From positions 865,819 to 929,818 of the forward strand of contig JAYKKR010000014.1 of assembly GCA_036971615.1 (NCBI GenBank): 64,000 nt of DNA. The letters are read 5' to 3'. The DNA comes from Amyloporia xantha. Taxonomy: Eukaryota > Basidiomycota > Agaricomycetes > Polyporales > Adustoporiaceae. Below, one piece after another: positions 1-64,000 of the stretch. The notes beneath the pieces are model-generated. The model had not been told where the DNA came from, made no database searches, and worked only from the letters and a program-made list of their open reading frames with translations. Each line of letters opens with the position of its first letter. The stretch's first letter is position 1. The position numbers were made by a program, and so were the translations under genes.

Positions 1-2121
1 CCTGGTCCGACGCGACTTCCCCTAGTCGGAAATGTCCACCAGATCCCGCTGGAATACCAACAGGAAACATTTGCCGATTGGGCTCGGAAGTATGGTACGT
101 CGGATTTCATCTGCTAATGGCTTATAACGATAACCGGTCCGTCCAGGAAATGTGATCTATGCTCAGCTGTTTCAGAATCCGGTCCTCGTTTTGAATACAC
201 TGCAAGGAGCACAAGATCTGATGGAGAAGAGAGGGGCTAAATACTCCGACAGACCGCACTTTGTCTTGCTGAACGAGTTGTGAGTCAATCGAGTATAACC
301 TACTGCAACGGACTGATCCTGTACACCTCCTAGCTTCTTCCCTACATCAAATCTGGTACTAATGCCTTTCGGTGACAAGTGGCGCCGGCATCGGAAATGG
401 TTCCAATCCACCATGGAGACAAAGACCTCTCTGGAGAATTACGTTCCACTTCAGATCAGGGAGACTGACAAATTGATGTCCGAGCTCATTCAGAAACCCA
501 GTGGGTTTATCGAGCACATCAAGAGGTATAGTATGATACCATCATATCTATACCTCTATGCTGAGTAGATTGCTTATACATTGGTAATGCATGAACCAGG
601 TTCGCCGGCTCTATGATGCTGGAGATCTCCTATGGTCACCATGTTAATTCTGTGGAGGACGCATTCATGGTCTCCGCAGACCAGACGATAGCAAGAACGG
701 CTGAGGATGCAAGCTTCGTCGCGTCGCTCGCGGATTTCTTCCCAATCTGTGCGCATATTAATCCAATGTCGTAGTCACCCATGTTTATTTCGTTGATGGG
801 GTGATAGTGAAGTATATTCCAGGCTGGCTGCCGGGTGGTGGCTTCAAGAAACAGGCACTTGTTGTCAGAGATATGGTTCAGGTAATGATTGACGCTCCGT
901 TCCAGAGAGTGCGTGCGGCCATGGTGAGTAGGGGTAGTTGTGGGAATTTCTTGAGTTAGAAGAAGTATAGAGCTCTGGGACGGCAAAACCGTCGTTTACG
1001 ACATATTTGATCGATGAATCATCGCGAGATAGTCACCTCACAGAGGAAGACGAAATTGATATCAAAGCAAATGCGTCGGTTATGTACGGAGGTGCGTCTA
1101 CCACTCGACATTCGTAATCGCTGCGAACTCATCAGGTCGTTCATACCAGCTGGGTCCGACACCGTAAGCAGAGACTTTCATCCTCCGAAGATCATAGCTG
1201 ATCTATAATGCAGACTATCACCTCTCTGATGACGTTCGTTCTGGCTATGGTTCTCCATCCTGAAGTTTTCCGAAAGGCCCAAGCTGAGATAGACCGGGTG
1301 ATTGGAGCGGGGAAAGTCCCGCAGTTAGAGGACAGGGAGTCTCTGCCCTATCTTGATTGTGTCGTCAAGGAGGTGTACCGGTACGATACTGCATTTCATT
1401 CATATCTCCTCTAATGTTTCTTCTAAAGCTGGAACCCTCCCGTTCCACTCGGTGAGCCCTTGTGTCATTTTTTTATAAACGCAGCCTTATGCTGCACTTC
1501 AGGCGTACCTCATCGACTTATGGAGAATGATGAGTACCAGGGGTATTTTGTTCCAGGTGGCTCGATGATCGTTCCTAACATCTGGTGGGTCCTCATCATC
1601 ATGAATCGGCAATCTTCGAATGAGACTGAGAGTTACTTGGACAAGGTCAATGGGTCGGGATTCGAATATCTATCCTGACCCTAATAATTTCCGCCCTGAG
1701 CGATTCGAAGAGATGGACGCTCATACAGCAAGCATGAGCGATCCGCGGAAGTTCATCTTTGGATTCGGTCGGCGGTATGTTTTCCTTCAGACTAGCACGA
1801 ATTTGATTTACGCGCACACCTGTAGAATTTGTCCCGGGCGTTTCCTCGCAGACTCGAACGTCTGGTTAGCGGCGGCAAACATGGTTGCGAACTTGGACAT
1901 CCGCAAGGCTTGCGACTCGTCCGGCCAAGAGATTACACCCGTGCCTCAATTCAAATCCGGCTCAATCAGGTATGCATTATCATCTCGGATAATTCAGTGC
2001 ACTGAGAGCTAGTGCTGAAATTCGAAATAGTCATCCAGAGCACTTCGTGTGCGATATTCGCCCTCGCACACAGGCGATAGTGGCCATGATCACGGAGAGG
2101 AACTCGGTGCATGTTGGTTAG
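1..2121 (+). CDS. Cytochrome P450 monooxygenase, copy 1 (5' end outside window)
   Basis: This is a heme-thiolate monooxygenase of the fungal microsomal type; the substrate is unknown. The window opens inside exon 1 at the proline-rich hinge ([11 protein letters not shown]), so the N-terminal membrane anchor lies outside. Many short GT-AG introns follow. Visible motifs in order are the W(R)xxRKWFQ helix C region (about 385-405), the I-helix AGSDT, the ExxR helix KEVYR (about 1370-1380), the FRPERF motif (about 1690) and the heme loop [15 protein letters not shown] split by an intron, with Cys near 1835. A last small exon ends at the stop at 2119-2121, a tail shared with copies 2-4. The reading frame appears intact across the exons I followed. 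It is one of four close paralogs in the first 29 kb. Copies of this kind are often labelled O-methylsterigmatocystin oxidoreductase-like by annotation pipelines, which says little about true function. Confidence 0.92.
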
Positions 2122-2476
2122 CTTACAGCCGTCTGAATCATTTTGCATGTATCTGTTCTCGATGATATGCACTGTCTTTTGTATCACAACGTCTATCTCA
2201 CCAAATAAAAGCGTTGTATTTCGTTTGGAATTAAAGCATCTGTGCATAATCACGGAGTGTCTGCATTGTTGAGTGTTGGGTGAATGGTGCTACTTATCAT
2301 CCCTCTGAATTGTGGTTGCATATGAATGTGTCGGGCGGAAAACGCTACAATTGAGAACTCCCTTGGTAACAGCCGCATAGTATGATCTAACATGAATGGA
2401 TGTTTGTTGGCGCTGGCCTGCGAGCATCAAACATTGAAACGCCCCTTTCCGTGACGAGACAATGAGAAAAAACTAT

Positions 2477-2547
2477 TCCGACACGGGGAATCGAACCCCG
2501 GGCTATCGCGTGAGAGGCGATAATGTTAGCCACTACACCATATCGGA
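2477..2547 (-). tRNA. tRNA-Glu (anticodon CTC)
   Basis: On the minus strand the sequence folds as a cloverleaf. The acceptor strands TCCGATA and TGTCGGA pair, a 5-bp anticodon stem ATCGC/GCGAT encloses the loop CTCTCAC (anticodon CTC), and the T-arm carries GGTTCGATTCC. There is no intron. Near-identical copies lie at 14618-14688 and 31850-31929. Confidence 0.95.
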
Positions 2548-4603
2548 GTGACAATTATGCTTTGAGCATATATAACAGTGAATCATAAAATGGTCGATGT
2601 TTCGCGATGACGACGTTGAGCATTGACTCTGAGTGCGACATTCATGTAGGACGGATTGGAAATTTGACACCGTCAAGAGTGCATAGGGTAAGAAGTGATA
2701 TATCTACATATTCAATCTGTCAATTGACATCCGGATACATATCTATTGGATCAGGAAAACAAGCACCACTGTGCTATACTCAACAGAAAATCATGAAGTG
2801 AGCGCCTTAGCTAGATGCGAATATAAAAGTAAACGGTTCACCTCCATCACCAAACCTCGAGATTCTTCATATAGCTATATGATGTCGAGATATAAGGCAA
2901 AATCAATAGAACATGTACAAAAATTATAACCACCCATATATTGAATTATATGGCTGAGAGCGATTGCCAACAGGTCCAAAAGGTGAAATTCTTCTGCTTG
3001 TTATATGCTGTTATGAGATGTCGAAAAAATATGGTCACTCTAAATATAGATCTGTTCTGGATTTATTCTGGACCCAATCATAAGCGAGCGACGGATGATC
3101 CAGATGAACCGGTGCGCTGCAATTCCGTATCGTTTGTGCGCAATTTGCAATCTCAGGGACCAGAGATTAACATTTTTATATGTTAAATCCTAGCGGTACA
3201 TATATTCAATTATCTACAAGAATACTACCAATAATCTCACTCATTATTCTACATTAACGTTCGTCGCCTGTCTCCGTTGCTGACCATAGACCATAGGTAG
3301 ACAACGGCAGTAGTCGATCATTATCCAGTATATCATCCGTCATCTGGCCGCGCCGTTGGATACTGAATTATTCCAATGTCTAGACAGAAGTCAAGTATAT
3401 CAATCGATGCTATCATTTGAAACGAGAGAGCAGACCAGTGCTTCAGCAACTGCAAGTCAGATTGAAGCCGCGATCTATCAAAACTGTGGTCAGCGTGTGT
3501 GCTAGTCAACTCGCAATAGATGTGGAGGTCCCCACCATGTTATTCTGTTACAGTACTACAGTAGTCGTGAGCGTTGATGAAGTTCATTAGCAGTCAACCC
3601 AAAGGTTAATACCTGAACTACTCCCAACATACCAGTGCCATAACTTCAATTGCAGTTGTGGTTGATAGTGACGAGGACGGGCTCGGACACTTACTGGTCT
3701 TGTCAGAGAAACTCCTATAGTAGCACTCACTGGCAGGGCGCGAGCTTAGGCGGCCACGCGTGAGTATCCTCAAGATGACCTCTGTATTTATGTGATAGTC
3801 AAGAGCGTCCGGTCCGGCATAACCACAAAATTGCCTAGATTGAAGCTGGGCACGGCTTAATTTCACAATAGACCAGGCTTTGCATTCTAGCACGGTCTCA
3901 GCAAAACGAGACCATGAGCCGAGAGTCATGAATATCCATTTTAGTGATGTGAATATTGGCGCTTATCTCCCGACAAAGAGGATCCAGTCAAAAATTATAT
4001 TTTTGTCTTTTTAAATTTCACCCATAAATTCCGCCAGACATCTAGCATGCATACAAAATAGTTCATTTGGCATTCGTGCTATATTCTATTCTAACAGGTT
4101 ATAATAGCTTATAACCGGTAGATTATATGTGAACGTTTTCAAATTTCTGACGATATGTTTGCACAAGTATATCTCATAAATCATTTATTCTCTAATTATA
4201 TGGCCTTACATTTGGAGTATCGTACAGATAAGTTGCCAACTAGTATAACGCGTTATAACGCTGCTCGCAGTTTGGTGATGTCACGATATCCTTCTCAAGT
4301 CTAGATAAATTGACTATGTACACACCTCTTGCCAGTGCGAACTGTCGCTGAGAATTGAGGGTTACCTACTGCCTTCTTTCGTCTCTGAACTAATACACGT
4401 ACTGAGCAATGCAGAAGCCAATCGACGTGGCACATTGCTTGATGATCGTCGGCTAACAGATCACGAAACTTGGTGAAATTTTGAGCTGCCAGTTAGGCCA
4501 ACTACGTCGCATCCTACAACACCGACGATGTATAATCTGCCGATGCTTCACTTACATTCTACTCCCCGGGAACCAAGCAAGTTCGACATTTTTCATCGGA
4601 TAC
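2548..4603. other. AT-rich intergenic region, no supportable gene
   Basis: Reading frames here are short and lack recognisable motifs or consistent intron structure. The stretch around 3620-3930 has a minus-strand frame of about 100 codons with no recognisable domain. I see nothing else in it. Confidence 0.6.
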
Positions 4604-5608
4604 ATGGAAGTACTGACGCTGAAACAGGTAATTTTGGCTCTAGCTTTAACATTCCCAAGTTATGACTCATGATTTCGTTGTGAATAGCATCAGTTTATCA
4701 CGAATCTCAATCAATTGCTGCTATTTTTTTGAAGCGGGACGAGCCAAAGCTATTCACGTCGGGGAAAACGATTGTCTTTCCCGGCATCCTGAAGCACAAT
4801 GCCGCGTCCATCGACGTGATGTGCAAGGTGGCCTTCAGGAAGAACTACAGGGACGTGCTGCAGCATGAATTCACGTGTTATGAACATCTTCGCGAGGTAC
4901 AGGGCGAGATCATTCCCACTTGTTATGGACTCTTTCCAGGGTGAAATTGATGGCGATAACATGTTCTGCCTCGTTCTGGAATATGGTGGTGAACGTTTGG
5001 ACATTTTCACGCAGTGCATGGGTTGGGATTTCAAGTGTGACGATATTTCTCACATGTGCTCACAAGAGCTGACATAAAATTACAGGAGAAAAGCGATCGC
5101 ATATTTGGAGGAGTTGCATAAGAGAGGAATCATGCATGGAGATTGGGACGAGCATAATATCTTGGTGAAGAAGGGTTCTGAGAAGAATCCTGTTCCAATG
5201 ATTGTGGATTTTGGACGTGCACAGATAGGTCATGACTGCGAGGCTCAGAACAACAACATGCACATTGTTTTCGATGAGGTAACCCAAGAAGACTTTCCGT
5301 GTGATGAATTGTTTGATGCAGCCCGAGATGCCAATGCTTGGATCCCAGGTATGTAAGTACAGGCAGTTCCGACCGTAAGCTGATGTATTTGAGACGCAGA
5401 GAGTTTCAAATATATGGGAATACGCGTGCCTATTGCTCATGCAGGACTCTTGGCAGAAGAACTTGCAGAACAATTCGGACCTGATCCAAACCAGGCGTTG
5501 AAGGAGCATGGGATCGATGTGGTCGCAGAAGCAAGCAAGTCCCTCAAGAAATGCGAGACTATGCTGGCTGCCAGGAGGGCGTGCGAGATTTACATTCCAT
5601 ACTCTTAG
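4604..5608 (+). CDS. Protein-kinase-like protein (fungal-specific type), probably frameshifted
   Basis: This is a small kinase-like fold of the kind expanded in mushrooms. Seen in order: a short exon MEVLTLKQ; an intron ending before 4738; an N-lobe segment with a candidate ATP-lysine in DVMCKVAFRK; a hinge-like LVLEYGGERL; the catalytic loop HGDWDEHNIL (H-G-D in place of H-R-D, about 5135-5160); and the metal-binding DFG in IVDFGRA (about 5205). A C-terminal helical tail follows, with the stop at 5606-5608. Introns end near 5085 and 5399. Between about 4930 and 4946 the frame changes by one base inside conserved coding sequence, with no plausible intron (a GT-AG reading would be about 44 nt and remove conserved residues). 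The gene is therefore either a young pseudogene or carries a sequence error. No glycine-rich loop is visible and the start is uncertain. Confidence 0.7.
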
Positions 5609-8600
5609 TTGCCATGTATCCTGTTCACAACCACATCGCCGTATTTCCGACATTTGTAGCCGTCAAGATGACTACATCCGAATCAATACATTCTTCATCC
5701 GGCACATTTTCTTAGCATACGAGCATCACGTCGATCACAACAAAGCTCCAACTCACAGCTATGCGTATTAACGAGGGTATCACTCTGGCACCAACTACGC
5801 CAAGTTGCCGATCAAATAAACTCTTGCGCACGGTGAGGAGGGAAGACAGCAAGGACACTCACAAGACACGTCAACACCACTGACAATGAGTGAACGTTAC
5901 GGTCGTGCCCCAGAAACCCCAATACATATGGATCAGGGAGCTTCACGACACTCCTTTATGGGTGGGCAGATGGGCCATTTACTGCCCTTGCTCGGCACAC
6001 GGCGAACGCATGGGGTTCCCCAGAAGCGCGTCTCAACAGGCACGGACTAATTGATTTCGAAACATCGGTACAGCGATGGGGCGCAAAAAACGAGACGACT
6101 CGGAAGAGCTGTGTACTAGCTGTGCGAGCCGATGGTGTGAGGGCGACCGCAAGGATGAATGGAATTGATGTCCCGGCGGCTGCGCGGTAATCGCCTCCCT
6201 CGTGCCATCTATCTTGGCCCGGGAGAGACGAAACTTCGTCGGGGTTCTGACGGCGATTCAGCGCAGCCTGCAAGAGGAAGCTGCACTCAATGGTCGAGCG
6301 TGACAGCCTACGGGAAGACCCGAGGCATGGAAGAGCGCAGAGTCGAGAAGCGAGAATCGAGACTCGAGAGGCAATGCATATCGCACACGAGGCCGGAGAC
6401 GATATGCCCATCATGACAGCTTCCATGCGGGGAAGCGTATAATGAACGGGTTGTTCGGCGGGCTGCTGTCTAGAGTGAAGCAGAGAATGATTGTTGAGTC
6501 GTTGAGTCGAAAGGACGTGCACCCCGAGGGCAGGTGCGTTACCATGCAATACCACTAGTGCGAGACGAACCGCCGCTGTGAGACCGACGACGTGAGCGCA
6601 GCGACAAAGGCACCGGAGACGCTGGCTATAAGTGCGCCGAAAAGACAGGCAGACGTACAGTATACTAGACAGTGAAGGGAGGCTAGCACTGGCCGGTATC
6701 GCGGTACATAGACACCATTTACGCATCTCCAAATAACACCCGCTGATACGAGACATCGCGCGACGCGTCTACGCTGCTGATACACGGAGATCATCTGCAT
6801 GATCCAGTTCCTGGCCGAGGACAAGCGCACCGGTGTTGCCACTTGCCCAGTCGTCAGCCATGCAGTCATTGCTCCAGCGACTATGTATAAACACAACGCA
6901 GAAAAGTAGAGATTACCACATACAGGCGGGCGGTGGAGGCCGCTGTGGAAATCCCAGGACGCGAACCTCGCCGCGGGAAAGGAATAGGTACATGATCGGT
7001 GTGTGTGTGCGTCTGCGGGGCAGCCCGCTGTTCCGGGCTCGATCAGCGAGCGTATAGCATAGCCGCAGGCGGCAGAATGCCCGCTCGTCAATATCGCTGA
7101 GAAGCCATGCTTATTGTGACGGGAGGTGGAGACGACCACGCATGGACCCAAAGGTCGTCACACGAGTATCGTATCGTGTCGTGTCGGATGCCGAGCATTG
7201 GACTTGACAAGGATGTGGACGGGAAGCAGGGAGTAAAAGAGTGAGACGAGAATACTTCAATGAAGAGCCTTGATCACTGCTTCAGCACGGTCGTTTGCAA
7301 CTCGCTTCTGGTCTCGTACCCAGACGGTATATGTTGCGGCATAAAAAGTCTGGGTACGAGACCACTCGCTTCATGTATTTCACAGAAGACGAGCCAGGCG
7401 CAGCGGGTGGGCGTATCTCCTCTGCGCTCGGGCGTCGCCACAGGGGCGGTGCGGTCTTCTGACGAGCCTAATAACACGAGCGATGCCATTTCCAGCGACG
7501 CCGATCGTGTATCGCAGGCCCGAGGCGCCGTGAGATGCACGAGCTTCTGCGCCCCGCACCCTCGGCAGTGATGTATCTCCGTGGATCCCAGATACAGAGC
7601 TGGCATGGAAAGCGCGCTGATATACAGGGAATGCACAGGGAGCGCGTCGCCGTCGCCGCCGGCGCGGACTCGAGACAGGAGGCCCGGATAAGGCGTTCGG
7701 TAGGCCGGATTGGCATGTCTGTGAGACTGGGCGTGCGCGAGGGCGAACGTGGGGATATGATGGGTCGATGGACAAGATGCGGGGTACGCTTCCACCTCAT
7801 CGCAAGGCCCCGCGACAGTATAGCGCATTCGCTGAAGGAGCCTTGTGCGCCTTGCGCTCGGATGGAAAGCGGCGGCGCATCCTGACTTCCCGCGCTGAAT
7901 CTGACGAACGGGAAGCAGTGAAAGAGAACGCGCGCGCGCGCGCACCTTCGAAGTTCGCAAGGGACTAGAGCCACAGGGTTGGCCGAAATCGACGAGCTCG
8001 TTTCGGGCTTTCGGCCAGTTTGTGATAGGGAATACAAGCGGGCGCAACTAGATCAGGGGCGTGTACTTGGAGCGCCACTGTGCGGGTAGGATCTGAATGA
8101 ATAGGGAATCCGAAGCGGCCGGAGGGACGCTGCTAGCGAGCAGACTCGAATTTGTCTTGTGTGCGCGCCGCGGTGCTGGGGTGGCCTGCGCGCTGGGTCA
8201 CTGATGCCCTGTGTGGAAGTGAGGGGTCTGCATCGTATCATGTTATGGTCGAGAGTCGAGACTATGAGGTCCACGTAGAGTCTAACTGATCTGCTGTCTG
8301 TGAGCGTGCATGGATAGAGGACTGGGACTTGACAATAACACGGAGCGCTTGAATGGGCCCGGCACGTATGGCGGTGGGGGCGCGGGGACAGCCTGGGACG
8401 GAGCAGACGGCTTCTATCACGGCAGCAGTAGGTGCTAGGCTGATATGGATGATAGACATTTGAGAAGAGGGCAGGGGAGTGCGGGGGGCTGCCGCCTCCG
8501 TCGTGTAAAAACATAGAGAATAAGTGGTCTAGCGTCGGAAGGCCGAGGAGAGAGCTGCGGTCTATAGATCGACGGGCGCTGGGGAGAACGAGGCCGTGAA

Positions 8601-9220
8601 TGAGGCGAGTGATGGCAGGCCTAGGAGGGCTATCGATCGGCCGTGGTCAAGGCTGGCAGCTGGGCGCTGAGCGTGAGCCTGGCCTCGACGGGGTGGTTAT
8701 GCCGCAGAGGACGCGACCGCGAGCGAGACAAGGGCTGCTCGCCAGGCGGGGCGTCGACGTCGGCCAGAGAGCCGGCGGGCGGGGCGGGCGGTGCTGCGGG
8801 GGACGGAGGCCGAGCGGAGGGTTAGCGGCGTGCGCGGGGTGAAACACGGGCGCTGCGCCGACGCCAGCACTCTCGCGGACCGCCTGCTGACGTAATCACG
8901 CTGGCCTAGCGGCGGGGGTTCCGGCTTGTTCCATTTTGGTTCCATTCATCTGTCCCCTTGCAGCTCGTATCTCTCGACTCGACCACCATCCGCCGAGTGT
9001 CTCTCTCTCTCCCGCCGCCAACCCGCTCGCTCTCTACTACCGTCGACCGCTGCGAACACTTAGGAGAGACCTCTAACCCCCTCCCCGTCTGGCACGCATC
9101 GCCGTTGCGTTGCCCACGCACTGCTAACCCACCTTCATCACGCCTCTGCCGCATTCATGTCCTCACAAAACGCTGTCCGTCGCTCCCTCTCTCCCTCTCT
9201 CGTCCTTTGCCCACTCACCC
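5609..9220. other. GC-rich region without a supportable gene
   Basis: Several open frames of 100-266 codons exist on both strands (for example 5956-6756 minus and 7274-8047 minus), but they overlap each other in several frames, are rich in Arg/Ser/Pro as expected of translated GC-rich DNA, and show no domain. The only discrete structure I can support is the 56-bp inverted-repeat element at 7309-7364. The last few hundred bases (8950-9220) are pyrimidine-rich, like the leader of the Rho gene that follows. Confidence 0.5.
7301..7372. mobile_element. 56-bp MITE-like element with 17-bp TIRs and 8-bp direct repeats
   Basis: TGGTCTCGTACCCAGAC at 7309-7325 is the perfect reverse complement of 7348-7364, leaving a 22-nt loop. 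The pair is flanked on both sides by the identical octamer CTCGCTTC (7301-7308 and 7365-7372), as expected of a target-site duplication. An 8-bp duplication is typical of hAT-type insertion. There is no coding capacity, so it would be a minimal non-autonomous element. It could instead be a hairpin with a chance flanking repeat. Confidence 0.65.
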
Positions 9221-10974
9221 ATGCCGCCCATGCAGATTCGGAGAAAGCTCGTCATTGTCGGCGATGGCACGTCTTTTTTGTCCGCTCTATCCGTCGCCTC
9301 GCTGACCTCTCACCCGTCCCTCTTCGCGTTCACCCATCGACATCGCCCTCTGGCCGTCCATTCAATCTGCCCTGCGTCACCACCCCTTCGCTGTCCCCTC
9401 CCCGTGCCTGGCGTCTCCCGTCTTCGCCATCGCCTATCATCCCTCTAAATGGCCGCTACCGCACTCCTGCGACATCCAGGCGCGTGTGGCAAGACGTCAT
9501 TGCTCTGCTCGTTTGCACTTGGTGAATTCCCCAAGGAATATGTACGTCTCACGCCCGCTCCACTCGTCTCGCCATCTTTCCTTTTTATTCCCGGTTTATT
9601 CTCACCTCCCGTCGCCTCTCCGCCGTCCGCTGCCATACGCTTCTTGTCTTATCCTTCTTGGCGCGCACGCACCGAACGCTCACATTCTCCATCCTTCACC
9701 TCCCACAGCAACCAAGTGAGTCCCGTGTCATGTGGGCCCAGCGCTCAGCTCACGCCCGTTCGCACCAGCCATCTTCGAAAACTACGTCGCGGAGATTAGA
9801 CTAGACGGAAAGCCGGTACAGCTCGCACTATGGGATACAGCGTAAGTCTTCCCATTCCGTGTCTCTCTGCCCATCCGCTCTCGGCCAGCACGAGCTCGCT
9901 TCGTGTTCGGCCCGCGCGTTTCGTCACCCGTTGCGCTTCGCGTCGCATCTATTTCTCATCCGCTCTGCTCACGACGTGTGTGTGTGTTTTCCAGCGGGCA
10001 GGAAGAATACGAGGTACGCATCGGTTTCATCGTGCGCTGCGCAGCCTGGCTCTGATCGCGCCTATCTCCCGCACGGCGTCCCCTGTCCGCCCCACTCTCG
10101 AACCGAACCCTGCTGCGGTCTGGCTTGCGCTCGATGGCCGAATCTTCCATGGAACGCATCATCATCATCATTCGCATCGCGTCATCATGCTCGCGTGTGA
10201 TCGATGGCCGCTGGCTTCTGATCCGGCGCTTCCTGTGTCTCTGCCCTTGCTGTGCTGCTCTCGCGTCGGTTGGGTCTGTAGCGCCTGCGCCCAATGTCAT
10301 ATTCCAAGTCACATGTCATCCTCATCGCATTCGCTATCGACACCCCCGATTCGCTCGACAACGTTACCGTCAAGGTGCGCATCGCGATTTCAGATACCGC
10401 GTCATCGTTATTCGCGCGTCGTGTCTTCCGGTCGTCGTGTACTGACGGTCTTGCTTCACTCGTGCAGTGGATAGAAGAGGTCCGCTCCATCTGCGGCCCC
10501 CAAATCCCCGTATTACTCGTCGGCTGCAAGTCAGATTTACGACCGCCAGAAGGTGCGTTATTGGCTGTGCTGCGCAGGGTTAGTAGTGCTGATGACGATG
10601 GCTGCTATCGCGATGCTCCCCGCAATTCGCAAAATCCCTCCCGCGCTTGCGCATCTCCCACCCCGCACCATCCCTTCCCTTCCATCTGATCGTCCCTGAC
10701 ATCCACGCCAGGCTCACCGAGCTCGGATAATTACGTCACCCGGGCGCAGGCGGAGCGCGTCGCGCAGCTGATCGGCGCGCGCGCGTACAAGGAGTGCAGC
10801 GCGCTGAAGATCGAGGGCGTGGACGACGTGTTTGAGGCGGCGACGCGCGCGAGCATGCTTATGCGCGAGGGCGTCCCGTCGCACGTCCCGAGTGGGGGAA
10901 GGGGGCATGAGCGGCGGGGGAGTAGGAGTGGGAATCGGGATTGGGAGGGCGGGAAGTGTTGTGTTATTTGTTAG
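9221..10974 (+). CDS. Rho-family small GTPase (Rho2-like C-terminus)
   Basis: A membrane-anchored molecular switch that should control actin and cell-wall growth. Seen: the P-loop [11 protein letters not shown] split by intron 1; switch I PTIFENY; switch II WDTAGQEEYE; the Rho-type [12 protein letters not shown]; the base-recognition motif VGCKSD; SAL; and a basic tail ending KCCVIC, i.e. a CAAX box preceded by a second cysteine (prenylation plus probable palmitoylation, as in Rho2). Exons read 9221-9266, 9480-9541, 9709-9715, 9769-9841, 9995-10013, 10282-10374, 10468-10552 and 10712-10974. Two points are odd. Intron 1 appears to use a GC donor (GCACGT at 9267). Exon 3 is only seven bases, supplying Gln-Pro and the first base of Thr before switch I. 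The frame is intact throughout with these junctions. Assignment to Rho2 rather than another fungal Rho is inference from the tail. Confidence 0.92.
9709..9715 (+). other. 7-nt micro-exon of the Rho gene
   Basis: The bases CAACCAA lie between a CAG acceptor (9706-9708) and a GTGAGT donor (9716). Joined to TAT at 9539-9541 and CC at 9769-9770 they give Tyr-Gln-Pro-Thr-Ile-Phe, which matches the switch I region of Rho proteins and keeps the frame. Without it the conserved Pro-Thr of switch I is lost. Confidence 0.8.
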
Positions 10975-11935
10975 GCGTTAGGTGTGCTTGGAGGCGGAGG
11001 GGAAGGGGGAGAGGAGGAGGAGGAGGAGGGATAGTGCGGTCGGAACGGAGCACGGACAGCGAGATTAATGCCTGCCTGCCTATTCTGTCAGTCGTCCCTA
11101 ATACTGTTCCGTGCTCTGTTCGTCGGTGCTGACGCGCGGGTGTGCACGCACGCAGGTCCCGGCCGCGCCGCCCCACTGTGCTTGCAGCTTGTATGTATGT
11201 GCGCGTCCCATGCGTCGCGCTTTGCTTATCGTCACCATTACCGGCATCGTCGGCACTCATCGCATCCGTCATCGTCATTCTATCTCAATCGTATATGGAC
11301 TGGACATTTTGCTTCCCTCTCTCTCCTTTCGTATCTCTCTATCTCTATCTCTCTTCACTCGCTGCTATATACATACGTACGTACCCGTGCCGCTCCCGCT
11401 CACGTTCTCATGCTTCCATGGCCACGTCTCGCGTCCCCACGTTCGCTGTTTGTGTTTTCGTTTCCATTCCCCTCCCCACCCCCAAACCCATCCCATCCAG
11501 GCCTCGTTTCTCTCGACATCTATGTTTATGTTGAGTGCATCTCTCCGATGATATATCTACACTCGTTGCTTTGCTGCGTGTGCGTGCGTATGCTGCGTGT
11601 GGGCCTTTGAGGTGTGTACAGCTCGATTGATGGGTATTCGCGGTTTGTCATGTCTGTCGTCCCATTCCACTCGGTGCGTGAGCTTCTGTTTCCAGCGGAG
11701 CGCACCCTGTTCAGGCTGTGCTGTCCACGTGTGTTGGGCGGTCGCTGCATGCTTTGAGCTGCCGGATGACTGGCATTCAAACTGCAGCTGGTGCCGCACA
11801 TTGGTGACGACGCTCTTCCGCCCATGCCCGTACCACCGAGCGCACATCATCGCCACTGCATATGCTTGATCGACAGCTCGGTCCTGCGTGCTGGAATCAG
11901 CCACGGTCGGAACACGTCTCAGTCGCGCAGTCTCC
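10975..11935. other. Intergenic region between the convergent Rho and F-box-like genes
   Basis: Pyrimidine-rich and purine-rich low-complexity stretches (for example GGA-rich at 11000-11030 and CT-rich at 11310-11360). The overlapping open frames are compositional and show no domain. Confidence 0.5.
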
Positions 11936-13299
11936 TTACCCGCGCGCCCGCTTCCCGTCCGATAGCAAAAACGCGTCGTTCATGCCCAGCTTCTGCGTCA
12001 ACTTGGAGAGCAGCGTGAGGGATGGAGTTAACAGGCCTGTGACGTGCAAGAGAGAGAGAGAGAGAGGGAAGGGAACTCGTGCTCACCTGTTTCCGCCAGA
12101 GATCCGACTCGCGCGCGTAGCTCGTCCACTCGAACGCCAGCTCGCGGAGGTGCGCGAACGCCGGGCGGGAGAGCACGTGCCGGATGCGCTGGAACTCGGG
12201 CCTGACGGCGAGCTGCTTCCACGCGCGGATCCCGATGGTGAGGCGGGCGAGGTGCGGCGACGGGACGGCGGCGAGGAGGGCCTCCGTCCAGCCGACGGGA
12301 TCGAGTATGCCCTGCAGGAAACGGACGCGCAGCGATTCGAGGCGCGTGCTGTGGGCGAGGAGGCGTTCTGCGTCACGCGTGAGACGGGGTTAGGCGGCGG
12401 CGATCACGTCTGGGAGGGGGGGGGGAGGCACGCACGCGGTATGCACGATCGCTCGATCTCTCGGTCTGTCATGCTGTCGTACCTGAAGTCGATGCTGAGG
12501 TGGCGGAGAGAGGCTCCTGCGGCTCGCAGCACGTCTTCCGCGCGGCTGTAATTGCTGGCGTCGACGAACTGGAGCTCTAGGGTGTGCAGGGCGGACAGCG
12601 GGGCCGTGGCGAGCAGCCAGTCGCCGAGGACGGCCATTTCCTCCCGGAAGTCGAGGTGCAGCGTGTTGAGCTGGAGAAGCTGTCCGGAGCGCAGGCGGGC
12701 GGGCTGCTCGGGGCCCACGGTCGTCCAGGTCAAGTGCGTGCAGCGCAGGTCCGTCAGTGCGGGGAAGGCGCAGACGAGCCGGCGGACCTCTGCGAAGGTG
12801 GCGAACCTGGAGCACGCAGAGGCTGAGCGCCGTCACGGAGGCGAACGCCGAGAGCGCGGAGAAGTAGAGCGGCGGGAGCGGGGCGGGGCGGGGGCCGTGC
12901 GCGTAGTCGCGCTCGATGCGCAGGTGCTGGACGTGGGTCAGCTTCCCCGCGAGGAGGGTCGGGAAGAGGGCGGAGGTGCGGGGGGAGTCGGGTTCGAGGG
13001 TGTGGTAGACGACGAGTTCGTGGACGCGCGCGTCGATTTCGGGCGAGCGGAGCAGGAGCTTGGAGAAAGCGGTCGAGGTGGCGTGCTCTGCGGATGTGGA
13101 TGTTCCGGAAGAGGTGGTAGCGGCTCCTGGGGAGCCACCGGCGGCATGTCAACGCGCAGGCGACCAAGGTTTGACGGTCGTCCCACAACATGTCGATGGT
13201 GTCTTCGCACAGCTCAATGGGAAGGACGGCATTCTGAAGGGACGGGTCCGGCGCACGGTCATGGAGGTCATAGAGTCCTGATCGAATGATCGAAGGCAA
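11936..13299 (-). CDS. F-box-like / leucine-rich-repeat-type protein, interrupted frame
   Basis: The N-terminal part contains LPIELCEDTIDMLWDD...VACALTCRRW...RYHLFRNIHI, the F-box-like signature abundant in Agaricomycetes and thought to recruit targets to SCF ubiquitin ligases. It is followed by repeats of the form FPxLxxL, LxLDF and LRHLSI typical of the fungal leucine-rich tail. At least two introns are visible (donor GTACGA near 12480, AG-rich intron near 12045-12085), with the stop at 11936-11938. Two one-base frame changes occur in conserved sequence, near 13095 (just after the F-box) and near 12815 (before the FATFAEVRRLVCAFPAL segment), neither with an intron signal. The gene is a pseudogene or the sequence has indel errors. 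No ATG sits at the apparent 5' end, so the true start may lie in an upstream exon. Confidence 0.7.
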
Positions 13300-13865
13300 G
13301 TCTAAGCCACCACCAGGGTATGTATGAGTGACACAATGATCGTCAGACCGTCTCGTACGTACGTACCTGTAAATGCCAGAGCCTCGGGAGGAAAGTGGAG
13401 GACAGTTCAGGTGAGAGGGGAAAGTCGAAACTTATACTGTTATAGATCAGCCTATAAGTACTATGTAGGCAGGCTGTGTCAAGCTGTCAGCAAGTAGTAC
13501 AGCCGCCTCAGCTGACCCGCGTAGTACAGCCAACATATGAGACAAGCGCATGAAGATCCTCGGAGATAAAAGATTGCAAGTGAGACAGTGACGAAAACCC
13601 GTCGCTCATTGTCAGGGGGAGTCAGTGGGAACCTGTAAAGTGTCGTTTCTTGGGCTGTGGTGCCGAGTGTGGGATGCTGTGCTTCAAGTTTCATTGTCCT
13701 CATCCTTAGGATTGTCAAGATACAACGGTGCACGACGAGAATACCCGCCGTATATCTTCATGGTGAAAATTCGCTGTAGAAGCGTCTCTCGGTTGAAACT
13801 TGTCGTCGTGAACTATGACTAAGATTCAGGATGCCATAAACGTCTCTAACACTAATAATTTACAA

Positions 13866-14545
13866 TACAGTGTAGCGGCGTTCCTTTTCACACCACCGTT
13901 CCTTTTCACACCAACGGATAAACTCCGTAAATCATGTTGGATTTCCCTGAAACTTTGCATATATACTCTTGTAGTACTAAGCTATAATTTTACCAATTTT
14001 GAGAGTGGTCCATTGAGTTGAATTGAACGGGCAGTGTTTTTAAGGTCGAAAATCAGGTGAGATCAAGTACAGATCACTTTTATGATAGCTTTCGTTCTTA
14101 ATCTCTTGATATTCAAACAATTTTGTACACATTACTTGGAACTATATATCCATGGGTGCAAACTCCTCTCACAGACTAAGAGAATCAGACATGATATGAC
14201 AGAGATATTCAAGATATTTGAGTCTGACCCGAGAAAGTGTGACAGACGCGCGACTGTCTTTCGGCATGTCCTGTGTCACGCTACCTGCTAAACTCACCGC
14301 GCGGCAGGCAACTGTCACACCTAGTCACGCTGTGAAAAGGAGTGCTTTTGCGTGACTCCAAACCACTGCGAACGTTTTCAGGTCGAAAGTGAGATAGGCA
14401 TTGAATACTCGGAAACTATTGACACAGAAAGTATGTTTAGTCAATTCTGAATTGATCTGTCTCTTCAGAATTTTGTCGAATCTGATTTTAGGCTAGCGAG
14501 ACTGAAATTTCACTTTGATGTGAAAAGGAACACCACTACACTGTA
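13866..14545. mobile_element. Tc1/mariner-type MITE (676 bp, TA-flanked)
   Basis: Terminal inverted repeats of about 25 bp start CAGTGTAGYGGYGTTCC (13868-13892 and the reverse complement of 14519-14543), differing at two C/T sites. They are flanked by TA on both sides (13866-13867 and 14544-14545), the target duplication of Tc1/mariner elements. The TTCCTTTTCACACC part is repeated again inside the left end. No transposase frame is present, so it is non-autonomous. It sits 72 bp from a tRNA gene. Confidence 0.75.
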
Positions 14546-14617
14546 GTGCTCACTGCTCAGGCAACTGCGATCATCTTGAGACGTATCGATCAAATGAAAA
14601 CACGGCCTGCAAAAACT

Positions 14618-14688
14618 TCCGACACGGGGAATTGAACCCCGGGCTATCGCGTGAGAGGCGATAATGTTAGCCACTACACCATATCGGA
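14618..14688 (-). tRNA. tRNA-Glu (anticodon CTC), second copy
   Basis: Nearly the same sequence as the gene at 2477-2547; the one change I see is in the T-loop (GGTTCAATTCC). The cloverleaf and the CTC anticodon are preserved and there is no intron. Confidence 0.94.
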
Positions 14689-14810
14689 TTGAAAGTAGCT
14701 CCCACCTATATCTATACTGCCATTCGCGACACCACTATTTATCTCCTTCAATCGTTTCTCATAATCTGTCTTGCGACGGATGGTACACTGTTCTACTATT
14801 TTCCTAACTC

Positions 14811-17246
14811 TCATAGTACATATCGAAAGTCTCTGTTCTGAATATCCGTCAAGTCCAGATATTCCTGCGAATGCACCAGGGCACAGATGTTAGCGGGATC
14901 AGTGACACGCATAATGCGTCACACACCTTTTCTACCTTCCGCTCTACGCGTGTCCCGTCCGGCAAGACAACCTCTATGTATACATCGTCATATGTAATGT
15001 CAGGGGGTTCTTGATCTCTTCGTTTGTTCTCGCTAGCCAAGAGCCATCGAATGACAAGTAGAAGGACCATGCAACAGGCATAGCAAGCTCCAATAATCGC
15101 CCACGGGACATGATTTCTGGTGGCCGATGCGAAAGAAGGATATGAGTACATCTCCAGTCAGAGGAAAAGGAGCTTACTTACCGAGGAACGTATTTTGCCT
15201 GCCACATGAAGGGGCCGGCCGAGTTGCCGACGCAATAGCCTATGAGCATGATCGCGTTCACCGTCACTTTCTTCGTATGTCCAGCAGTCACGTTTGTCAA
15301 CCAGGAGAGCGCTAGGACGAATGCCGTGACGCTGATATCTATTCATGATCACGACACCTGTCAGCGATCGTGATGTCATACTGCGACCATCATAGCAAGA
15401 CAACGATGACAAAAACGCGGTCATACTGCGCGATTGTAGCAAGACTGGACGTACTGGTTAGCTCTTGTCCACACAACAAGCCAGCTTTGTTGCTCCAAGG
15501 AAGGAGATTGACCAACATGATTCCTAGTATGGTCGGGAGATACCAGCACACTCCGACATAGGCTCTTCCATTGTGCAGGCGCGTCGCCAAGTTCACACCT
15601 GATGAAATCGTCAGGATCTCGATGGTTCCGCTGACGATACTGAACAGCGTTGTCTCCAGGTTAGTGAAGCCAAAAGAGTCCATGATGATTTGCGTCTGAT
15701 TGGTCAGGCTATTGGGCACGTTGTCGATCGCGGAGAATAGGAAGAAGAGCCACGTCTTGGGATCACGGAGTGCTTCGTAGAATCTAGATCCCAGAAGTCA
15801 TCAAACTGTGCGTATAGTTCACTGGTTTGAGTTCTCACTGTTCTTTCTTGAATCGCTTGTTCTCGACACCAGTTTGATTTGTCTGGGCGTCATGAGACAA
15901 GGTTACAGATATTTGAGCCAGTTGCACTGACCTTCAGACGCTGCACTGCAGTTACGCGCTCTTCGTGAGTCAGGAACCACGCGGTCGTCGGCGAATCTGG
16001 GAATACTATCCTATATTGTCTTGTCACTAACAAAGTCATCCCCGAGTCGATCGAAAGTGCTCACCAGAAAGCGACGGCGGTCACAACGGTTATAGATCCT
16101 GTTATGACAACTAGCCTGCGTGAAAAGAGTAAACAGAGCTGATATCATTGCGAACAAACCGCGCCTTACCATTGCCAAGGCTCGAAATTCTTCGTGTGCG
16201 TGTGCAATGTACCGAAACTGACGAATCCCAGGATGATCTGGGCTGTGCGGAACATCTTATCACTGTATTATCGTCCAAACGACTAAGAACATACCCGTTC
16301 CATTCATCATGACTGTGCACCAAGGCAAGAAATAAGCGGCGTTATTCATAGATTCGTCGTGTGATAGCGGAATGGTTGCTCACACCAATAGCCTACGCGA
16401 AGCGTCTGTTCGGTCCGTGTGTAAAACATGGACGTGACAACCATGAAGCCTGCCGTAATTGAGCCCTCGCACATGCCTAAGACCAACCGACAAGCGAGGA
16501 GCCCTCCAAAGTTCTTGCACGCGGCATGGCAGCATAGTGCAATACCCCAGATGAGAATATTTAAACTTCACGCAGTGAAGATTTTACGCGGCGATTGTTA
16601 GTATGACTGAGATTGCCAATATGAAATTCTCACCTCAACCACTTGCCGACAGGTAGGCGTTGAAGGGCAAGGTTCTGTGGATACTCAAAGAAGAGGTAGC
16701 TGAGATAGAAGATCGTGCCAAGCCTTAATGGATAGAAGTATCAGGGCAGGTGAAGACATGCATAGTCACATATCCGTCTACCAATTATATCTACGGAAGC
16801 AGACTGTGAGAAAGGTTTTGGGGTAAATAAGATCAGCACATACTCATTCGTCGTTAAGTGCGTGGCCGTCCTATGAAAATTGGAAGTACATTAGCTCTGC
16901 TCATTGTCACGCGGGCTGTGCGTACTTGAGCCCCAGGATAGCCGCATTTCCAAGAGTCAGCTTATCCATGTATTGTACCCAGTAGATCGCTGTCAAATAT
17001 CCGGTCATGCTTCGGAACCCTTGTACAGAGTAAATAGAGTGACTCACTGCACATAAGAGGCATGATATGCCAATCGATCTTCCGCCGGACACGCAGAGCC
17101 TCCTTAGGATCTACCTCCACAACTGTCCCCGCGACAAGCTGCGCTCCGGTATCCACATTCTCATTGACGACAGCGAGGTGTACGCCATCTTTCTTTTCAT
17201 CTTGGTCGTCGACAGACACCTTCTCTTCATGTTCTACAGAACTCAT
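14811..17246 (-). CDS. MFS transporter, Dal5/allantoate-permease-type anion:cation symporter
   Basis: A plasma-membrane importer of small organic anions; the substrate cannot be read from the sequence. The N-terminus (MSSVEHEEKVSVDD...) is acidic and cytosolic and leads into RRKIDWHIMPLM, the standard entry to TM1 of this family. Later exons show repeated hydrophobic helices, a TM4-like GxCEG...ITAGFMVV segment near 16430-16480, and MPNSLTNQTQIIMDSFGFTN (about 15660-15720) followed by TM segments. The last helix is NHVPWAIIGACYACCMVLLL, and a tail ends in LDLTDIQNRDFRYVL with the stop at 14811-14813. About a dozen short introns break the gene. The second copy of this family (36362-38914) shares the same N-terminal entry and the same C-terminal tail, so the two are paralogs. 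Confidence 0.88.
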
Positions 17247-18195
17247 CGTGTGCGAGAAGGGGAGACGAGCAGAAGAAGCGAAACCGAGAACCCTGGGAGA
17301 AGAAGGCTGCCATTATAAGCATCGACGGTGCCCCGTACAAATAGGTCCGCGGATTGAGGGCCCCGGAACACGAGGATGCCAGGCAGATTATAGGGTCATC
17401 ATGCCTGCTCCATCTTGCCGAAGTAAAGAAGCGTTCAGAGTTCGGAATATATAAGGGAAAGACAGTGATAGGATGCACTTTCATGAGAACTCTTATCTAT
17501 CTGCTCGACAATTAGTGATCAGAAGCTTTAAAGGGTGATGGATAACATGTTCGTAACGTGGCTCACATGAGTGAACTCATATATGGCCAAATCCAAAGTG
17601 GCTGCCTCTGTTTGGCGTGCCGGTGCGGTAAGCGTTCAGAGTACAATTTAGAGTCGGACGATGATAAGGCAGAGAACAAGAGACTTAGAGTAATTTCAGA
17701 AGGCGCAGACAACCAGGCGACTGGGAGGACACACCTGTGGTATATACGGGTGAGTGTAAATGTACTGATGGCTCAATGTGGAAGCTAAAGTTGCTGCGTT
17801 GCAAGCCGATCTGTGATCGGGTGGCGCATCACTTCAAATTTCAAAAGTGCACGCGAGTCGGAATCTTCAATCTTAGGGACCGTTAAGCCGTCGGATATTC
17901 ACATAGGGAGCCGGCGTTCCGTCAATGGGAACCCAAGGAGTCGTCATCATCTCTTCGTCTCAATGGCTTCTCAAAGCGCCTGATGTACTCCTCCAACATC
18001 AATTGGTGTATCAGACAATCGGTCGTTCAACCAGCCCCTGGAGCAAGAATCTTCAAGTACACTCTCTCCTTCAGACTCTGCTCTGAGAGAGGAATCTTAC
18101 ACACAAACGTTGCACACCTACATCATCCCATACGGCTACATCATGAGTTTTGGTGTTCGAGCACAGAGACTTAGAATGCTGTCGATAGCTGCGAG
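17247..18195. other. Intergenic region, no gene seen
   Basis: It lies between the 5' end of the MFS gene and the 3' end of P450 copy 2. Short frames only; nothing recognisable. Confidence 0.5.
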
Positions 18196-20412
18196 CTACG
18201 CAATATGCTCGGAGTTCCGCTCTGCGACCATGTCCACTGCCACCTGTGCGCGAGGGCGAATGTCACACAAGAAGTGCTCCGGATGACTATGTAGAGTTTC
18301 AGCAACGGCTCTTGGTACATCACAATACTCAAGGCGAGAAACGATACCTGGTGGTTCCAGATTTGAAGCGAGGTACGGGCGTAATTTCTTGGCCGGACGA
18401 GTTGCGAGCTTTGCGGATGTCCAAAGTTGCGACCATGTTCGCTGCCACTAACCAGATGTTCGAGTCGGCAAGGAAACGCCCGGGACAAATGCTGGAGGCG
18501 TACACGTGAAATGGAATTCACGCTAGTCTAGAGGAGAACCATACCGCCGACCGAACCCGAAGATGAACTTCCGCGGATCATTCATGCTTGATGTACTGGA
18601 GTCCATCTCTTCAAATCGCTCAGGCCGGAATTTTTCAGGTTCAGGATAAATGGTTGTATCCCGACCCATGGACCTTGTTCAGATAAGTTTTGGATATTTG
18701 CGATTCATGATGATTCAGTACACACCAGATATTAGGAATGACCATCGAGCCACCCGGAATATGATACCCATGGTATTCGTCGTTCTCCGTAAGACGATGA
18801 GGTACGCCTGAATTACTGCATAAGGCTGTGTTTTGGATGAAATGACACAAAAGCTCACCGAGGGGAACGGGAGGGTGCCAGCTTAGAAAGCATATTAGAT
18901 GACACACATAGGAAACTCAGTCTCGTACCGGTACACCTCTTTGACCACACAATCAAGATAGGGCAGGGACTCCCTATCCTCTAACTGCGGCACTTGTCCC
19001 GCTCCAACCACCCGATCCATCTCAGCTTGGGCCTTTCGGAAAACTTCAGGATGGAGAACCATAGCCAGAACGAACGTAACTAAAGAAGCAATAGTCTGCA
19101 ATGTGGATGAGCTACAACCTTGTAAGGATATCTGCCTCTGCTTACGGTGTCGGACCCAGCTGGCATAACAGAGCTGATGAGTTCGTAGCAATTATGAACG
19201 CTGCGAAGTAGACGCACCTGCGTACAAGATGGAAGTAGATCCTTTAATATCGTCTTCATCTTCCTCTGTAAGTTGACCATCTCGCGATGATTCATGAATC
19301 ATATATGTCGTGAGCGACGCTTTTGCCGTTCCAGAGATCTATCCGCCTTGTGGGTGAAGAAATGACTAGAGGTACGATTACTCACCATGGCCGCACGCAC
19401 TCTCTCATACGGATCGTCAGTCATTTTCTGCACCATGGCCCCGATCACTAGTGCCTCTTTTTTGAAACCACCTCCCGGCATCCACGTTGGAATGTACTTC
19501 ACTATCACCCGATTATAGAATGAACGTGAATCACCGGGAAAATAAAACAGGATGCATACAGATTGGGAAGAAGTCGACAAGACTCGCGACGAAGCTCCCT
19601 GCTCTACCTGCTTTTTCTATTGCCTGGTCTGCGAAGATTATGAACTCGTCATCGACAGAGTTTACATGATGCCCATAAGCAATCTCCAACACGATCGAAC
19701 CAGCGAACCTGATTTATGTGTATGAGCAGTTGATGCCACTGTATAGAGGTATAAATATGCTGGTGCTATACCTCTTTATGTGATTGATGAACCCGTCGGG
19801 GTTTTGGATGAGCTCGGAGATCAACCTTTCAGTCTCCCTGATTTGAAGCGGAATATAGTCTTTCAGAGATGTCTTGGTCTCCATAGCGGATTGGAACCAC
19901 TTCCGCTGTCGGCGCCACTTATCACCGTATGGCATAAATGCTAAATTTGACTTTGTAAAGAAGCTAGCGTTCGCAATATCAGTCTGCTTCTGTAGGCTGC
20001 ATCAGATTGACTCACAATTCATTGAGCAGGACAAAGTGCGGTCTGTCGGCGTATTTGGCGCCCCTCTTCTCCATCAGATCTTGTGCCCCTTGCAGTGTAT
20101 TCAAAATGAGGACTGGCTTCTGAAATAGCTGCGCATAGATCACATTTCCTAGACGAAACAGTTATTGTTGTGGGCCGTTTTGTAAATGAAATCTGACGTA
20201 CCATACTTCCGAGCCCAATCGGCAAATGTTTCATGTTGGTATTCTATTGGGATCTGGTGGACATTTCCGACCAGCGGAAGTCGCGTCGGACCAGGTGGAA
20301 GGGGAAGGTGTCGTTTCGGGTTGAGCCATTTGGTATAGACGAAATGACAAATGATAGTGGCGAAAGCAGCTAACACGATATGTACATCCAACGACAACAC
20401 TTGGAAAGTCAT
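18196..20412 (-). CDS. Cytochrome P450 monooxygenase, copy 2
   Basis: A complete paralog of copy 1. It starts [26 protein letters not shown] (single N-terminal membrane anchor), followed by a basic stretch and the hinge [15 protein letters not shown]. Then come the WRRQRKWFQ region, AGSDT (I helix), KEVYR (ExxR), the heme loop with FGFGR and ICPGRFLAD, and the shared C-terminal exon ending at a stop at 18196-18198. Intron positions match the other copies, and the frame appears open through all exons followed. It faces away from copy 3, about 2 kb away, so the two genes are divergently transcribed. The product should sit on the ER membrane and need a P450 reductase; the substrate is unknown. 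Confidence 0.92.
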
Positions 20413-20469
20413 AATATCGTTGCAACAGAGGGGAGGCGGAGTACTGCAGCCCCTAGACGCAACAGCAAT

Positions 20470-20477
20470 AGTTTATA
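20470..20477 (-). promoter_or_regulatory. TATA box of P450 copy 2
   Basis: TATAAACT on the minus strand, about 60 bp upstream of the ATG, preceded by a GGGTGCGTTTGG-like block. The same arrangement precedes copies 3 and 4, which supports a shared core promoter. Confidence 0.55.
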
Positions 20478-22317
20478 AGACCTTCCAAACGCACCCACGG
20501 GGTCTCCTAACACTGATTGAACCATATCCATGATGTAGTCGGACCGTCACAGTCTGCTAGAAAAGATCTCACGGATTCTAGCGTAAGTAACACCACACAA
20601 CTGCAGCCGTGAACTTTGTCTGTCGCTGTTAAATAGGAAGAAGACAAGAAGCATTGTACTTCTCACTCATAAGGCCCGAGCTATTAGCGTTGGACGCCAT
20701 CTACCTTATAATCGGTGAGCGCTGAGAATACAGCTAGAAGGCGCATGAGTTCTGAGCGCTATTTGCAGATTAGACGCGACGCACCTGGTAAGACCCAACG
20801 AGTCCATCGTGAGGATGAGTCATACAAATGAGTTCTTCCACCAAGCGGAGGTATACATGCCCGTTCAAATGATACTATGGCATAAGTCAGAGTCAAGGTA
20901 CTCGTAGGAGATAGAGGTTTTATACATTCGGTTCGTATTCCTCTCTCGAATATTGCTGTCGACTGCGCAAGCAGTCTGCCTCCGGTCTTCCGCGTTCTTT
21001 TCAGCGAGATCGGATCCGAATGACTGGCATTCGTGAAACGACCCATGCGGAGAATGGAGAACGGACATGTGTTGTGGTCATAAGCCATGTAATCCTGAGT
21101 TATCGCTGAGGAAACATACATGAGAGAAGGCCAGAACATGGATTGGCAAACGACTTATTTCTCTCAGCTTGTAAGCCCTGAGTATCCATGGAGGCGCTCT
21201 TCGAGGATAAGATTGTCAGGCGAAATGATAGTCTTCATGTTTGGGCCGAATATAGACGGTGGGAGTGGGAGAAAAACACGGTCCGCATGAACGATAGCGC
21301 TAGTATTGGGCGGCAACTTCAGATCACTAGGCCGTATAACATGCCTGATGGACACAATGTGATACAAGTGGCGAAAGAAAGCCCGGGAAGTACAGGATAA
21401 TTCAGTACAGTCAGCAGATTGTGACTCTGCCGGGCTCGAGCATCTGAACCTAGACCACAAAACCGCTTGAGAGCTCCTGCAACATCTGCAGCTGACAATT
21501 GGCATCCATATCGGAGACATGAATGACATTTCGAACAAACAACAGAGCTCGTACGAGTTGGAACCATCGATGAGAGCTGCTACGAGCCTTCCGGCGTGCT
21601 ATCGTGTTGCTCCCAGTCACAATGAGTGCGTCCGAGTCCTCAGCAAAAGTGACGAGGTGTGTATACGACAATCACTGTTGCAGTGAATCATTAGTTTATC
21701 AGACACACGACGTACGTACCATAAGTATCTCTGTGCCCATTCGAAAATGGTGAAAGGAGATAGCTTTACAAAATTGGCAGAGTGTGGTACATGTTAGCAT
21801 TCGGTAATCAGCGACGCTCAGTAATTCACGGCGTCTATGGTCTGTGGGAGACTAGTGGACTGCCGTCGCGTGTGATGGTCTATGTAGGTTTGAATGCTCA
21901 GCAGAGACAATCTGCATCACCTGCTGAACTGTTAAGTCTGTAACACTCGAGCTTTGTATGCTAGACTTCGATGACGATCACACAGCACCCTTGGCCGATG
22001 TCATCATAAGGACATCGCGGTCATGTATAATATCTCCGAGAACAATGCGAGGCGTTGAAGCGAGGCAAACATACAGACTCACTCGCCGACACTCGCACCC
22101 GCCATTGTGACAACCGGCTCCGAAGAACCTCGAGAGCAAGATTCATATCATGACTCCTCCTTACCAGCGCCGATAGGCTTATTGCGCTCCAATAGATGCG
22201 TTCTATCTATTCATGTGCCATGATGTGGCGCTCAGGACGTGAGCTTTTGAACGCTTGCCGATTATATGACAAAAAAATACCGCCCCTAGAATGACTCCGT
22301 GGGCGCAATTTGAGGGT
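20478..22317. other. Intergenic region between divergent P450 copies 2 and 3
   Basis: Minus-strand frames at 20759-21671 have some hydrophobic content but no intron-supported gene model or motif that I can recognise. The segment from about 21960 to 22210 is repeated, inverted, upstream of P450 copy 4 (about 29030-29260). Confidence 0.5.
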
Positions 22318-22328
22318 CATATAAATTG
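22318..22328 (+). promoter_or_regulatory. TATA box of P450 copy 3
   Basis: TATAAATT at 22320-22327, about 60 bp upstream of the ATG, preceded by GGGCGCAATTTGAGGGTCA. The same block with two or three changes precedes copy 4. Confidence 0.6.
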
Positions 22329-22387
22329 TGCTCCAACTTGCGTCCGGAGGCTGCAGTATTCTGCATCATCTCCATTGAAGTAACACC

Positions 22388-24641
22388 ATGACTTCCAGAA
22401 TTTTGTCGTTCGACGTATTTACCAGCGGTTTAGCTGCTCTCGGGGCTATCTGTTGTTATATCATCTACACTAGATGGTTCAGTGGAGACCACGCTGTTCG
22501 TCTTCCCCCTGGTCCGCCGCGACTCCCGATAGTCGGTAACGTCCACCAAATCCCGCTGGAATATCAACAAAGAACATTTGCGGAATGGGCTCGGAAGTAC
22601 GGTAGGGCGGATTTTCTCTCTACTTGATCAAGTCTCTCTATTTTTAATTGGTTCGTCTAGGAAATGTCATATATGCCCAGCTATTTTCGAAGCCAGTCGT
22701 CATTCTAAACACCCTCCAAGTGGCACAAGATCTGATGGAGAAGAAGGGTGCGAAATACGCCGACAGACCGCACTTTACCTTACTTAACGACTTGTGAGTC
22801 CATCTGACACAAACTTACATATGCAGATTGAGACTCTGGACCCTAGCATCACTCCCAACTATACGAGTAATTTATCGCTTATGCCTTTCGGTGACACATG
22901 GCGCCGACACCGGAAATGGTTCCAATCTACCATGGAGAGCAAGGCCACTCTGGAGAACTTCGTCCCGCTCCAGACCAGAGAGACTGATAAGTTGATCCTC
23001 GAGATCATCCAGAAGCCCAGCGAATTCATCAAGCACCTTAAAAGGTATGCCACGCATCTGTTGCTACATTTGCATCGCATCGTCTACTTACGCAAAACTA
23101 GGTTCGCCGGTTCCATGATGCTGGAGATCGCTTATGGACGCCATGTCGACTCTGCCGAAGACGACTTCATAGTCTTGGCGGACCAGGCAATAGCAAAAGC
23201 GGGTGACTCCGGGAGTTTCGTCGCGACCCTTGTTGACTTCTTCCCAATCTGTGCGCACTCTGTGCTATTGTCCTGATCATCCTCAGCTAATCCGTTGATC
23301 TGGTGGTGATAGTGAAGTACTTTCCAATGTGGATGCCTGGCGGTGGCTTCAAGAAAGAAGCACTTGTAGTCAGAGGTATGCTAACCACGATGATTGACGA
23401 TCCGTACTACAGTGTGCGTGTGGCCATGGTGAGTAACTGCGCCTCTGGGTGATTTGTTTCACCCTCAAGGAGTATAGAACTCTGGAACGGCAAAACCGTC
23501 GTTTACGACATACATGATCGATCAAATATCTCAAGGTGGTCAACTGACACGGCAAGATGAAGATGACATCAAAGGCTCTGCGTCGATAATGTATTCAGGT
23601 ACGCCTGTCTGGATTTCACTTCTTACGATTCCTACGAACTGAGCCTGTTACTTATGCCAGCTGGGTCGGACACCGTAAGCAGAGATTGACACCCTCGCAA
23701 GCTTCTAGCTCACCCGCGTTGCAGTCCATCACTTCTCTGGTGACGTTCGTTCTGGCTATGGTTCTCCATCCTGGAGTGTTCCGAAAAGCCCAAGCTGAAA
23801 TGGATCGGGTGGTCGGGACGGGAAGGCTGCCGCAGTTAGAGGATAGGGACTCCTTACCCTATCTTGATTGTGTGGTCAAGGAAGTGTACCGGTATGGTTT
23901 CTCTTTCTTTCTTTTTCCTGTACGCCTTATATAACGTCCTTTCTGAAGCTGGAACACTGTCGTCCCCCTCGGTGAGCCTTGACGCTGATGTGCTTGAAGC
24001 GGAACTTTATGGAACACTTAACTGACAGGCATACCCCATCGGCTTATGGAGGCCGATGAGTACCACGGGTATCATATTCCGGGTGGCTCGATGATTATTC
24101 CTAACATCTGGTGTGTACTGTAATCGTCATGCATCGCAAAAATGCAAAGCTTACTGTTATCAGGGCCATGAGTCGGGATCCAAGTATCTATCCTGAACCC
24201 GAAAGATTCGGGCCTGAGCGGTTTGCAGAAATAGATGCAACTACAGCAAACATGAACGATCCGCGGAAGTATATCTTTGGTTTCGGTCGGCGGTATGACT
24301 CCTTTCTCTGAACTGACATGAACACCATCTTTACGTGCACACCTGTAGCATTTGTCCCGGGCGTTTCCTCGCAGACGCGAATGTCTGGTTGGTAGTAGCG
24401 AAGATAGTCGCGACTCTGGATATTCGCAAGGCTCGTGACTCGTCAGGCCAAGAGATTATGCCTGTGCCGCGCTTCAAACCCGGCTCGGTCAGGTATGCGT
24501 TCTCGTCTCGATTAGTTCCTACCCAAAGCGAGTGCTAAAGCTTAGAACAGTCACACAGAGCCCTTCTTGTGTGATATTCGCCCTCGTACACAGGCGATTG
24601 TGGACATGATGGCGGAGCGGACCTCGGAGCATATAACTTAG
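22388..24641 (+). CDS. Cytochrome P450 monooxygenase, copy 3
   Basis: Starts [20 protein letters not shown] with an N-terminal membrane anchor, then [13 protein letters not shown]. Exon 1 ends at 22601 and exon 2 begins at 22661 after CTAG. Seen in order: [19 protein letters not shown] near 23880-23895, PERF near 24210, FGFGRR ending near 24294, and ICPGRFLAD beginning near 24352. The final exon ends at the TAG at 24639-24641. The frame appears open in every exon checked. It is the closest relative of copy 4 by coding and promoter sequence, and the two lie as an inverted pair with their 3' ends facing. Confidence 0.93.
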
Positions 24642-26625
24642 CGCACAGCCATCCCTGGCACTTCATAGGTGCCTGTGCTCGACCGGATCTTTGTGAATGT
24701 AGTCGGATGGGATAACGTGGGAAATGCCGTCTTTGGCAACACACTGTCTGTATGTCTCATCAATAATGGCGTGATAACTTGATTTACCATCTCGTGTGGT
24801 ACGCAAGCATAAGGGCACTCTATTATGCATGTATAAGCATGCAGGAGTTTACAGTGGTGTGTACGTACGTCTCCCCGGCAATAATACCGGCTCAAACCAC
24901 GTCTAGAATCAAGGGACTGCTATTGCGGTCGCGCTTGAGCCTTGTGGAAATCATTGTGCATCAGCCCAGAGCTAAGATGTTATGGTAAATGGAGATAGAT
25001 ATAAGAGTCTGGATTGCGAAAAGACGGAAAATTTACATATGACATAAGAACGCATCACCTACGACGAGAGGCGAGACACGAGTCAGAGCTGCTGCACAAG
25101 TCGTCTCATCTCTGCATTCGGGATACTTGTATGACGGAAAAAAAGTAGCCAGGGCACAAGATTTGCGCTTCCACATTTGCCGAGGTCTTGCTAAAGTGTG
25201 CAATGTCGATCTCTGCTTTGTCCTAATGAGCTACATAGATTGCAATGAATCACGATCAATTACGCATTTCATCAGCAGCAAGGCACGCACACCTTGACAC
25301 GCGCGAACTTTCGAGTTGAAGTCTGTGTCGGGTACGCCTGCCTTCCGCTGATATACACGAACCGGAATGGGTCATCAGCAGACCCGCCCTTATCCACCCC
25401 GCCCTCCTTCAGTGCACGCAATGCGGCTAAAGAATGGACGTACGTCATCTCCGTATACTCTCGCTCGCTCATACCGTTTCCACTCTTTCCGAGGGCCCAT
25501 AGGCACGCGTTGTTTGTAGCGAGAGTACGTGCGAGTTCAGGCGCCTAGGTGAGGAAGTTGGCGTGCAGTATCACGGTGGTTCTGATGGCTGCGTTGGGAG
25601 ATGAAACTGCCCAGGAAGGTACGGTCCTCCGCGAGAGGATAGTAATGTGGGTGTCATCAAGGGCCACGCGATATACTGCGAGACCGGCTGGTCACCTAAG
25701 TCCTTCCTGTAAAATTCTGCTATACGGTCCAGAAGCGGGAGTAAGACACACCTACACCTGTTGCACCCGTCAGCATAAGCTTCATATGTTAAAATTAAAG
25801 CACAACAAAGGGTAGAAGCAAGAGTTGTGTATACTGCCACTGGTGCCAACAACGCGCGCTTTGGTACTTCCTGAATCCTGCACCCTTGCGGAGCATGCCG
25901 AATGACCACGTACCATGATGCATGATGCTCCATGATCATCGGTTTTGAAGTTAGCCTGCCACAGTGCTGATTCAGAAGTGACACATCCGCAGCGAGGCCG
26001 AGTCATTGTCTGACACGTGAAACAGCCCATTCGCACTTATCAAATCTTTGAATCCAACTTGGAGGCACATGCGATGCATTCATTTGAAACCCGTGTCATC
26101 GTTGAGGTGAAACTCTCCTATACATCTTCAGGTAACTCGCTGAGCGCGTACTTGAACTGGCCTGGTGAATATCTCAGTATGGTACCAGAACGTATAAGGA
26201 GGATTCAACTCAACACTTTCACGTCTATGCAACCCATCAACATGTCCTGACAGCGTCAATATCAAAATAGAGGGGGCCAGCACGGTTGCGAGCTGAATCA
26301 GGTCTGATTTTGCATTGCATTGTGCTGTCAGCTAGCGTCTCACGGCGCCTCCCCAGATCAGTATATATTCTGTATAAAGCAGTATTACAACCCAATAAAC
26401 GAGGCGAGGACACTGTCTACAACGATGAACGCGGTAGCGCTGGTGAGCGGGAGGGCGGAGGAACTTGGTGCGTTTGAGTTATTAAGTGCTCAGATCGTAA
26501 TTGATGTGACCTATTACATTGCATGAGACAGCGCATGTCAGCACCTCCTATCCGGTCCACCAGATTCGATGTTCCAGCACAGGTATATATGAAACGCGCT
26601 TGGGATGCATGCCAGTGGCTGTGAG
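24642..26625. other. Intergenic region between convergent P450 copies 3 and 4
   Basis: About 2 kb without a recognisable gene. Short frames at 25270-25550 (both strands) and 25570-26040 (minus) have no motif. It is the centre of the inverted P450 duplication. Confidence 0.5.
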
Positions 26626-28855
26626 CTAAACAATATGCTCCGAAGTCCGTTCCGTGATCATGTCCACAATCGCCTGCGAGCGGGGCCGAATATCACACAA
26701 AAAGGGCTCTGTATGACTATTTCAAGTTTGAGCACCTCTCTCAGCCCCCGAAACATCGGACGGAAAAGCATACCTGATCGAGCCAGGTTTGAAACGCGGC
26801 ACGGGTGTGATCTCTTGGCCGGACGAGTCACGAGCCTTGCGAATGTCCAGAGTCGCGACTATTTTCGCTACCACCAACCAGACGTTCGCATCTGCGAGGA
26901 AACGCCCAGGACAAATGCTAGAGGCGTGCGCGTATAAGATAATGCCCATGTCAACGCAAAAGAACCATACCGCCGACCGAATCCGAAGATATACTTCCGC
27001 GGATCGCTTATGTTTGCTGTACTAGTGTCCATTTCTTCGAATCGTTCAGGCCGGAACGTTTCAGGGTCAGGATAGATATCGAAATCCCGACTCATGGCCC
27101 TGATCAAAATTAAGGGTTACATAATTACAATTCATATTTATCCGTACGCACCAGATGTTAGGAATAATCATCGAGCCGCCCGGAATATGATACCCCAGAT
27201 ACTCATCGTCCTGAAGAAGTCGATGAGGTATGGCTGCCAGCAACGTGCTATGTTAAGCCCCGCTTCAGACATATTGACATCGTGGCTCACCAAGGGGAAC
27301 GGCAGTGTTCCAGCTGCAAGAAAGATGCGATATAAGACGTGCAGGAAGAAGAAAAAAGAAAGCATACCGGTACACCTCCTTCACTACACAATCAAGATAA
27401 GGTAGGGACTCCCTATCCTCCAACTGCGGCAGCTTTCCCGTCCCGACCACCCGGTCCATCTCAGCTTGGGCCTTTTGGAAAACTTCGGGATAGAGAACCA
27501 TAGCCAGAACGAACGTAACCAGAGTAGTGATGGACTGCAATCTGGATGAGCTACAAGTTTGCCAGGGAGACAATCTCTGCTTACGGTGTCCGATCCAGCT
27601 GGCATAAGTAAAAGGATCAGTCCGTAGGAATAGTAAGAAGCGAAAGCCAGACAAACGCACCTGCGTACATGATCGATGCAGAGCCTTTGATGTCGATTTC
27701 ATCTTCTTGTGTAAGCTGACCATCCTGAGATGTTTCGTCGATCATGCGTGTCGTAAACGACGGTTTTGCCATTCCAGCGGTCTGCGCTCCTTGTGGGTGA
27801 CCAAAAACAACCCAGAGATGTGTTTACTCACCATGGCCGCACGCACCCCATGGTACGGATCGTCAATCATGGCTATTTGCATAGCTTTGACTACGAGTGC
27901 CTTCTTCTTGAAGCCACCACCAGGCATCCACATTGGGATGTACTTCACTGGCACCACCCAATCCCCGATCAACGAGTTAGCTAGGGGTGACCAAAACAAT
28001 AGAACAGGGTGCGTACAGATTGGGAAGAAGTCAACAAGGGTCGCGACGAAACTCCCGGAGTCGCTCGATTTTGCGATTGCCTGGTCTGCCAAGACTATGA
28101 AGTCGTCTTCGGCAGAGTCGACATGGCGTCCATAAGCGATCTCCAGCATCATGGAACCGGCGAACCTAGGCTTGTGTGAGTATACTATGCGGTGCAGATG
28201 TCGAAACCACTGCGTGGGATACCTCTTAAGGTGCTTGATGAATTCACTGGGTTTCTGGATGATCTCGAAGATCAGCCTATCGGTCTCTCTGGTCTGGAGC
28301 GGGACGAAGTTCTCCAGGGCGGCCTTGCTCTCCATGGTAGATTGGAACCATTTCCGATGTCGGCGCCATTTGTCGCCGAAGGGCATCAGCGATAGATTAC
28401 TCGTATAGTTAGGAATCATGCTAGCACACAGTGTCAACTTGCACGTGGAAGGTCGTGTTAGATCGACTCACAAGTCGTTAAGCAAGGTAAAGTACGGTCT
28501 GTCGGCGTACTTTGCGCCCTTCTTCTCCAGTAGATCTTGTGCCACTCTGAGCGTGTTCAGAATGACGACTGGCTTTGAGAATAGCTGAGCATAAGTCACA
28601 TTTCCTGTAAGTACCAGTCAGCACGAGAGAGCTAGAGAGAGAATGCGCCGTACCGTACTTCCGAGCCCATTCCGCGAATGTTCTTTGTTGATACTCCAGT
28701 GGAATCTGGTGGACATTTCCGACTATTGGGAGTCGCGGCGGACCAGGGGGAAGATGAAGGGCGCGATCCCCGTTGAGCCATTTAGTGTAGATGATATAAC
28801 AAGCGATAGCCCCGAGAGCAGCTAAAGCGCTGGTATATGCGTCGAACGACAGCAT
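26626..28855 (-). CDS. Cytochrome P450 monooxygenase, copy 4
   Basis: Mirror-image paralog of copy 3. It starts [20 protein letters not shown], then [13 protein letters not shown]. It shows [29 protein letters not shown] and ICPGRFLAD, with the shared last exon and the stop at 26626-26628. Aligned to copy 3, the upstream ATG of copy 3 corresponds to ACG here, so translation probably begins a few codons later at the MLSF methionine. The frame appears intact. Function and location are as for the other copies. Confidence 0.92.
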
Positions 28856-28927
28856 TCTGGAAGTTGTCGTGTTGCCTCAGTGGAGGTGATGTAAAGTACT
28901 GCAGCCTCCGGATGCAAGCCGGAGCAC

Positions 28928-28935
28928 AATTTATA
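28928..28935 (-). promoter_or_regulatory. TATA box of P450 copy 4
   Basis: TATAAATT on the minus strand, preceded by GGGCGCGATTTGATGATCA, nearly the same block as in front of copy 3. Confidence 0.6.
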
Positions 28936-29260
28936 TGATCATCAAATCGCGCCCATGGGTTGTCATTCTAGAGCCCGGAACTTTTGCCGTATACTCGGCA
29001 AGCGTTTAAAAAGCTCACTTAATGAACGCTATATGGCGCTAAAATCAACCAGAATGCATCTGTTGGAGCGCCCTGCGCAGTAAGCCTCTCGGCGTTGGTG
29101 AAGGGGAGTCATGATATGAGTGAAACTGACTTTCGAGGATCTTCGGAGCCGGTCCTCATGATGGCGGGTGCGAGTGCCTGTAGCAGTGCAGCCTCGTTTC
29201 ATCATCATGCGTTGTTCTGCGCGACATTGATTGCCAAGTGCTTGTGATGAGAGCCAAGGG

Positions 29261-29962
29261 TGCTGGGTGTAGCGTACGAAAGCTCGATAGCAGGTTATAC
29301 AGATCGTTTTCGAGTGCTATGGCTGGCATTAATTGAACCGTTAGCTAACAGTAACACGCGACAGCGATCCAAGAGAGTCGAAGAGTGTGCATAGGCCATA
29401 GACGCCGTGATCAAGATTGCGGTGGTGATGATGATGATGCACATTGACAACCGACTGTACATTGGTTGTTCATACACTTTGAGATATGTTATTCAAGAGA
29501 GCTCCGTTTGACCCATGTTTTGTCGTTGTGTTTCCGTATGCTAGCGTCACTGGAACACATCGGTGTAGATGTCGGGGTGACCGAGCGTCTTGACCGAGGT
29601 CGGACTCGAAGGTGTAATTGAATCGACATCGATTTCACTGACGGTTACACGGTGGGCTTCAGAGTCGACGTCGTCTGAGAGTATCTGTTGATGGTGAGCT
29701 CGCGAGATGCAGTAATCTGTGATTCTGACAGGGCCTGGGAGGCACGTTCGTCGGGCAAGCTGCCAGTGTACCTATAGGCTTACGCGGACACAATGGCCGG
29801 AGAGCCCTCCCCGGCAAGAATGGGTATCACTAATCCGCTCGGGGGGTCGGTGGTGTGCAAAGTCGCTGCCAGTATATCACACACCGTCTGCCTTATCGTC
29901 GACCTGCAAGCCTCGTCTTCTTCCCCTCGCTGTACTCGACGAGTTCCTGTTGCAATATTATC
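29261..29962. other. Intergenic region, no gene seen
   Basis: Upstream region of the glycerophosphodiesterase gene. Frames on either strand are short and unsupported. Confidence 0.5.
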
Positions 29963-31373
29963 ATGTCTCTTCGCAAGCTGCCGGAATGTTGGGGACATCG
30001 CGGGGTAAGCATCAGCATCAGGCCCACTAACGAAGACATTGACTCGCTCCCGCTCCCGCCCCTCGCAATATTGATCAAAGGCGTCCGCCGCATACCCCGA
30101 GAACACTCTCGCCAGCTTCGAGAAAGCGATTCAGGATGGGGCTGATGGCATCGAAACCGGTATGCAAATCAATCAATCGAGTCCCTATCCCCGTCTGTAA
30201 CCGTCGCCCTAAACAGACGTCCATGTCTCTCTGGATGACGTCGTTCTCATGTTTCACGATCCGAGTAAGTGGTTGTCATGCACTATCACCGTTGGTGGGA
30301 TCTTGAGGGTGCACGTGGGTGCTAGCGTTGGATAGGACAACGAACGGGAAAGGTAATGTCGCCGACCCCTGACCGTCTCCGCGCTTCGACCTGATTGCCC
30401 TCCCTCAAGGATACATCAAGGAAAAGTTATGGTACGGACCAGATGGGATGGAGCACCTGAGAACCATCAAGGAACCCAAGCAGCCTATACCCACCTTCGC
30501 AGAGACGGTGGCTCTCCTCATGAAGGTCAGCATCCTCCAACCCTAGCCGACAGATCGTCACGAACCTCCTAACCCATCCTCTAGCCCGAGAACCTTCATG
30601 TAAAGCTGGACGTCGACGTCAAAGTGTCCAATGAGCCCACACGCCTCTTCAAGCTCATGCACACCATCATCTCCGCCCAGCCCGACTGGGAGAAGGCCCT
30701 CGCGCCGCGCATCGTGCTCGGCCTCTGGCACACGAATTTCATCCTCCCCGCACGGGACATCCTGCCGTATTGCTCCATGTCGCACATCGGCTTCACCCCG
30801 GAGGTCGCGCGGCGGTACTTCTGGGACAGCTGTGACCTCTTCTCGATGCGCTTTTCAATGATGACTTCGGCGGACGGGCAGAAGTGCGTGCTTTAGCTTC
30901 GTTGGGGCTGTGGGTGGGTCGCGTTAATCGCCGGTGCAGATTTATCAAGGAGTGTCAGGCGGCGGGTAAGAAGATCGCCATTTGGACGCTGAATGAGCCG
31001 GAGGAGATGGTGGAGGTGAGAGCGCTGGACCGCTTTTTGTGGCCGGCGCGCCGTTTCTGAATACATTCACAGGCTGTGCGGTGGGGTGTGGACGTTGTCC
31101 TCACGGACGTGCCCCTCGTCTACCTGAAACTGCGCTCATCGCTCGAGAGTATGTCCTCCAATGCGTATGATACGATGTCGTCACTCATACCTTGTCGCTG
31201 CTACAGCGGATTACACCCGGACCGTGTCGCAATACAGCCGCAGGTTCCTCTGGACGAACCTCCGCTTCTACACGCCGGTCGTCATGTTCTGGTCGTACCT
31301 CACGAGGTATTACCTCAGGAGATATGTCGGCCCTCTGCGGAACATCCCCGCTATCAAGCTAGGAAAGGCCTGA
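29963..31373 (+). CDS. Glycerophosphodiester phosphodiesterase family protein, Pgc1-like
   Basis: A TIM-barrel lipid phosphodiesterase. The closest known fungal relatives (Pgc1) degrade phosphatidylglycerol in a phospholipase C manner on lipid droplets, mitochondria or ER. It begins MSLRKLPECWGHRG; GHRG is the N-terminal catalytic motif, and an intron follows. The next exons supply the ENTLASF block, the metal-site acidic pair in IETDVHVS, and VLMFHDP with the second catalytic His. Later come LDVDVK (about 30607), IAIWTLNEPEEM (about 30970-31015) and DVVLTDVP (about 31090). The C-terminal segment TNLRFYTPVVMFWSYLTRYYL is hydrophobic and could anchor the protein, as in Pgc1. The stop is at 31371-31373. 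The frame is consistent through about eight exons. Confidence 0.9.
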
Positions 31374-31849
31374 GCCTGCGGGTGGGACGCTGAAGTGTGA
31401 CTGTACGGCATGAAGTTTTGTTGACCGACCTGTACTGCTTTAGATGTACCTGTTATGACGGTGTACTGCGAGAAGAGTGTTTGTTTTAATCGTATCCTGG
31501 TAGATGTATTTCAGAGCCTTGGTTTCTATGTGGTGCGATATATGTGTAGAGTCAATGTCCTAAACGCGGTGCTCAAAGGCCTATCACAAGCCACGTTACT
31601 CTTGATGGATACAGGAGGAATCAACTTTGGTGTCATCCAGTCTCGTCTCGTGCGCTTGCACCATTCATATATTCATGCTGTGCTCGACCAGGTACACAAG
31701 TTATGAAGTTGGCGTGACTGCATCAACAGCAAACTTGCTTAGGTGCAAAAGTAGAGACAAAGAGCTGCAGCCAAGGCAAATCTTTTGGAAACAATTCAAG
31801 TGGGTAGGTCTGCACGTTCAACAAAATGGTCACTACTGTACAAGTCCAT
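31374..31849. other. Intergenic region, no gene seen
   Basis: 3' flank of the phosphodiesterase gene. The frame at 31455-31706 has no recognisable motif. Confidence 0.5.
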
Positions 31850-31929
31850 TCCGACACGGGGAATCGAACCCCGGGCTATCGCGCACACAATATGAGAGGC
31901 GATAATGTTAGCCACTACACCATATCGGA
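31850..31929 (-). tRNA. tRNA-Glu (anticodon CTC) with a 9-nt insertion at the intron site
   Basis: Outside the anticodon loop it matches the copies at 2477 and 14618. After CTC-A (position 37) the extra nine bases TATTGTGTG are present before the 3' half of the anticodon stem. Position 37/38 is where nuclear tRNA introns lie, so this is either a very short intron or a damaged copy. Acceptor, D and T arms remain intact. Confidence 0.85.
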
Positions 31930-33096
31930 TATAAGAAAGACATGGTTGTTAATTGTGATATCAAAAAGCTTCCTCCCCAATCGCTGATGTTGATGACCAG
32001 AAGGCTCAAGGCATCGTGCATATCCAGTGAGTGCTTGCTTCCCGTAGGCGGACTCTACATTGTCACCTTATAGAGGGGCAGGAGGATGGTAACAATGTGC
32101 ATCGCAAAGACGAAGGCAATCAGCCATAACAAGTAACAGGCCCGCACCTTCGCCTACATGAGTGCACGGGACAGTGGATGTGGAGGAACAAGCGCGAATC
32201 TCGGAACAAGAATCACAAGACAACTTGAACCACTCTGTAAGTTCACGCGCCCTGAGCAGATATTATCCGACCATGACGACCCAAATCGAAGTTTCGCGAT
32301 GCGAGTCATGAGGGAGAAGTCGCGGTGTCTCGTGTTACGTTTTGTGTAGCTCAAGGCTGACGTGCTAACCTAGTAGAGAGGGTCCGGGAATAGGGTGCTG
32401 TAGAAAATTGAAAGGTAGCACCATAGTCCGTGGAGTCGGTGTGGACTGTGGAGGGTTAGAGATGAAAGCAGGAAAGAGGGCGTGTCATAGGTGGATGTCA
32501 AGATAGAGTCGGTCGTCGTGACATGTCCGACATGAGCACACAATAGGACGATGCTGATTGGCCACTGGTGAAACACCGGTAGGGTGAAGAGAGACGAAGA
32601 CGGGGACGAGCAAGACGGCCGAGGACGAGTGTGAAGTGTTGTCGCGCGTATGTCGCTGCGCGCTTGTGAGGAAGGATCAAGCGGATTTGGCGCATTCGGC
32701 TCCCCACGTCCGACGAGTTGTCGACGCGGTGCAAGGAATGACAGAGCCAATCGTGCGCGCGTGGAATGTGGTCGATGGCTGAAGCGCGGGGGACGCGTCG
32801 AGGCCGCTGTCGACGTCGAGGAGCGTCGGGTCGGGTCGAGCTGGCACTGTGGACGACGCGTGTGTCCGATCGCGTTCGCTGCCAGGGACGGCGCTCGAGG
32901 ACGGCGAGGAGAACGATATCAAGCGGACTGCTGTCGGCTAATTGGGGTCGGCGTAAGAGCGGAGGCCGGAGGGCATCGGCGCGTTCGTCCGAAGAGACCA
33001 ATCACCGCCCATAAATTCGTCAGGCAGCGCGGCGTTTGCCGGCATACGTCTTGATCCTCTTCCCCCCTCGTCCGCTGTCGCTTGTCGACAACCACC
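31930..33096. other. Upstream region of aconitase, no supportable gene
   Basis: Overlapping frames at 32370-33144 on both strands are compositional (Arg/Ser/Pro-rich) with no domain. The last 50 bases before the aconitase ATG are pyrimidine-rich, as in many fungal leaders. Confidence 0.5.
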
Positions 33097-36063
33097 ATGC
33101 TCAACCTCTCCTCTCGCACCGCTAACGCATGGCGGTCCGTTCAACGCCTCGCAGCGGGCATGGCCACCGTCGCCGAGCCCATTGGCGCAACCAAGGTCCC
33201 CATGTCTCTCTTGGAGCCCAAGGCTTACATCAACTACCAGCGTATTGAGGACAATCTGGCGATTGTACGCGAGAGGTACGCGTTGTGTCTGTCGGTGACA
33301 TGGGTTCGCTCTCTGACTGGCTCTGCAGGCTGAAGCGGCCTCTGACGATGTCAGAAAAGATTGTTTACGGGCACTTGGACGACCCGCACAACCAGGAGCT
33401 CATCCGTGGAAAGAGCTACCTCAAGCTCCGTCCTGACGTGTGTATTCCCGCATACATTCATTGTATGTCTCTTGTGGCTAACGGTCTCCCAGCGAGTTGC
33501 GTGCCAGGACGCTACGGCTCAGGTTTGTGCTCATTTCTCTCGCACAGACGCGCTAGAACTCGGTGAACTGACGTCATGCGGACCATGTAGATGGCTATTC
33601 TCCAGTTCATGTCCGCGGGCATGGACACTGCGGCCGTCCCCACTACCGTTCACTGCGACCACTTGATTGAGGCCCAGATCGGTGGTGTCAAGGACTTGGC
33701 CCGCGCTGTCAACACGAACAAGGAGGTTTACGACTTTTTGGCAACCGCGACTGCTAAGGTTAGTGTCTTCACGAATAATCATTTGCGTCTTTCTTTTTTT
33801 GTTGCCTGGTCATACCCCGATCTATACTCCGAACTTCTTCTGTCATATGCTAACCTGACTGTCTCCAGTATGGTCTTGGATTCTGGAAGCCCGGCTCTGG
33901 TATCATCCACCAAATCATTCTTGAGAACTACGCCTTCCCTGGTGGTCTCATGATCGGTACCGACTCGCACACCCCCAACGCTGGTGGTCTCGGTATGGTC
34001 GCGTGCGGTGTCGGTGGTGCGGACGCGGTCGACGTCATGGCTGATCTGCCTTGGGAGCTCAAGTGCCCGAAGGTCATTGGTGTTAACCTCACTGGCAAGA
34101 TCGGCGGCTGGACGACGCCGAAGGACGTCATCCTCAAGGTTGCGGGTATCCTGACTGTCAAGGGTGGAACTGGTGCGATCGTCGAGTACAAGGGTCCCGG
34201 TGTCGAGTCTCTGTCTTGCACGGGTATGGCTACGATCTGTAACATGGGTGCTGAGATTGGTGCGACGACCTCGATCTTCCCCTTCAACCACCGCATGGTC
34301 GACTACTTGAACGCGACGAAGCGTGGGGACATTGCCAAGTACGCCCAGAGCTTCTCGCACAACCTTCAGGCCGATAAGGACGCCGATTACGACCAGCACA
34401 TCGAGATCGTGAGTGTATGCGCAAGAATTGTAGCCCTGCGATTCTGACCGTTTCTGCAGAACTTGTCTGAGCTCGAGCCCCACATTAACGGACCTTTCAC
34501 CCCCGACTTGGCTACCCCGATCTCGAAGTTCAAGGACGCAGTCGCGGAAAACGGCTGGCCTGCGGAACTCAAGGTTGCCCTTATCGGATCATGCACCAAC
34601 TCGTCGTACGAGGACATGTCCCGCGCTGCATCCATCGCGCGCGAGGCTACTGAACATGGTCTGCAGACGAAGAGCAAGTTCACGGTCACCCCCGGTTCAG
34701 AGCAAGTGCGCGCGACGATCGAGCGTGATGGTCAGATTGGTGCCTTCGAGGAGGCAGGTGGACTGCTGTTGGCAAACGCGTGCGGCCCTTGCATTGGTCA
34801 ATGGGATAGGCAGGATGTGAAGAAGGGCGAGGCCAACTCCAGTGCGTATCTTTAGTTACATTATACAGCGCTCGTAGCTCATCTCATCCGCAGTCATCAC
34901 CTCGTACAACCGTAACTTCACTGGCCGTAACGACGCTAACCCCGCCACGCACGCATTCGTTGCATCTCCGGACATCGTCACCGCTTTCGCGTTCGCCGGC
35001 GACCTCCGCTTCAACCCGCTCACGGACTCTCTGACTGGCGCTGACGGCAAGCCGTTCAAGTTCTCGGACCCCACTGGCAATGAGCTGCCCCCGAAGGGAT
35101 ACGACCCTGGCCAGAACACGTTCCAGGCACCCCCCGCTGACCGTGCGAGCGTGCAGGTAGCCGTTAGCCCGACGAGTGACCGTCTGCAGGTGCTGAAGCC
35201 GTTCGCGCCATGGGATGGCAAGACGCCGACCGACCTGCCGATTCTGATCAAGGTGAAGGGCAAGTGCAGTAAGTGATATCTGCTGTGGTGAAGAAATGGA
35301 CATGCGTTGACTTGGGCCACTAATACAGCGACTGACCACATCTCAGCTGGTGGCCCTTGGTTGAAATACCGTGGACATCTCGAGAACATCTCCCGTGCGT
35401 CGTCATGTATAGGCTGTTTATTACTTATTGCTGATGAGCCTTTACAGAAAACTGTCTCATTGGTGCTATCAACGCGGAGAACGGCGAGGCGAACAAGGTC
35501 AAGAACCAGGTCACTGGCGAATGGGGCGCTGTTCCTCAGACTGCCGCGTACTACCGTGACCACGGTATCAAGTGGGTCGTCGTCGGCGACCACAATTACG
35601 GTGAAGGTTCATCGCGTGAGCACGCTGCGCTTGAACCCCGGTTCCTTGGTGGAATGGCTGTCATCACTCGTTCATTCGCGCGTATCCACGAGACGAACTT
35701 GAAGAAGCAGGGCATGCTCGCGCTGACGTTCGTTGACCCTGAGGACTACGAGAAGGTGAAGCCGAGCGACAAGGTAGACATTGTTGGACTGCAGGACTTC
35801 CAGGAGGGCAAGAACCTGACGCTGGTGCTGAAGCATGAGGATGGCTCGAAGGACGTGAGTGATGGTAGTGTTACTGTAATCGCTTCTTTGCTGATGGTTG
35901 CCTCAGGAAATCCCTCTTGCGCATACCTTCAACCAGGGCCAGATCGAGTGGTTCAAGGCAGGGTCCGCACTCAACTTGGTGTGTTTCTTAGTGCTTTAAT
36001 GCTTGTTCCCGCCTCTGACTTCACTCCTCGCAGATGGCATCGAAGGCAAAGGCAAGGCAGTAG
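33097..36063 (+). CDS. Aconitate hydratase, mitochondrial
   Basis: Catalyses citrate to isocitrate through cis-aconitate in the TCA cycle. The N-terminus [28 protein letters not shown] is rich in Arg/Ser and lacks acids, as expected of a mitochondrial presequence. Seen: [42 protein letters not shown] (about 33950); the 4Fe-4S cysteines in [13 protein letters not shown] (about 34588) and [10 protein letters not shown] (about 34785); [16 protein letters not shown] (about 35325); and [23 protein letters not shown] in the swivel domain (about 35590-35655). Intron splits include CQDATAQ/MAILQF, DQHIEI/NLSELE and GKC/TTDHIS. The last exon is tiny (MASKAKARQ, stop 36061-36063). I chose the ATG at 33097 because it opens the presequence. 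A complete, conserved housekeeping gene. Confidence 0.97.
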
Positions 36064-36361
36064 ATGATGTTGGCGTAGATGTGCGGACGGTAGACGCAGC
36101 TGATATCGCGCCATGGCTGATCGATGACGCTCTTTTTTGACTGCGCATATTCATCCTATCTCGTAGCTTACTGTGTATTTTCTTCTTCTTTATTTCCTAC
36201 CTCTGCATCATGTAATGAGCTAGAACGACCAATCAAAAACTCATGACTGGCTTACAGCAGAAACTGCTCGTATTTTGAGCCAGGGTGACAGAAGTAATCA
36301 ATGACAAGACTGACTTCAATTTACATCGTACGAATACAGCAAACAACGGACACTTGTATGT
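36064..36361. other. Short convergent intergenic spacer
   Basis: It contains the 3' flanks of aconitase and of the MFS gene; T-rich runs near 36175-36200 could serve aconitase 3'-end formation. No gene. Confidence 0.4.
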
Positions 36362-38914
36362 CTAAAGTACATATCGAAAATCACGATTCTGAATGTCTGT
36401 GAGATCAAGGAATTCCTGTGAAAGAAACGAAAGCGTCAGGATATGTTTGTAGTGAATGTGCAAGGCCATGCGATGCACCTTGTCTACCCTTCGCTGCATA
36501 GGCTCTCCATCCGGACCGATGACCTCCACAAATGCGCGATCGTAAGTCTCGTCTGGTGGTTCCCTGTTGCGTCGTGCATTCTCGGCAGCGAGCAGGCGGC
36601 GGATGGAGAGGAGGATAATGGGGCAAGCGAGATAGCAGAAGCCGATGATGGTCCATGGGACATGATTTCTATGTCAAATGTTGACGGCGTTAGTACGCTG
36701 ACAATGACCATATATACATCCACACGGGAACCGCCTTACCGAGGACGGTACTTCTCTTGCCACATGAAAGGCCCAGCGGCATTCCCGATGCAGTAGGCAA
36801 TCAGCATGATAGCGTTAACGGTGACGCGCTTCGTGTGGCCGGCAGTGACATTGGACAACCAGGACAGCGAGAGCACGAATCCAGTGGTGCCGACGCCTGA
36901 ATATGGGTACAGTGGATGATTGATGAGATCCCTCCATATCGGAGCACCAATTATGCACGCACCTGTTAGCCAGTTCGCGCAGAGAAGACCTATCCTGTTA
37001 CTCCACGGCAGTGTATTGATCAAAACCACGCCAAGCAGGTTGGGGATGAAATACACGGCGCCGACATACGCACGCGCGTTGTGCAGTCGCGCGGCGAGGT
37101 GCACGCCAGTGTATATGGTGACAATTTCGATGATGCCGTCCACGCATCCTAGGAGTGTGACCTGGAAGTATGAGAATCCGAACGAAGCGACGATGATCTG
37201 GCCCTGGTTCGTCAGGCTGTTGGGCACATTGTTGAGTGCGGAAAAGAGGGCGAAGAGCCAGGTCTTGGGATCACGAAGCGTTTCGTGGAATCTGTTAGGG
37301 CATGAACGAAACGGGAACTGGAACTATGAGGGTCGACTTACTGCTCGATTTTGAAATGTTTATTTTCGACTCCGGTTTGGTTCGCCTGGTGTCGAATGAT
37401 TGAGGCGCAATTACAGACTGCAAATATGCATTCCTACCTTCAGACGCATGATAGCAATAGCGCGCTCTTGCCTAGTCAAAAACCACGCACTTGTGGGTGA
37501 GTCCGGGAAATATAACCTGAAACTCATATTTCAGTGGCGAATTAAGCAGCGACGTTCTGCAAGACGAACCAGAACGTCACCGCGGTGATCAAGGTGAGCA
37601 CGCCGGTAATTGTCATCAACCTACGAGGGTGTGAGAAGGGAAGCCTTGTAAGCCACATACAAAACGTCAGGACTTGCCATTGCCATGGTTCGAAGGCCTC
37701 CGTCTTGATATGCAAGGTCCCGAAGCTGATGAAGCCTGATATTATTTGCGCTGGGGGAGAGGTTCAACTTCAGTAATATAAACTCACTACCTGAAATTCG
37801 ACCCACCAGTGCCATTCATGAGAACTTCAGGTAGTGTCAAGGAATTCTACTTCAGCCATACTGCGAAGCAATAAAAATATTGAACATTTACACCAATAGC
37901 CGACCCGCAACGTCTGTTCGTCCCGCGTGTAGAACATTGAACTGACGATCATGAACCCTGCAGTTATGGAGCCCTCGCACGCGCCAAGAATGAAGCGCAC
38001 AACAAACAGACCGGGGAAGTTCCTACACGCTACATGGGCAGAAAGCGCGATACCCCAAATAAAGATATTGAGGCTTGGAGCCCGATTCCAGAATGTCACC
38101 ACCATGTAAAGATGCCGAGACCAAGTGCTTGGTGACTTCGACATACCTCATCCATTTGCCTACCGGGAAACGTTGTAGAGCAGGATTCTGCGGGTATTCG
38201 AAGATGAGGTAGCTCAGGTAGAAGACAGTGCCAAGCCTGCCGACGGTATTAGACGTCCATTTACTCAAATAGTCGCGCGGATCGTACCAGTTGTATCTGC
38301 AAACACGTATGAATAGAGTTGCCCCAAGCCACTACGACGGTCGACGTACTCGTTTGTGGTTAAGTGGGTCGCTTCCCTGACCACAGAATACAGCGAAAAG
38401 TCACATTTTATACGCGGAGTTAGGAGTAGCGTTGACCAGACCTAATTCCAAGTATCGCGGCACTGCCCAAGGTCGTTTTGTCCATGAATTGAATCCAATA
38501 TAGAGCTAGGCCTCGAATTTAACTCAATGACCAACTTTTACGTCGTGATCCTCAGCAAGACTTCAGCAAGCCGCGAAAACCTCTCAGATGTGGGTTTTAA
38601 ATGCTTTCAGAAGTCTTGAAGAGTATCGAACGAGAAGTAGATTGATACGTACTGCACATGAGTGGCAAGAGATGCCAGTCGATCTTCTTGCGGACCCCTT
38701 CGGCCTCCAGTGGCACAAGGCTTGCCTCAGTATCCTCATCAGACAGCAGTTGAACCGCGGTGTCAATATCAATTGTAGCGACAGCAACATGAATATCTTG
38801 GCCATCGTCGTCCCCGTCGAGGGACTCGCTTGAGCCAATCTTGTGCAGAGCTACCAGGGGTTCATACTCGGCCGCAGCTTCCTTGCGACGGCCAAAGCTG
38901 AGCAGAGTATTCAT
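36362..38914 (-). CDS. MFS transporter, Dal5/allantoate-permease-type, second copy
   Basis: Paralog of the gene at 14811-17246. The N-terminal region MNTLLSFGRRKEAAAEYEPL is followed by an acidic stretch and RKKIDWHLLPLM before TM1. Middle exons include VACRNFPGLFVVRFILGACEG (TM4 region, about 37965-38030) and SMFYTRDEQTLRVGYW. Further on, MPNSLTNQGQIIVASFGFSY (about 37165-37227) precedes several helices. The C-terminal helix is NHVPWTIIGFCYLACPIILL and the tail ends LDLTDIQNRDFRYVL at the stop 36362-36364. About a dozen short introns. It should be a plasma-membrane importer of organic anions; the substrate is unknown. It is the last ordinary gene before the subtelomere. Confidence 0.88.
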
Positions 38915-39208
38915 AGCCGGAGCTTCCTAGACGCAATATATACACCAGGCAATCTAAGCTGCAGTCGAGGTGGCGGTATCTTAGCGTCTACATAAAGGGA
39001 GTTGCTGAGAGTACGGTTTTCGATAGTCTGCTTCAAATTCCATGGGCCCGACCGTAAGATGCGATTTCGGAGTTACGTAAGCAAATCGATCTTCGCAACG
39101 CGCCTGTAAATCTGTCCTCGGCGACGCGTCTCTCTACCATCTCCTCGGTCCTCGTAGACGGCCTGTATGAGTGCTTTCTATTTATTGTTACTCTACTAGC
39201 TATAATAA

Positions 39209-39599
39209 ATGTCTGAGCCTGTTCCGAAACCACCACACTCTGAGCCACCACATTCTTATAAGTTCAGCTCTGCCGAAGGCTATGCACTCTGTCGGAAGAT
39301 TATCTCGCAGGCCTTGCCCTACGATCCGCATGACTATCAGTTGGAAGGTATATGCAAAGCGTTGGAGGGTACCGATGTTCTAGCCATCACCCCAACCTGC
39401 TCTGGAAAGACAGGTTTCATGAGTATGTATATGCTCGTCGCGTGCGCCATTGCGAAAGACCCGACCCTTTGTCCCTCCCCCTCCTTGCGCAAACGGTTCC
39501 GCGTCGACCCCGCTATGCTGGTAATATGTCCAACGAAGGCACTTGAACATGATATGGCATGTATTAATAGTTTAATGACAGTAAAACAGACGGGCTTAC
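39209..39599 (+). pseudogene. RecQ-type DEAD helicase, 3'-truncated N-terminal fragment
   Basis: Reads MSEPVPKPPHS... then LPYDPHDYQLEGICKALEG (Q-motif-like), TPTCSGKTG (Walker A; the usual glycine is Cys here), a helix, and AMLVICPTKALEHDM (motif Ia region). After about 39555 the similarity stops and a short nonsense tail runs to 39604, where a repeat begins. The strand-separation core and the second RecA domain are missing, so it cannot be a working helicase. Large RecQ helicase families are common in mushroom genomes, and telomere-linked RecQ genes are known at several fungal chromosome ends. Its position directly against the telomeric element array fits that, though one fragment does not prove it. 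Confidence 0.75.
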
Positions 39600-39814
39600 T
39601 GTAACGGGCGAGATCGAAGCGAGAGCCGTTACGACGAGAACAGAGCAGAAGTTCGCGAACAAAGCCTAGGGACGATGCCCGAGTACTGGTGTTGGCTCGA
39701 CGAAGAGAGATACAGGGCTCGGGCAAAGTTCTAAGTACCTACGGAAATAACCGAAGCCTGAGTCATCGTGTACAGTAAGCGAGCGTGCGCGAGTATCTAC
39801 CAGAGTCCGTTGTA
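39600..39814. mobile_element. Probable gypsy LTR fragment
   Basis: Begins TGTAACGGGCGAGATCG at 39600, exactly where the helicase fragment ends, with a nearby inverse CCGTTACG. LTRs of mushroom gypsy elements often begin TGTAACGG. The other end is not seen because the next element (poly-A end at 39815) cuts it. Confidence 0.45.
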
Positions 39815-40430
39815 TTTTTTTTTTGGTGGAGCGTTGCGCCAGGGTGGCGCAGGGTCTAGCAGTCGACAAAGTCGCCTCTAGAGCCCCCGCTGACGGTTCA
39901 GGGAAACGAGACCCCGAAAAGTGATTTCTACTACCTTCGCCATAAATTCACACTGAGGAAATGCAATTACGCACGCAGTGTGGGACTCAAAAAATCGAGG
40001 AAGGTCAATCTGGTGCACCATCATCGCGCCAACTAGTCTCCGGTACACGCTCATCCCCCGACTGACCCTCCTCTATACCCACTAAAACCTCAGCCTTGCC
40101 GCGGGCCCAATTACGCGGCAGGTCTTCCTCGTTTCGCAGTGTCTTCTCCCATGTTGCTTTAACTAAGGACTGCTTAAGGGCCTTTTTATCGTATTTTCTT
40201 CTATCTGTCATCTTACAGTCTATTGCAAGGTGTTCGTTTATCGCCTGCAGCCACTGCCGCTCTATTTCTTGTGGTGTATGTGTTGACGTGCGGCCAGTCT
40301 CTCCGTCCGGTATGACCCTCTCATTACGGATCTTCCAGATTAAATAGGCAGACTCAGACATGATAATTCGGTACAGTCTCGCGCTTTCAGCTTTGGCTTT
40401 GCCTCTTAGGTTATGAGACCTGCTAGGATC
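39815..40430 (-). mobile_element. 5'-truncated non-LTR retrotransposon (LINE) 3' end
   Basis: On the minus strand a frame at 40361-40005 reads MSESAYLIWKIRNERVI... Its ESAYLIWKIRNER block resembles the extreme C-terminus of RNase-H-bearing reverse transcriptases of mushroom LINEs. It is followed by about 180 bp of untranslated sequence and a run of ten A (T run on the plus strand at 39815-39824), the expected poly-A end. The catalytic domains are missing, as in most LINE insertions. The right limit is approximate. Confidence 0.55.
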
Positions 40431-41038
40431 AGCTAGGATCGAAATCCTAGGCTGGCGCCTAGTGCACTCCTAGGCCGGTGCGCACTACGTAGACCAGCAC
40501 CTAGCACAGTCCTAGGCACGTAGTACATGAGAGCAGGGAGAGGCGCAACACAGCAGCGGCCGTCCTGGACGTCCACCTCTGCTGGCATGTCTGTTGTACT
40601 GTGTAGCACAGGCGGACGTCCAGGATGTCCATCTCCACTATAGAATTATATAGGGTTTTCGTAACTGGGTTGGGGTACACTTACCTCCCTTCTAGGTTTG
40701 GGTAGGTCCGATTAGGAGCGGGGAGGTACATTTACGTAGCAAAACCCTGTACAGTAGGGTACTATACCGTAAATATATGAGTTGAGAGAAAAGAACGCGC
40801 TTCGGATAGAGCGTGCTGAAGCGCGAACGTAGTACTGAATGTACAGAAGTGAAGTATATGCATGAACGCGCATCCGTTTGCTCGTGCGGATGCGCGTTCG
40901 AGGCACTCGGGTACATCAGCAAAATCAAACATTTGTATTGTTTACCTTTTTCTCCTTATTTGGACTTGATGTCTTGTGTAAGGAAAATAAGACAATCTAT
41001 AATGCGAGCGTGTCTTGCCCCAATGCGATCGACAGGTT
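40431..41038. other. Subtelomeric non-coding DNA with several hairpins
   Basis: Contains CTAGGA/TCCTAG-rich sequence (40430-40520), a 12-bp inverted repeat TCCTGGACGTCC/GGACGTCCAGGA (40563-40574, 40614-40625), and a perfect 13-bp hairpin GAACGCGCATCCG with a 10-nt loop (40864-40899). No gene. Confidence 0.55.
40864..40899. repeat. Perfect 13-bp hairpin
   Basis: GAACGCGCATCCG (40864-40876) and its exact reverse complement (40887-40899) enclose the loop TTTGCTCGTG. Role unknown. Confidence 0.6.
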
Positions 41039-41606
41039 AGGTGGTGTGGGCCGAACGACGCGCTGACTGAGACTATACGAGCGGAGCGAGTTTAGTCGAG
41101 GGAGGTGCGGAGTGAAGGCTGGCCGAAGAGCTAGGACAATAGGGTGCTGGGGATCCAACACCAAACCTATTTCGGCTTATATGCCTCATCAGGTCCTTAG
41201 CTTGGTAAGCAAATAAATACCCTGCATCGTACGACTATGAGAGTGGTACGACGGCTTTAATATCTTGTGATCATCCGAGAATAGAACGAGCCAATGGCGG
41301 ATCCCGCTCATTTGCGATGGCATCGCACTTTTAGTAAAAACCATGACAAACCTTCCGATGCATCACGCATCAAAGAACCATCGGGACGGAGTTCCGCCGG
41401 GCCGAGGTTTCCCCGAAGTAACCGGAGCCGGAGCATGTGATTGATCAGTCACGTTACCACCACGTGGCGTCTATGACGTCACTCTGGCGCTTAGATAAGG
41501 CTCCATGTCTATGACGTCAGTATGACATCATTACCCTGGCGCTTATCAGCATTAAGGACAAATTGCCCCCGCCCGGACCGTTAGGTCCGTTAGGTTACCT
41601 TCGGTT
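41039..41606 (-). repeat. Pseudo-LTR copy I (divergent)
   Basis: Starts AGGTGGTGTGGG, contains the CTGGGGATCCAACACC hairpin and a hammerhead core, and ends with CCCGGACCGTTAGGTCCGTT. It is clearly related to copies II-IV but diverged, with compensating changes in the ribozyme stems. Confidence 0.75.
41130..41201 (-). ncRNA. Hammerhead ribozyme candidate I
   Basis: On the minus strand: stem I (GGAC/GUCC extended past a bulged A), the core CUGAUGA (41186-41192), stem II GGC-AUAUAA-GCC, GAAA (41170-41173), then stem III as UAG/CUA plus the hairpin GGUGUUGG-AUCC-CCAGCACC, and the cleavage dinucleotide UU before G41137. All three stems differ from copies II-IV but still pair. The 4-nt bulge in stem III is atypical. 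Confidence 0.75.
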
Positions 41607-42110
41607 AGGTGGTGGAGCGACGAAGCGACGACGGAGCTATGGGAGCCGAAGGCGACCTTAGCGGAGGAAGTTGCTGAGGAGCGGGAGACAGAGCAAGGCA
41701 ATGAGGTGCTGGGGATCCAACACCGACCCATTTCGTCTTTTATAGACTCATCAGGCCCTCTATCTTGGTAAGCGAGAAATACCCCGCATCGTACGACTTT
41801 GAGAATCGTACGACGGCATAATATCTTATTAATAATTGCCGACGAGACCGAGCCAATAGCATTATCCCGCTATCGGGTGGACTCGGACTATGATGTCATT
41901 GTCTAGACCTGTCTCCTATTATTAGGAGTGACGTCATTCCGTCGGCGTTCCGCCGGTCCGAAGAGTCACCGAAGTAGCCGAGCCGGTGCATGTGATATCA
42001 CGCAATCACATGTGCCACCCCTGACGTCATGGCCTAGGCGGGCCTAGAACATGACATCATCGAGCGCGTATATTAGACGCCCCATGTCACTTAGGTTAGG
42101 GGTTAGGGTT
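41607..42110 (-). repeat. Pseudo-LTR copy II
   Basis: 504 bp, starting AGGTGGTGGAGCGACGAAGC. Its right end stops at CATGTCAC and is capped by TTAGGTTAGGGGTTAGGGTT (42091-42110), i.e. telomere-like repeats placed directly on a truncated unit. Confidence 0.85.
41687..41764 (-). ncRNA. Hammerhead ribozyme candidate II
   Basis: Core CUGAUGA (41748-41754), stem II GUCU-AUAAA-AGAC, GAAA (41731-41734), stem III UGG/UCA plus the 8-bp hairpin with loop AUCC, and predicted cleavage after UU before G41699. Stem I is GGC/GCC, a 3-nt bulge, then GAUAGAG/CUCUGUC. Confidence 0.75.
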
Positions 42111-42113
42111 AGG
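42091..42113 (+). repeat. Interstitial telomere-like repeats at element junctions
   Basis: TTAGGTTAGGGGTTAGGGTT joins pseudo-LTR II to III. Similar short TTAGG-like runs occur at about 41576-41609, 42652-42690, 42751-42785 and 46851-46862, always at a unit boundary and always G-rich on the plus strand. Confidence 0.8.
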
Positions 42114-42690
42114 TGGTGGAGCGACGAAGCGACGACGGAGCTATGGGAGCCGAAGGCGACCTTAGCGGAGGATGTTGCTGAGGAGCGGGAGACAGAGCTA
42201 GGCAATGAGGTGCTGGGGATCCAACACCGACCCATTTCGTCTTTTATAGACTCATCAGGCCCTCTATCTTGGTAAGCGAGAAATACCCTGCATCGTACGA
42301 CTTTGAGAATCGTACGACGGCATAATATCTTATTAATAGTTGCCGACGAGACCGAGCCAATAGCATTATCCCGCTATCGGGTGGACTCGGACTATGATGT
42401 CATTGTCTAGACCTGTCTCCTATTATTAGGAGTGACGTCATTCCGACGGAGTTCCGCCGGTCCGAAGAGTCACCGAAGTAGCCGAGCCGGTGCATGTGAT
42501 TCATGCAATCACATGTGCCACCCCTGACGTCATGGCCTAGGTGAGCCTAGAACATGACGTCATCGAGCGCATATATTAGACGCCCCATGTCACGTGACTA
42601 TGTCACGTTACCCCGGCGCTAATTGCATTAAGGACTACGCACCTGGCCCGGACCGTTAGGTCCGTTAGGTTAGGTTCGGTTAGGTTACTA
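42111..42690 (-). repeat. Pseudo-LTR copy III
   Basis: Same start as copy II (AGGTGGTGGAGCG), but extends past CATGTCAC to CCCGGACCGTTAGGTCCGTT and then TTAGG-like repeats (about 42652-42690). Nearly identical to copy II over the shared part. Confidence 0.85.
42191..42268 (-). ncRNA. Hammerhead ribozyme candidate III
   Basis: Same fold as candidate II. The stem I bulge reads UAG instead of UUG; all core nucleotides are kept. Confidence 0.75.
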
Positions 42691-43250
42691 TTTTGATATG
42701 ACATCAATTAGTCAGCAATATTGTATTTCCGATTAAGGAATGTACATACGGTTAGGTTAGGTTCTGGTTAGGTTAAATTAGGTAAAACGCCTCGGTTAAT
42801 ACCGTCTGCGGTGTACACAGAAACCGTAGTACTTACAAGATATTGCAAGTGAGGTAGCGAAAGAGTTGCTGATCTCCCCCCTTCCGAAACAGCTGAAAGA
42901 CACTGAATCAGAGCTCGTGAGGAACTACCATTCGAATCGCGGGCTGCCAGCTACAGCACATGAAATTATCAGTTATACAACGGTCGCAGGACTGCCGCAC
43001 AGGGTCAGTTCATCCATAAGAGTAGTCGTAGTACCCTCCCCCCGAGCATCAGAGACATCCGCAAGCGGCACCGCCAAAGAGAGGCTCAGGCCCAGTTATG
43101 CGCCTTCCACACTTCTGAGAATGTAAAGGAGACCGCCAACGGGCGAACAGAATAGTCTCCAGAGTATAACAAATAAAAGCCACATGCTGGCTGACTCGCT
43201 AGCAGACACACCCTCCCACACGCTGGCTACAGTTTTCACCAACGCAGGTA
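42691..43250 (-). other. 3' region of the Penelope-like element
   Basis: Lies between the ORF stop and the left TTAGG-like junction. A plus-strand frame at 42866-43126 has no motif. I read it as the element's 3' untranslated region. Confidence 0.5.
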
Positions 43251-46200
43251 CTAATGCGCCCACCCAAATGGGTCCGGCGAGTGACGGTGCAGATAAATAG
43301 TATCGTCGTCAGAAACCCCAGAGACTTCCTCCGGCTGACTAAACGGCAACTGCGAACCGCCTTGAACATTTTGCGCCGCCATTGACGAACTTTCCGCGGA
43401 TTGTTCGTTGACGACGCGCTCGTCCAGCTTTTCGAGAATCATCTTTTTCCAGACACTTGCGATGTCGGCTAGGTTTCGTGTTCTTTTGCGAGACACTAAC
43501 CAGCGACGGTCTAGGATATCAGTCTTACGAATATCAACAAACTGGGTTTCCTCGCCTACATGCCAACTACGGAATTTCAACGCCGAGTCGAACGAGGCTC
43601 TGCCCGATCTGTCATCTTCGTACGGGTATTCTGGTGACCAGTCCCCTGTGGCGGCGCGTGTGCACCACTCACGCCAATATCCAGTGATGACGTCTCCAAG
43701 CTCTTTCGCTTGAAAGTAGTTCCATGCCTCGTTGAACTCTGACTTTAGTACAAGAACGCCTTGCGACGCCTTAGGCTCACCGCCGTCACGCGGTACACTG
43801 AGCCGTTTTTCCCATCGTTCTGAGATGTTATTCTTCAGCCAATGAGTTACGAGTTGTTCGAGATACCCCCTGCACATGTACAAGGCGACCAAGCCTTGCA
43901 TGGCCTGTAAGTAAGTATGCTTAGTACTACTCAGGGTGGCAAGCCGCGACATCTCCCCTATAAAGGTACCCCTCTTTACGTCGAGTGGGTGATGAGATAT
44001 CCATGGAATCCTTTCTTGGTGGGACGCTGCTTTGCGGTATGGCATGTGCTGCAACCTATCAAATTCGTCTTTGTAGAGCGTCATGTCCAGGAACACCTGA
44101 GACCGATGCGAAACGTTCCACTCAATAACACAGCCATCGAAGTGAATATTGTAAGAAATAATATCTAACGCTTCTTGTTCACTAGAAGCGTAGACAATTG
44201 CTAAACAATCATCGATGTAACGACCATAGAAAGGAACTAGGTCGTTATTCATTATATCACACTTGCGTTCGAACCACCAACCATACAGATTTGCTAGATC
44301 CGGTGAGTCCGCTACGCCCATTGCTAGGCCACGCAATTGCTCATATAAAACACCTTGAAACTGTGTAAGCAGTCTAGTGTTGCCAACTTCGAGACAGCGA
44401 CGAAAGATCTCTCGAACCTTCGCTGCATGATCAGCTCCGCCACGTTCCGGATCCGCACTCCAATAATGTTCGAGGTAGAGCTCGTTAACGATTTCTAGAC
44501 ATTTGTCCAGGGGAATGTTTGGGTAGAACGCGACGACGTCGCCAGTAACAATGTACCAGCGACGATCTCGACGCAACTTCAACTGACTCAATTTTATCGC
44601 CAAGTGTTTGGTACCATGTAGAATGGTTGGCGCCGATTCGACAATCGGTTTGAGTTTTTTAGAAACGAATTTAGCCGCAGGATTTTGAATGGCCGAGTGA
44701 CATGGGATTATAGGCCTAAACTTCACAGGATATTTGTGAATTTTAGGTATACCGTAAAATACAGGTATATGATGGTTACTCGAGCCTGCCGGTGTTATCT
44801 TAGACCGCAAAAAGTCTGACAGGTTAGACGGCTCCTCAAGCGCAAGGTAGACCTCAGTTAAGTCTGCCAGCGCATTCATTTCTGCACATTTTACTCGAAG
44901 GATATCGTTGGCTGTTAATCTGTTAAGGGGTCGATAATCCTTAGCATTTGACAGCACCTCCAAGGTTTGAGAGATGATCCAGGTGCGCTCTGACACCGCA
45001 ATTCCCAGATTCTTGTCTGTAGGCGTCACAATGTAATCGTGAGCCTTCAAGAAATCTCGAACTTGGCGGAGATTCGGACCGAGCGGCTTAAGGTGGTCTT
45101 CCGACTCCAGCGACTCGGGCATATTGGCTAGCGTTTTGTTAACGAACAGCCTGCCTTTGAGAAGGCCTTGTTCGATGTAGTGCGGTAGTGCGGGCATTCT
45201 CTTCGCGCGATGCTCAGATTTTACCTCGTACTCTGGATCAAACCACTGATTTTGATCGGTCAAGTGAAAGAACAGTCGCCAATGAATACGACGATTGAAT
45301 TCACGCCATGCATCGCGTATGAGTTCACGATTGTAAGGCGCATAGAACATGAATTTCATGCCTATACTTAACTGATATTGAATCTCACGGGGGACAGAGA
45401 CACCGGTAGACAGATGAACATAACTTTTGAATTGGGACGCGCGCAGAACATCTACTGGCGTATTCAAAAGTACACAACGTACTGCTACAGGATGAGGGAC
45501 TGAAAGCAACCAGTCCGGGAGAGAAGACGGACGACCATACTGATAAGAAAAAGTCCTCGAGAGAGCCTCACTCTCTGACAATGGCGTAAACGATGTGTTA
45601 TCGTTATAGTACGCGCTTACTTGCCACCCTTCTTTCCTCCCCGCCCCTTCTTTTCCTTCGCCTGCTCCTTCTTTTGATGAGCCTTTACCCCACCCGCCGC
45701 GCGAATTGCCTTGGCCTTTCTGCTTAGGGATGACTGAGTTGCGCTTCTTTGGCGCGAACGAGTCGGAGGAGGGATGTACCTTTTTACCTCCGGGGGACGA
45801 GGAAGTTCCTTCCCTTTGCCCTTGGACTGAGTCGACCCGCCATTCTTCTAGGTACGACATTAGCGTATAGGCTTTGGTGCCAAGTGAGGGACCTGGACTT
45901 ACCTTCTGCTTCTGCGCATACTCTTTCGAGAGCTTGTCCGCAAGCTTATGATACCGCGCGTCGACTGCTTTGTTGATCAAGGCCATCGTGGATGGGCCCG
46001 GACCAGCGGAGGCAGACTCAGAAACGTCGACCATCTCGACGTCGGCGGCAGCAGCGATCTCCTTCTTGGCGTCCTGCTTGAGGCGGGACGCGGCATCACG
46101 ACTCTCCACGAGCCGCTGAATGCGCAAGACGTAGACCGACAAGTCTTCGCGGCAGGCGTGGTAGGCGGCAACTGATGCCGGCGAAACCTCCCAACCGTCG

Positions 46201-46811
46201 ACGACCTGCTCGTTCGGGTCGTTGGGCGAAGCAACGAATTTCGGTACCATGGCCTGTGTCTTTACCACCTGCCACCGATGCTTAACGATGTTATCGAGCT
46301 GTTGGAACAACACATCTCGATCTAACAGACCCTCCTGGTGAGCAACGTCGTCCTTCTTCGCCTTGATCGACTCCTCCAAAGTGCCACTCAAGTACTTATC
46401 CCAATCGTCTGAGACTTTCTTTTTGTGTGCGAGGGCAGTCACCGAGTCGGAGAACTCCTTCGTGAGCTGAAGGTCCGGCTTAGCGACGCGGAGGTGCTGA
46501 GGGTACGTTCCGGCACTCTTGTGGTGCTCCCACTTTGCGAGAGTGGCCCGGGCCGAACAGCACTTGCTGACGGTTTTGGCGATCTCAAGAAGAGGGCCCC
46601 GGAGAACGTCACGGTAGTCAGAAGACACCATGGAAACGACCTCGTCGACCGTGTTGGCCGCGAGAATCGCAGTGTGACGGCCGTATAGCAACGAGGTGTG
46701 ACTCTCGTCGCCTGACTGCGCCGACACGTTGCTGATCCGAATAGAATCTGCGAGAGGGGAGACGGCGCGGAGGAAGGCTGGGGTTCCAACAGAGAAGTTG
46801 AAAGAAGACAT
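43251..46811 (-). CDS. Penelope-like element reverse transcriptase (endonuclease-deficient)
   Basis: 1186 codons with no intron needed. The N-terminal 550 residues have Lys/Glu-rich and low-complexity segments (GKGSSKEGAGEGKEG), probably RNA-binding or linker. The RT domain begins near residue 685 with FYGIPKIHK...FRPIIPCHS, a block typical of Penelope and telomerase-like RTs. Then come GDVVAFYPNIPLDKCLEIV (first catalytic Asp, near 760), GLAMGVADSPDLANLYGWW (near 840) and FYGRYIDDCLAIVY (YIDD catalytic pair, near 865). The C-terminal 250 residues show no GIY-YIG motif (no GIY, no catalytic Arg/Glu pattern), so this belongs to the EN-minus class known from telomeres. The frame is fully open, suggesting recent activity. 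It would use the chromosome's 3' end as primer. Confidence 0.88.
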   Translation of the reverse strand: MSSFNFSVGTPAFLRAVSPLADSIRISNVSAQSGDESHTSLLYGRHTAILAANTVDEVVSMVSSDYRDVLRGPLLEIAKTVSKCCSARATLAKWEHHKSAGTYPQHLRVAKPDLQLTKEFSDSVTALAHKKKVSDDWDKYLSGTLEESIKAKKDDVAHQEGLLDRDVLFQQLDNIVKHRWQVVKTQAMVPKFVASPNDPNEQVVDGWEVSPASVAAYHACREDLSVYVLRIQRLVESRDAASRLKQDAKKEIAAAADVEMVDVSESASAGPGPSTMALINKAVDARYHKLADKLSKEYAQKQKVSPGPSLGTKAYTLMSYLEEWRVDSVQGQREGTSSSPGGKKVHPSSDSFAPKKRNSVIPKQKGQGNSRGGWGKGSSKEGAGEGKEGAGRKEGWQVSAYYNDNTSFTPLSESEALSRTFSYQYGRPSSLPDWLLSVPHPVAVRCVLLNTPVDVLRASQFKSYVHLSTGVSVPREIQYQLSIGMKFMFYAPYNRELIRDAWREFNRRIHWRLFFHLTDQNQWFDPEYEVKSEHRAKRMPALPHYIEQGLLKGRLFVNKTLANMPESLESEDHLKPLGPNLRQVRDFLKAHDYIVTPTDKNLGIAVSERTWIISQTLEVLSNAKDYRPLNRLTANDILRVKCAEMNALADLTEVYLALEEPSNLSDFLRSKITPAGSSNHHIPVFYGIPKIHKYPVKFRPIIPCHSAIQNPAAKFVSKKLKPIVESAPTILHGTKHLAIKLSQLKLRRDRRWYIVTGDVVAFYPNIPLDKCLEIVNELYLEHYWSADPERGGADHAAKVREIFRRCLEVGNTRLLTQFQGVLYEQLRGLAMGVADSPDLANLYGWWFERKCDIMNNDLVPFYGRYIDDCLAIVYASSEQEALDIISYNIHFDGCVIEWNVSHRSQVFLDMTLYKDEFDRLQHMPYRKAASHQERIPWISHHPLDVKRGTFIGEMSRLATLSSTKHTYLQAMQGLVALYMCRGYLEQLVTHWLKNNISERWEKRLSVPRDGGEPKASQGVLVLKSEFNEAWNYFQAKELGDVITGYWREWCTRAATGDWSPEYPYEDDRSGRASFDSALKFRSWHVGEETQFVDIRKTDILDRRWLVSRKRTRNLADIASVWKKMILEKLDERVVNEQSAESSSMAAQNVQGGSQLPFSQPEEVSGVSDDDTIYLHRHSPDPFGWAH

Positions 46812-46860
46812 TGTAAAGAAATGAAAAACTCAATGGGGTTGCGTCGTTTGAGGTAAGGTT

Positions 46861-47385
46861 AGGTGGTGGAGCGACGAAGCGACGACTGAGCAATGGGAGG
46901 CGATAGCCGACCTTTGCGAAGGAAGTTGCTGAGGAGCGGGGGACAGAGCTGGGCAATGAGGTGCTGGGGATCCAACACCGACCCATTTCGTCTTTTATAG
47001 ACTCATCAGGCCCTTGCTTAGTCAAGCGAGAATTACCTCGCATCGTACGACTTTGAAAAGTGGTACGACGGCATAATAACTTATTAATAATTGCCGACGA
47101 GACCGAGCCAATAGCATTATCCCGCTATCGGGTGGACTCGGACTATGATGTCATTGTCTAGACCTGTCTCCTATTATTAGGAGTGACGTCATTCCGACGG
47201 AGTTCCGCCGGTCCGAAGAGTCACCGAAGTAGCCGAGCCGGTGCATGTGATTCATGCAATCACATGTGCCACCCCTGACGTCATGGCCTAGGCGGGCCTA
47301 GAACATGACATCATCGAGCGCGTATATTAGACGCCCCATGTCACGTGACTGTGTCACGTAACCCCGGCGCTAATTATATAGTATT
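46861..47385 (-). repeat. Pseudo-LTR copy IV (5' side of the ORF)
   Basis: Starts AGGTGGTGGAGCGACGAAGC next to AAGGTTAGG, and contains the same ribozyme core as copies II and III but a different outer stem I. Its far end (about 47385) changes into unrelated AT-rich sequence. Confidence 0.83.
46942..47023 (-). ncRNA. Hammerhead ribozyme candidate IV (5' pseudo-LTR)
   Basis: Same core, stem II and stem III as candidate II. Stem I has a different sequence (GAC..AGC..GGGC with GCCC.GCU..GUC) but again pairs. It lies 5' of the RT ORF on the same strand, where self-cleavage would define the 5' end of the element RNA. Confidence 0.72.
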
Positions 47386-47569
47386 TTCTATATAGGTGAG
47401 GGTTGGTATTGGGTTCACCATGCATTACATTGCGAACCAGTATGCGAATACTTCACAATAAATATTCGCAATCTAGAAGATTTGATTGATAGCTTGATGT
47501 AACTGTTTCAATCTTGAAACAGAATTGTCCTCGTTGTTATTATTACTATGTTAATTAGGTTATTATGCC
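47386..47569. other. AT-rich spacer between the Penelope array and the inverted repeat
   Basis: No gene or repeat recognised. Confidence 0.4.
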
Positions 47570-48210
47570 TGCTCGCCGTGCATGTGGTGAGGTATTGCCC
47601 AGGCTGCGAGAATATTATGGTAACGATGCCAATAATATATTGTTGCAGACTGAGTGAGCAGAGGCAAAAACCGTAGGGAGATCTGATGCGGCATCAGGAC
47701 AGATGTGTCAGTGTCGGACATGGTAAATGGATCCAATCTGCACAAAGAGTGAGGAGCGATGATGATGATTGCTCAGGTCCAAGGAGGTAAGATTTGTGTG
47801 CGGCAACGGAACATGTGTGTGGGTGCAGGAGATAGAAATTCTCAGGATCACAGACAAAAGACAGAGCCTGTGAGAGCCTGGCTCCATCCTCTCCTCAGTC
47901 GCTCACAGGCTGCATCTATCTTCTGTCTGTGATCCTGAGAATTTCTATCTCCTGCACCCACACACATGTTCCGTTGCCGCACACAAATCTTACCTCCTTG
48001 GACCTGAGCAATCATCATCATCGCTCCTCACTCTTTGTGCAGATTGGATCCATTTACCATGTCCGACACTGACACATCTGTCCTGATGCCGCATCAGATC
48101 TCCCTACGGTTTTTGCCTCTGCTCACTCAGTCTGCAACAATATATTATTGGCATCGTTACCATAATATTCTCGCAGCCTGGGCAATACCTCACCACATGC
48201 ACGGCGAGCA
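47570..48210. repeat. Perfect 286-bp inverted repeat (fold-back)
   Basis: 47570-47855 and 47925-48210 are exact reverse complements over 286 bp by direct comparison, around a spacer of 69 bp. The spacer itself holds a further AGCCTGTGAG/CTCACAGGCT hairpin. The transcript of either strand would form a long double-stranded RNA. The lack of any mismatch points to a recent origin or to gene conversion. Each arm carries the same short frame (MSDTDTSVLMPHQ...), outward-facing. Confidence 0.9.
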
Positions 48211-48280
48211 ATCACAAGCAGGTAGACCAAAGAATCATTTTATCTGTAACAACTGTAAAACATTATTTAATCTTGAATGA
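48059..48280 (+). CDS. Hypothetical short ORF from the inverted repeat right arm
   Basis: 73 codons from the ATG at 48059 to a stop at 48278-48280, starting MSDTDTSVLMPHQISLRFLP and ending HFICNNCKTLFNLE. The same first 50 codons are present on the minus strand of the left arm (47721 downward). No family is recognised and it may not be translated. Confidence 0.25.
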   Translation: MSDTDTSVLMPHQISLRFLPLLTQSATIYYWHRYHNILAAWAIPHHMHGEQSQAGRPKNHFICNNCKTLFNLE

Positions 48281-48957
48281 TATACATGCAATGCATGATT
48301 TTTGTGTGGTACATTTGAGGCGATTGATAATTGCGTGGAATAGATTGTTTCTGCTAGGATATATATAAGATTGCTGACGACATTATTTTGAACTCCATCT
48401 GATGATGTTTGGCAAGTCGGCTTGACATGATTTTTCAAACCAGACAGGTCATATATTATATTCTATTGCTGCTACTTGACTTGATAATTGACCTCATCAC
48501 CAATCCTCATAGTGAGCTTGAACAGTGCATTATCACGTCCACTACTAAGATACTTAATATTAAGCACAACCGGTACACTACTGCATCTTCAGGTGGCATG
48601 ATGCCAGATCTTCGAATGTCGTTCTCTCAGTTTCCTGATGCTGAAAAATGCTAATATATGTTGCAGCAGAAACGGTCTAATACGACATAAATCTATGAGT
48701 TCTAGGCAAGAAAACGACTATAACTACGTAGCATTCATCACAGGCTATACACAAAAATGATTGTATCTTTATAACACAAATGGATGAGAATGTGAATACC
48801 ATATAATATCGCTTCAACTACAAGCTGAGGTATCTTCATTTTCCATAGAGATAGATGACAACATGTTACATTACTATTATATTGTCTCTCGCTCGGCAGT
48901 GGGACATCCATCCACACATGTGTACCCAAGATGGTTTTATAATCTGATGACATATGG
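48281..48957. other. AT-rich region, no gene seen
   Basis: Short frames only (for example 48409-48654 plus), with no recognisable content. Confidence 0.4.
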
Positions 48958-48989
48958 TGCGGCATTGACTCATGGGTGGAAATGCCGCA
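48958..48989. repeat. 32-bp dyad module 1
   Basis: TGCGGCAT, 16-nt spacer, ATGCCGCA. Both 8-bp arms are perfect. Confidence 0.85.
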
Positions 48990-49502
48990 AATTACTGCGA
49001 GTGTCTTGAGTGTGCTTGTAATTGATCGCTGGGCTTACTGAATGCAGAATATCGAAGTTTAGCATAGATCTGCTGTTGACCGGTCGATTGGAGGACTGCT
49101 GTTACCCACTGTGATATCACGCATCACAAACATTATAAAGTGCTACATCTGCACGAATGTGTCACATGATCATATTTATCTTGTGGGAGGTACAAATGGA
49201 TGATTGCCTTTGTTAGACAAACAATATGACTTGCTCTGTGATCAGGATGTCTTGCAGCAGTGTCGCACAGCGGACAATGGGGGACATATAAGAATGACAT
49301 GACACAATATTTAAAATACAAGCGGCGAGTAGCTTTAGAGTGCTTCTGCTAGGATATATATTAGACTGATGACGATGTTATTTTGAGCTTCACTAGATGC
49401 CATATGCGGCTTGGACACCACCACGGCATGGAGTGATGTGGTGCAAGCCCTGATGTAATTCTCACGATTTCTTGATACTGAAAAACACTAATTACAGTAT
49501 AT

Positions 49503-49763
49503 ATGGCACAGCAGAACGTCAATTATTCATTCCGTCCTCCTTTTGACAGCATTCTCTACACAATCGCCTTTTATGCGAATGAGTGGGAAACATTCATAAT
49601 TGACTTCCACATTACAGAAGATTGTCCAATTGGCCTTGTACGTCTCATCATATTTTTAAACATTGCCTGCTACCCTCTGTGTATATTTACGACCTTAGGT
49701 ATTAGCTATCTACGTCATGGAGAAACTGCCATTCAATACAAGGTGACCACAACGAGATACTGA
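49503..49763 (+). CDS. Hypothetical small protein with a hydrophobic segment
   Basis: 86 codons, MAQQNVNYSFRPPFDS..., with an apolar stretch LIIFLNIACYPLCIFTTLGI that could span a membrane. It lies between dyad modules 1 and 2. The end ISYLRHGETAIQ faintly recalls LEFRRHG of the neighbouring gene family, but I cannot show homology. Unrecognised; it may be a degenerate or unrelated frame. Confidence 0.3.
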   Translation: MAQQNVNYSFRPPFDSILYTIAFYANEWETFIIDFHITEDCPIGLVRLIIFLNIACYPLCIFTTLGISYLRHGETAIQYKVTTTRY

Positions 49764-49857
49764 CGACACTCATTAGTAAGTGCATTGATTGCGTCCCACA
49801 AACAGTTATGATGATTGCAGCTAATAGAATATGTAATCAATACTATTGAATAGAAAG

Positions 49858-49889
49858 TGCGGCATCGGACCATGTGATCATATGCCGCA
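49858..49889. repeat. 32-bp dyad module 2
   Basis: TGCGGCAT-N16-ATGCCGCA, perfect arms. Confidence 0.85.
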
Positions 49890-49897
49890 ACATAGGC

Positions 49898-49929
49898 TGT
49901 GGCATAGAGCCACATACTCCGATGCCGCT
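49898..49929. repeat. 32-bp dyad module 3
   Basis: TGTGGCAT-N16-ATGCCGCT, 8 bp after module 2. The spacer length is kept although both arms have changed bases. Confidence 0.7.
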
Positions 49930-50410
49930 CACAACAACTTGTGGTGCTTGCATGAGCAGTAGAGTAGAACCCAAGCCTATGTTTTCAAACACGTCGTTCA
50001 GATAGAATGATATTGAGTCCAAATGCACAAAAGCCGTTAGAACTCCAGTCCAGAGCTTTAGTCCAGAATTCATGAAGCGCATCCTATTATGTTATATTGA
50101 GAAATACATCTTTGGCAGATAATCCGCAGGGAAGCGGTAACGAAACACAGCATGGCGTGGTCTGCAACGGACCTTGCAATGATGGTCACATTGCCACCAG
50201 CTTCTTTGATCGCCGATAAAGATACTGTGCCAATCAGCAAATCATGAGGCTGGACCCGATGGATTGGACAACAACGCATCACCAGGTGATCAACATGCGG
50301 CATCGGCACTCACAAATGAGTTATACATGGACGTAATTAGGGAGACTGAGAAACGTATATAAGAGGCAGGGTGATGTGAGTTTGAGGGTATCGAAAGTCT
50401 CTCATTCACA
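49930..50410. other. Spacer with unsupported minus-strand frames and a dyad half-site
   Basis: Minus frames at 49843-50082 and 50070-50309 have hydrophobic content but no motif or clear splice pattern. A lone half-site TGCGGCAT lies at 50296-50303 without a partner arm. Confidence 0.4.
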
Positions 50411-50939
50411 ATGAGCCAGTATTCAAGGTCAAGAACAAACCGTGAGAGGGATCAAATTTTTATCCTCCGTCGCACATGTTCTATTTTTACTGCTCTGCAA
50501 GAAGAATTTGAGCAGCGACCAGGAACAACTCCGTTTGTCTACTCTCACAGCTACTGGGATGAATGGGCACTTCGTGTAGTGTATCAAGCGGTTAGTAGAG
50601 AAACTCATTACAAGAATGATGGTAATGTACTAATGGTTTCAGCAGCTCCTGATGGTTGAGCTGCAGCAAGACATGGAGCGGCACGGATATGATATACTGC
50701 AGCTCGAAGATCATTTAGACATGACTGTCGATGTTGCACTGGATCTCCTCAAGGAGAGCGACTTGGCCGAAGAGCCATGGATGGATTTAGTGTTCGGTGG
50801 GTGGCATGCAAGACGTCGATGATGACATATATTGATAAATCATTACCTATGGATTGTCCATTTAGAATGGCTAGGTGGTGGCACGCAAGATGACGATGAG
50901 GACATGGACATGCAAGACGTCGATGATGACATGTATTGA
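50411..50939 (+). CDS. Small unknown gene family, member A
   Basis: Exon 1 (from 50411) reads MSQYSRSRTNRERDQ... to FEQRPGTTPFVYSHSYWDEWALRVVYQA, and a GT-AG intron follows (donor GTTAGT near 50590, acceptor TTTCAG near 50642). Exon 2 reads QLLMVELQQDMERHGYD...ALDLLKE. Either the frame stops at 50820-50822, or a second intron (50797-50874) joins an acidic tail rich in Asp ending at 50939. It is the most diverged of five relatives (members B-E) that share RP(x)2MPMVYS, WxxWAxRV and FRRxG, with the same intron position. Function unknown. There is no signal peptide or membrane helix, so it is probably cytosolic or nuclear. Confidence 0.6.
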
Positions 50940-50977
50940 TGAACCGTTACCTATGCATTCACCATTTAGAATGGCTA
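50805..50977 (+). repeat. 69-bp direct duplication at the 3' end of member A
   Basis: 50805-50873 and 50909-50977 are near-identical copies beginning CATGCAAGACGTCGATGATG, offset by 104 bp. In the spliced reading the first copy lies in an intron and the second supplies the last exon. Confidence 0.8.
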
Positions 50978-51041
50978 TAGACAGGCTCGCATACATCTAT
51001 TGTACTTATATACACGGCGAAACGCGAGTTTGAACGTATCT

Positions 51042-51073
51042 ACCGGCATCAGCGCAAGTGTGTCAATGCCGCA
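51042..51073. repeat. 32-bp dyad module 4
   Basis: ACCGGCAT-N16-ATGCCGCA. The left arm is degenerate; the spacer length is kept. Confidence 0.65.
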
Positions 51074-51094
51074 TCACAAACACACCTTGAGAGT

Positions 51095-51126
51095 TGCGGC
51101 ATATAGACCCATGCTCGGATGCCGCG
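51095..51126. repeat. 32-bp dyad module 5
   Basis: TGCGGCAT-N16-ATGCCGCG; only the outermost base differs. It lies 21 bp after module 4. Confidence 0.8.
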
Positions 51127-51421
51127 CAAGTACAATTATAGCATGAAACTCTATTACTACTACTACTACGAGAGAAGGCTGTTAATAGCATCAGCTCAGT
51201 ATCAGACTGAAAGCCGTACATCGTGCTCGAGACTCTTGTTATCTGTCCAAAGTCCTGATTGCCATGCATATTCGTCACCTCCATACGGCGCAATCAGAGC
51301 TAATACATGTGTTTACAAACACAGAAATTATGACTGTGACACATCTATCTCAGTTAGTTAATACATGTATATTACGAAAACATTCTCACTTACAATGTGA
51401 CTGACCACAAGGATGACTTCC

Positions 51422-51779
51422 TCAGGAACTGGACAATGCCTCCTCCTCCTCTGCGGCAAGAAAAAGATCGCTCGCATATTTGATCATCCACCGATATGAT
51501 CGAATGCCAGGGTCATTCAGCACCCCAATGCGGCGGAACACCCTTGAAGTAATAACCACCATGGCCTGTAAATTATGGCATCACATCTCGGCAACATACA
51601 TCCAATGGAGTTGAATCACTTACTGCATACCAGAGCACTCGAGTTGCCCATTGCTTCCAGTGTGCCAATGAATATACCATTGGCATCTCCGCCGGTCCCC
51701 TTTCAGATTCCACCCTAAGTCCCACATAGCCGTCTGTAGCTATTTGGCACAGTTCAGTGATAGATTGAGAGCTGGTCAT
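51422..51779 (-). CDS. Small unknown gene family, member B
   Basis: Exon 1: MTSSQSITELCQIATDGYVGLRVES, then RGPAEMPMVYSLAHWKQWATRVLWYA, ending at a GTAAGT donor (intron of about 60 nt, acceptor TTACAG). Exon 2: AMVVITSRVFRRIGVLNDPGIRSYRWMIKYASDLFLAAEEEE and SSS, with the stop at 51422-51424. About 100 residues, no gaps or frameshifts. Members B, C, D and E all end exon 1 with W(A)xRVxxYA and begin exon 2 in phase 0 with a hydrophobic helix followed by F/L-R-R/K-x-G and a Y-x-x-M block. Transcribed toward member A. Function not recognised. Confidence 0.72.
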
Positions 51780-52103
51780 CGGTGTTAGTTTTGAGTGGAG
51801 GTGTTGCCTGTCGCTGCCACTTATAAGTATTTTCAGCTACGCGACCCTACATCACCTTACGTCCCGGATTCATTCACGTAGCAGGCTAGAATCACGTGGC
51901 GAACTATCTGATGACAGGTCGTGGGAATGAGATTTCTACGAGACAGCTCAGAATTCTGGTGATATTGATGTTCACTTCCTTCCAAGCTATTTGCTATCAC
52001 TGTCTGCAATGACGGTAAAGTTCAAATCCATTTGAAATGATAACGTAAATAATTGATATCGCGTCAAGGCATCCATTATAACTGAAGGAAATCCATATTT
52101 TCA

Positions 52104-52135
52104 TGCGGCATTAGAGTCTTTGTCCGTATGCCGCA
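52104..52135. repeat. 32-bp dyad module 6
   Basis: TGCGGCAT-N16-ATGCCGCA, perfect arms. It lies between members B and C. Confidence 0.85.
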
Positions 52136-52328
52136 AACATGTACATACGTATATAGCACAACTCCCAACGGGTAGTCCCAAATACAAAATACCACGTCAC
52201 AGCCATAGGGGTTGCTTTGTGGACTTCCTCAATATTGAGACCCTATCCTCAGATCGAGTTAGTTGCGATCAAAATTGTTGGACGCCTGTCGCGATCGTAG
52301 GGACTACAGAAGCAGTTCGTAGTGAACA

Positions 52329-52735
52329 TTAGCACGTGTGGAAGCGCACACCTGTGATACCACTACTCACCATACTGCGGATTGCAGCACGAGACAACGG
52401 AGTCCCCTTATTTTCGGCTAAGAATATTTGCATTGCATGATCGACCATTGGTTGGTAGTCGCCTATGTCTTCTTTCGTGGACAAGCCACGGCGGCGGAAT
52501 TCCAGTGTAGCCATGATGACCAGGTCCTGGATAGATAAGTGTTCCCACCCAACATCACTTGGTTTGGCTTACTTACTGCATAGTAAATCACACGAGCAGC
52601 CCATTTCATCCAATACTCAGGCGAAAAGACGATGGGCATAGCCTCTGGTCTCTCTTGATATTCGAGCAGCAGACCTGAATAGCCTTGTGCGATGGTCACA
52701 CAAAGTGTGCCCAGATTGGCGAACGCGACCGACAT
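52329..52735 (-). CDS. Small unknown gene family, member C
   Basis: Exon 1 from the ATG at 52735: MSVAFANLGTLCVTIAQGYS, then LLLEYQERPEAMPIVFSPEYW and MKWAARVIYYA, ending at GTAAGT (intron of about 52 nt ending TATCCAG). Exon 2: DLVIMATLEFRRRGLSTKED, then GDYQPMVDHAMQIFLAENK; the frame continues to a stop at 52329-52331, or may splice again at a GTGAGT near 52385. An ATG six codons upstream (52753) also exists. I prefer 52735 because member D starts with the same MSV and the sequence before it (ATTTCAC.ATGTCGGTC) is shared. Closest to member D. Confidence 0.75.
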
Positions 52736-53165
52736 AGTGAAATGTGGACTCATGCCATCAACATTACCCTCATCTTTAGTACCTTTCTTGAATCCCGTTA
52801 CTTACGTTACGACACGGTCGCACATCACAATCAATTCAGTTGAACGTGTGAATATCGAAGCAGCACATCGAACATATGCTGATGCGTCTTGCTGCAGACA
52901 CCGACCGCAGCAATCATTCTCTTTATTAGTGCATTAACAGGTGATCTCCGATCAACGCATGAATAGGAATGGCCATACGGAATTGCCGTATGAACCATGT
53001 ATATATGTAACAGTAACGATGGGGTGAAGATCGATCGATCATACGTTGTGACTGCGGCCGAGGAACACACGGACCATGGTCCTTGATGAGATCAACCTTG
53101 TAGACCAATCATCTCTGGCAAACATAAAACTCATATGATCCACGTTCTACAGTAGCCTCAGACTG

Positions 53166-53197
53166 TGCGGCATTGGAGCGTCGGTCTGTATGCCGCA
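53166..53197. repeat. 32-bp dyad module 7
   Basis: TGCGGCAT-N16-ATGCCGCA, perfect arms. It lies between members C and D, on the promoter side of both. Confidence 0.85.
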
Positions 53198-53686
53198 CCG
53201 CCTACGTCATAGCGGTGATCGCAGGTACCTCTCGTTTTCACCAGGAGATATTGTGATAGTTGCAATTAGTGACCCAAGCAATGAGCCCAGGGAAGACCAT
53301 CATCATAGTGATACCTGAATAAACCGCGGAAGATATTTAATTGAATGTACACAGAACATGGTTATTGACGACGTGTATCCTCTTTGGAGTACAAGTACAA
53401 ACTGTTATGACACATATGACACAGACGTAGCAAACAACGACCGTGTTTACTGATCGGTGATCACCAGACAATAATCTGCTAATACGATTGCGGTGATTGG
53501 CACGACTAGCGTCATGAGGCAATGCGCATCAGCTTCTGATCAACATGCTGCATTGGTATTCACACAACCGACTGAATTGATAATTGATGGCGATACGCGA
53601 GCGTGTCGCAGACGTAAGTACAGACAAATATACGAAAAGACGCTAAAAGTCAGACCAGCATAGATGGCATCAGTCTCCATTTCACC

Positions 53687-54049
53687 ATGTCGGTCACCTC
53701 TGCCAATGTGGCAGCCCTTTCCTTCACAATGACACGAGGCTATCGCGGCCTCCAGATTGCCTACGAGGAGAGACCAGAGGTTATGCCTGTGGTCTACTCG
53801 CCCAAACACTGGATACAGTGGGCTCGTCATGTGGTCCACCATGCAGTAAGTAAACTAATGGACATAACTTTTGTCAGACCATGACTCTGATTTACGCAGG
53901 ACCTCATCATTAGTGTCACGCTTGAGTTCCGCCGGCATGGGCTGTTATGGACCGAAGACGAAGACATGGGAGGCTATGAACCAATGATCGATTACGCGGA
54001 AGACCTACTATACTATGTCGAAACCAAGCTGCATGCCCCGGTGGCCTGA
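53687..54049 (+). CDS. Small unknown gene family, member D
   Basis: Exon 1: MSVTSANVAALSFTMTRGYR, then GLQIAYEERPEVMPVVYSPKHW and IQWARHVVHHA, ending at GTAAGT near 53848. The intron is about 55 nt, ending TACGCAG. Exon 2: DLIISVTLEFRRHGLLWTED, then GGYEPMIDYAEDLLYYVETKL, with the stop at 54047-54049. About 103 residues, clean splice sites. It is the best-preserved member and a good query for the family. Divergent to member C, about 950 bp away, with dyad module 7 between them. No catalytic motif, signal peptide or membrane helix is seen. Confidence 0.78.
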
Positions 54050-54272
54050 ATGGTTCACCCATATATGGTGGCTGGTCGGAAGGTGCAGATAGATACTGCG
54101 AAATGATGATTTGTATATATGTTAGTCGCATTCTGTAACGATTGAGCCTTCAATGACATGGTGCCGGGACGAGGAGACATGTCCTGGACCATTGTCATCT
54201 GAGCTTTTCAGTAAATTGCTTATTGCAATGCGGCACAATGAGTTTCATGTGGTCCTCCTTCATCTGCCTATG

Positions 54273-54304
54273 TGCGGCATACGGACCAATGTTTCAATGC
54301 CGCA
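54273..54304. repeat. 32-bp dyad module 8
   Basis: TGCGGCAT-N16-ATGCCGCA, perfect arms. It lies between members D and E. A degenerate half-site (TGCGGCAC) precedes it near 54229. Confidence 0.85.
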
Positions 54305-54528
54305 AGAAGAACTCAGTCATCGATGGTTTGTGTTCCTCTGATCGGCAATGTCCACTATGGATCCACTCCTGGAGACTACATCTGTACTTTGTTATTACCT
54401 TTCCATACCTAGGATGTGCCGATCAATAAATATAAGTCGACTGGCTTGGCCAGTTTGCTGTGCCAGGCAACTCTGCGAGCTTACGAGCATTCCTGTATAA
54501 TGCATGTGCACTGATTAGCTGCTATTAA

Positions 54529-54637
54529 TAGAGTGTATTTGCAGTGACCTAGGTCACGGCCAAAAAGGAAATTTTCTTACGTTTTCGTGATCTGATTGAC
54601 TGATAAGCGAGACCTAGGTCTCTGCAAATACACCCTA
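54529..54637. mobile_element. 105-bp MITE-like element with TA flanks
   Basis: Arms of about 27 bp starting GRGTGTATTTGCAG and containing GACCTAGGTC (54531-54557 and the reverse complement of 54609-54635), with a few mismatches. TA stands on each side (54529-54530 and 54636-54637), as in Tc1/mariner-derived MITEs. No coding capacity. Confidence 0.6.
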
Positions 54638-54989
54638 ATGTGTGTACACAGATATGCTCATGGAAGAAGCAAGACCTATATGGATAATCGATGATAAAGA
54701 TGTCAATGGACTTGGCCAAACTTCAAAGAAGGATGTGTGTGGATGTGGAGCACACCCTGAGAAACGAGGCTCGTGCTTCTTTGACCGGGGATCTGAGTTG
54801 ACCTACTAATATAGACCAATGAGATGGTAAGGATCGCAGAGCCAGCGTTTGAGTGCGATCATCTGATGGGAATGATCCATCGCCCGTTGAGTCTATTCAC
54901 ACGCGTTCAATTGAACGTGATACGCGAGCTCATGCCAAACGTAAACATGAGGAGCTGAAAGTATACTTAAGACTGACGGTGGGCCCCGG
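54638..54989. other. Spacer, no gene seen
   Basis: Between the small MITE and member E. Nothing recognisable. Confidence 0.4.
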
Positions 54990-55465
54990 ATGATGACAAG
55001 TGATAACAGTATTTGCTCCATGATGCTTTCAGCAGCCCGGGCGGATACGCTGCATAGAAAGATCCATTCGAGATTCAATGCTCTTCAGATTGAATATCAG
55101 CGAAGGCCGGCCGTGATGCCCATGGTATATCCATTTTCTTTCTGGCTAGAGTGGGCGGACCGGGTCATTGTCTACGCGGTAAGCAACCTCGATGTCCGAA
55201 CGGAGTAATTACATCTTCTGAATGATGCTCGTTTCCGCAGGACACAATCCTTTTGGCGTTAGGGGAGTTGCGCAAGAACGGAATAAGACTGGTTGATGGT
55301 TTAGGACCATACACCTCTATGGTTACCTATGCCTGTGACCTGCTCTACGGCCAAGTTCTCGAGATGACCGTTGTCAGCAGACAGAATAAAATGGTGAGTG
55401 GGCCACTATCAGTGACTATGCTTTTGAAACTGTTGCTGACGGGCGATGAAGGAATGAATAAATAA
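54990..55465 (+). CDS. Small unknown gene family, member E
   Basis: Exon 1: MMTSDNSICSMMLSAARADT, then RFNALQIEYQRRPAVMPMVYPFSFW and LEWADRVIVYA, ending at GTAAGC. The intron is about 62 nt, ending TTCCGCAG at about 55240. Exon 2: DTILLALGELRKNGIRLVDG, then GPYTSMVTYACDLLYGQVLE. The frame runs on through a possible further donor (GTGAGT near 55393) to a stop at 55463-55465. The core matches members B-D in spacing, with Lys-Asn in place of Arg-Arg in the FRRxG block. The start is uncertain because several ATGs are in frame. Confidence 0.7.
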
Positions 55466-55694
55466 TGTTGAAAAGCCATTTCGCATTAGATGCTACCGCG
55501 ATCATGTGGTTGATATATGACACATGCACAAATTCATTGCTGCCGACATGTAGAGCTGCATGTCACAATGGTACACTGTGACTTGCGCCATGATTGTCGA
55601 TACGTTGATCAATCAGGCGAATGCAAGAATCACAAGATTTGGGCGCATCCTTGAGTACGGTAAGATAAATCTACGCAAACCATGCACAGAGATG

Positions 55695-55726
55695 TGCGGC
55701 ATTGACACAGAGGCACTGTTGCCGCA
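55695..55726. repeat. 32-bp dyad module 9
   Basis: TGCGGCAT-N16-TTGCCGCA; one arm base changed. Confidence 0.8.
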
Positions 55727-55767
55727 CCGTCATGAACGAAACAAGACCGCATGTATGGTGGGCGTCG

Positions 55768-55799
55768 TGCGGCATTGGCACTCTCGCAGCAGTGCCGGG
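55768..55799. repeat. 32-bp dyad module 10
   Basis: TGCGGCAT-N16-GTGCCGGG; the right arm is degenerate. It lies 41 bp after module 9. Confidence 0.6.
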
Positions 55800-56011
55800 A
55801 GCTGGTATTAGCACATAAATGACTGTGATCGGCGGAATGGAAACAATTCACCCAAGTGATGAATATCGTCCTTACCTCACATACCGTGACTATCAGATGA
55901 TCATCCAATTGAAGGCATGATGATCTGCGAACATGATGACAGCACAATTGGCTAGTGAGATATATGCTCCTCCCATCCTGCCACCATCACCATAACATAT
56001 CGTCCTGACGC

Positions 56012-57408
56012 ATGAAGGTCGCCAGCACCAGTAAAGCAGCGAAGGTACGGCAACGGCGTGATGCTGAGGACGAGAATGAAGACGAGGGGCCTGGCAGCGA
56101 GACTGGCGGTGATATGGGGAAGGATGGGATTGTGAGCGATATAGCGGTGTTGAAGTACGGGCTAACCGTCATCTGTTCAATAGATCAATGTGAAGGTGAA
56201 CGAGACGGCGGCCAGAGACCTGGCCATGATGAAGCAAGCGCGTGAGGCGCTCATCGGATATGGCCAGCTTGACATTTTGGAAGACTCCAAGTACGTGCTC
56301 AAGTTTGGGAAGTACAACAAGCGTGCTCGCGACCAAGCACAGACAAAACACCTCATAAAATCTCTGCGAGCAAATTATAATCAGTACGATCCGACGACGT
56401 TCCTCGACATCCTCGTCAATGTCGAGGATGTAGAGACGACGCTAGAGAATAATGACGGGTTAGGGGTCCGTCTGCCGGTCCTACGCTTCAAGCAGACAGT
56501 CAAAACGCCGGTCGAGGTCACGGCGTTGGGCGGTCAGCATCGTCAAGCAGCTGCGAGGAGTCTGTGGGAGGCCGACCACAAGCCCGTGCTTGCACTCGAG
56601 AAGAAGAAGAACACGGCGAAGAAAGAAGCGCAGGTGAAAGAGGCAGAAGCCGCAGCACGGAGATGGAGGATGTGGGGCTGTCGAGTATACGACCAGAGTA
56701 AGTGGCATGCGAGAGGGCGTTTGTGTGCGGCATTGACGCAGTGGAGCGAATGCCGCGTTGAAGCCACTGCATCCAGATAAGCTGATTGATTACCCTCTCA
56801 CAGGTAAGGTGAAGGACGATGTGGCGGCCTATCTGTCAACCAACGACTCGAAGTACGTCTTCAAGGCGAATGCGACAGACAGATTGTATTCGCGCATCGA
56901 GCAACTCTTACAGGCAGATGAGAGCGGGGACTTCGACACGACACTCATGACCATTCTAACCGCGCCAAAGGGGTCGGGCAATCTTCGACCTCAAGAATCC
57001 AGGTTCCTGCAATGCCGTCCTATGGTGCAGATGTTGGTAGAACTCAGCATCTACGATCGTCACTACCGTGGCAGTCCTCATATGGGTGCGGAGTTCTTCT
57101 GCAACACGTCGCCGGGGAGCGTGATTGGGGATCATGGCGGGGTAGGTCATTTGCAGCAAGCGCAATTGGATGTGTGTGGTCTGCGATCTAATGGAAGCTT
57201 CTATCTACTACAGTTACTTGCGATGCACCTCTTAATGGAGCTGCACGTACCGCGCAGAATAGCGGCACCGGAAAACAAATTCGCATCCCTGGCGGATACG
57301 AGCAAGATCCTAGATGCCTTGGCCCTTCTCGCAGAAGAAACCGAGGAATTGGAAGGCGAAGATAAGAAGACCGCGCATGCGAAGGAAATCAAGCGGCAGG
57401 AGGTGTGA
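56012..57408 (+). CDS. Unknown protein with a ParB-like GGQHR motif
   Basis: Exons 56012-56131, 56184-56697 and 56777-57408 join in frame to about 420 residues. The N-terminus is a basic then acidic tail (KVRQRRDAEDENEDEG), likely nuclear. The middle holds TPVEVTALGGQHRQAAARSLWE, which resembles the G-x-H-R-xx-A core of ParB-type nuclease/CTPase domains; a Lys-rich coil (EKKKNTAKKEAQVKEAEAAAR) follows. The C-terminal part (DDVAAYLSTNDSKYVF...) has no recognised domain. The coding region stops where transposon-like sequence begins, so it may be cut at the 3' end. Intron 2 contains dyad module 11, tying the gene to the preceding island. No function is assigned; the ParB link rests on one motif. 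Confidence 0.7.
56726..56757. repeat. 32-bp dyad module 11 (inside an intron)
   Basis: TGCGGCAT-N16-ATGCCGCG. It lies within intron 2 (56698-56776) of the GGQHR gene, the only module inside a gene. Confidence 0.8.
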
Positions 57409-57777
57409 GGACTCGTGGTTTGGAGCCCTCGATATAAAGGAGACAGGCCTCCGAGACGTAGAGTAACGAGCTTGGTGGACTCTCTGTGAGTCCAGGCGTA
57501 GCGGGACAGGTAGTCACTGGACGGCTGTCGTCGGAGTGACACGTAGAACCGCGGAGCTGGAGGCGTTCGTAAGGAACGCAGCGGTAACGTTCGAGGCTAT
57601 CTCAAACGTTATCCGCCTGATATTCCAGCAGTTGCGCTCGCAGGCCTGCGTCGAGTGTAGTAGACACGCGGGCAGGCAGGAGCAAGTAAAAGTAGTTGTC
57701 ATTCCTTCGTGATTAGACGCACAGAGTATAGTACTGGATCACGTGATGTACGCCTAAGAACTATTAACTATAGGTAA
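57409..57777. other. Probable transposon-flank sequence, no gene seen
   Basis: A transition from the GGQHR gene to the TE-associated frames. It could hold an LTR or 3' untranslated end, but I cannot define limits. Confidence 0.35.
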
Positions 57778-60665
57778 TTAAGAAGTTTGTGGGTACGTCA
57801 GGGAGCTGCGAGGCGCGAAGAGGTTAGGCTCTCGCGTTCCGAAAGTGGAACGGAATACCATTGCGTATATCCGTTGGATGTTGACCGCGGTATCCGTTAC
57901 AGAGCCCCCCAGCGAGAGTTGAATCTCTTGTCGAGTAAGGTCATCCACCTCCCAGTCGAGCATGATACGTCCGAGGGCTCGCCAGTGCCGCAGCCGAAGA
58001 AGATCGTCCGTACTGTCCAGAAAACGCGGTTCGTCGAAAGACGGGATGAAGGCTAGACCCGGACCCCAAGCCCTGCGGATGCTGTCCCGTAAGGCGGCCC
58101 AGGTACTGGGGCGATCACGAAACGAGGCAGAGCGGAACGCACGACTTCGCTCGGCGGAGAGTCGTTCGAAATCCTGACGAGTGAAATGTCCCGAGCTCCC
58201 AGGCAATTTGGTCGAGCTGAGTCGTACTGACTTCCTTCAGGTCCAGCTCCGCGAGTTCGGTCGCTGAAAGTTGGCCGTCGGCGCTCGCTTTAAGGCCACG
58301 CAAGCTCTTTTCCGGGTCGGAGCGCTCTTCGCCAGTCGCGAACATTCTTCTCTGCGCGGCGGCCTGGTAGTTCCGAGTTGAAAAGTTTGATGTAATCGAG
58401 GCGGTTGGTCATCCACAACAAGCCGCATTCGTAGGCCGTAGGCAAGTTTCGTTGGAAAAGGGACCCCGGGGGAAGGTCATAAGACGAGAGCGGGGAAAAC
58501 ACCGGGTAGGGCCCGAAGCCGTCTCAAAGAACTGACGGGCCGGCTTAAACCCGGCGTCCAACTCGAAAGGATGGTTCAGAAAGGTTTCCACGGCGATCCC
58601 AGATTCCACTGGCAGACGGGTGAGCAATGGGCGTCCCACCGAATCGAGGACGACCCGGGCTTCCACCGCATTGTCAGGCATAGGGTAGTCCACAGCGATT
58701 GGCGAAGCCGGGCGCTCAGTCGGTGAAGCCTGGCGCTCAATTGGCGGGGAAGGACGTCTGAGCGGCGAGAGTGGCTGCTCCACTTGCGGAGAAGGGGTCC
58801 TTGAAGGGGGCAAAGGAGACATCCCTAGTCGTTCGCTCAGGGAGACGTGAGCGTCAGGCTCTTGCGCCAATCGATCCACTAGCGTTCTCGGATCCGTTAA
58901 TCGAGCACTGAGAGGGACGCGCGCAGAGACTGGGGTGGGTCCCAACTCGGTCGTAGACTCCGTTTGACCATCCGATATTCTCGTGGCTAACGGCGGGCGC
59001 ACGCTGGGAGTCAAGACCGCGCGGCGATCGCACGGTCTTCGTCCCGGTGAGGCGTCTCGCGGGGGATGAGTACGAAGGTCGAAGCGCGAGTACAGCGGCT
59101 TCTTCCGCTCTTCTCCCTCAAGCGTTCTGTTAGCGCGGCTTGGGCGAGTAAGGGAGGGAGACGTAGAACGGCGGGCTTCCCATCGACGCGGCGATCGCGA
59201 ACGACGGGGATTCTTGACGTTTGGGCGCTGAGGAGAATTCCGGCGCGGGGACCAGTGCCGTTCTGATCGCGAGGGGAACTCCCGAGCTCTAGGACTCGGG
59301 GGACGAGCCGGCCGGTACGAGTCATAAGGTCGTGTACCTTGGCGGCGTCGAGGAAAGGGCTCAGTCGTTGGACCAAGGGTGTCGATCCGCGGCGTACGGC
59401 TACGACCCCTGGGGCTGACACGATTCACCTCTTGGGCTCGCGTCCTGAGGGGTTGAGGAGACGTCCCGCCTCGAAGGGTGACTGAGCCAACCGACGGCGA
59501 TGGAGAGCGAGCAGGCGAAGAGGCTTCGTTCCGGATAGGGTCGACCGGTCGAGGAGAAGAGACTCTGTCAGGAAGAGGCGCGATTGGAGAGGGAAACGAA
59601 TCGGGGACGATGGGCAGACAGACGGCGCTCGTTCTGTGTTTCGCCACCCGTCGTCGACGTCGGGTTCCCAATCCGAGGGCAAGTCTTCCTCGTGTTGGTC
59701 CAACGCTTCCTTTTCTTTCTGGTCGGCGCGGTCACGCGCTCTTGCGGACATGAGACGGCGAGGGAACGCGTGATGGATTCCCTGATCGAAGAATTCGCAC
59801 GCGAGACGTCCATCCATGGGTTTGAAAGGAACGAGGCGCGCGCGAGGGGGAGGGACGCCTTGATGGACTATAAACCACACAGGGACGCCTGTGAAGACGA
59901 GACGCTTGAGGGTCTTCTCGTCAGGCGCGGCGAGCCAACAGCCTATAGCCGGGTTGATCGACAACGGCTGCGCCAGGTGACTTGAATGAAATGCTCCCCA
60001 TACGTGCTGGAACCAAGAGAACGCCCGCAATTCGAGAATGTGGCGCTGCAACTTGGCCAGGCGTTTCCTGTGTTCCAAAAGAGTCAGCGTCAAGCAACCT
60101 CCCTGTTTAAGGTTTTCGATCTCTCGAGGTTTTAAGTCGAAGTACACCGCTTCGGCTGGTCGGGCAGCCGCTTTCGTCACCATGTCCAACTCGCTGCTCA
60201 GGAGAGCCATAAGGGCCATCCAAAACTTCCGCTCGGGAGACCCTTGTGATTGGACCAGTTCCCAGTTCGGAAGGTAGCGGCACGTCCGTCATCGTTCTCC
60301 GGTTCCAAAGTGACGTACGCGGGGTCACAGTACCCTTCGCCTAGCCGTCGTTCGTATACGTATGCACGGTGAGGGGCCTGATTGTTGAAACGACCCGGGT
60401 GGTACGCCCATTCGTGCACACCCGAGCGTCCGTCGGCGAAGGTCAGAGCGGGTTCTCCGAACCCAGGAGGAGGCTGCGGAACATAGTCAGCGTTGGGCGA
60501 GACGATGTACCGTCCTCCCGTCATGTCGAGGTACGATCGCGCCGATTGGTGTCCCACGTAGAGGCGCCAGGCATTGTCGCGAGCAGTCTTTCGAGGGGGT
60601 ATGTGGTCGACGAGATCCGCAGGGAGAGAAGCCTCTGTGATGTAGACGGGGGCAGCGGGACTCAT
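57778..60665 (-). pseudogene. Transposon-associated, Ser/Arg-rich protein, broken reading frame
   Basis: A long minus-strand coding region read in successive frames: 60665-60198 (MSPAAPVYITEASLPADLVD...), 60219-59425 (...FSWFQHVWGAFHSSHLAQPL...AIGCWLAAPDEKTLKRLVF...GVPVWFIV), 59671-58409 (RSRTPR-type Ser/Arg/Pro-rich, then VDYPMPDNAVEARVVLDSVG) and 58345-57778. Codon usage and overlaps suggest one original gene with at least three one-base shifts, at about 60235, 59450-59670 and 58300-58420. The GCW...GVPVW block resembles a large family of unnamed mushroom proteins that I associate with transposon-rich DNA; I cannot place it further. No zinc knuckle or protease is seen. It could be a gag-like partner of the pol gene to its right, but it lies 3' of pol, so common origin is uncertain. 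Confidence 0.5.
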
Positions 60666-61008
60666 CGAGCTTGGGCGAAATCAGGAAGCGCAATTGAAGA
60701 TAGTCGACTAGGTTTGGAAGTCAGGGGACCGCGGCAGTCGTGCGTCGACGGTGTCAGGTAGGGACACTACGCAGAAGGAGTAGAGAGAGAGAAAGAGGAG
60801 GTCGCCCGGAAGGCGCTGGACGCTGAAGTCTGATCGGTCACGTGGACGCGACCTACAGCGGTGTGATACTATACAGAAAGAGAGAGAGAGAGAAATACTA
60901 GTCTACGGAACGGAAGTGTAGTATAATCATAGCAAACCATTCATACAAGGAAATTAGTACAGGATCCGTTCTAATAATCAGCACGGGGGGTTCGAATCCG
61001 TATTCGTT
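60666..61008. other. Spacer between pol and the Ser/Arg-rich gene, possible LTR
   Basis: Contains an AG-rich microsatellite (about 60778-60892) and TG/CA-bounded stretches. A 3' LTR is expected here after the chromodomain, but with no second copy in the window it cannot be delimited. Confidence 0.35.
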
Positions 61009-63886
61009 CTAACGGAGCTTTTGATTCGCGCGATATTCACGAAGAATCTCGTGCGCATTCCTTAAGTCTCGCGCCGTTTGCCAGGTGTCTTCGGTAGGAC
61101 CGTAACCCTTCCAGCGCACCAGATATTCGATGGCGTTGCGCTTGGCCCGGTTCTTTCTCCAAGCAACAATTTTTCGACTTCGTATTCCTCCGATGCACGC
61201 CATTCAGAACCTCGGGGATCTGGGAGGATCGGCCTCTCGATCTCTCCCTGCTTTCCCGAGTCGGCTTCGTGATATCGTCGTAAGTGTTGGATGTTGACCA
61301 CTGGGTGCATCGGGTACGTGTCTGGAATTGAAAGGCGGTAGGCAACAGGGCTGATCTTCTCCTGTACCGTGAAGGGTCCCAACATACGTTGGACCAACTT
61401 CTTGCCTACTCCTTTCACATCAACGAGCTCTAGGCTATGGGGGTTTAGTAGCACCTTGCATCCGATAGGGAAAACCTCATCTCGTCGTTTTTTGTTGTAT
61501 TGTATCGCGGCTTGTTGCTGGGCTACGGTTATTGAATCTCTGGCCTTCCGACGGTGTAACTCCATGCTCATGACAAACTCGTTGGCGAGTTCCGCCGGAT
61601 GAGACGGTCGAACCTCGTAATGGTCTTCAGCCGAGAGGAAATCTGATTCCCCCTTTGGATTAAATCCGTACAGCAGGAAATACGGGGAATACCCCGTGGT
61701 AGAGTGAACCGAGGAGTTGTAAGCATGCACAAGCGTAGGGAGCCACTTTGACCAACCCCGCCTATCACCTTGGGTATAAGCGCGGAGCATGGTTTCGAGA
61801 TGCTGGTTCACGATCTCGGTCTGGCCGTCGTGTTGCGGGTGATGTGACGAGGATAAACTCATGTGAATACCCAATTCGGCGGAGACTGACCTCCAGAAAT
61901 CCGAAGTCCATCGGGCGTCCCGATCGGCGATAATGTGGTCTGGGATTCCGAATCGGTATATCACTTGGTCCACAAATAACTTGGCAAACCCCTCCTTGGT
62001 GAGAGTCCCGCGACACGGGAGGAACTGGGCGTGCTTAGTGCACCGATCGACGGTAACGAAAACCGCATCATATCCCTCAGACTCCGGCAGCCCCGTGATA
62101 AGGTCGAAGGACACCCATTCATAGGGTCTGTTTGGGACTGGGTTAGGCCTTAAAAGCCCAGCTTTCATACGATGGTCGACTTTGGTCTTCTGACAGACAT
62201 CGCAGGTTTGCGCATAGTACAAGACGTCCTGACGAAGCGTCGGCCAGTAGAAGCGGCCACTAATTCGGAGTGCGAGTTTACGTGATCCCTCGTGGGCGGA
62301 TTCGAAAGGGGAATCGTGGACTCGCGAGAGGAGAGGGAAGACTTCCGAACGCGGTACGCAAAGGCGAGCCGGTTCTGCCCCGGATCGGAAGTACAGAAGG
62401 CCATCATCTCCCTTGAAAAAGCATTGCCCGACGAAAAGGGGAATGTTCGGATCCCCAGCGACTGACCATTTCGTTTTGAAGAAGGGGTCCTTCGCATACC
62501 CCTCGATGAAGCGAGAGTGTAGCTCTTCGCTTAATTGGATAAGGATTCGGGACGTTCCCAGCTGTTCGTCTCCCAACGAAGCAGCAGCTGGAGTCGCGGA
62601 AGAGTTTATATCAGGAGTCTGGCGATCAGACATCCCGGCTTCTATCGCTTCAAGGTTCGACGTAGTCCCACTTTTGGTACTGCTGGAGGAGCGGCGTTCG
62701 CTCATCCTTCCCGAGATGTGGCTAGAGACGGTGATCCCATCGCAGAAGGTAGGTGTCTCGTGGTCCAGGGATGCAGCCTCAGCCTCAAGCGGAGTCGGGG
62801 TACTCACCAACACGTCCTCCCAGCAGGCTACTCTGTGAACGGCTTGTGCGAGCTTGCGCGCGGGAGCTTTCGCGGCCGTCTCCTCCAAGGTTGCCGAACG
62901 GATTTGATCCGTAACTATGGGAGCGGATGAGTCTTTGAGGGGTGAGTCGTGCGATGGAGGAAGTCGGGGAATCCTGGAAAGAGGGTCCACGTTAGAGTGT
63001 ACTCTACCAGCGCGATGCACGATGTCCAAGTTCGGGAGATAAGCCGCGAACACGGCCCCCCAGGCGGCGAGTCGTCGGTTTGCATTCTCATAAGTCCGAG
63101 CCCATTGAAGGGCGGCGTGATCCGTAATGAGAATGATCTGTTCTCCTTCGATGAATGGTTGAAAGTGGACCAGACCTTCCTTGGCGGCTAGTGCTTCCCG
63201 TTCCGTAGCGGAGTAATTTCTTTCGGCTGGTTTGCAAGACCGGCTCCAGTAAGCTATAACTCTTTCTACAGAAACTCTAGTGTCGTCGAATTCGGGGGCC
63301 CATTCTCCTGGGTTCCCAGTGTCGTCAAATTTCGCGGATACGAGAGAAACCAGCTTGGGAATCGGGAGTCCTGCGTCATACGCTTTGCGTAGTCTGTCGT
63401 AAACTCGCGTTCCAGCTAAGTCTCGTATTTCGATGGCTTGAACTTGCTGCAAGCAGCATCCCAGTGCTATGTCTGAAGCGTCCGAGTAAAGTCGGTAGGT
63501 CTGGCCTGCCATGGCGTGGGCTAAAACGGGAGCAGATTGGAGGGTGATCTTCGCTTGCGTCCAAGCTACTTCGCATTCGGCGGTCCATTCCCACTTCCGG
63601 TCTTTACGAAGGAGTTCAAACAGAGGCGAAGCGATAAATGAGAAGTACGGGATATAGGCCGAGAAGTACACGACCATGCCGAGGAAAGTTTGCAATTCCG
63701 ATACCTTAGTGGGTCGGGCCAGTTCCATAATGGCCTTGACCTTTTCTTCGTGCGTGGAGAACCCGAGCCGCGACACCTTCTGTCCCAGGAGCAGGATCGA
63801 AGTATATCCAAAATGGCACTTAGTCGGGGAAAGGGTAATCCCCGCAGCTTCTACTGCCGCAAGCACCTGATCTAGATGGTCGACGT
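61009..63886 (-). pseudogene. Ty3/gypsy chromovirus pol, truncated in the RT domain
   Basis: On the minus strand the frame 63866-61062 begins in the RT thumb (SPTKCHFGYTSILLLGQKVS) and runs through the RNase H region (TYRLYSDASDIALGCCLQQ, with a mushroom-typical insertion, then ITDHAALQWA). Next come the integrase HHCC zinc finger (about 62190-62320, ending CDVCQKTK), the integrase core with FDLITGLPE, the second Asp in IIADRDARWTSDFW and the Glu in HDGQTEIVNQHLE, and a GPFTV-type C-terminal domain. A one-base frame change near 61170 separates it from a chromodomain (IEYLVRWKGYGPTEDTWQ) ending at 61009-61011. The protease and the RT palm with its catalytic aspartates are absent, because the coding sequence is cut at 63886 by the TTAGG array. 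It is non-functional here. Confidence 0.88.
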
Positions 63887-64000
63887 GTTAGGTTAGGTTA
63901 GGTTAGGTTAGGTTAGGTTAGGTTAGGTTGGGTTAGGTTAGGTTAGGTTAGGTTAGGTTAGGTTAGGTTAGGTTAGGTTAGGTTAGGTTAGGTTAGGTTG
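63887..64000 (+). repeat. TTAGG pentamer array, probable right telomere
   Basis: About 23 tandem GGTTA units to the window edge. Two units read GGTTG (63926-63930 and 63996-64000). The G-rich strand runs 5' to 3' toward the right end, the polarity of a right telomere. The unit is five bases, not the TTAGGG hexamer usual in fungi. Confidence 0.85.

Follow-up and report, generated by a model that had tools for sequence, protein, structure and literature searches.

The dyad-bearing locus

The window analysed here is a 64,000-nucleotide stretch of the Amyloporia xantha genome (contig JAYKKR010000014.1). Members of a small-gene family lie at 50411–50659 (plus strand; one short, dyad-free intron; relative at 34926–35207 of contig C15, minus strand), 51573–51833 (minus; lifted from C15 33745–34005), 52466–52801 (minus; an open reading frame and family comparison), 53664–54049 (plus; two exons) and 54990–55400 (plus). 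The last two were delimited by sequence and family comparison, and all limits except those of the open reading frame are approximate. They are followed on the plus strand by a predicted gene, gene A, with exons at 56012–56131 (end approximate), 56184–56697, which carries a GGQHR.AA motif and WGCRVYD, and 56804–57405, which ends at the break of a larger element. The predicted intron between the second and third exons (56698–56803) contains a palindromic dyad.

The dyad pattern, TGCGGCAT-N16-ATGCCGCA, matched the window 13 times with up to three mismatches (mean of 0.40 and maximum of 3 in 100 shuffles). A sequence-only reading of the locus had listed 11 modules, and the pattern scan returned the same coordinates and a spacer of exactly 16 nt for each. 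Its remark that it noticed no further paired copy in the window was not fully accurate, as two more dyads with three mismatches each lie at 47687–47718 and 48062–48093, in the left and right arms of a palindrome. The listed dyads are at 48958–48989 (no mismatches); 49858–49889 (none), paired with 49898–49929 (two); 51042–51073 (two), between two convergent small genes as judged from gene orientations, paired with 51095–51126 (one); 52104–52135 (none), between tandem small genes; 53166–53197 (none), between divergent small genes; 54273–54304 (none), again between tandem genes; 55695–55726 (one), upstream of gene A, paired with 55768–55799 (three); and 56726–56757 (one), within the gene A intron.

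A giant element at contig ends

The dyads are part of a giant element of mobile appearance, which the sequence-only reading overlooked. They tile this element, the longest stretch of which spans 37.5 kb. Its sharp proximal terminus, or head (ATTATATAGTATTTTCTATATAGGTGAGG; 47373–47401, plus strand), has an identical start in four copies with differing flanks. Just inside the head is an inverted repeat (47563–48217) with 303-nt arms, a 49-nt centre and 98% complementarity, which contains dyads 47687 and 48062. The window's copy breaks off distally at 57403; the copies on C15, C36 and C59 extend further. A gypsy-like open reading frame at 61065–63887 lies outside the element copy. We identified six heads of this first element genome-wide (C6, C15, C17, C35, C36 and C59), each oriented toward the nearer contig end. 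Eight head junctions, four from the first element and four from a second element described below, lack a telomeric array, and one flank has a single GGTTAG. We also observed (GTTAG)n at contig ends and short introns, features that would suit a basidiomycete, as would the Scleroderma citrinum homologue described below.

Pfam scans of element frames (C15 1–30 kb, minus strand; C57 30–50 kb, plus strand) gave sub-threshold matches alone, with no family at cut-off. No transposase, integrase or recombinase was found in these frames, which represent one strand per stretch of distally incomplete copies. Nor was a reverse transcriptase found in the scanned frames of these copies, all less than full-length. 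The dyads could bind an unrecognised transposase or recombinase of the element, spread like subterminal repeats. Inverted sites of 28–32 bp are similar in length to recombinase-type sites, and a third element crowds 11 of its 19 dyads within 1.2 kb of its head. However, first-element dyads tile the body rather than the ends, and three of the four compared copy breakpoints (C15 17649, C15 37544, C6 57403 and C35 12138) lie at least 400 bp from any dyad, the fourth being within 25 bp of one. A role in transposition is improbable in our assessment.

Dyads in introns and gene gaps

Dyads were located in gene gaps and predicted introns. Gaps between convergent, between divergent and between tandem small genes contain one dyad or pair apiece. 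Confident exons make up 38% of the element and contain none of the 28 dyad clusters, against an expectation of 11.1 and a minimum of 1 over 20000 draws, with exon limits drawn by hand and dyad positions known. One flagged exon overlap (5814) is an alignment extending into the A2 intron and was not counted. The homologous predicted intron of gene A bears dyads in the paralogues A2, A3 and A4 and in the second and third elements, and it is a phase 1 intron located after W-G-x-x-x-Y-D throughout the three elements. The predicted A-B junction introns and E-D intron also carry dyads. The E, middle and D pieces are collinear with one Scleroderma protein. The clusters of the first element are about 1.3 kb apart and more evenly spaced than expected (CV 0.39 vs. 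0.82; none of 20000 draws equally even), and their within-cluster distances have no helical phasing (Rayleigh p 0.18–0.35).

This distribution bears on whether the dyads are transcription sites, that is, upstream activating sequences or enhancers through which an element or host activator co-induces the element's genes. Dyads 55695 and 55768 are suitably located about 210–320 bp upstream of gene A, and a single strong half-site at C15 35271 (18.9 bits; about 50295 in the window) also lies upstream of a small gene. Yet dyads in internal introns and at convergent gene ends are not needed by plain promoters, and the overall placement, in introns and in convergent, divergent and tandem gaps but outside confident exons, also argues against them. 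We consider a dedicated transcriptional role unlikely.

Spacing and half-site structure of the dyad

The 16-nt spacer is a defining feature of the dyad. Across the window and stretches of C15, C57, C36, C59 and C35, which total 236,361 bases with near-identical island copies counted individually, spacers of 16 nt gave 121 matches with up to two mismatches; the next-highest spacer lengths gave 8 and 6, and 37 of the 60 other lengths in the range 0–60 gave none. This excess (121 vs. no more than 8 for other lengths) supports the earlier suggestion that the spacing is constrained. In the whole genome, a 14-base core with up to one mismatch had 141 matches, compared to 4 for a reversed-pattern control, and 121 of the 141 were located within the stretches analysed. 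Dyads gather in the island within the window and in further copies of it that lie at contig ends elsewhere, the concentration that had been predicted. The 16-base pattern with three mismatches gave 397 matches vs. 120 for the control; thus, much of the weak-match set is due to chance.

Comparison of 45 independent dyads revealed that each arm is a half-site, xGCGGCATYGRnnCA, inverted on the other side. Seven arm bases are each retained in at least 80 of the 90 half-sites, a conservation that is partly built in because the dyad search admitted up to three arm mismatches. The spacers, described previously as distantly alike, are genuinely so and correspond to the inner portion of the two inverted half-sites. 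The inverted half-site structure favors protein sites over chance palindromes, as had been suggested.

RNA hairpins, which had also been suggested, or splicing signals are a further explanation. Many dyads are in predicted introns and could fold as inverted repeats. However, the inner arms of the first dyad agree with each other no better than under random pairing (137 vs. 150.5 ± 7.7). Arms without covariation make an RNA hairpin unlikely; for the inner positions of the second element's dyad, agreement was 32 vs. 29.0 ± 2.8, a difference too small to bear on pairing. Furthermore, dyads also occur outside genes, the first intron of gene A (52 nt, C59 copy) has none, and no Rfam match was found at the dyads. 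Hairpins and splicing signals are very improbable.

Fungal regulators of the Zn2Cys6 class recognize sites with CGG...CCG triplets, and the sequence-only reading had likened the dyad ends to such sites. The first dyad alone keeps the triplets. Its 22-nt gap and extended half-site differ from the Zn2Cys6 arrangement, the second element's dyad retains the outer C of CGG in just 10 of 24 half-sites, and the element frames scanned (C15 1–30 kb, minus; C57 30–50 kb, plus) contain no Zn-cluster domain. On this evidence, the Zn2Cys6 assignment is not supported.

Scoring with a matrix built from dyads of the scored kind (half-site cut of 11.5 bits) placed 41 C15 dyads at 21.5–41.1 bits and one at 10.4, and the highest score in 45 kb of flank was 5.6. 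Dyad quality is all-or-none, with hardly any decayed series. A weaker look-alike of the half-site at 53545 in the window scored under the cut.

Sister elements with their own dyads

Judging from their sequences, there are three related elements, each with a differently spelled dyad, which the sequence-only reading had missed. The dyad of the second element is GGAATATCGTYC (71 genome matches vs. 0 for the control) and that of the third, derived from a single 7.5-kb stretch, is GGAATAGCGTYC. At position 7 of the half-site, the third element has G in 37 of 38 cases and A in one, and the second has T in 30 of 34 and C in 4; the two share no letter at this position in the copies compared. A palindrome upstream of D relatives (C36 and C34) was tried as the third code and dropped, as the stretches are 96–99% identical overall.

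In the second and third elements, dyad arrays lie directly inside the head. Their sites are mostly 51–54 or 72–76 bp apart, and the linkers of at least one cluster are unrelated to each other. Strong helical phasing was detected in the second element alone, where some copies are tandem-duplicated.

The dyads could also be relics of a tiny mobile unit, as proposed earlier, or neutral duplicates riding on gene duplication. In favour, there are many of them, and the island exists in repeated copies. Against such passive origins, the arm bases are conserved around 45 independent spacers with hardly any decayed series, diverged paralogues retain dyads in the same intron, and the third element shows a concerted difference at one half-site position. 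We regard relics or passive duplicates as highly improbable, the least credible of the explanations considered.

Candidate binding proteins

Gene A had no relative in the protein database in length-limited and word-limited searches. The D protein has one homologue, in Scleroderma citrinum, and none in phages or viral contigs. NCBIfam searches with D found none and Pfam gave one weak match (E 0.2). PHROGs searches with A returned scattered weak matches (best E 0.0043, with one of five A members), and PDB searches yielded nothing of note. Predicted structures were poor, with mean pLDDT values of 41 for the A exon of C36 and 47 for D.

The GGQHR.AA motif of gene A resembles box II of ParB, and its motifs follow a ParB-like order. 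ParB-parS and EBNA1-oriP are systems in which a dimeric protein recognizes multi-copy palindromic sites. The dyads are likewise multi-copy palindromes, and could be used for DNA maintenance or handling if the element were tethered, segregated, replicated or packaged by an EBNA1-, LANA- or ParB-like dimer loaded onto many of them. The fairly even tiling of first-element sites beyond promoters, the arrays just inside the heads of the second and third elements, and the ParB-like features of gene A are consistent with such a role. However, the similarity of A to ParB is not significant: ParB_N (PF02195) had no match in the genome at E 10, and the hhalign comparison put box II in register with an E of 0.27, with one of eight shuffles nearly as good. 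In addition, the copies seen sit in assembled contigs and no free, plasmid or episome form is known. We consider a role in maintenance unlikely.

A proposed model of self-recognition

Considering this evidence, we tentatively propose that the dyads of each family are cognate sites for a dimeric protein that the element itself would encode and that would keep it open or active against host silencing. This is our preferred reading, held with somewhat less than even confidence. From the sites and their distribution, we infer protein binding, an element origin for the binder, its action as a dimer, and anti-silencing or activation across the element. According to this model, the element-made protein would load at dyads scattered over non-coding DNA and evict or block silencing chromatin across the subtelomeric element. 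Its action would be restricted to its own family, with dyad and protein changing together. The host could also encode the dyad binder, which would count against the model. Past methylation leaves CpG depletion as its mark, and here too the evidence runs against the model, as the first element is mildly depleted relative to its flank (0.90 vs. 1.05) and the second not at all (1.01). The lack of helical phasing within first-element clusters is a further point against it.

The closest parallel to the proposed self-recognition comes from the VANDAL elements of Arabidopsis, MULE-type DNA transposons with a VANA transposase. We found no VANA/MULE transposase at the Pfam cut-off in the frames scanned (C15 1–30 kb, minus; C57 30–50 kb, plus), which include no full-length copy. 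VANC proteins are anti-silencing proteins that bind the motif of their element and remove DNA methylation, and by analogy we infer that the putative dyad binder may work in a VANC-like manner. Within VANDAL21, the protein VANC21 is reported to bind a motif of its own family in introns, intergenic regions and non-coding terminal regions, whereas the targets of VANC6 carry other motifs (PMC5735166). The VANC21 motif has 9 bases and is repeated in tandem in the same orientation (PMC5735166; see also PMC10398659 on the VANC system). The systems are alike in having a family-specific motif repeated in introns (here predicted), intergenic and terminal non-coding parts, and in having related families with different motifs that change together, here as three codes. 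They differ in that the VANC21 motif is short and tandem, whereas the dyads are palindromes of 26–32 bp. Furthermore, binding is demonstrated for VANC but putative here, and the elements described here are giant, mostly near contig ends and without a known domain in the scanned frames.

The elements themselves resemble the terminons of bdelloid rotifers, which are giant Penelope-like elements at telomeres (PMC6431247). Both kinds measure tens of kb, sit at chromosome ends with their copies in arrays, contain many open frames and are truncated distally. Unlike terminons, the element frames scanned here have no reverse transcriptase, and the heads join non-telomeric DNA. Literature searches by topic found no report of the dyads or elements among the papers listed, which is no proof of absence, and a search for the literal arm letters gave nothing relevant by title among the matches listed.

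More broadly, these may be giant chromosome-end elements of an undescribed class in a basidiomycete, pointing outward and made of orphan genes. Each family would have a private palindromic code in introns and gene gaps, and a protein of the element that co-evolves with this code would read it. The T/C to G switch at one half-site position between the second and third families, in all compared copies but one, would then record a change of specificity in selfish self-recognition. This broader proposal is plausible, though we rate it slightly below the model on which it builds. If correct, it would extend sequence-specific self-recognition beyond plants, to elements of an unassigned kind that build chromosome ends. 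How a selfish element shifts the specificity of its regulator in step with many sites would then become testable through the three codes, since a single position distinguishes two of them over dozens of half-sites.

Inverted half-sites at a fixed spacing

All eleven dyads (pairs of inverted half-sites) described in the sequence-only reading were found in the window, each with a spacer of exactly 16 nt (N16). Its statement that no further paired copy was present had to be amended by two weaker dyads at 47687 and 48062. Allowing up to two mismatches across 236 kb (the window plus stretches of contigs C15, C57, C36, C59 and C35 of the same genome), we counted 121 matches at N16 and at most 8 at any other spacer from 0 to 60, which bears out the claim of an invariant spacing. 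Scanning the whole genome (46.8 Mb in 60 contigs) with the 14-base core pattern yielded 141 matches versus 4 for the reversed pattern, and 121 of the 141 fall inside the stretches analysed.

The half-site consensus, xGCGGCATYGRnnCA, was built from dyads with up to three arm mismatches (52 distinct sequences, or 45 dyads and 90 half-sites once near-identical ones were merged). Each base of GCGGCAT is conserved in 80 to 89 of the 90 half-sites, a figure partly built in because this motif was the search criterion. The inner C at position 14, outside the criterion, is conserved in 76. A hairpin RNA had been raised as an alternative identity for the modules. The two arms agreed at 137 inner positions, compared with 150.5 ± 7.7 when halves were paired at random. 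Because this is no more than random pairing gives, each half follows the consensus independently, like a protein site, and the halves show no mutual compensation, unlike those of a hairpin; we therefore set the RNA reading aside. The dyads are very probably sites for some kind of protein, and, as far as their sequence tells, they behave as DNA sites, not RNA, spread across the element. Scored with a matrix derived from the same dyads, those on C15 were all-or-none (41 at 21.5–41.1 bits and one at 10.4), and the flank (C6 1–45000) reached 5.6 bits. Single half-sites on C15 included two at about 19 bits, the rest scoring below 15; the flank holds one at 15.1.

A giant element tiled with dyads

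The dyads tile a giant element, the first of three related repeated families, whose blocks longer than 2 kb are common to C6, C15, C36, C57, C59 and C35 at 98.4–99.9% identity. Four copies have one sharp terminus in common, with differing flanks; this head lies at 47373..47401 (+) in the window. All six first-element heads in the genome are directed at the nearer contig end. The element is broken at window position 57403 in the C6 copy and at position 12138 of the stretch analysed in the C35 copy, where telomeric repeats begin at 12139. The longest uninterrupted stretch (37.5 kb) is on C15, and about 4.6 kb extra with first-type dyads precedes the second element's head on C57, which puts the probable length of the first element at 42 kb or more. 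On C15 a 35.6-kb insert (C15:37545–73129, genome coordinates) containing 1.1-kb inverted repeats splits the element inside its palindrome; the halves overlap by 12 bases, which could be a target duplication. A repeat of about 490–520 bp occurs in three copies at window 41603–42624 and 46854–47375, one of them adjoining the head, and a relative of it adjoins the second element's head on C35.

Predicted genes comprise A-B (four paralogues on C15), E-D, F and five small genes. In the protein database, D has a single distant relative, from Scleroderma citrinum (E 2.1e-18, 25% identity), to which E, a middle ORF and D align in order; diverged relatives of D occur on C5, C10, C17, C23, C34, C36 and C55. 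No Pfam family reached the cut-off in the minus-strand frames of C15 1–30 kb or the plus-strand frames of C57 30–50 kb, read with stops as X (one match at E 0.09), and single ORFs gave sub-threshold matches only.

Dyads occupy the same predicted intron in A1, A2, A3 and A4, as judged from splice signals and conserved reading frames (106, 174 and 194 nt in A1, A2 and A3), and also lie in predicted A-B joining introns and one predicted E-D intron; the predicted 52-nt first intron of A has none. Each of the four gaps among the five small genes holds one dyad or pair: the convergent gap the pair 51042/51095, the divergent gap 53166, and the tandem gaps 52104 and 54273. None of 28 dyad clusters fell in confident exons (38% of the element, compiled by hand with the dyads known), against 11.1 expected and a minimum of 1 in 20000 draws; one overlap flagged by the script, at 5814, was excluded as a protein alignment extending into the A2 intron. 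Clusters are also fairly evenly spaced (mean gap 1.34 kb, CV 0.39 versus 0.82 under random placement, with 0 of 20000 draws as even).

Sister elements with other dyad letters

The second element carries the dyad GGAATATCGTYC, with 71 genome matches versus 0 for the control, and was found on C57, C36, C35, C59, C10 and C34 among the matches listed. Its dyads on C57 form clusters of three to five, spaced mostly 52–54 or 73–76 bp. Linkers are unrelated in the cluster at C57 45141–45352; those at 48722–48934 are alike, so these copies probably arose by tandem duplication. The third element has 19 dyads, GGAATAGCGTYC, in the 7.5 kb read on C17 (C17:13000–20500). Eleven of them lie in the first 1.2 kb from the head, mostly 72–74 bp apart or about double. 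At half-site position 7 the third element has G in 37 of 38 (A in one), and the second element on C57 has T in 30 of 34 (C in four). As read from these sequences, the dyad letters go with the element family. The heads of the second and third elements are closely related, ATTATA and TTTTCTA being common to all three heads, and the same predicted phase-1 intron of gene A carries dyads in all three elements (A1–A3, the C57 copy of the second, and the third). The second element on C36 shows a one-base difference that disrupts this gene A frame.

Five of six second-element heads are directed at the nearer contig end, the exception lying at 2.03 Mb of the 2.44-Mb C34. Among eight third-class heads, those on C10, C17, C19 and C55 sit 11–117 kb from the contig start and are directed at it, and the two on C34 are not directed at the nearer end; those on C22 and C23 fall outside this comparison. 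The third dyad was seen beyond the C17 head, the one third-class head from which the analysis read on into the element. D relatives and heads at C34:2001785–2032981 and 2378957–2409007 lie well inside the contig or face away from the nearer end; either an old fusion or an internal insertion could account for them, as could misassembly.

A candidate binder and possible function

We infer that the dyads would be recognised by a dimer that the element itself encodes. Gene A carries GGQHR.AA and, after it, a conserved WG(C/V)..YD strand, an arrangement reminiscent of ParB. At E 10, PF02195 had no match anywhere in the genome. Comparing profiles with four ParB proteins placed box II in register without reaching significance (E 0.27), and among eight shuffles one came close to the real score (15.8 vs 16.2). 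A ParB-like binder encoded by gene A is a lead only.

The closest likeness in layout known to us is VANC/VANDAL. In PMC5735166, VANC21 is described as binding YAGTATTAY within introns, between genes and in terminal non-coding DNA, with demethylation extending across the element, and VANC6 targets as carrying different motifs. By this analogy we favour, with moderate confidence, an anti-silencing function, and rank below it the possibilities that the dyads serve element maintenance or coordinated transcription. The CpG level of the first element is mildly poor (0.90 overall and 0.86 outside exons, versus 1.05 in the flank) and fits past methylation weakly, in this element only; that of the second is 1.01.

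Chromosome end and surroundings

The window closes the C6 end in the 5-base repeat (GTTAG)n at 63887–64000. It also forms runs at the starts of C1 and C5 and at the C35 end, as well as on C7 and C9. By contrast, the telomeric repeat of Phlebopus is given as TTAGGG in PMC12411881. A Ty3/gypsy-like ORF at 61065–63887 (-), with RNase H, integrase and Tf2-1 SH3 matches, directly adjoins the telomeric repeats. Beside the element's head, a 1192-aa open frame at 43254–46829 (-) had no Pfam match at E 0.001. Diverged 2.1–2.6-kb repeats (74–82% identity, both orientations) occur within positions 1–29176, and two tRNA-Glu genes lie at 2476–2547 and 14617–14688.
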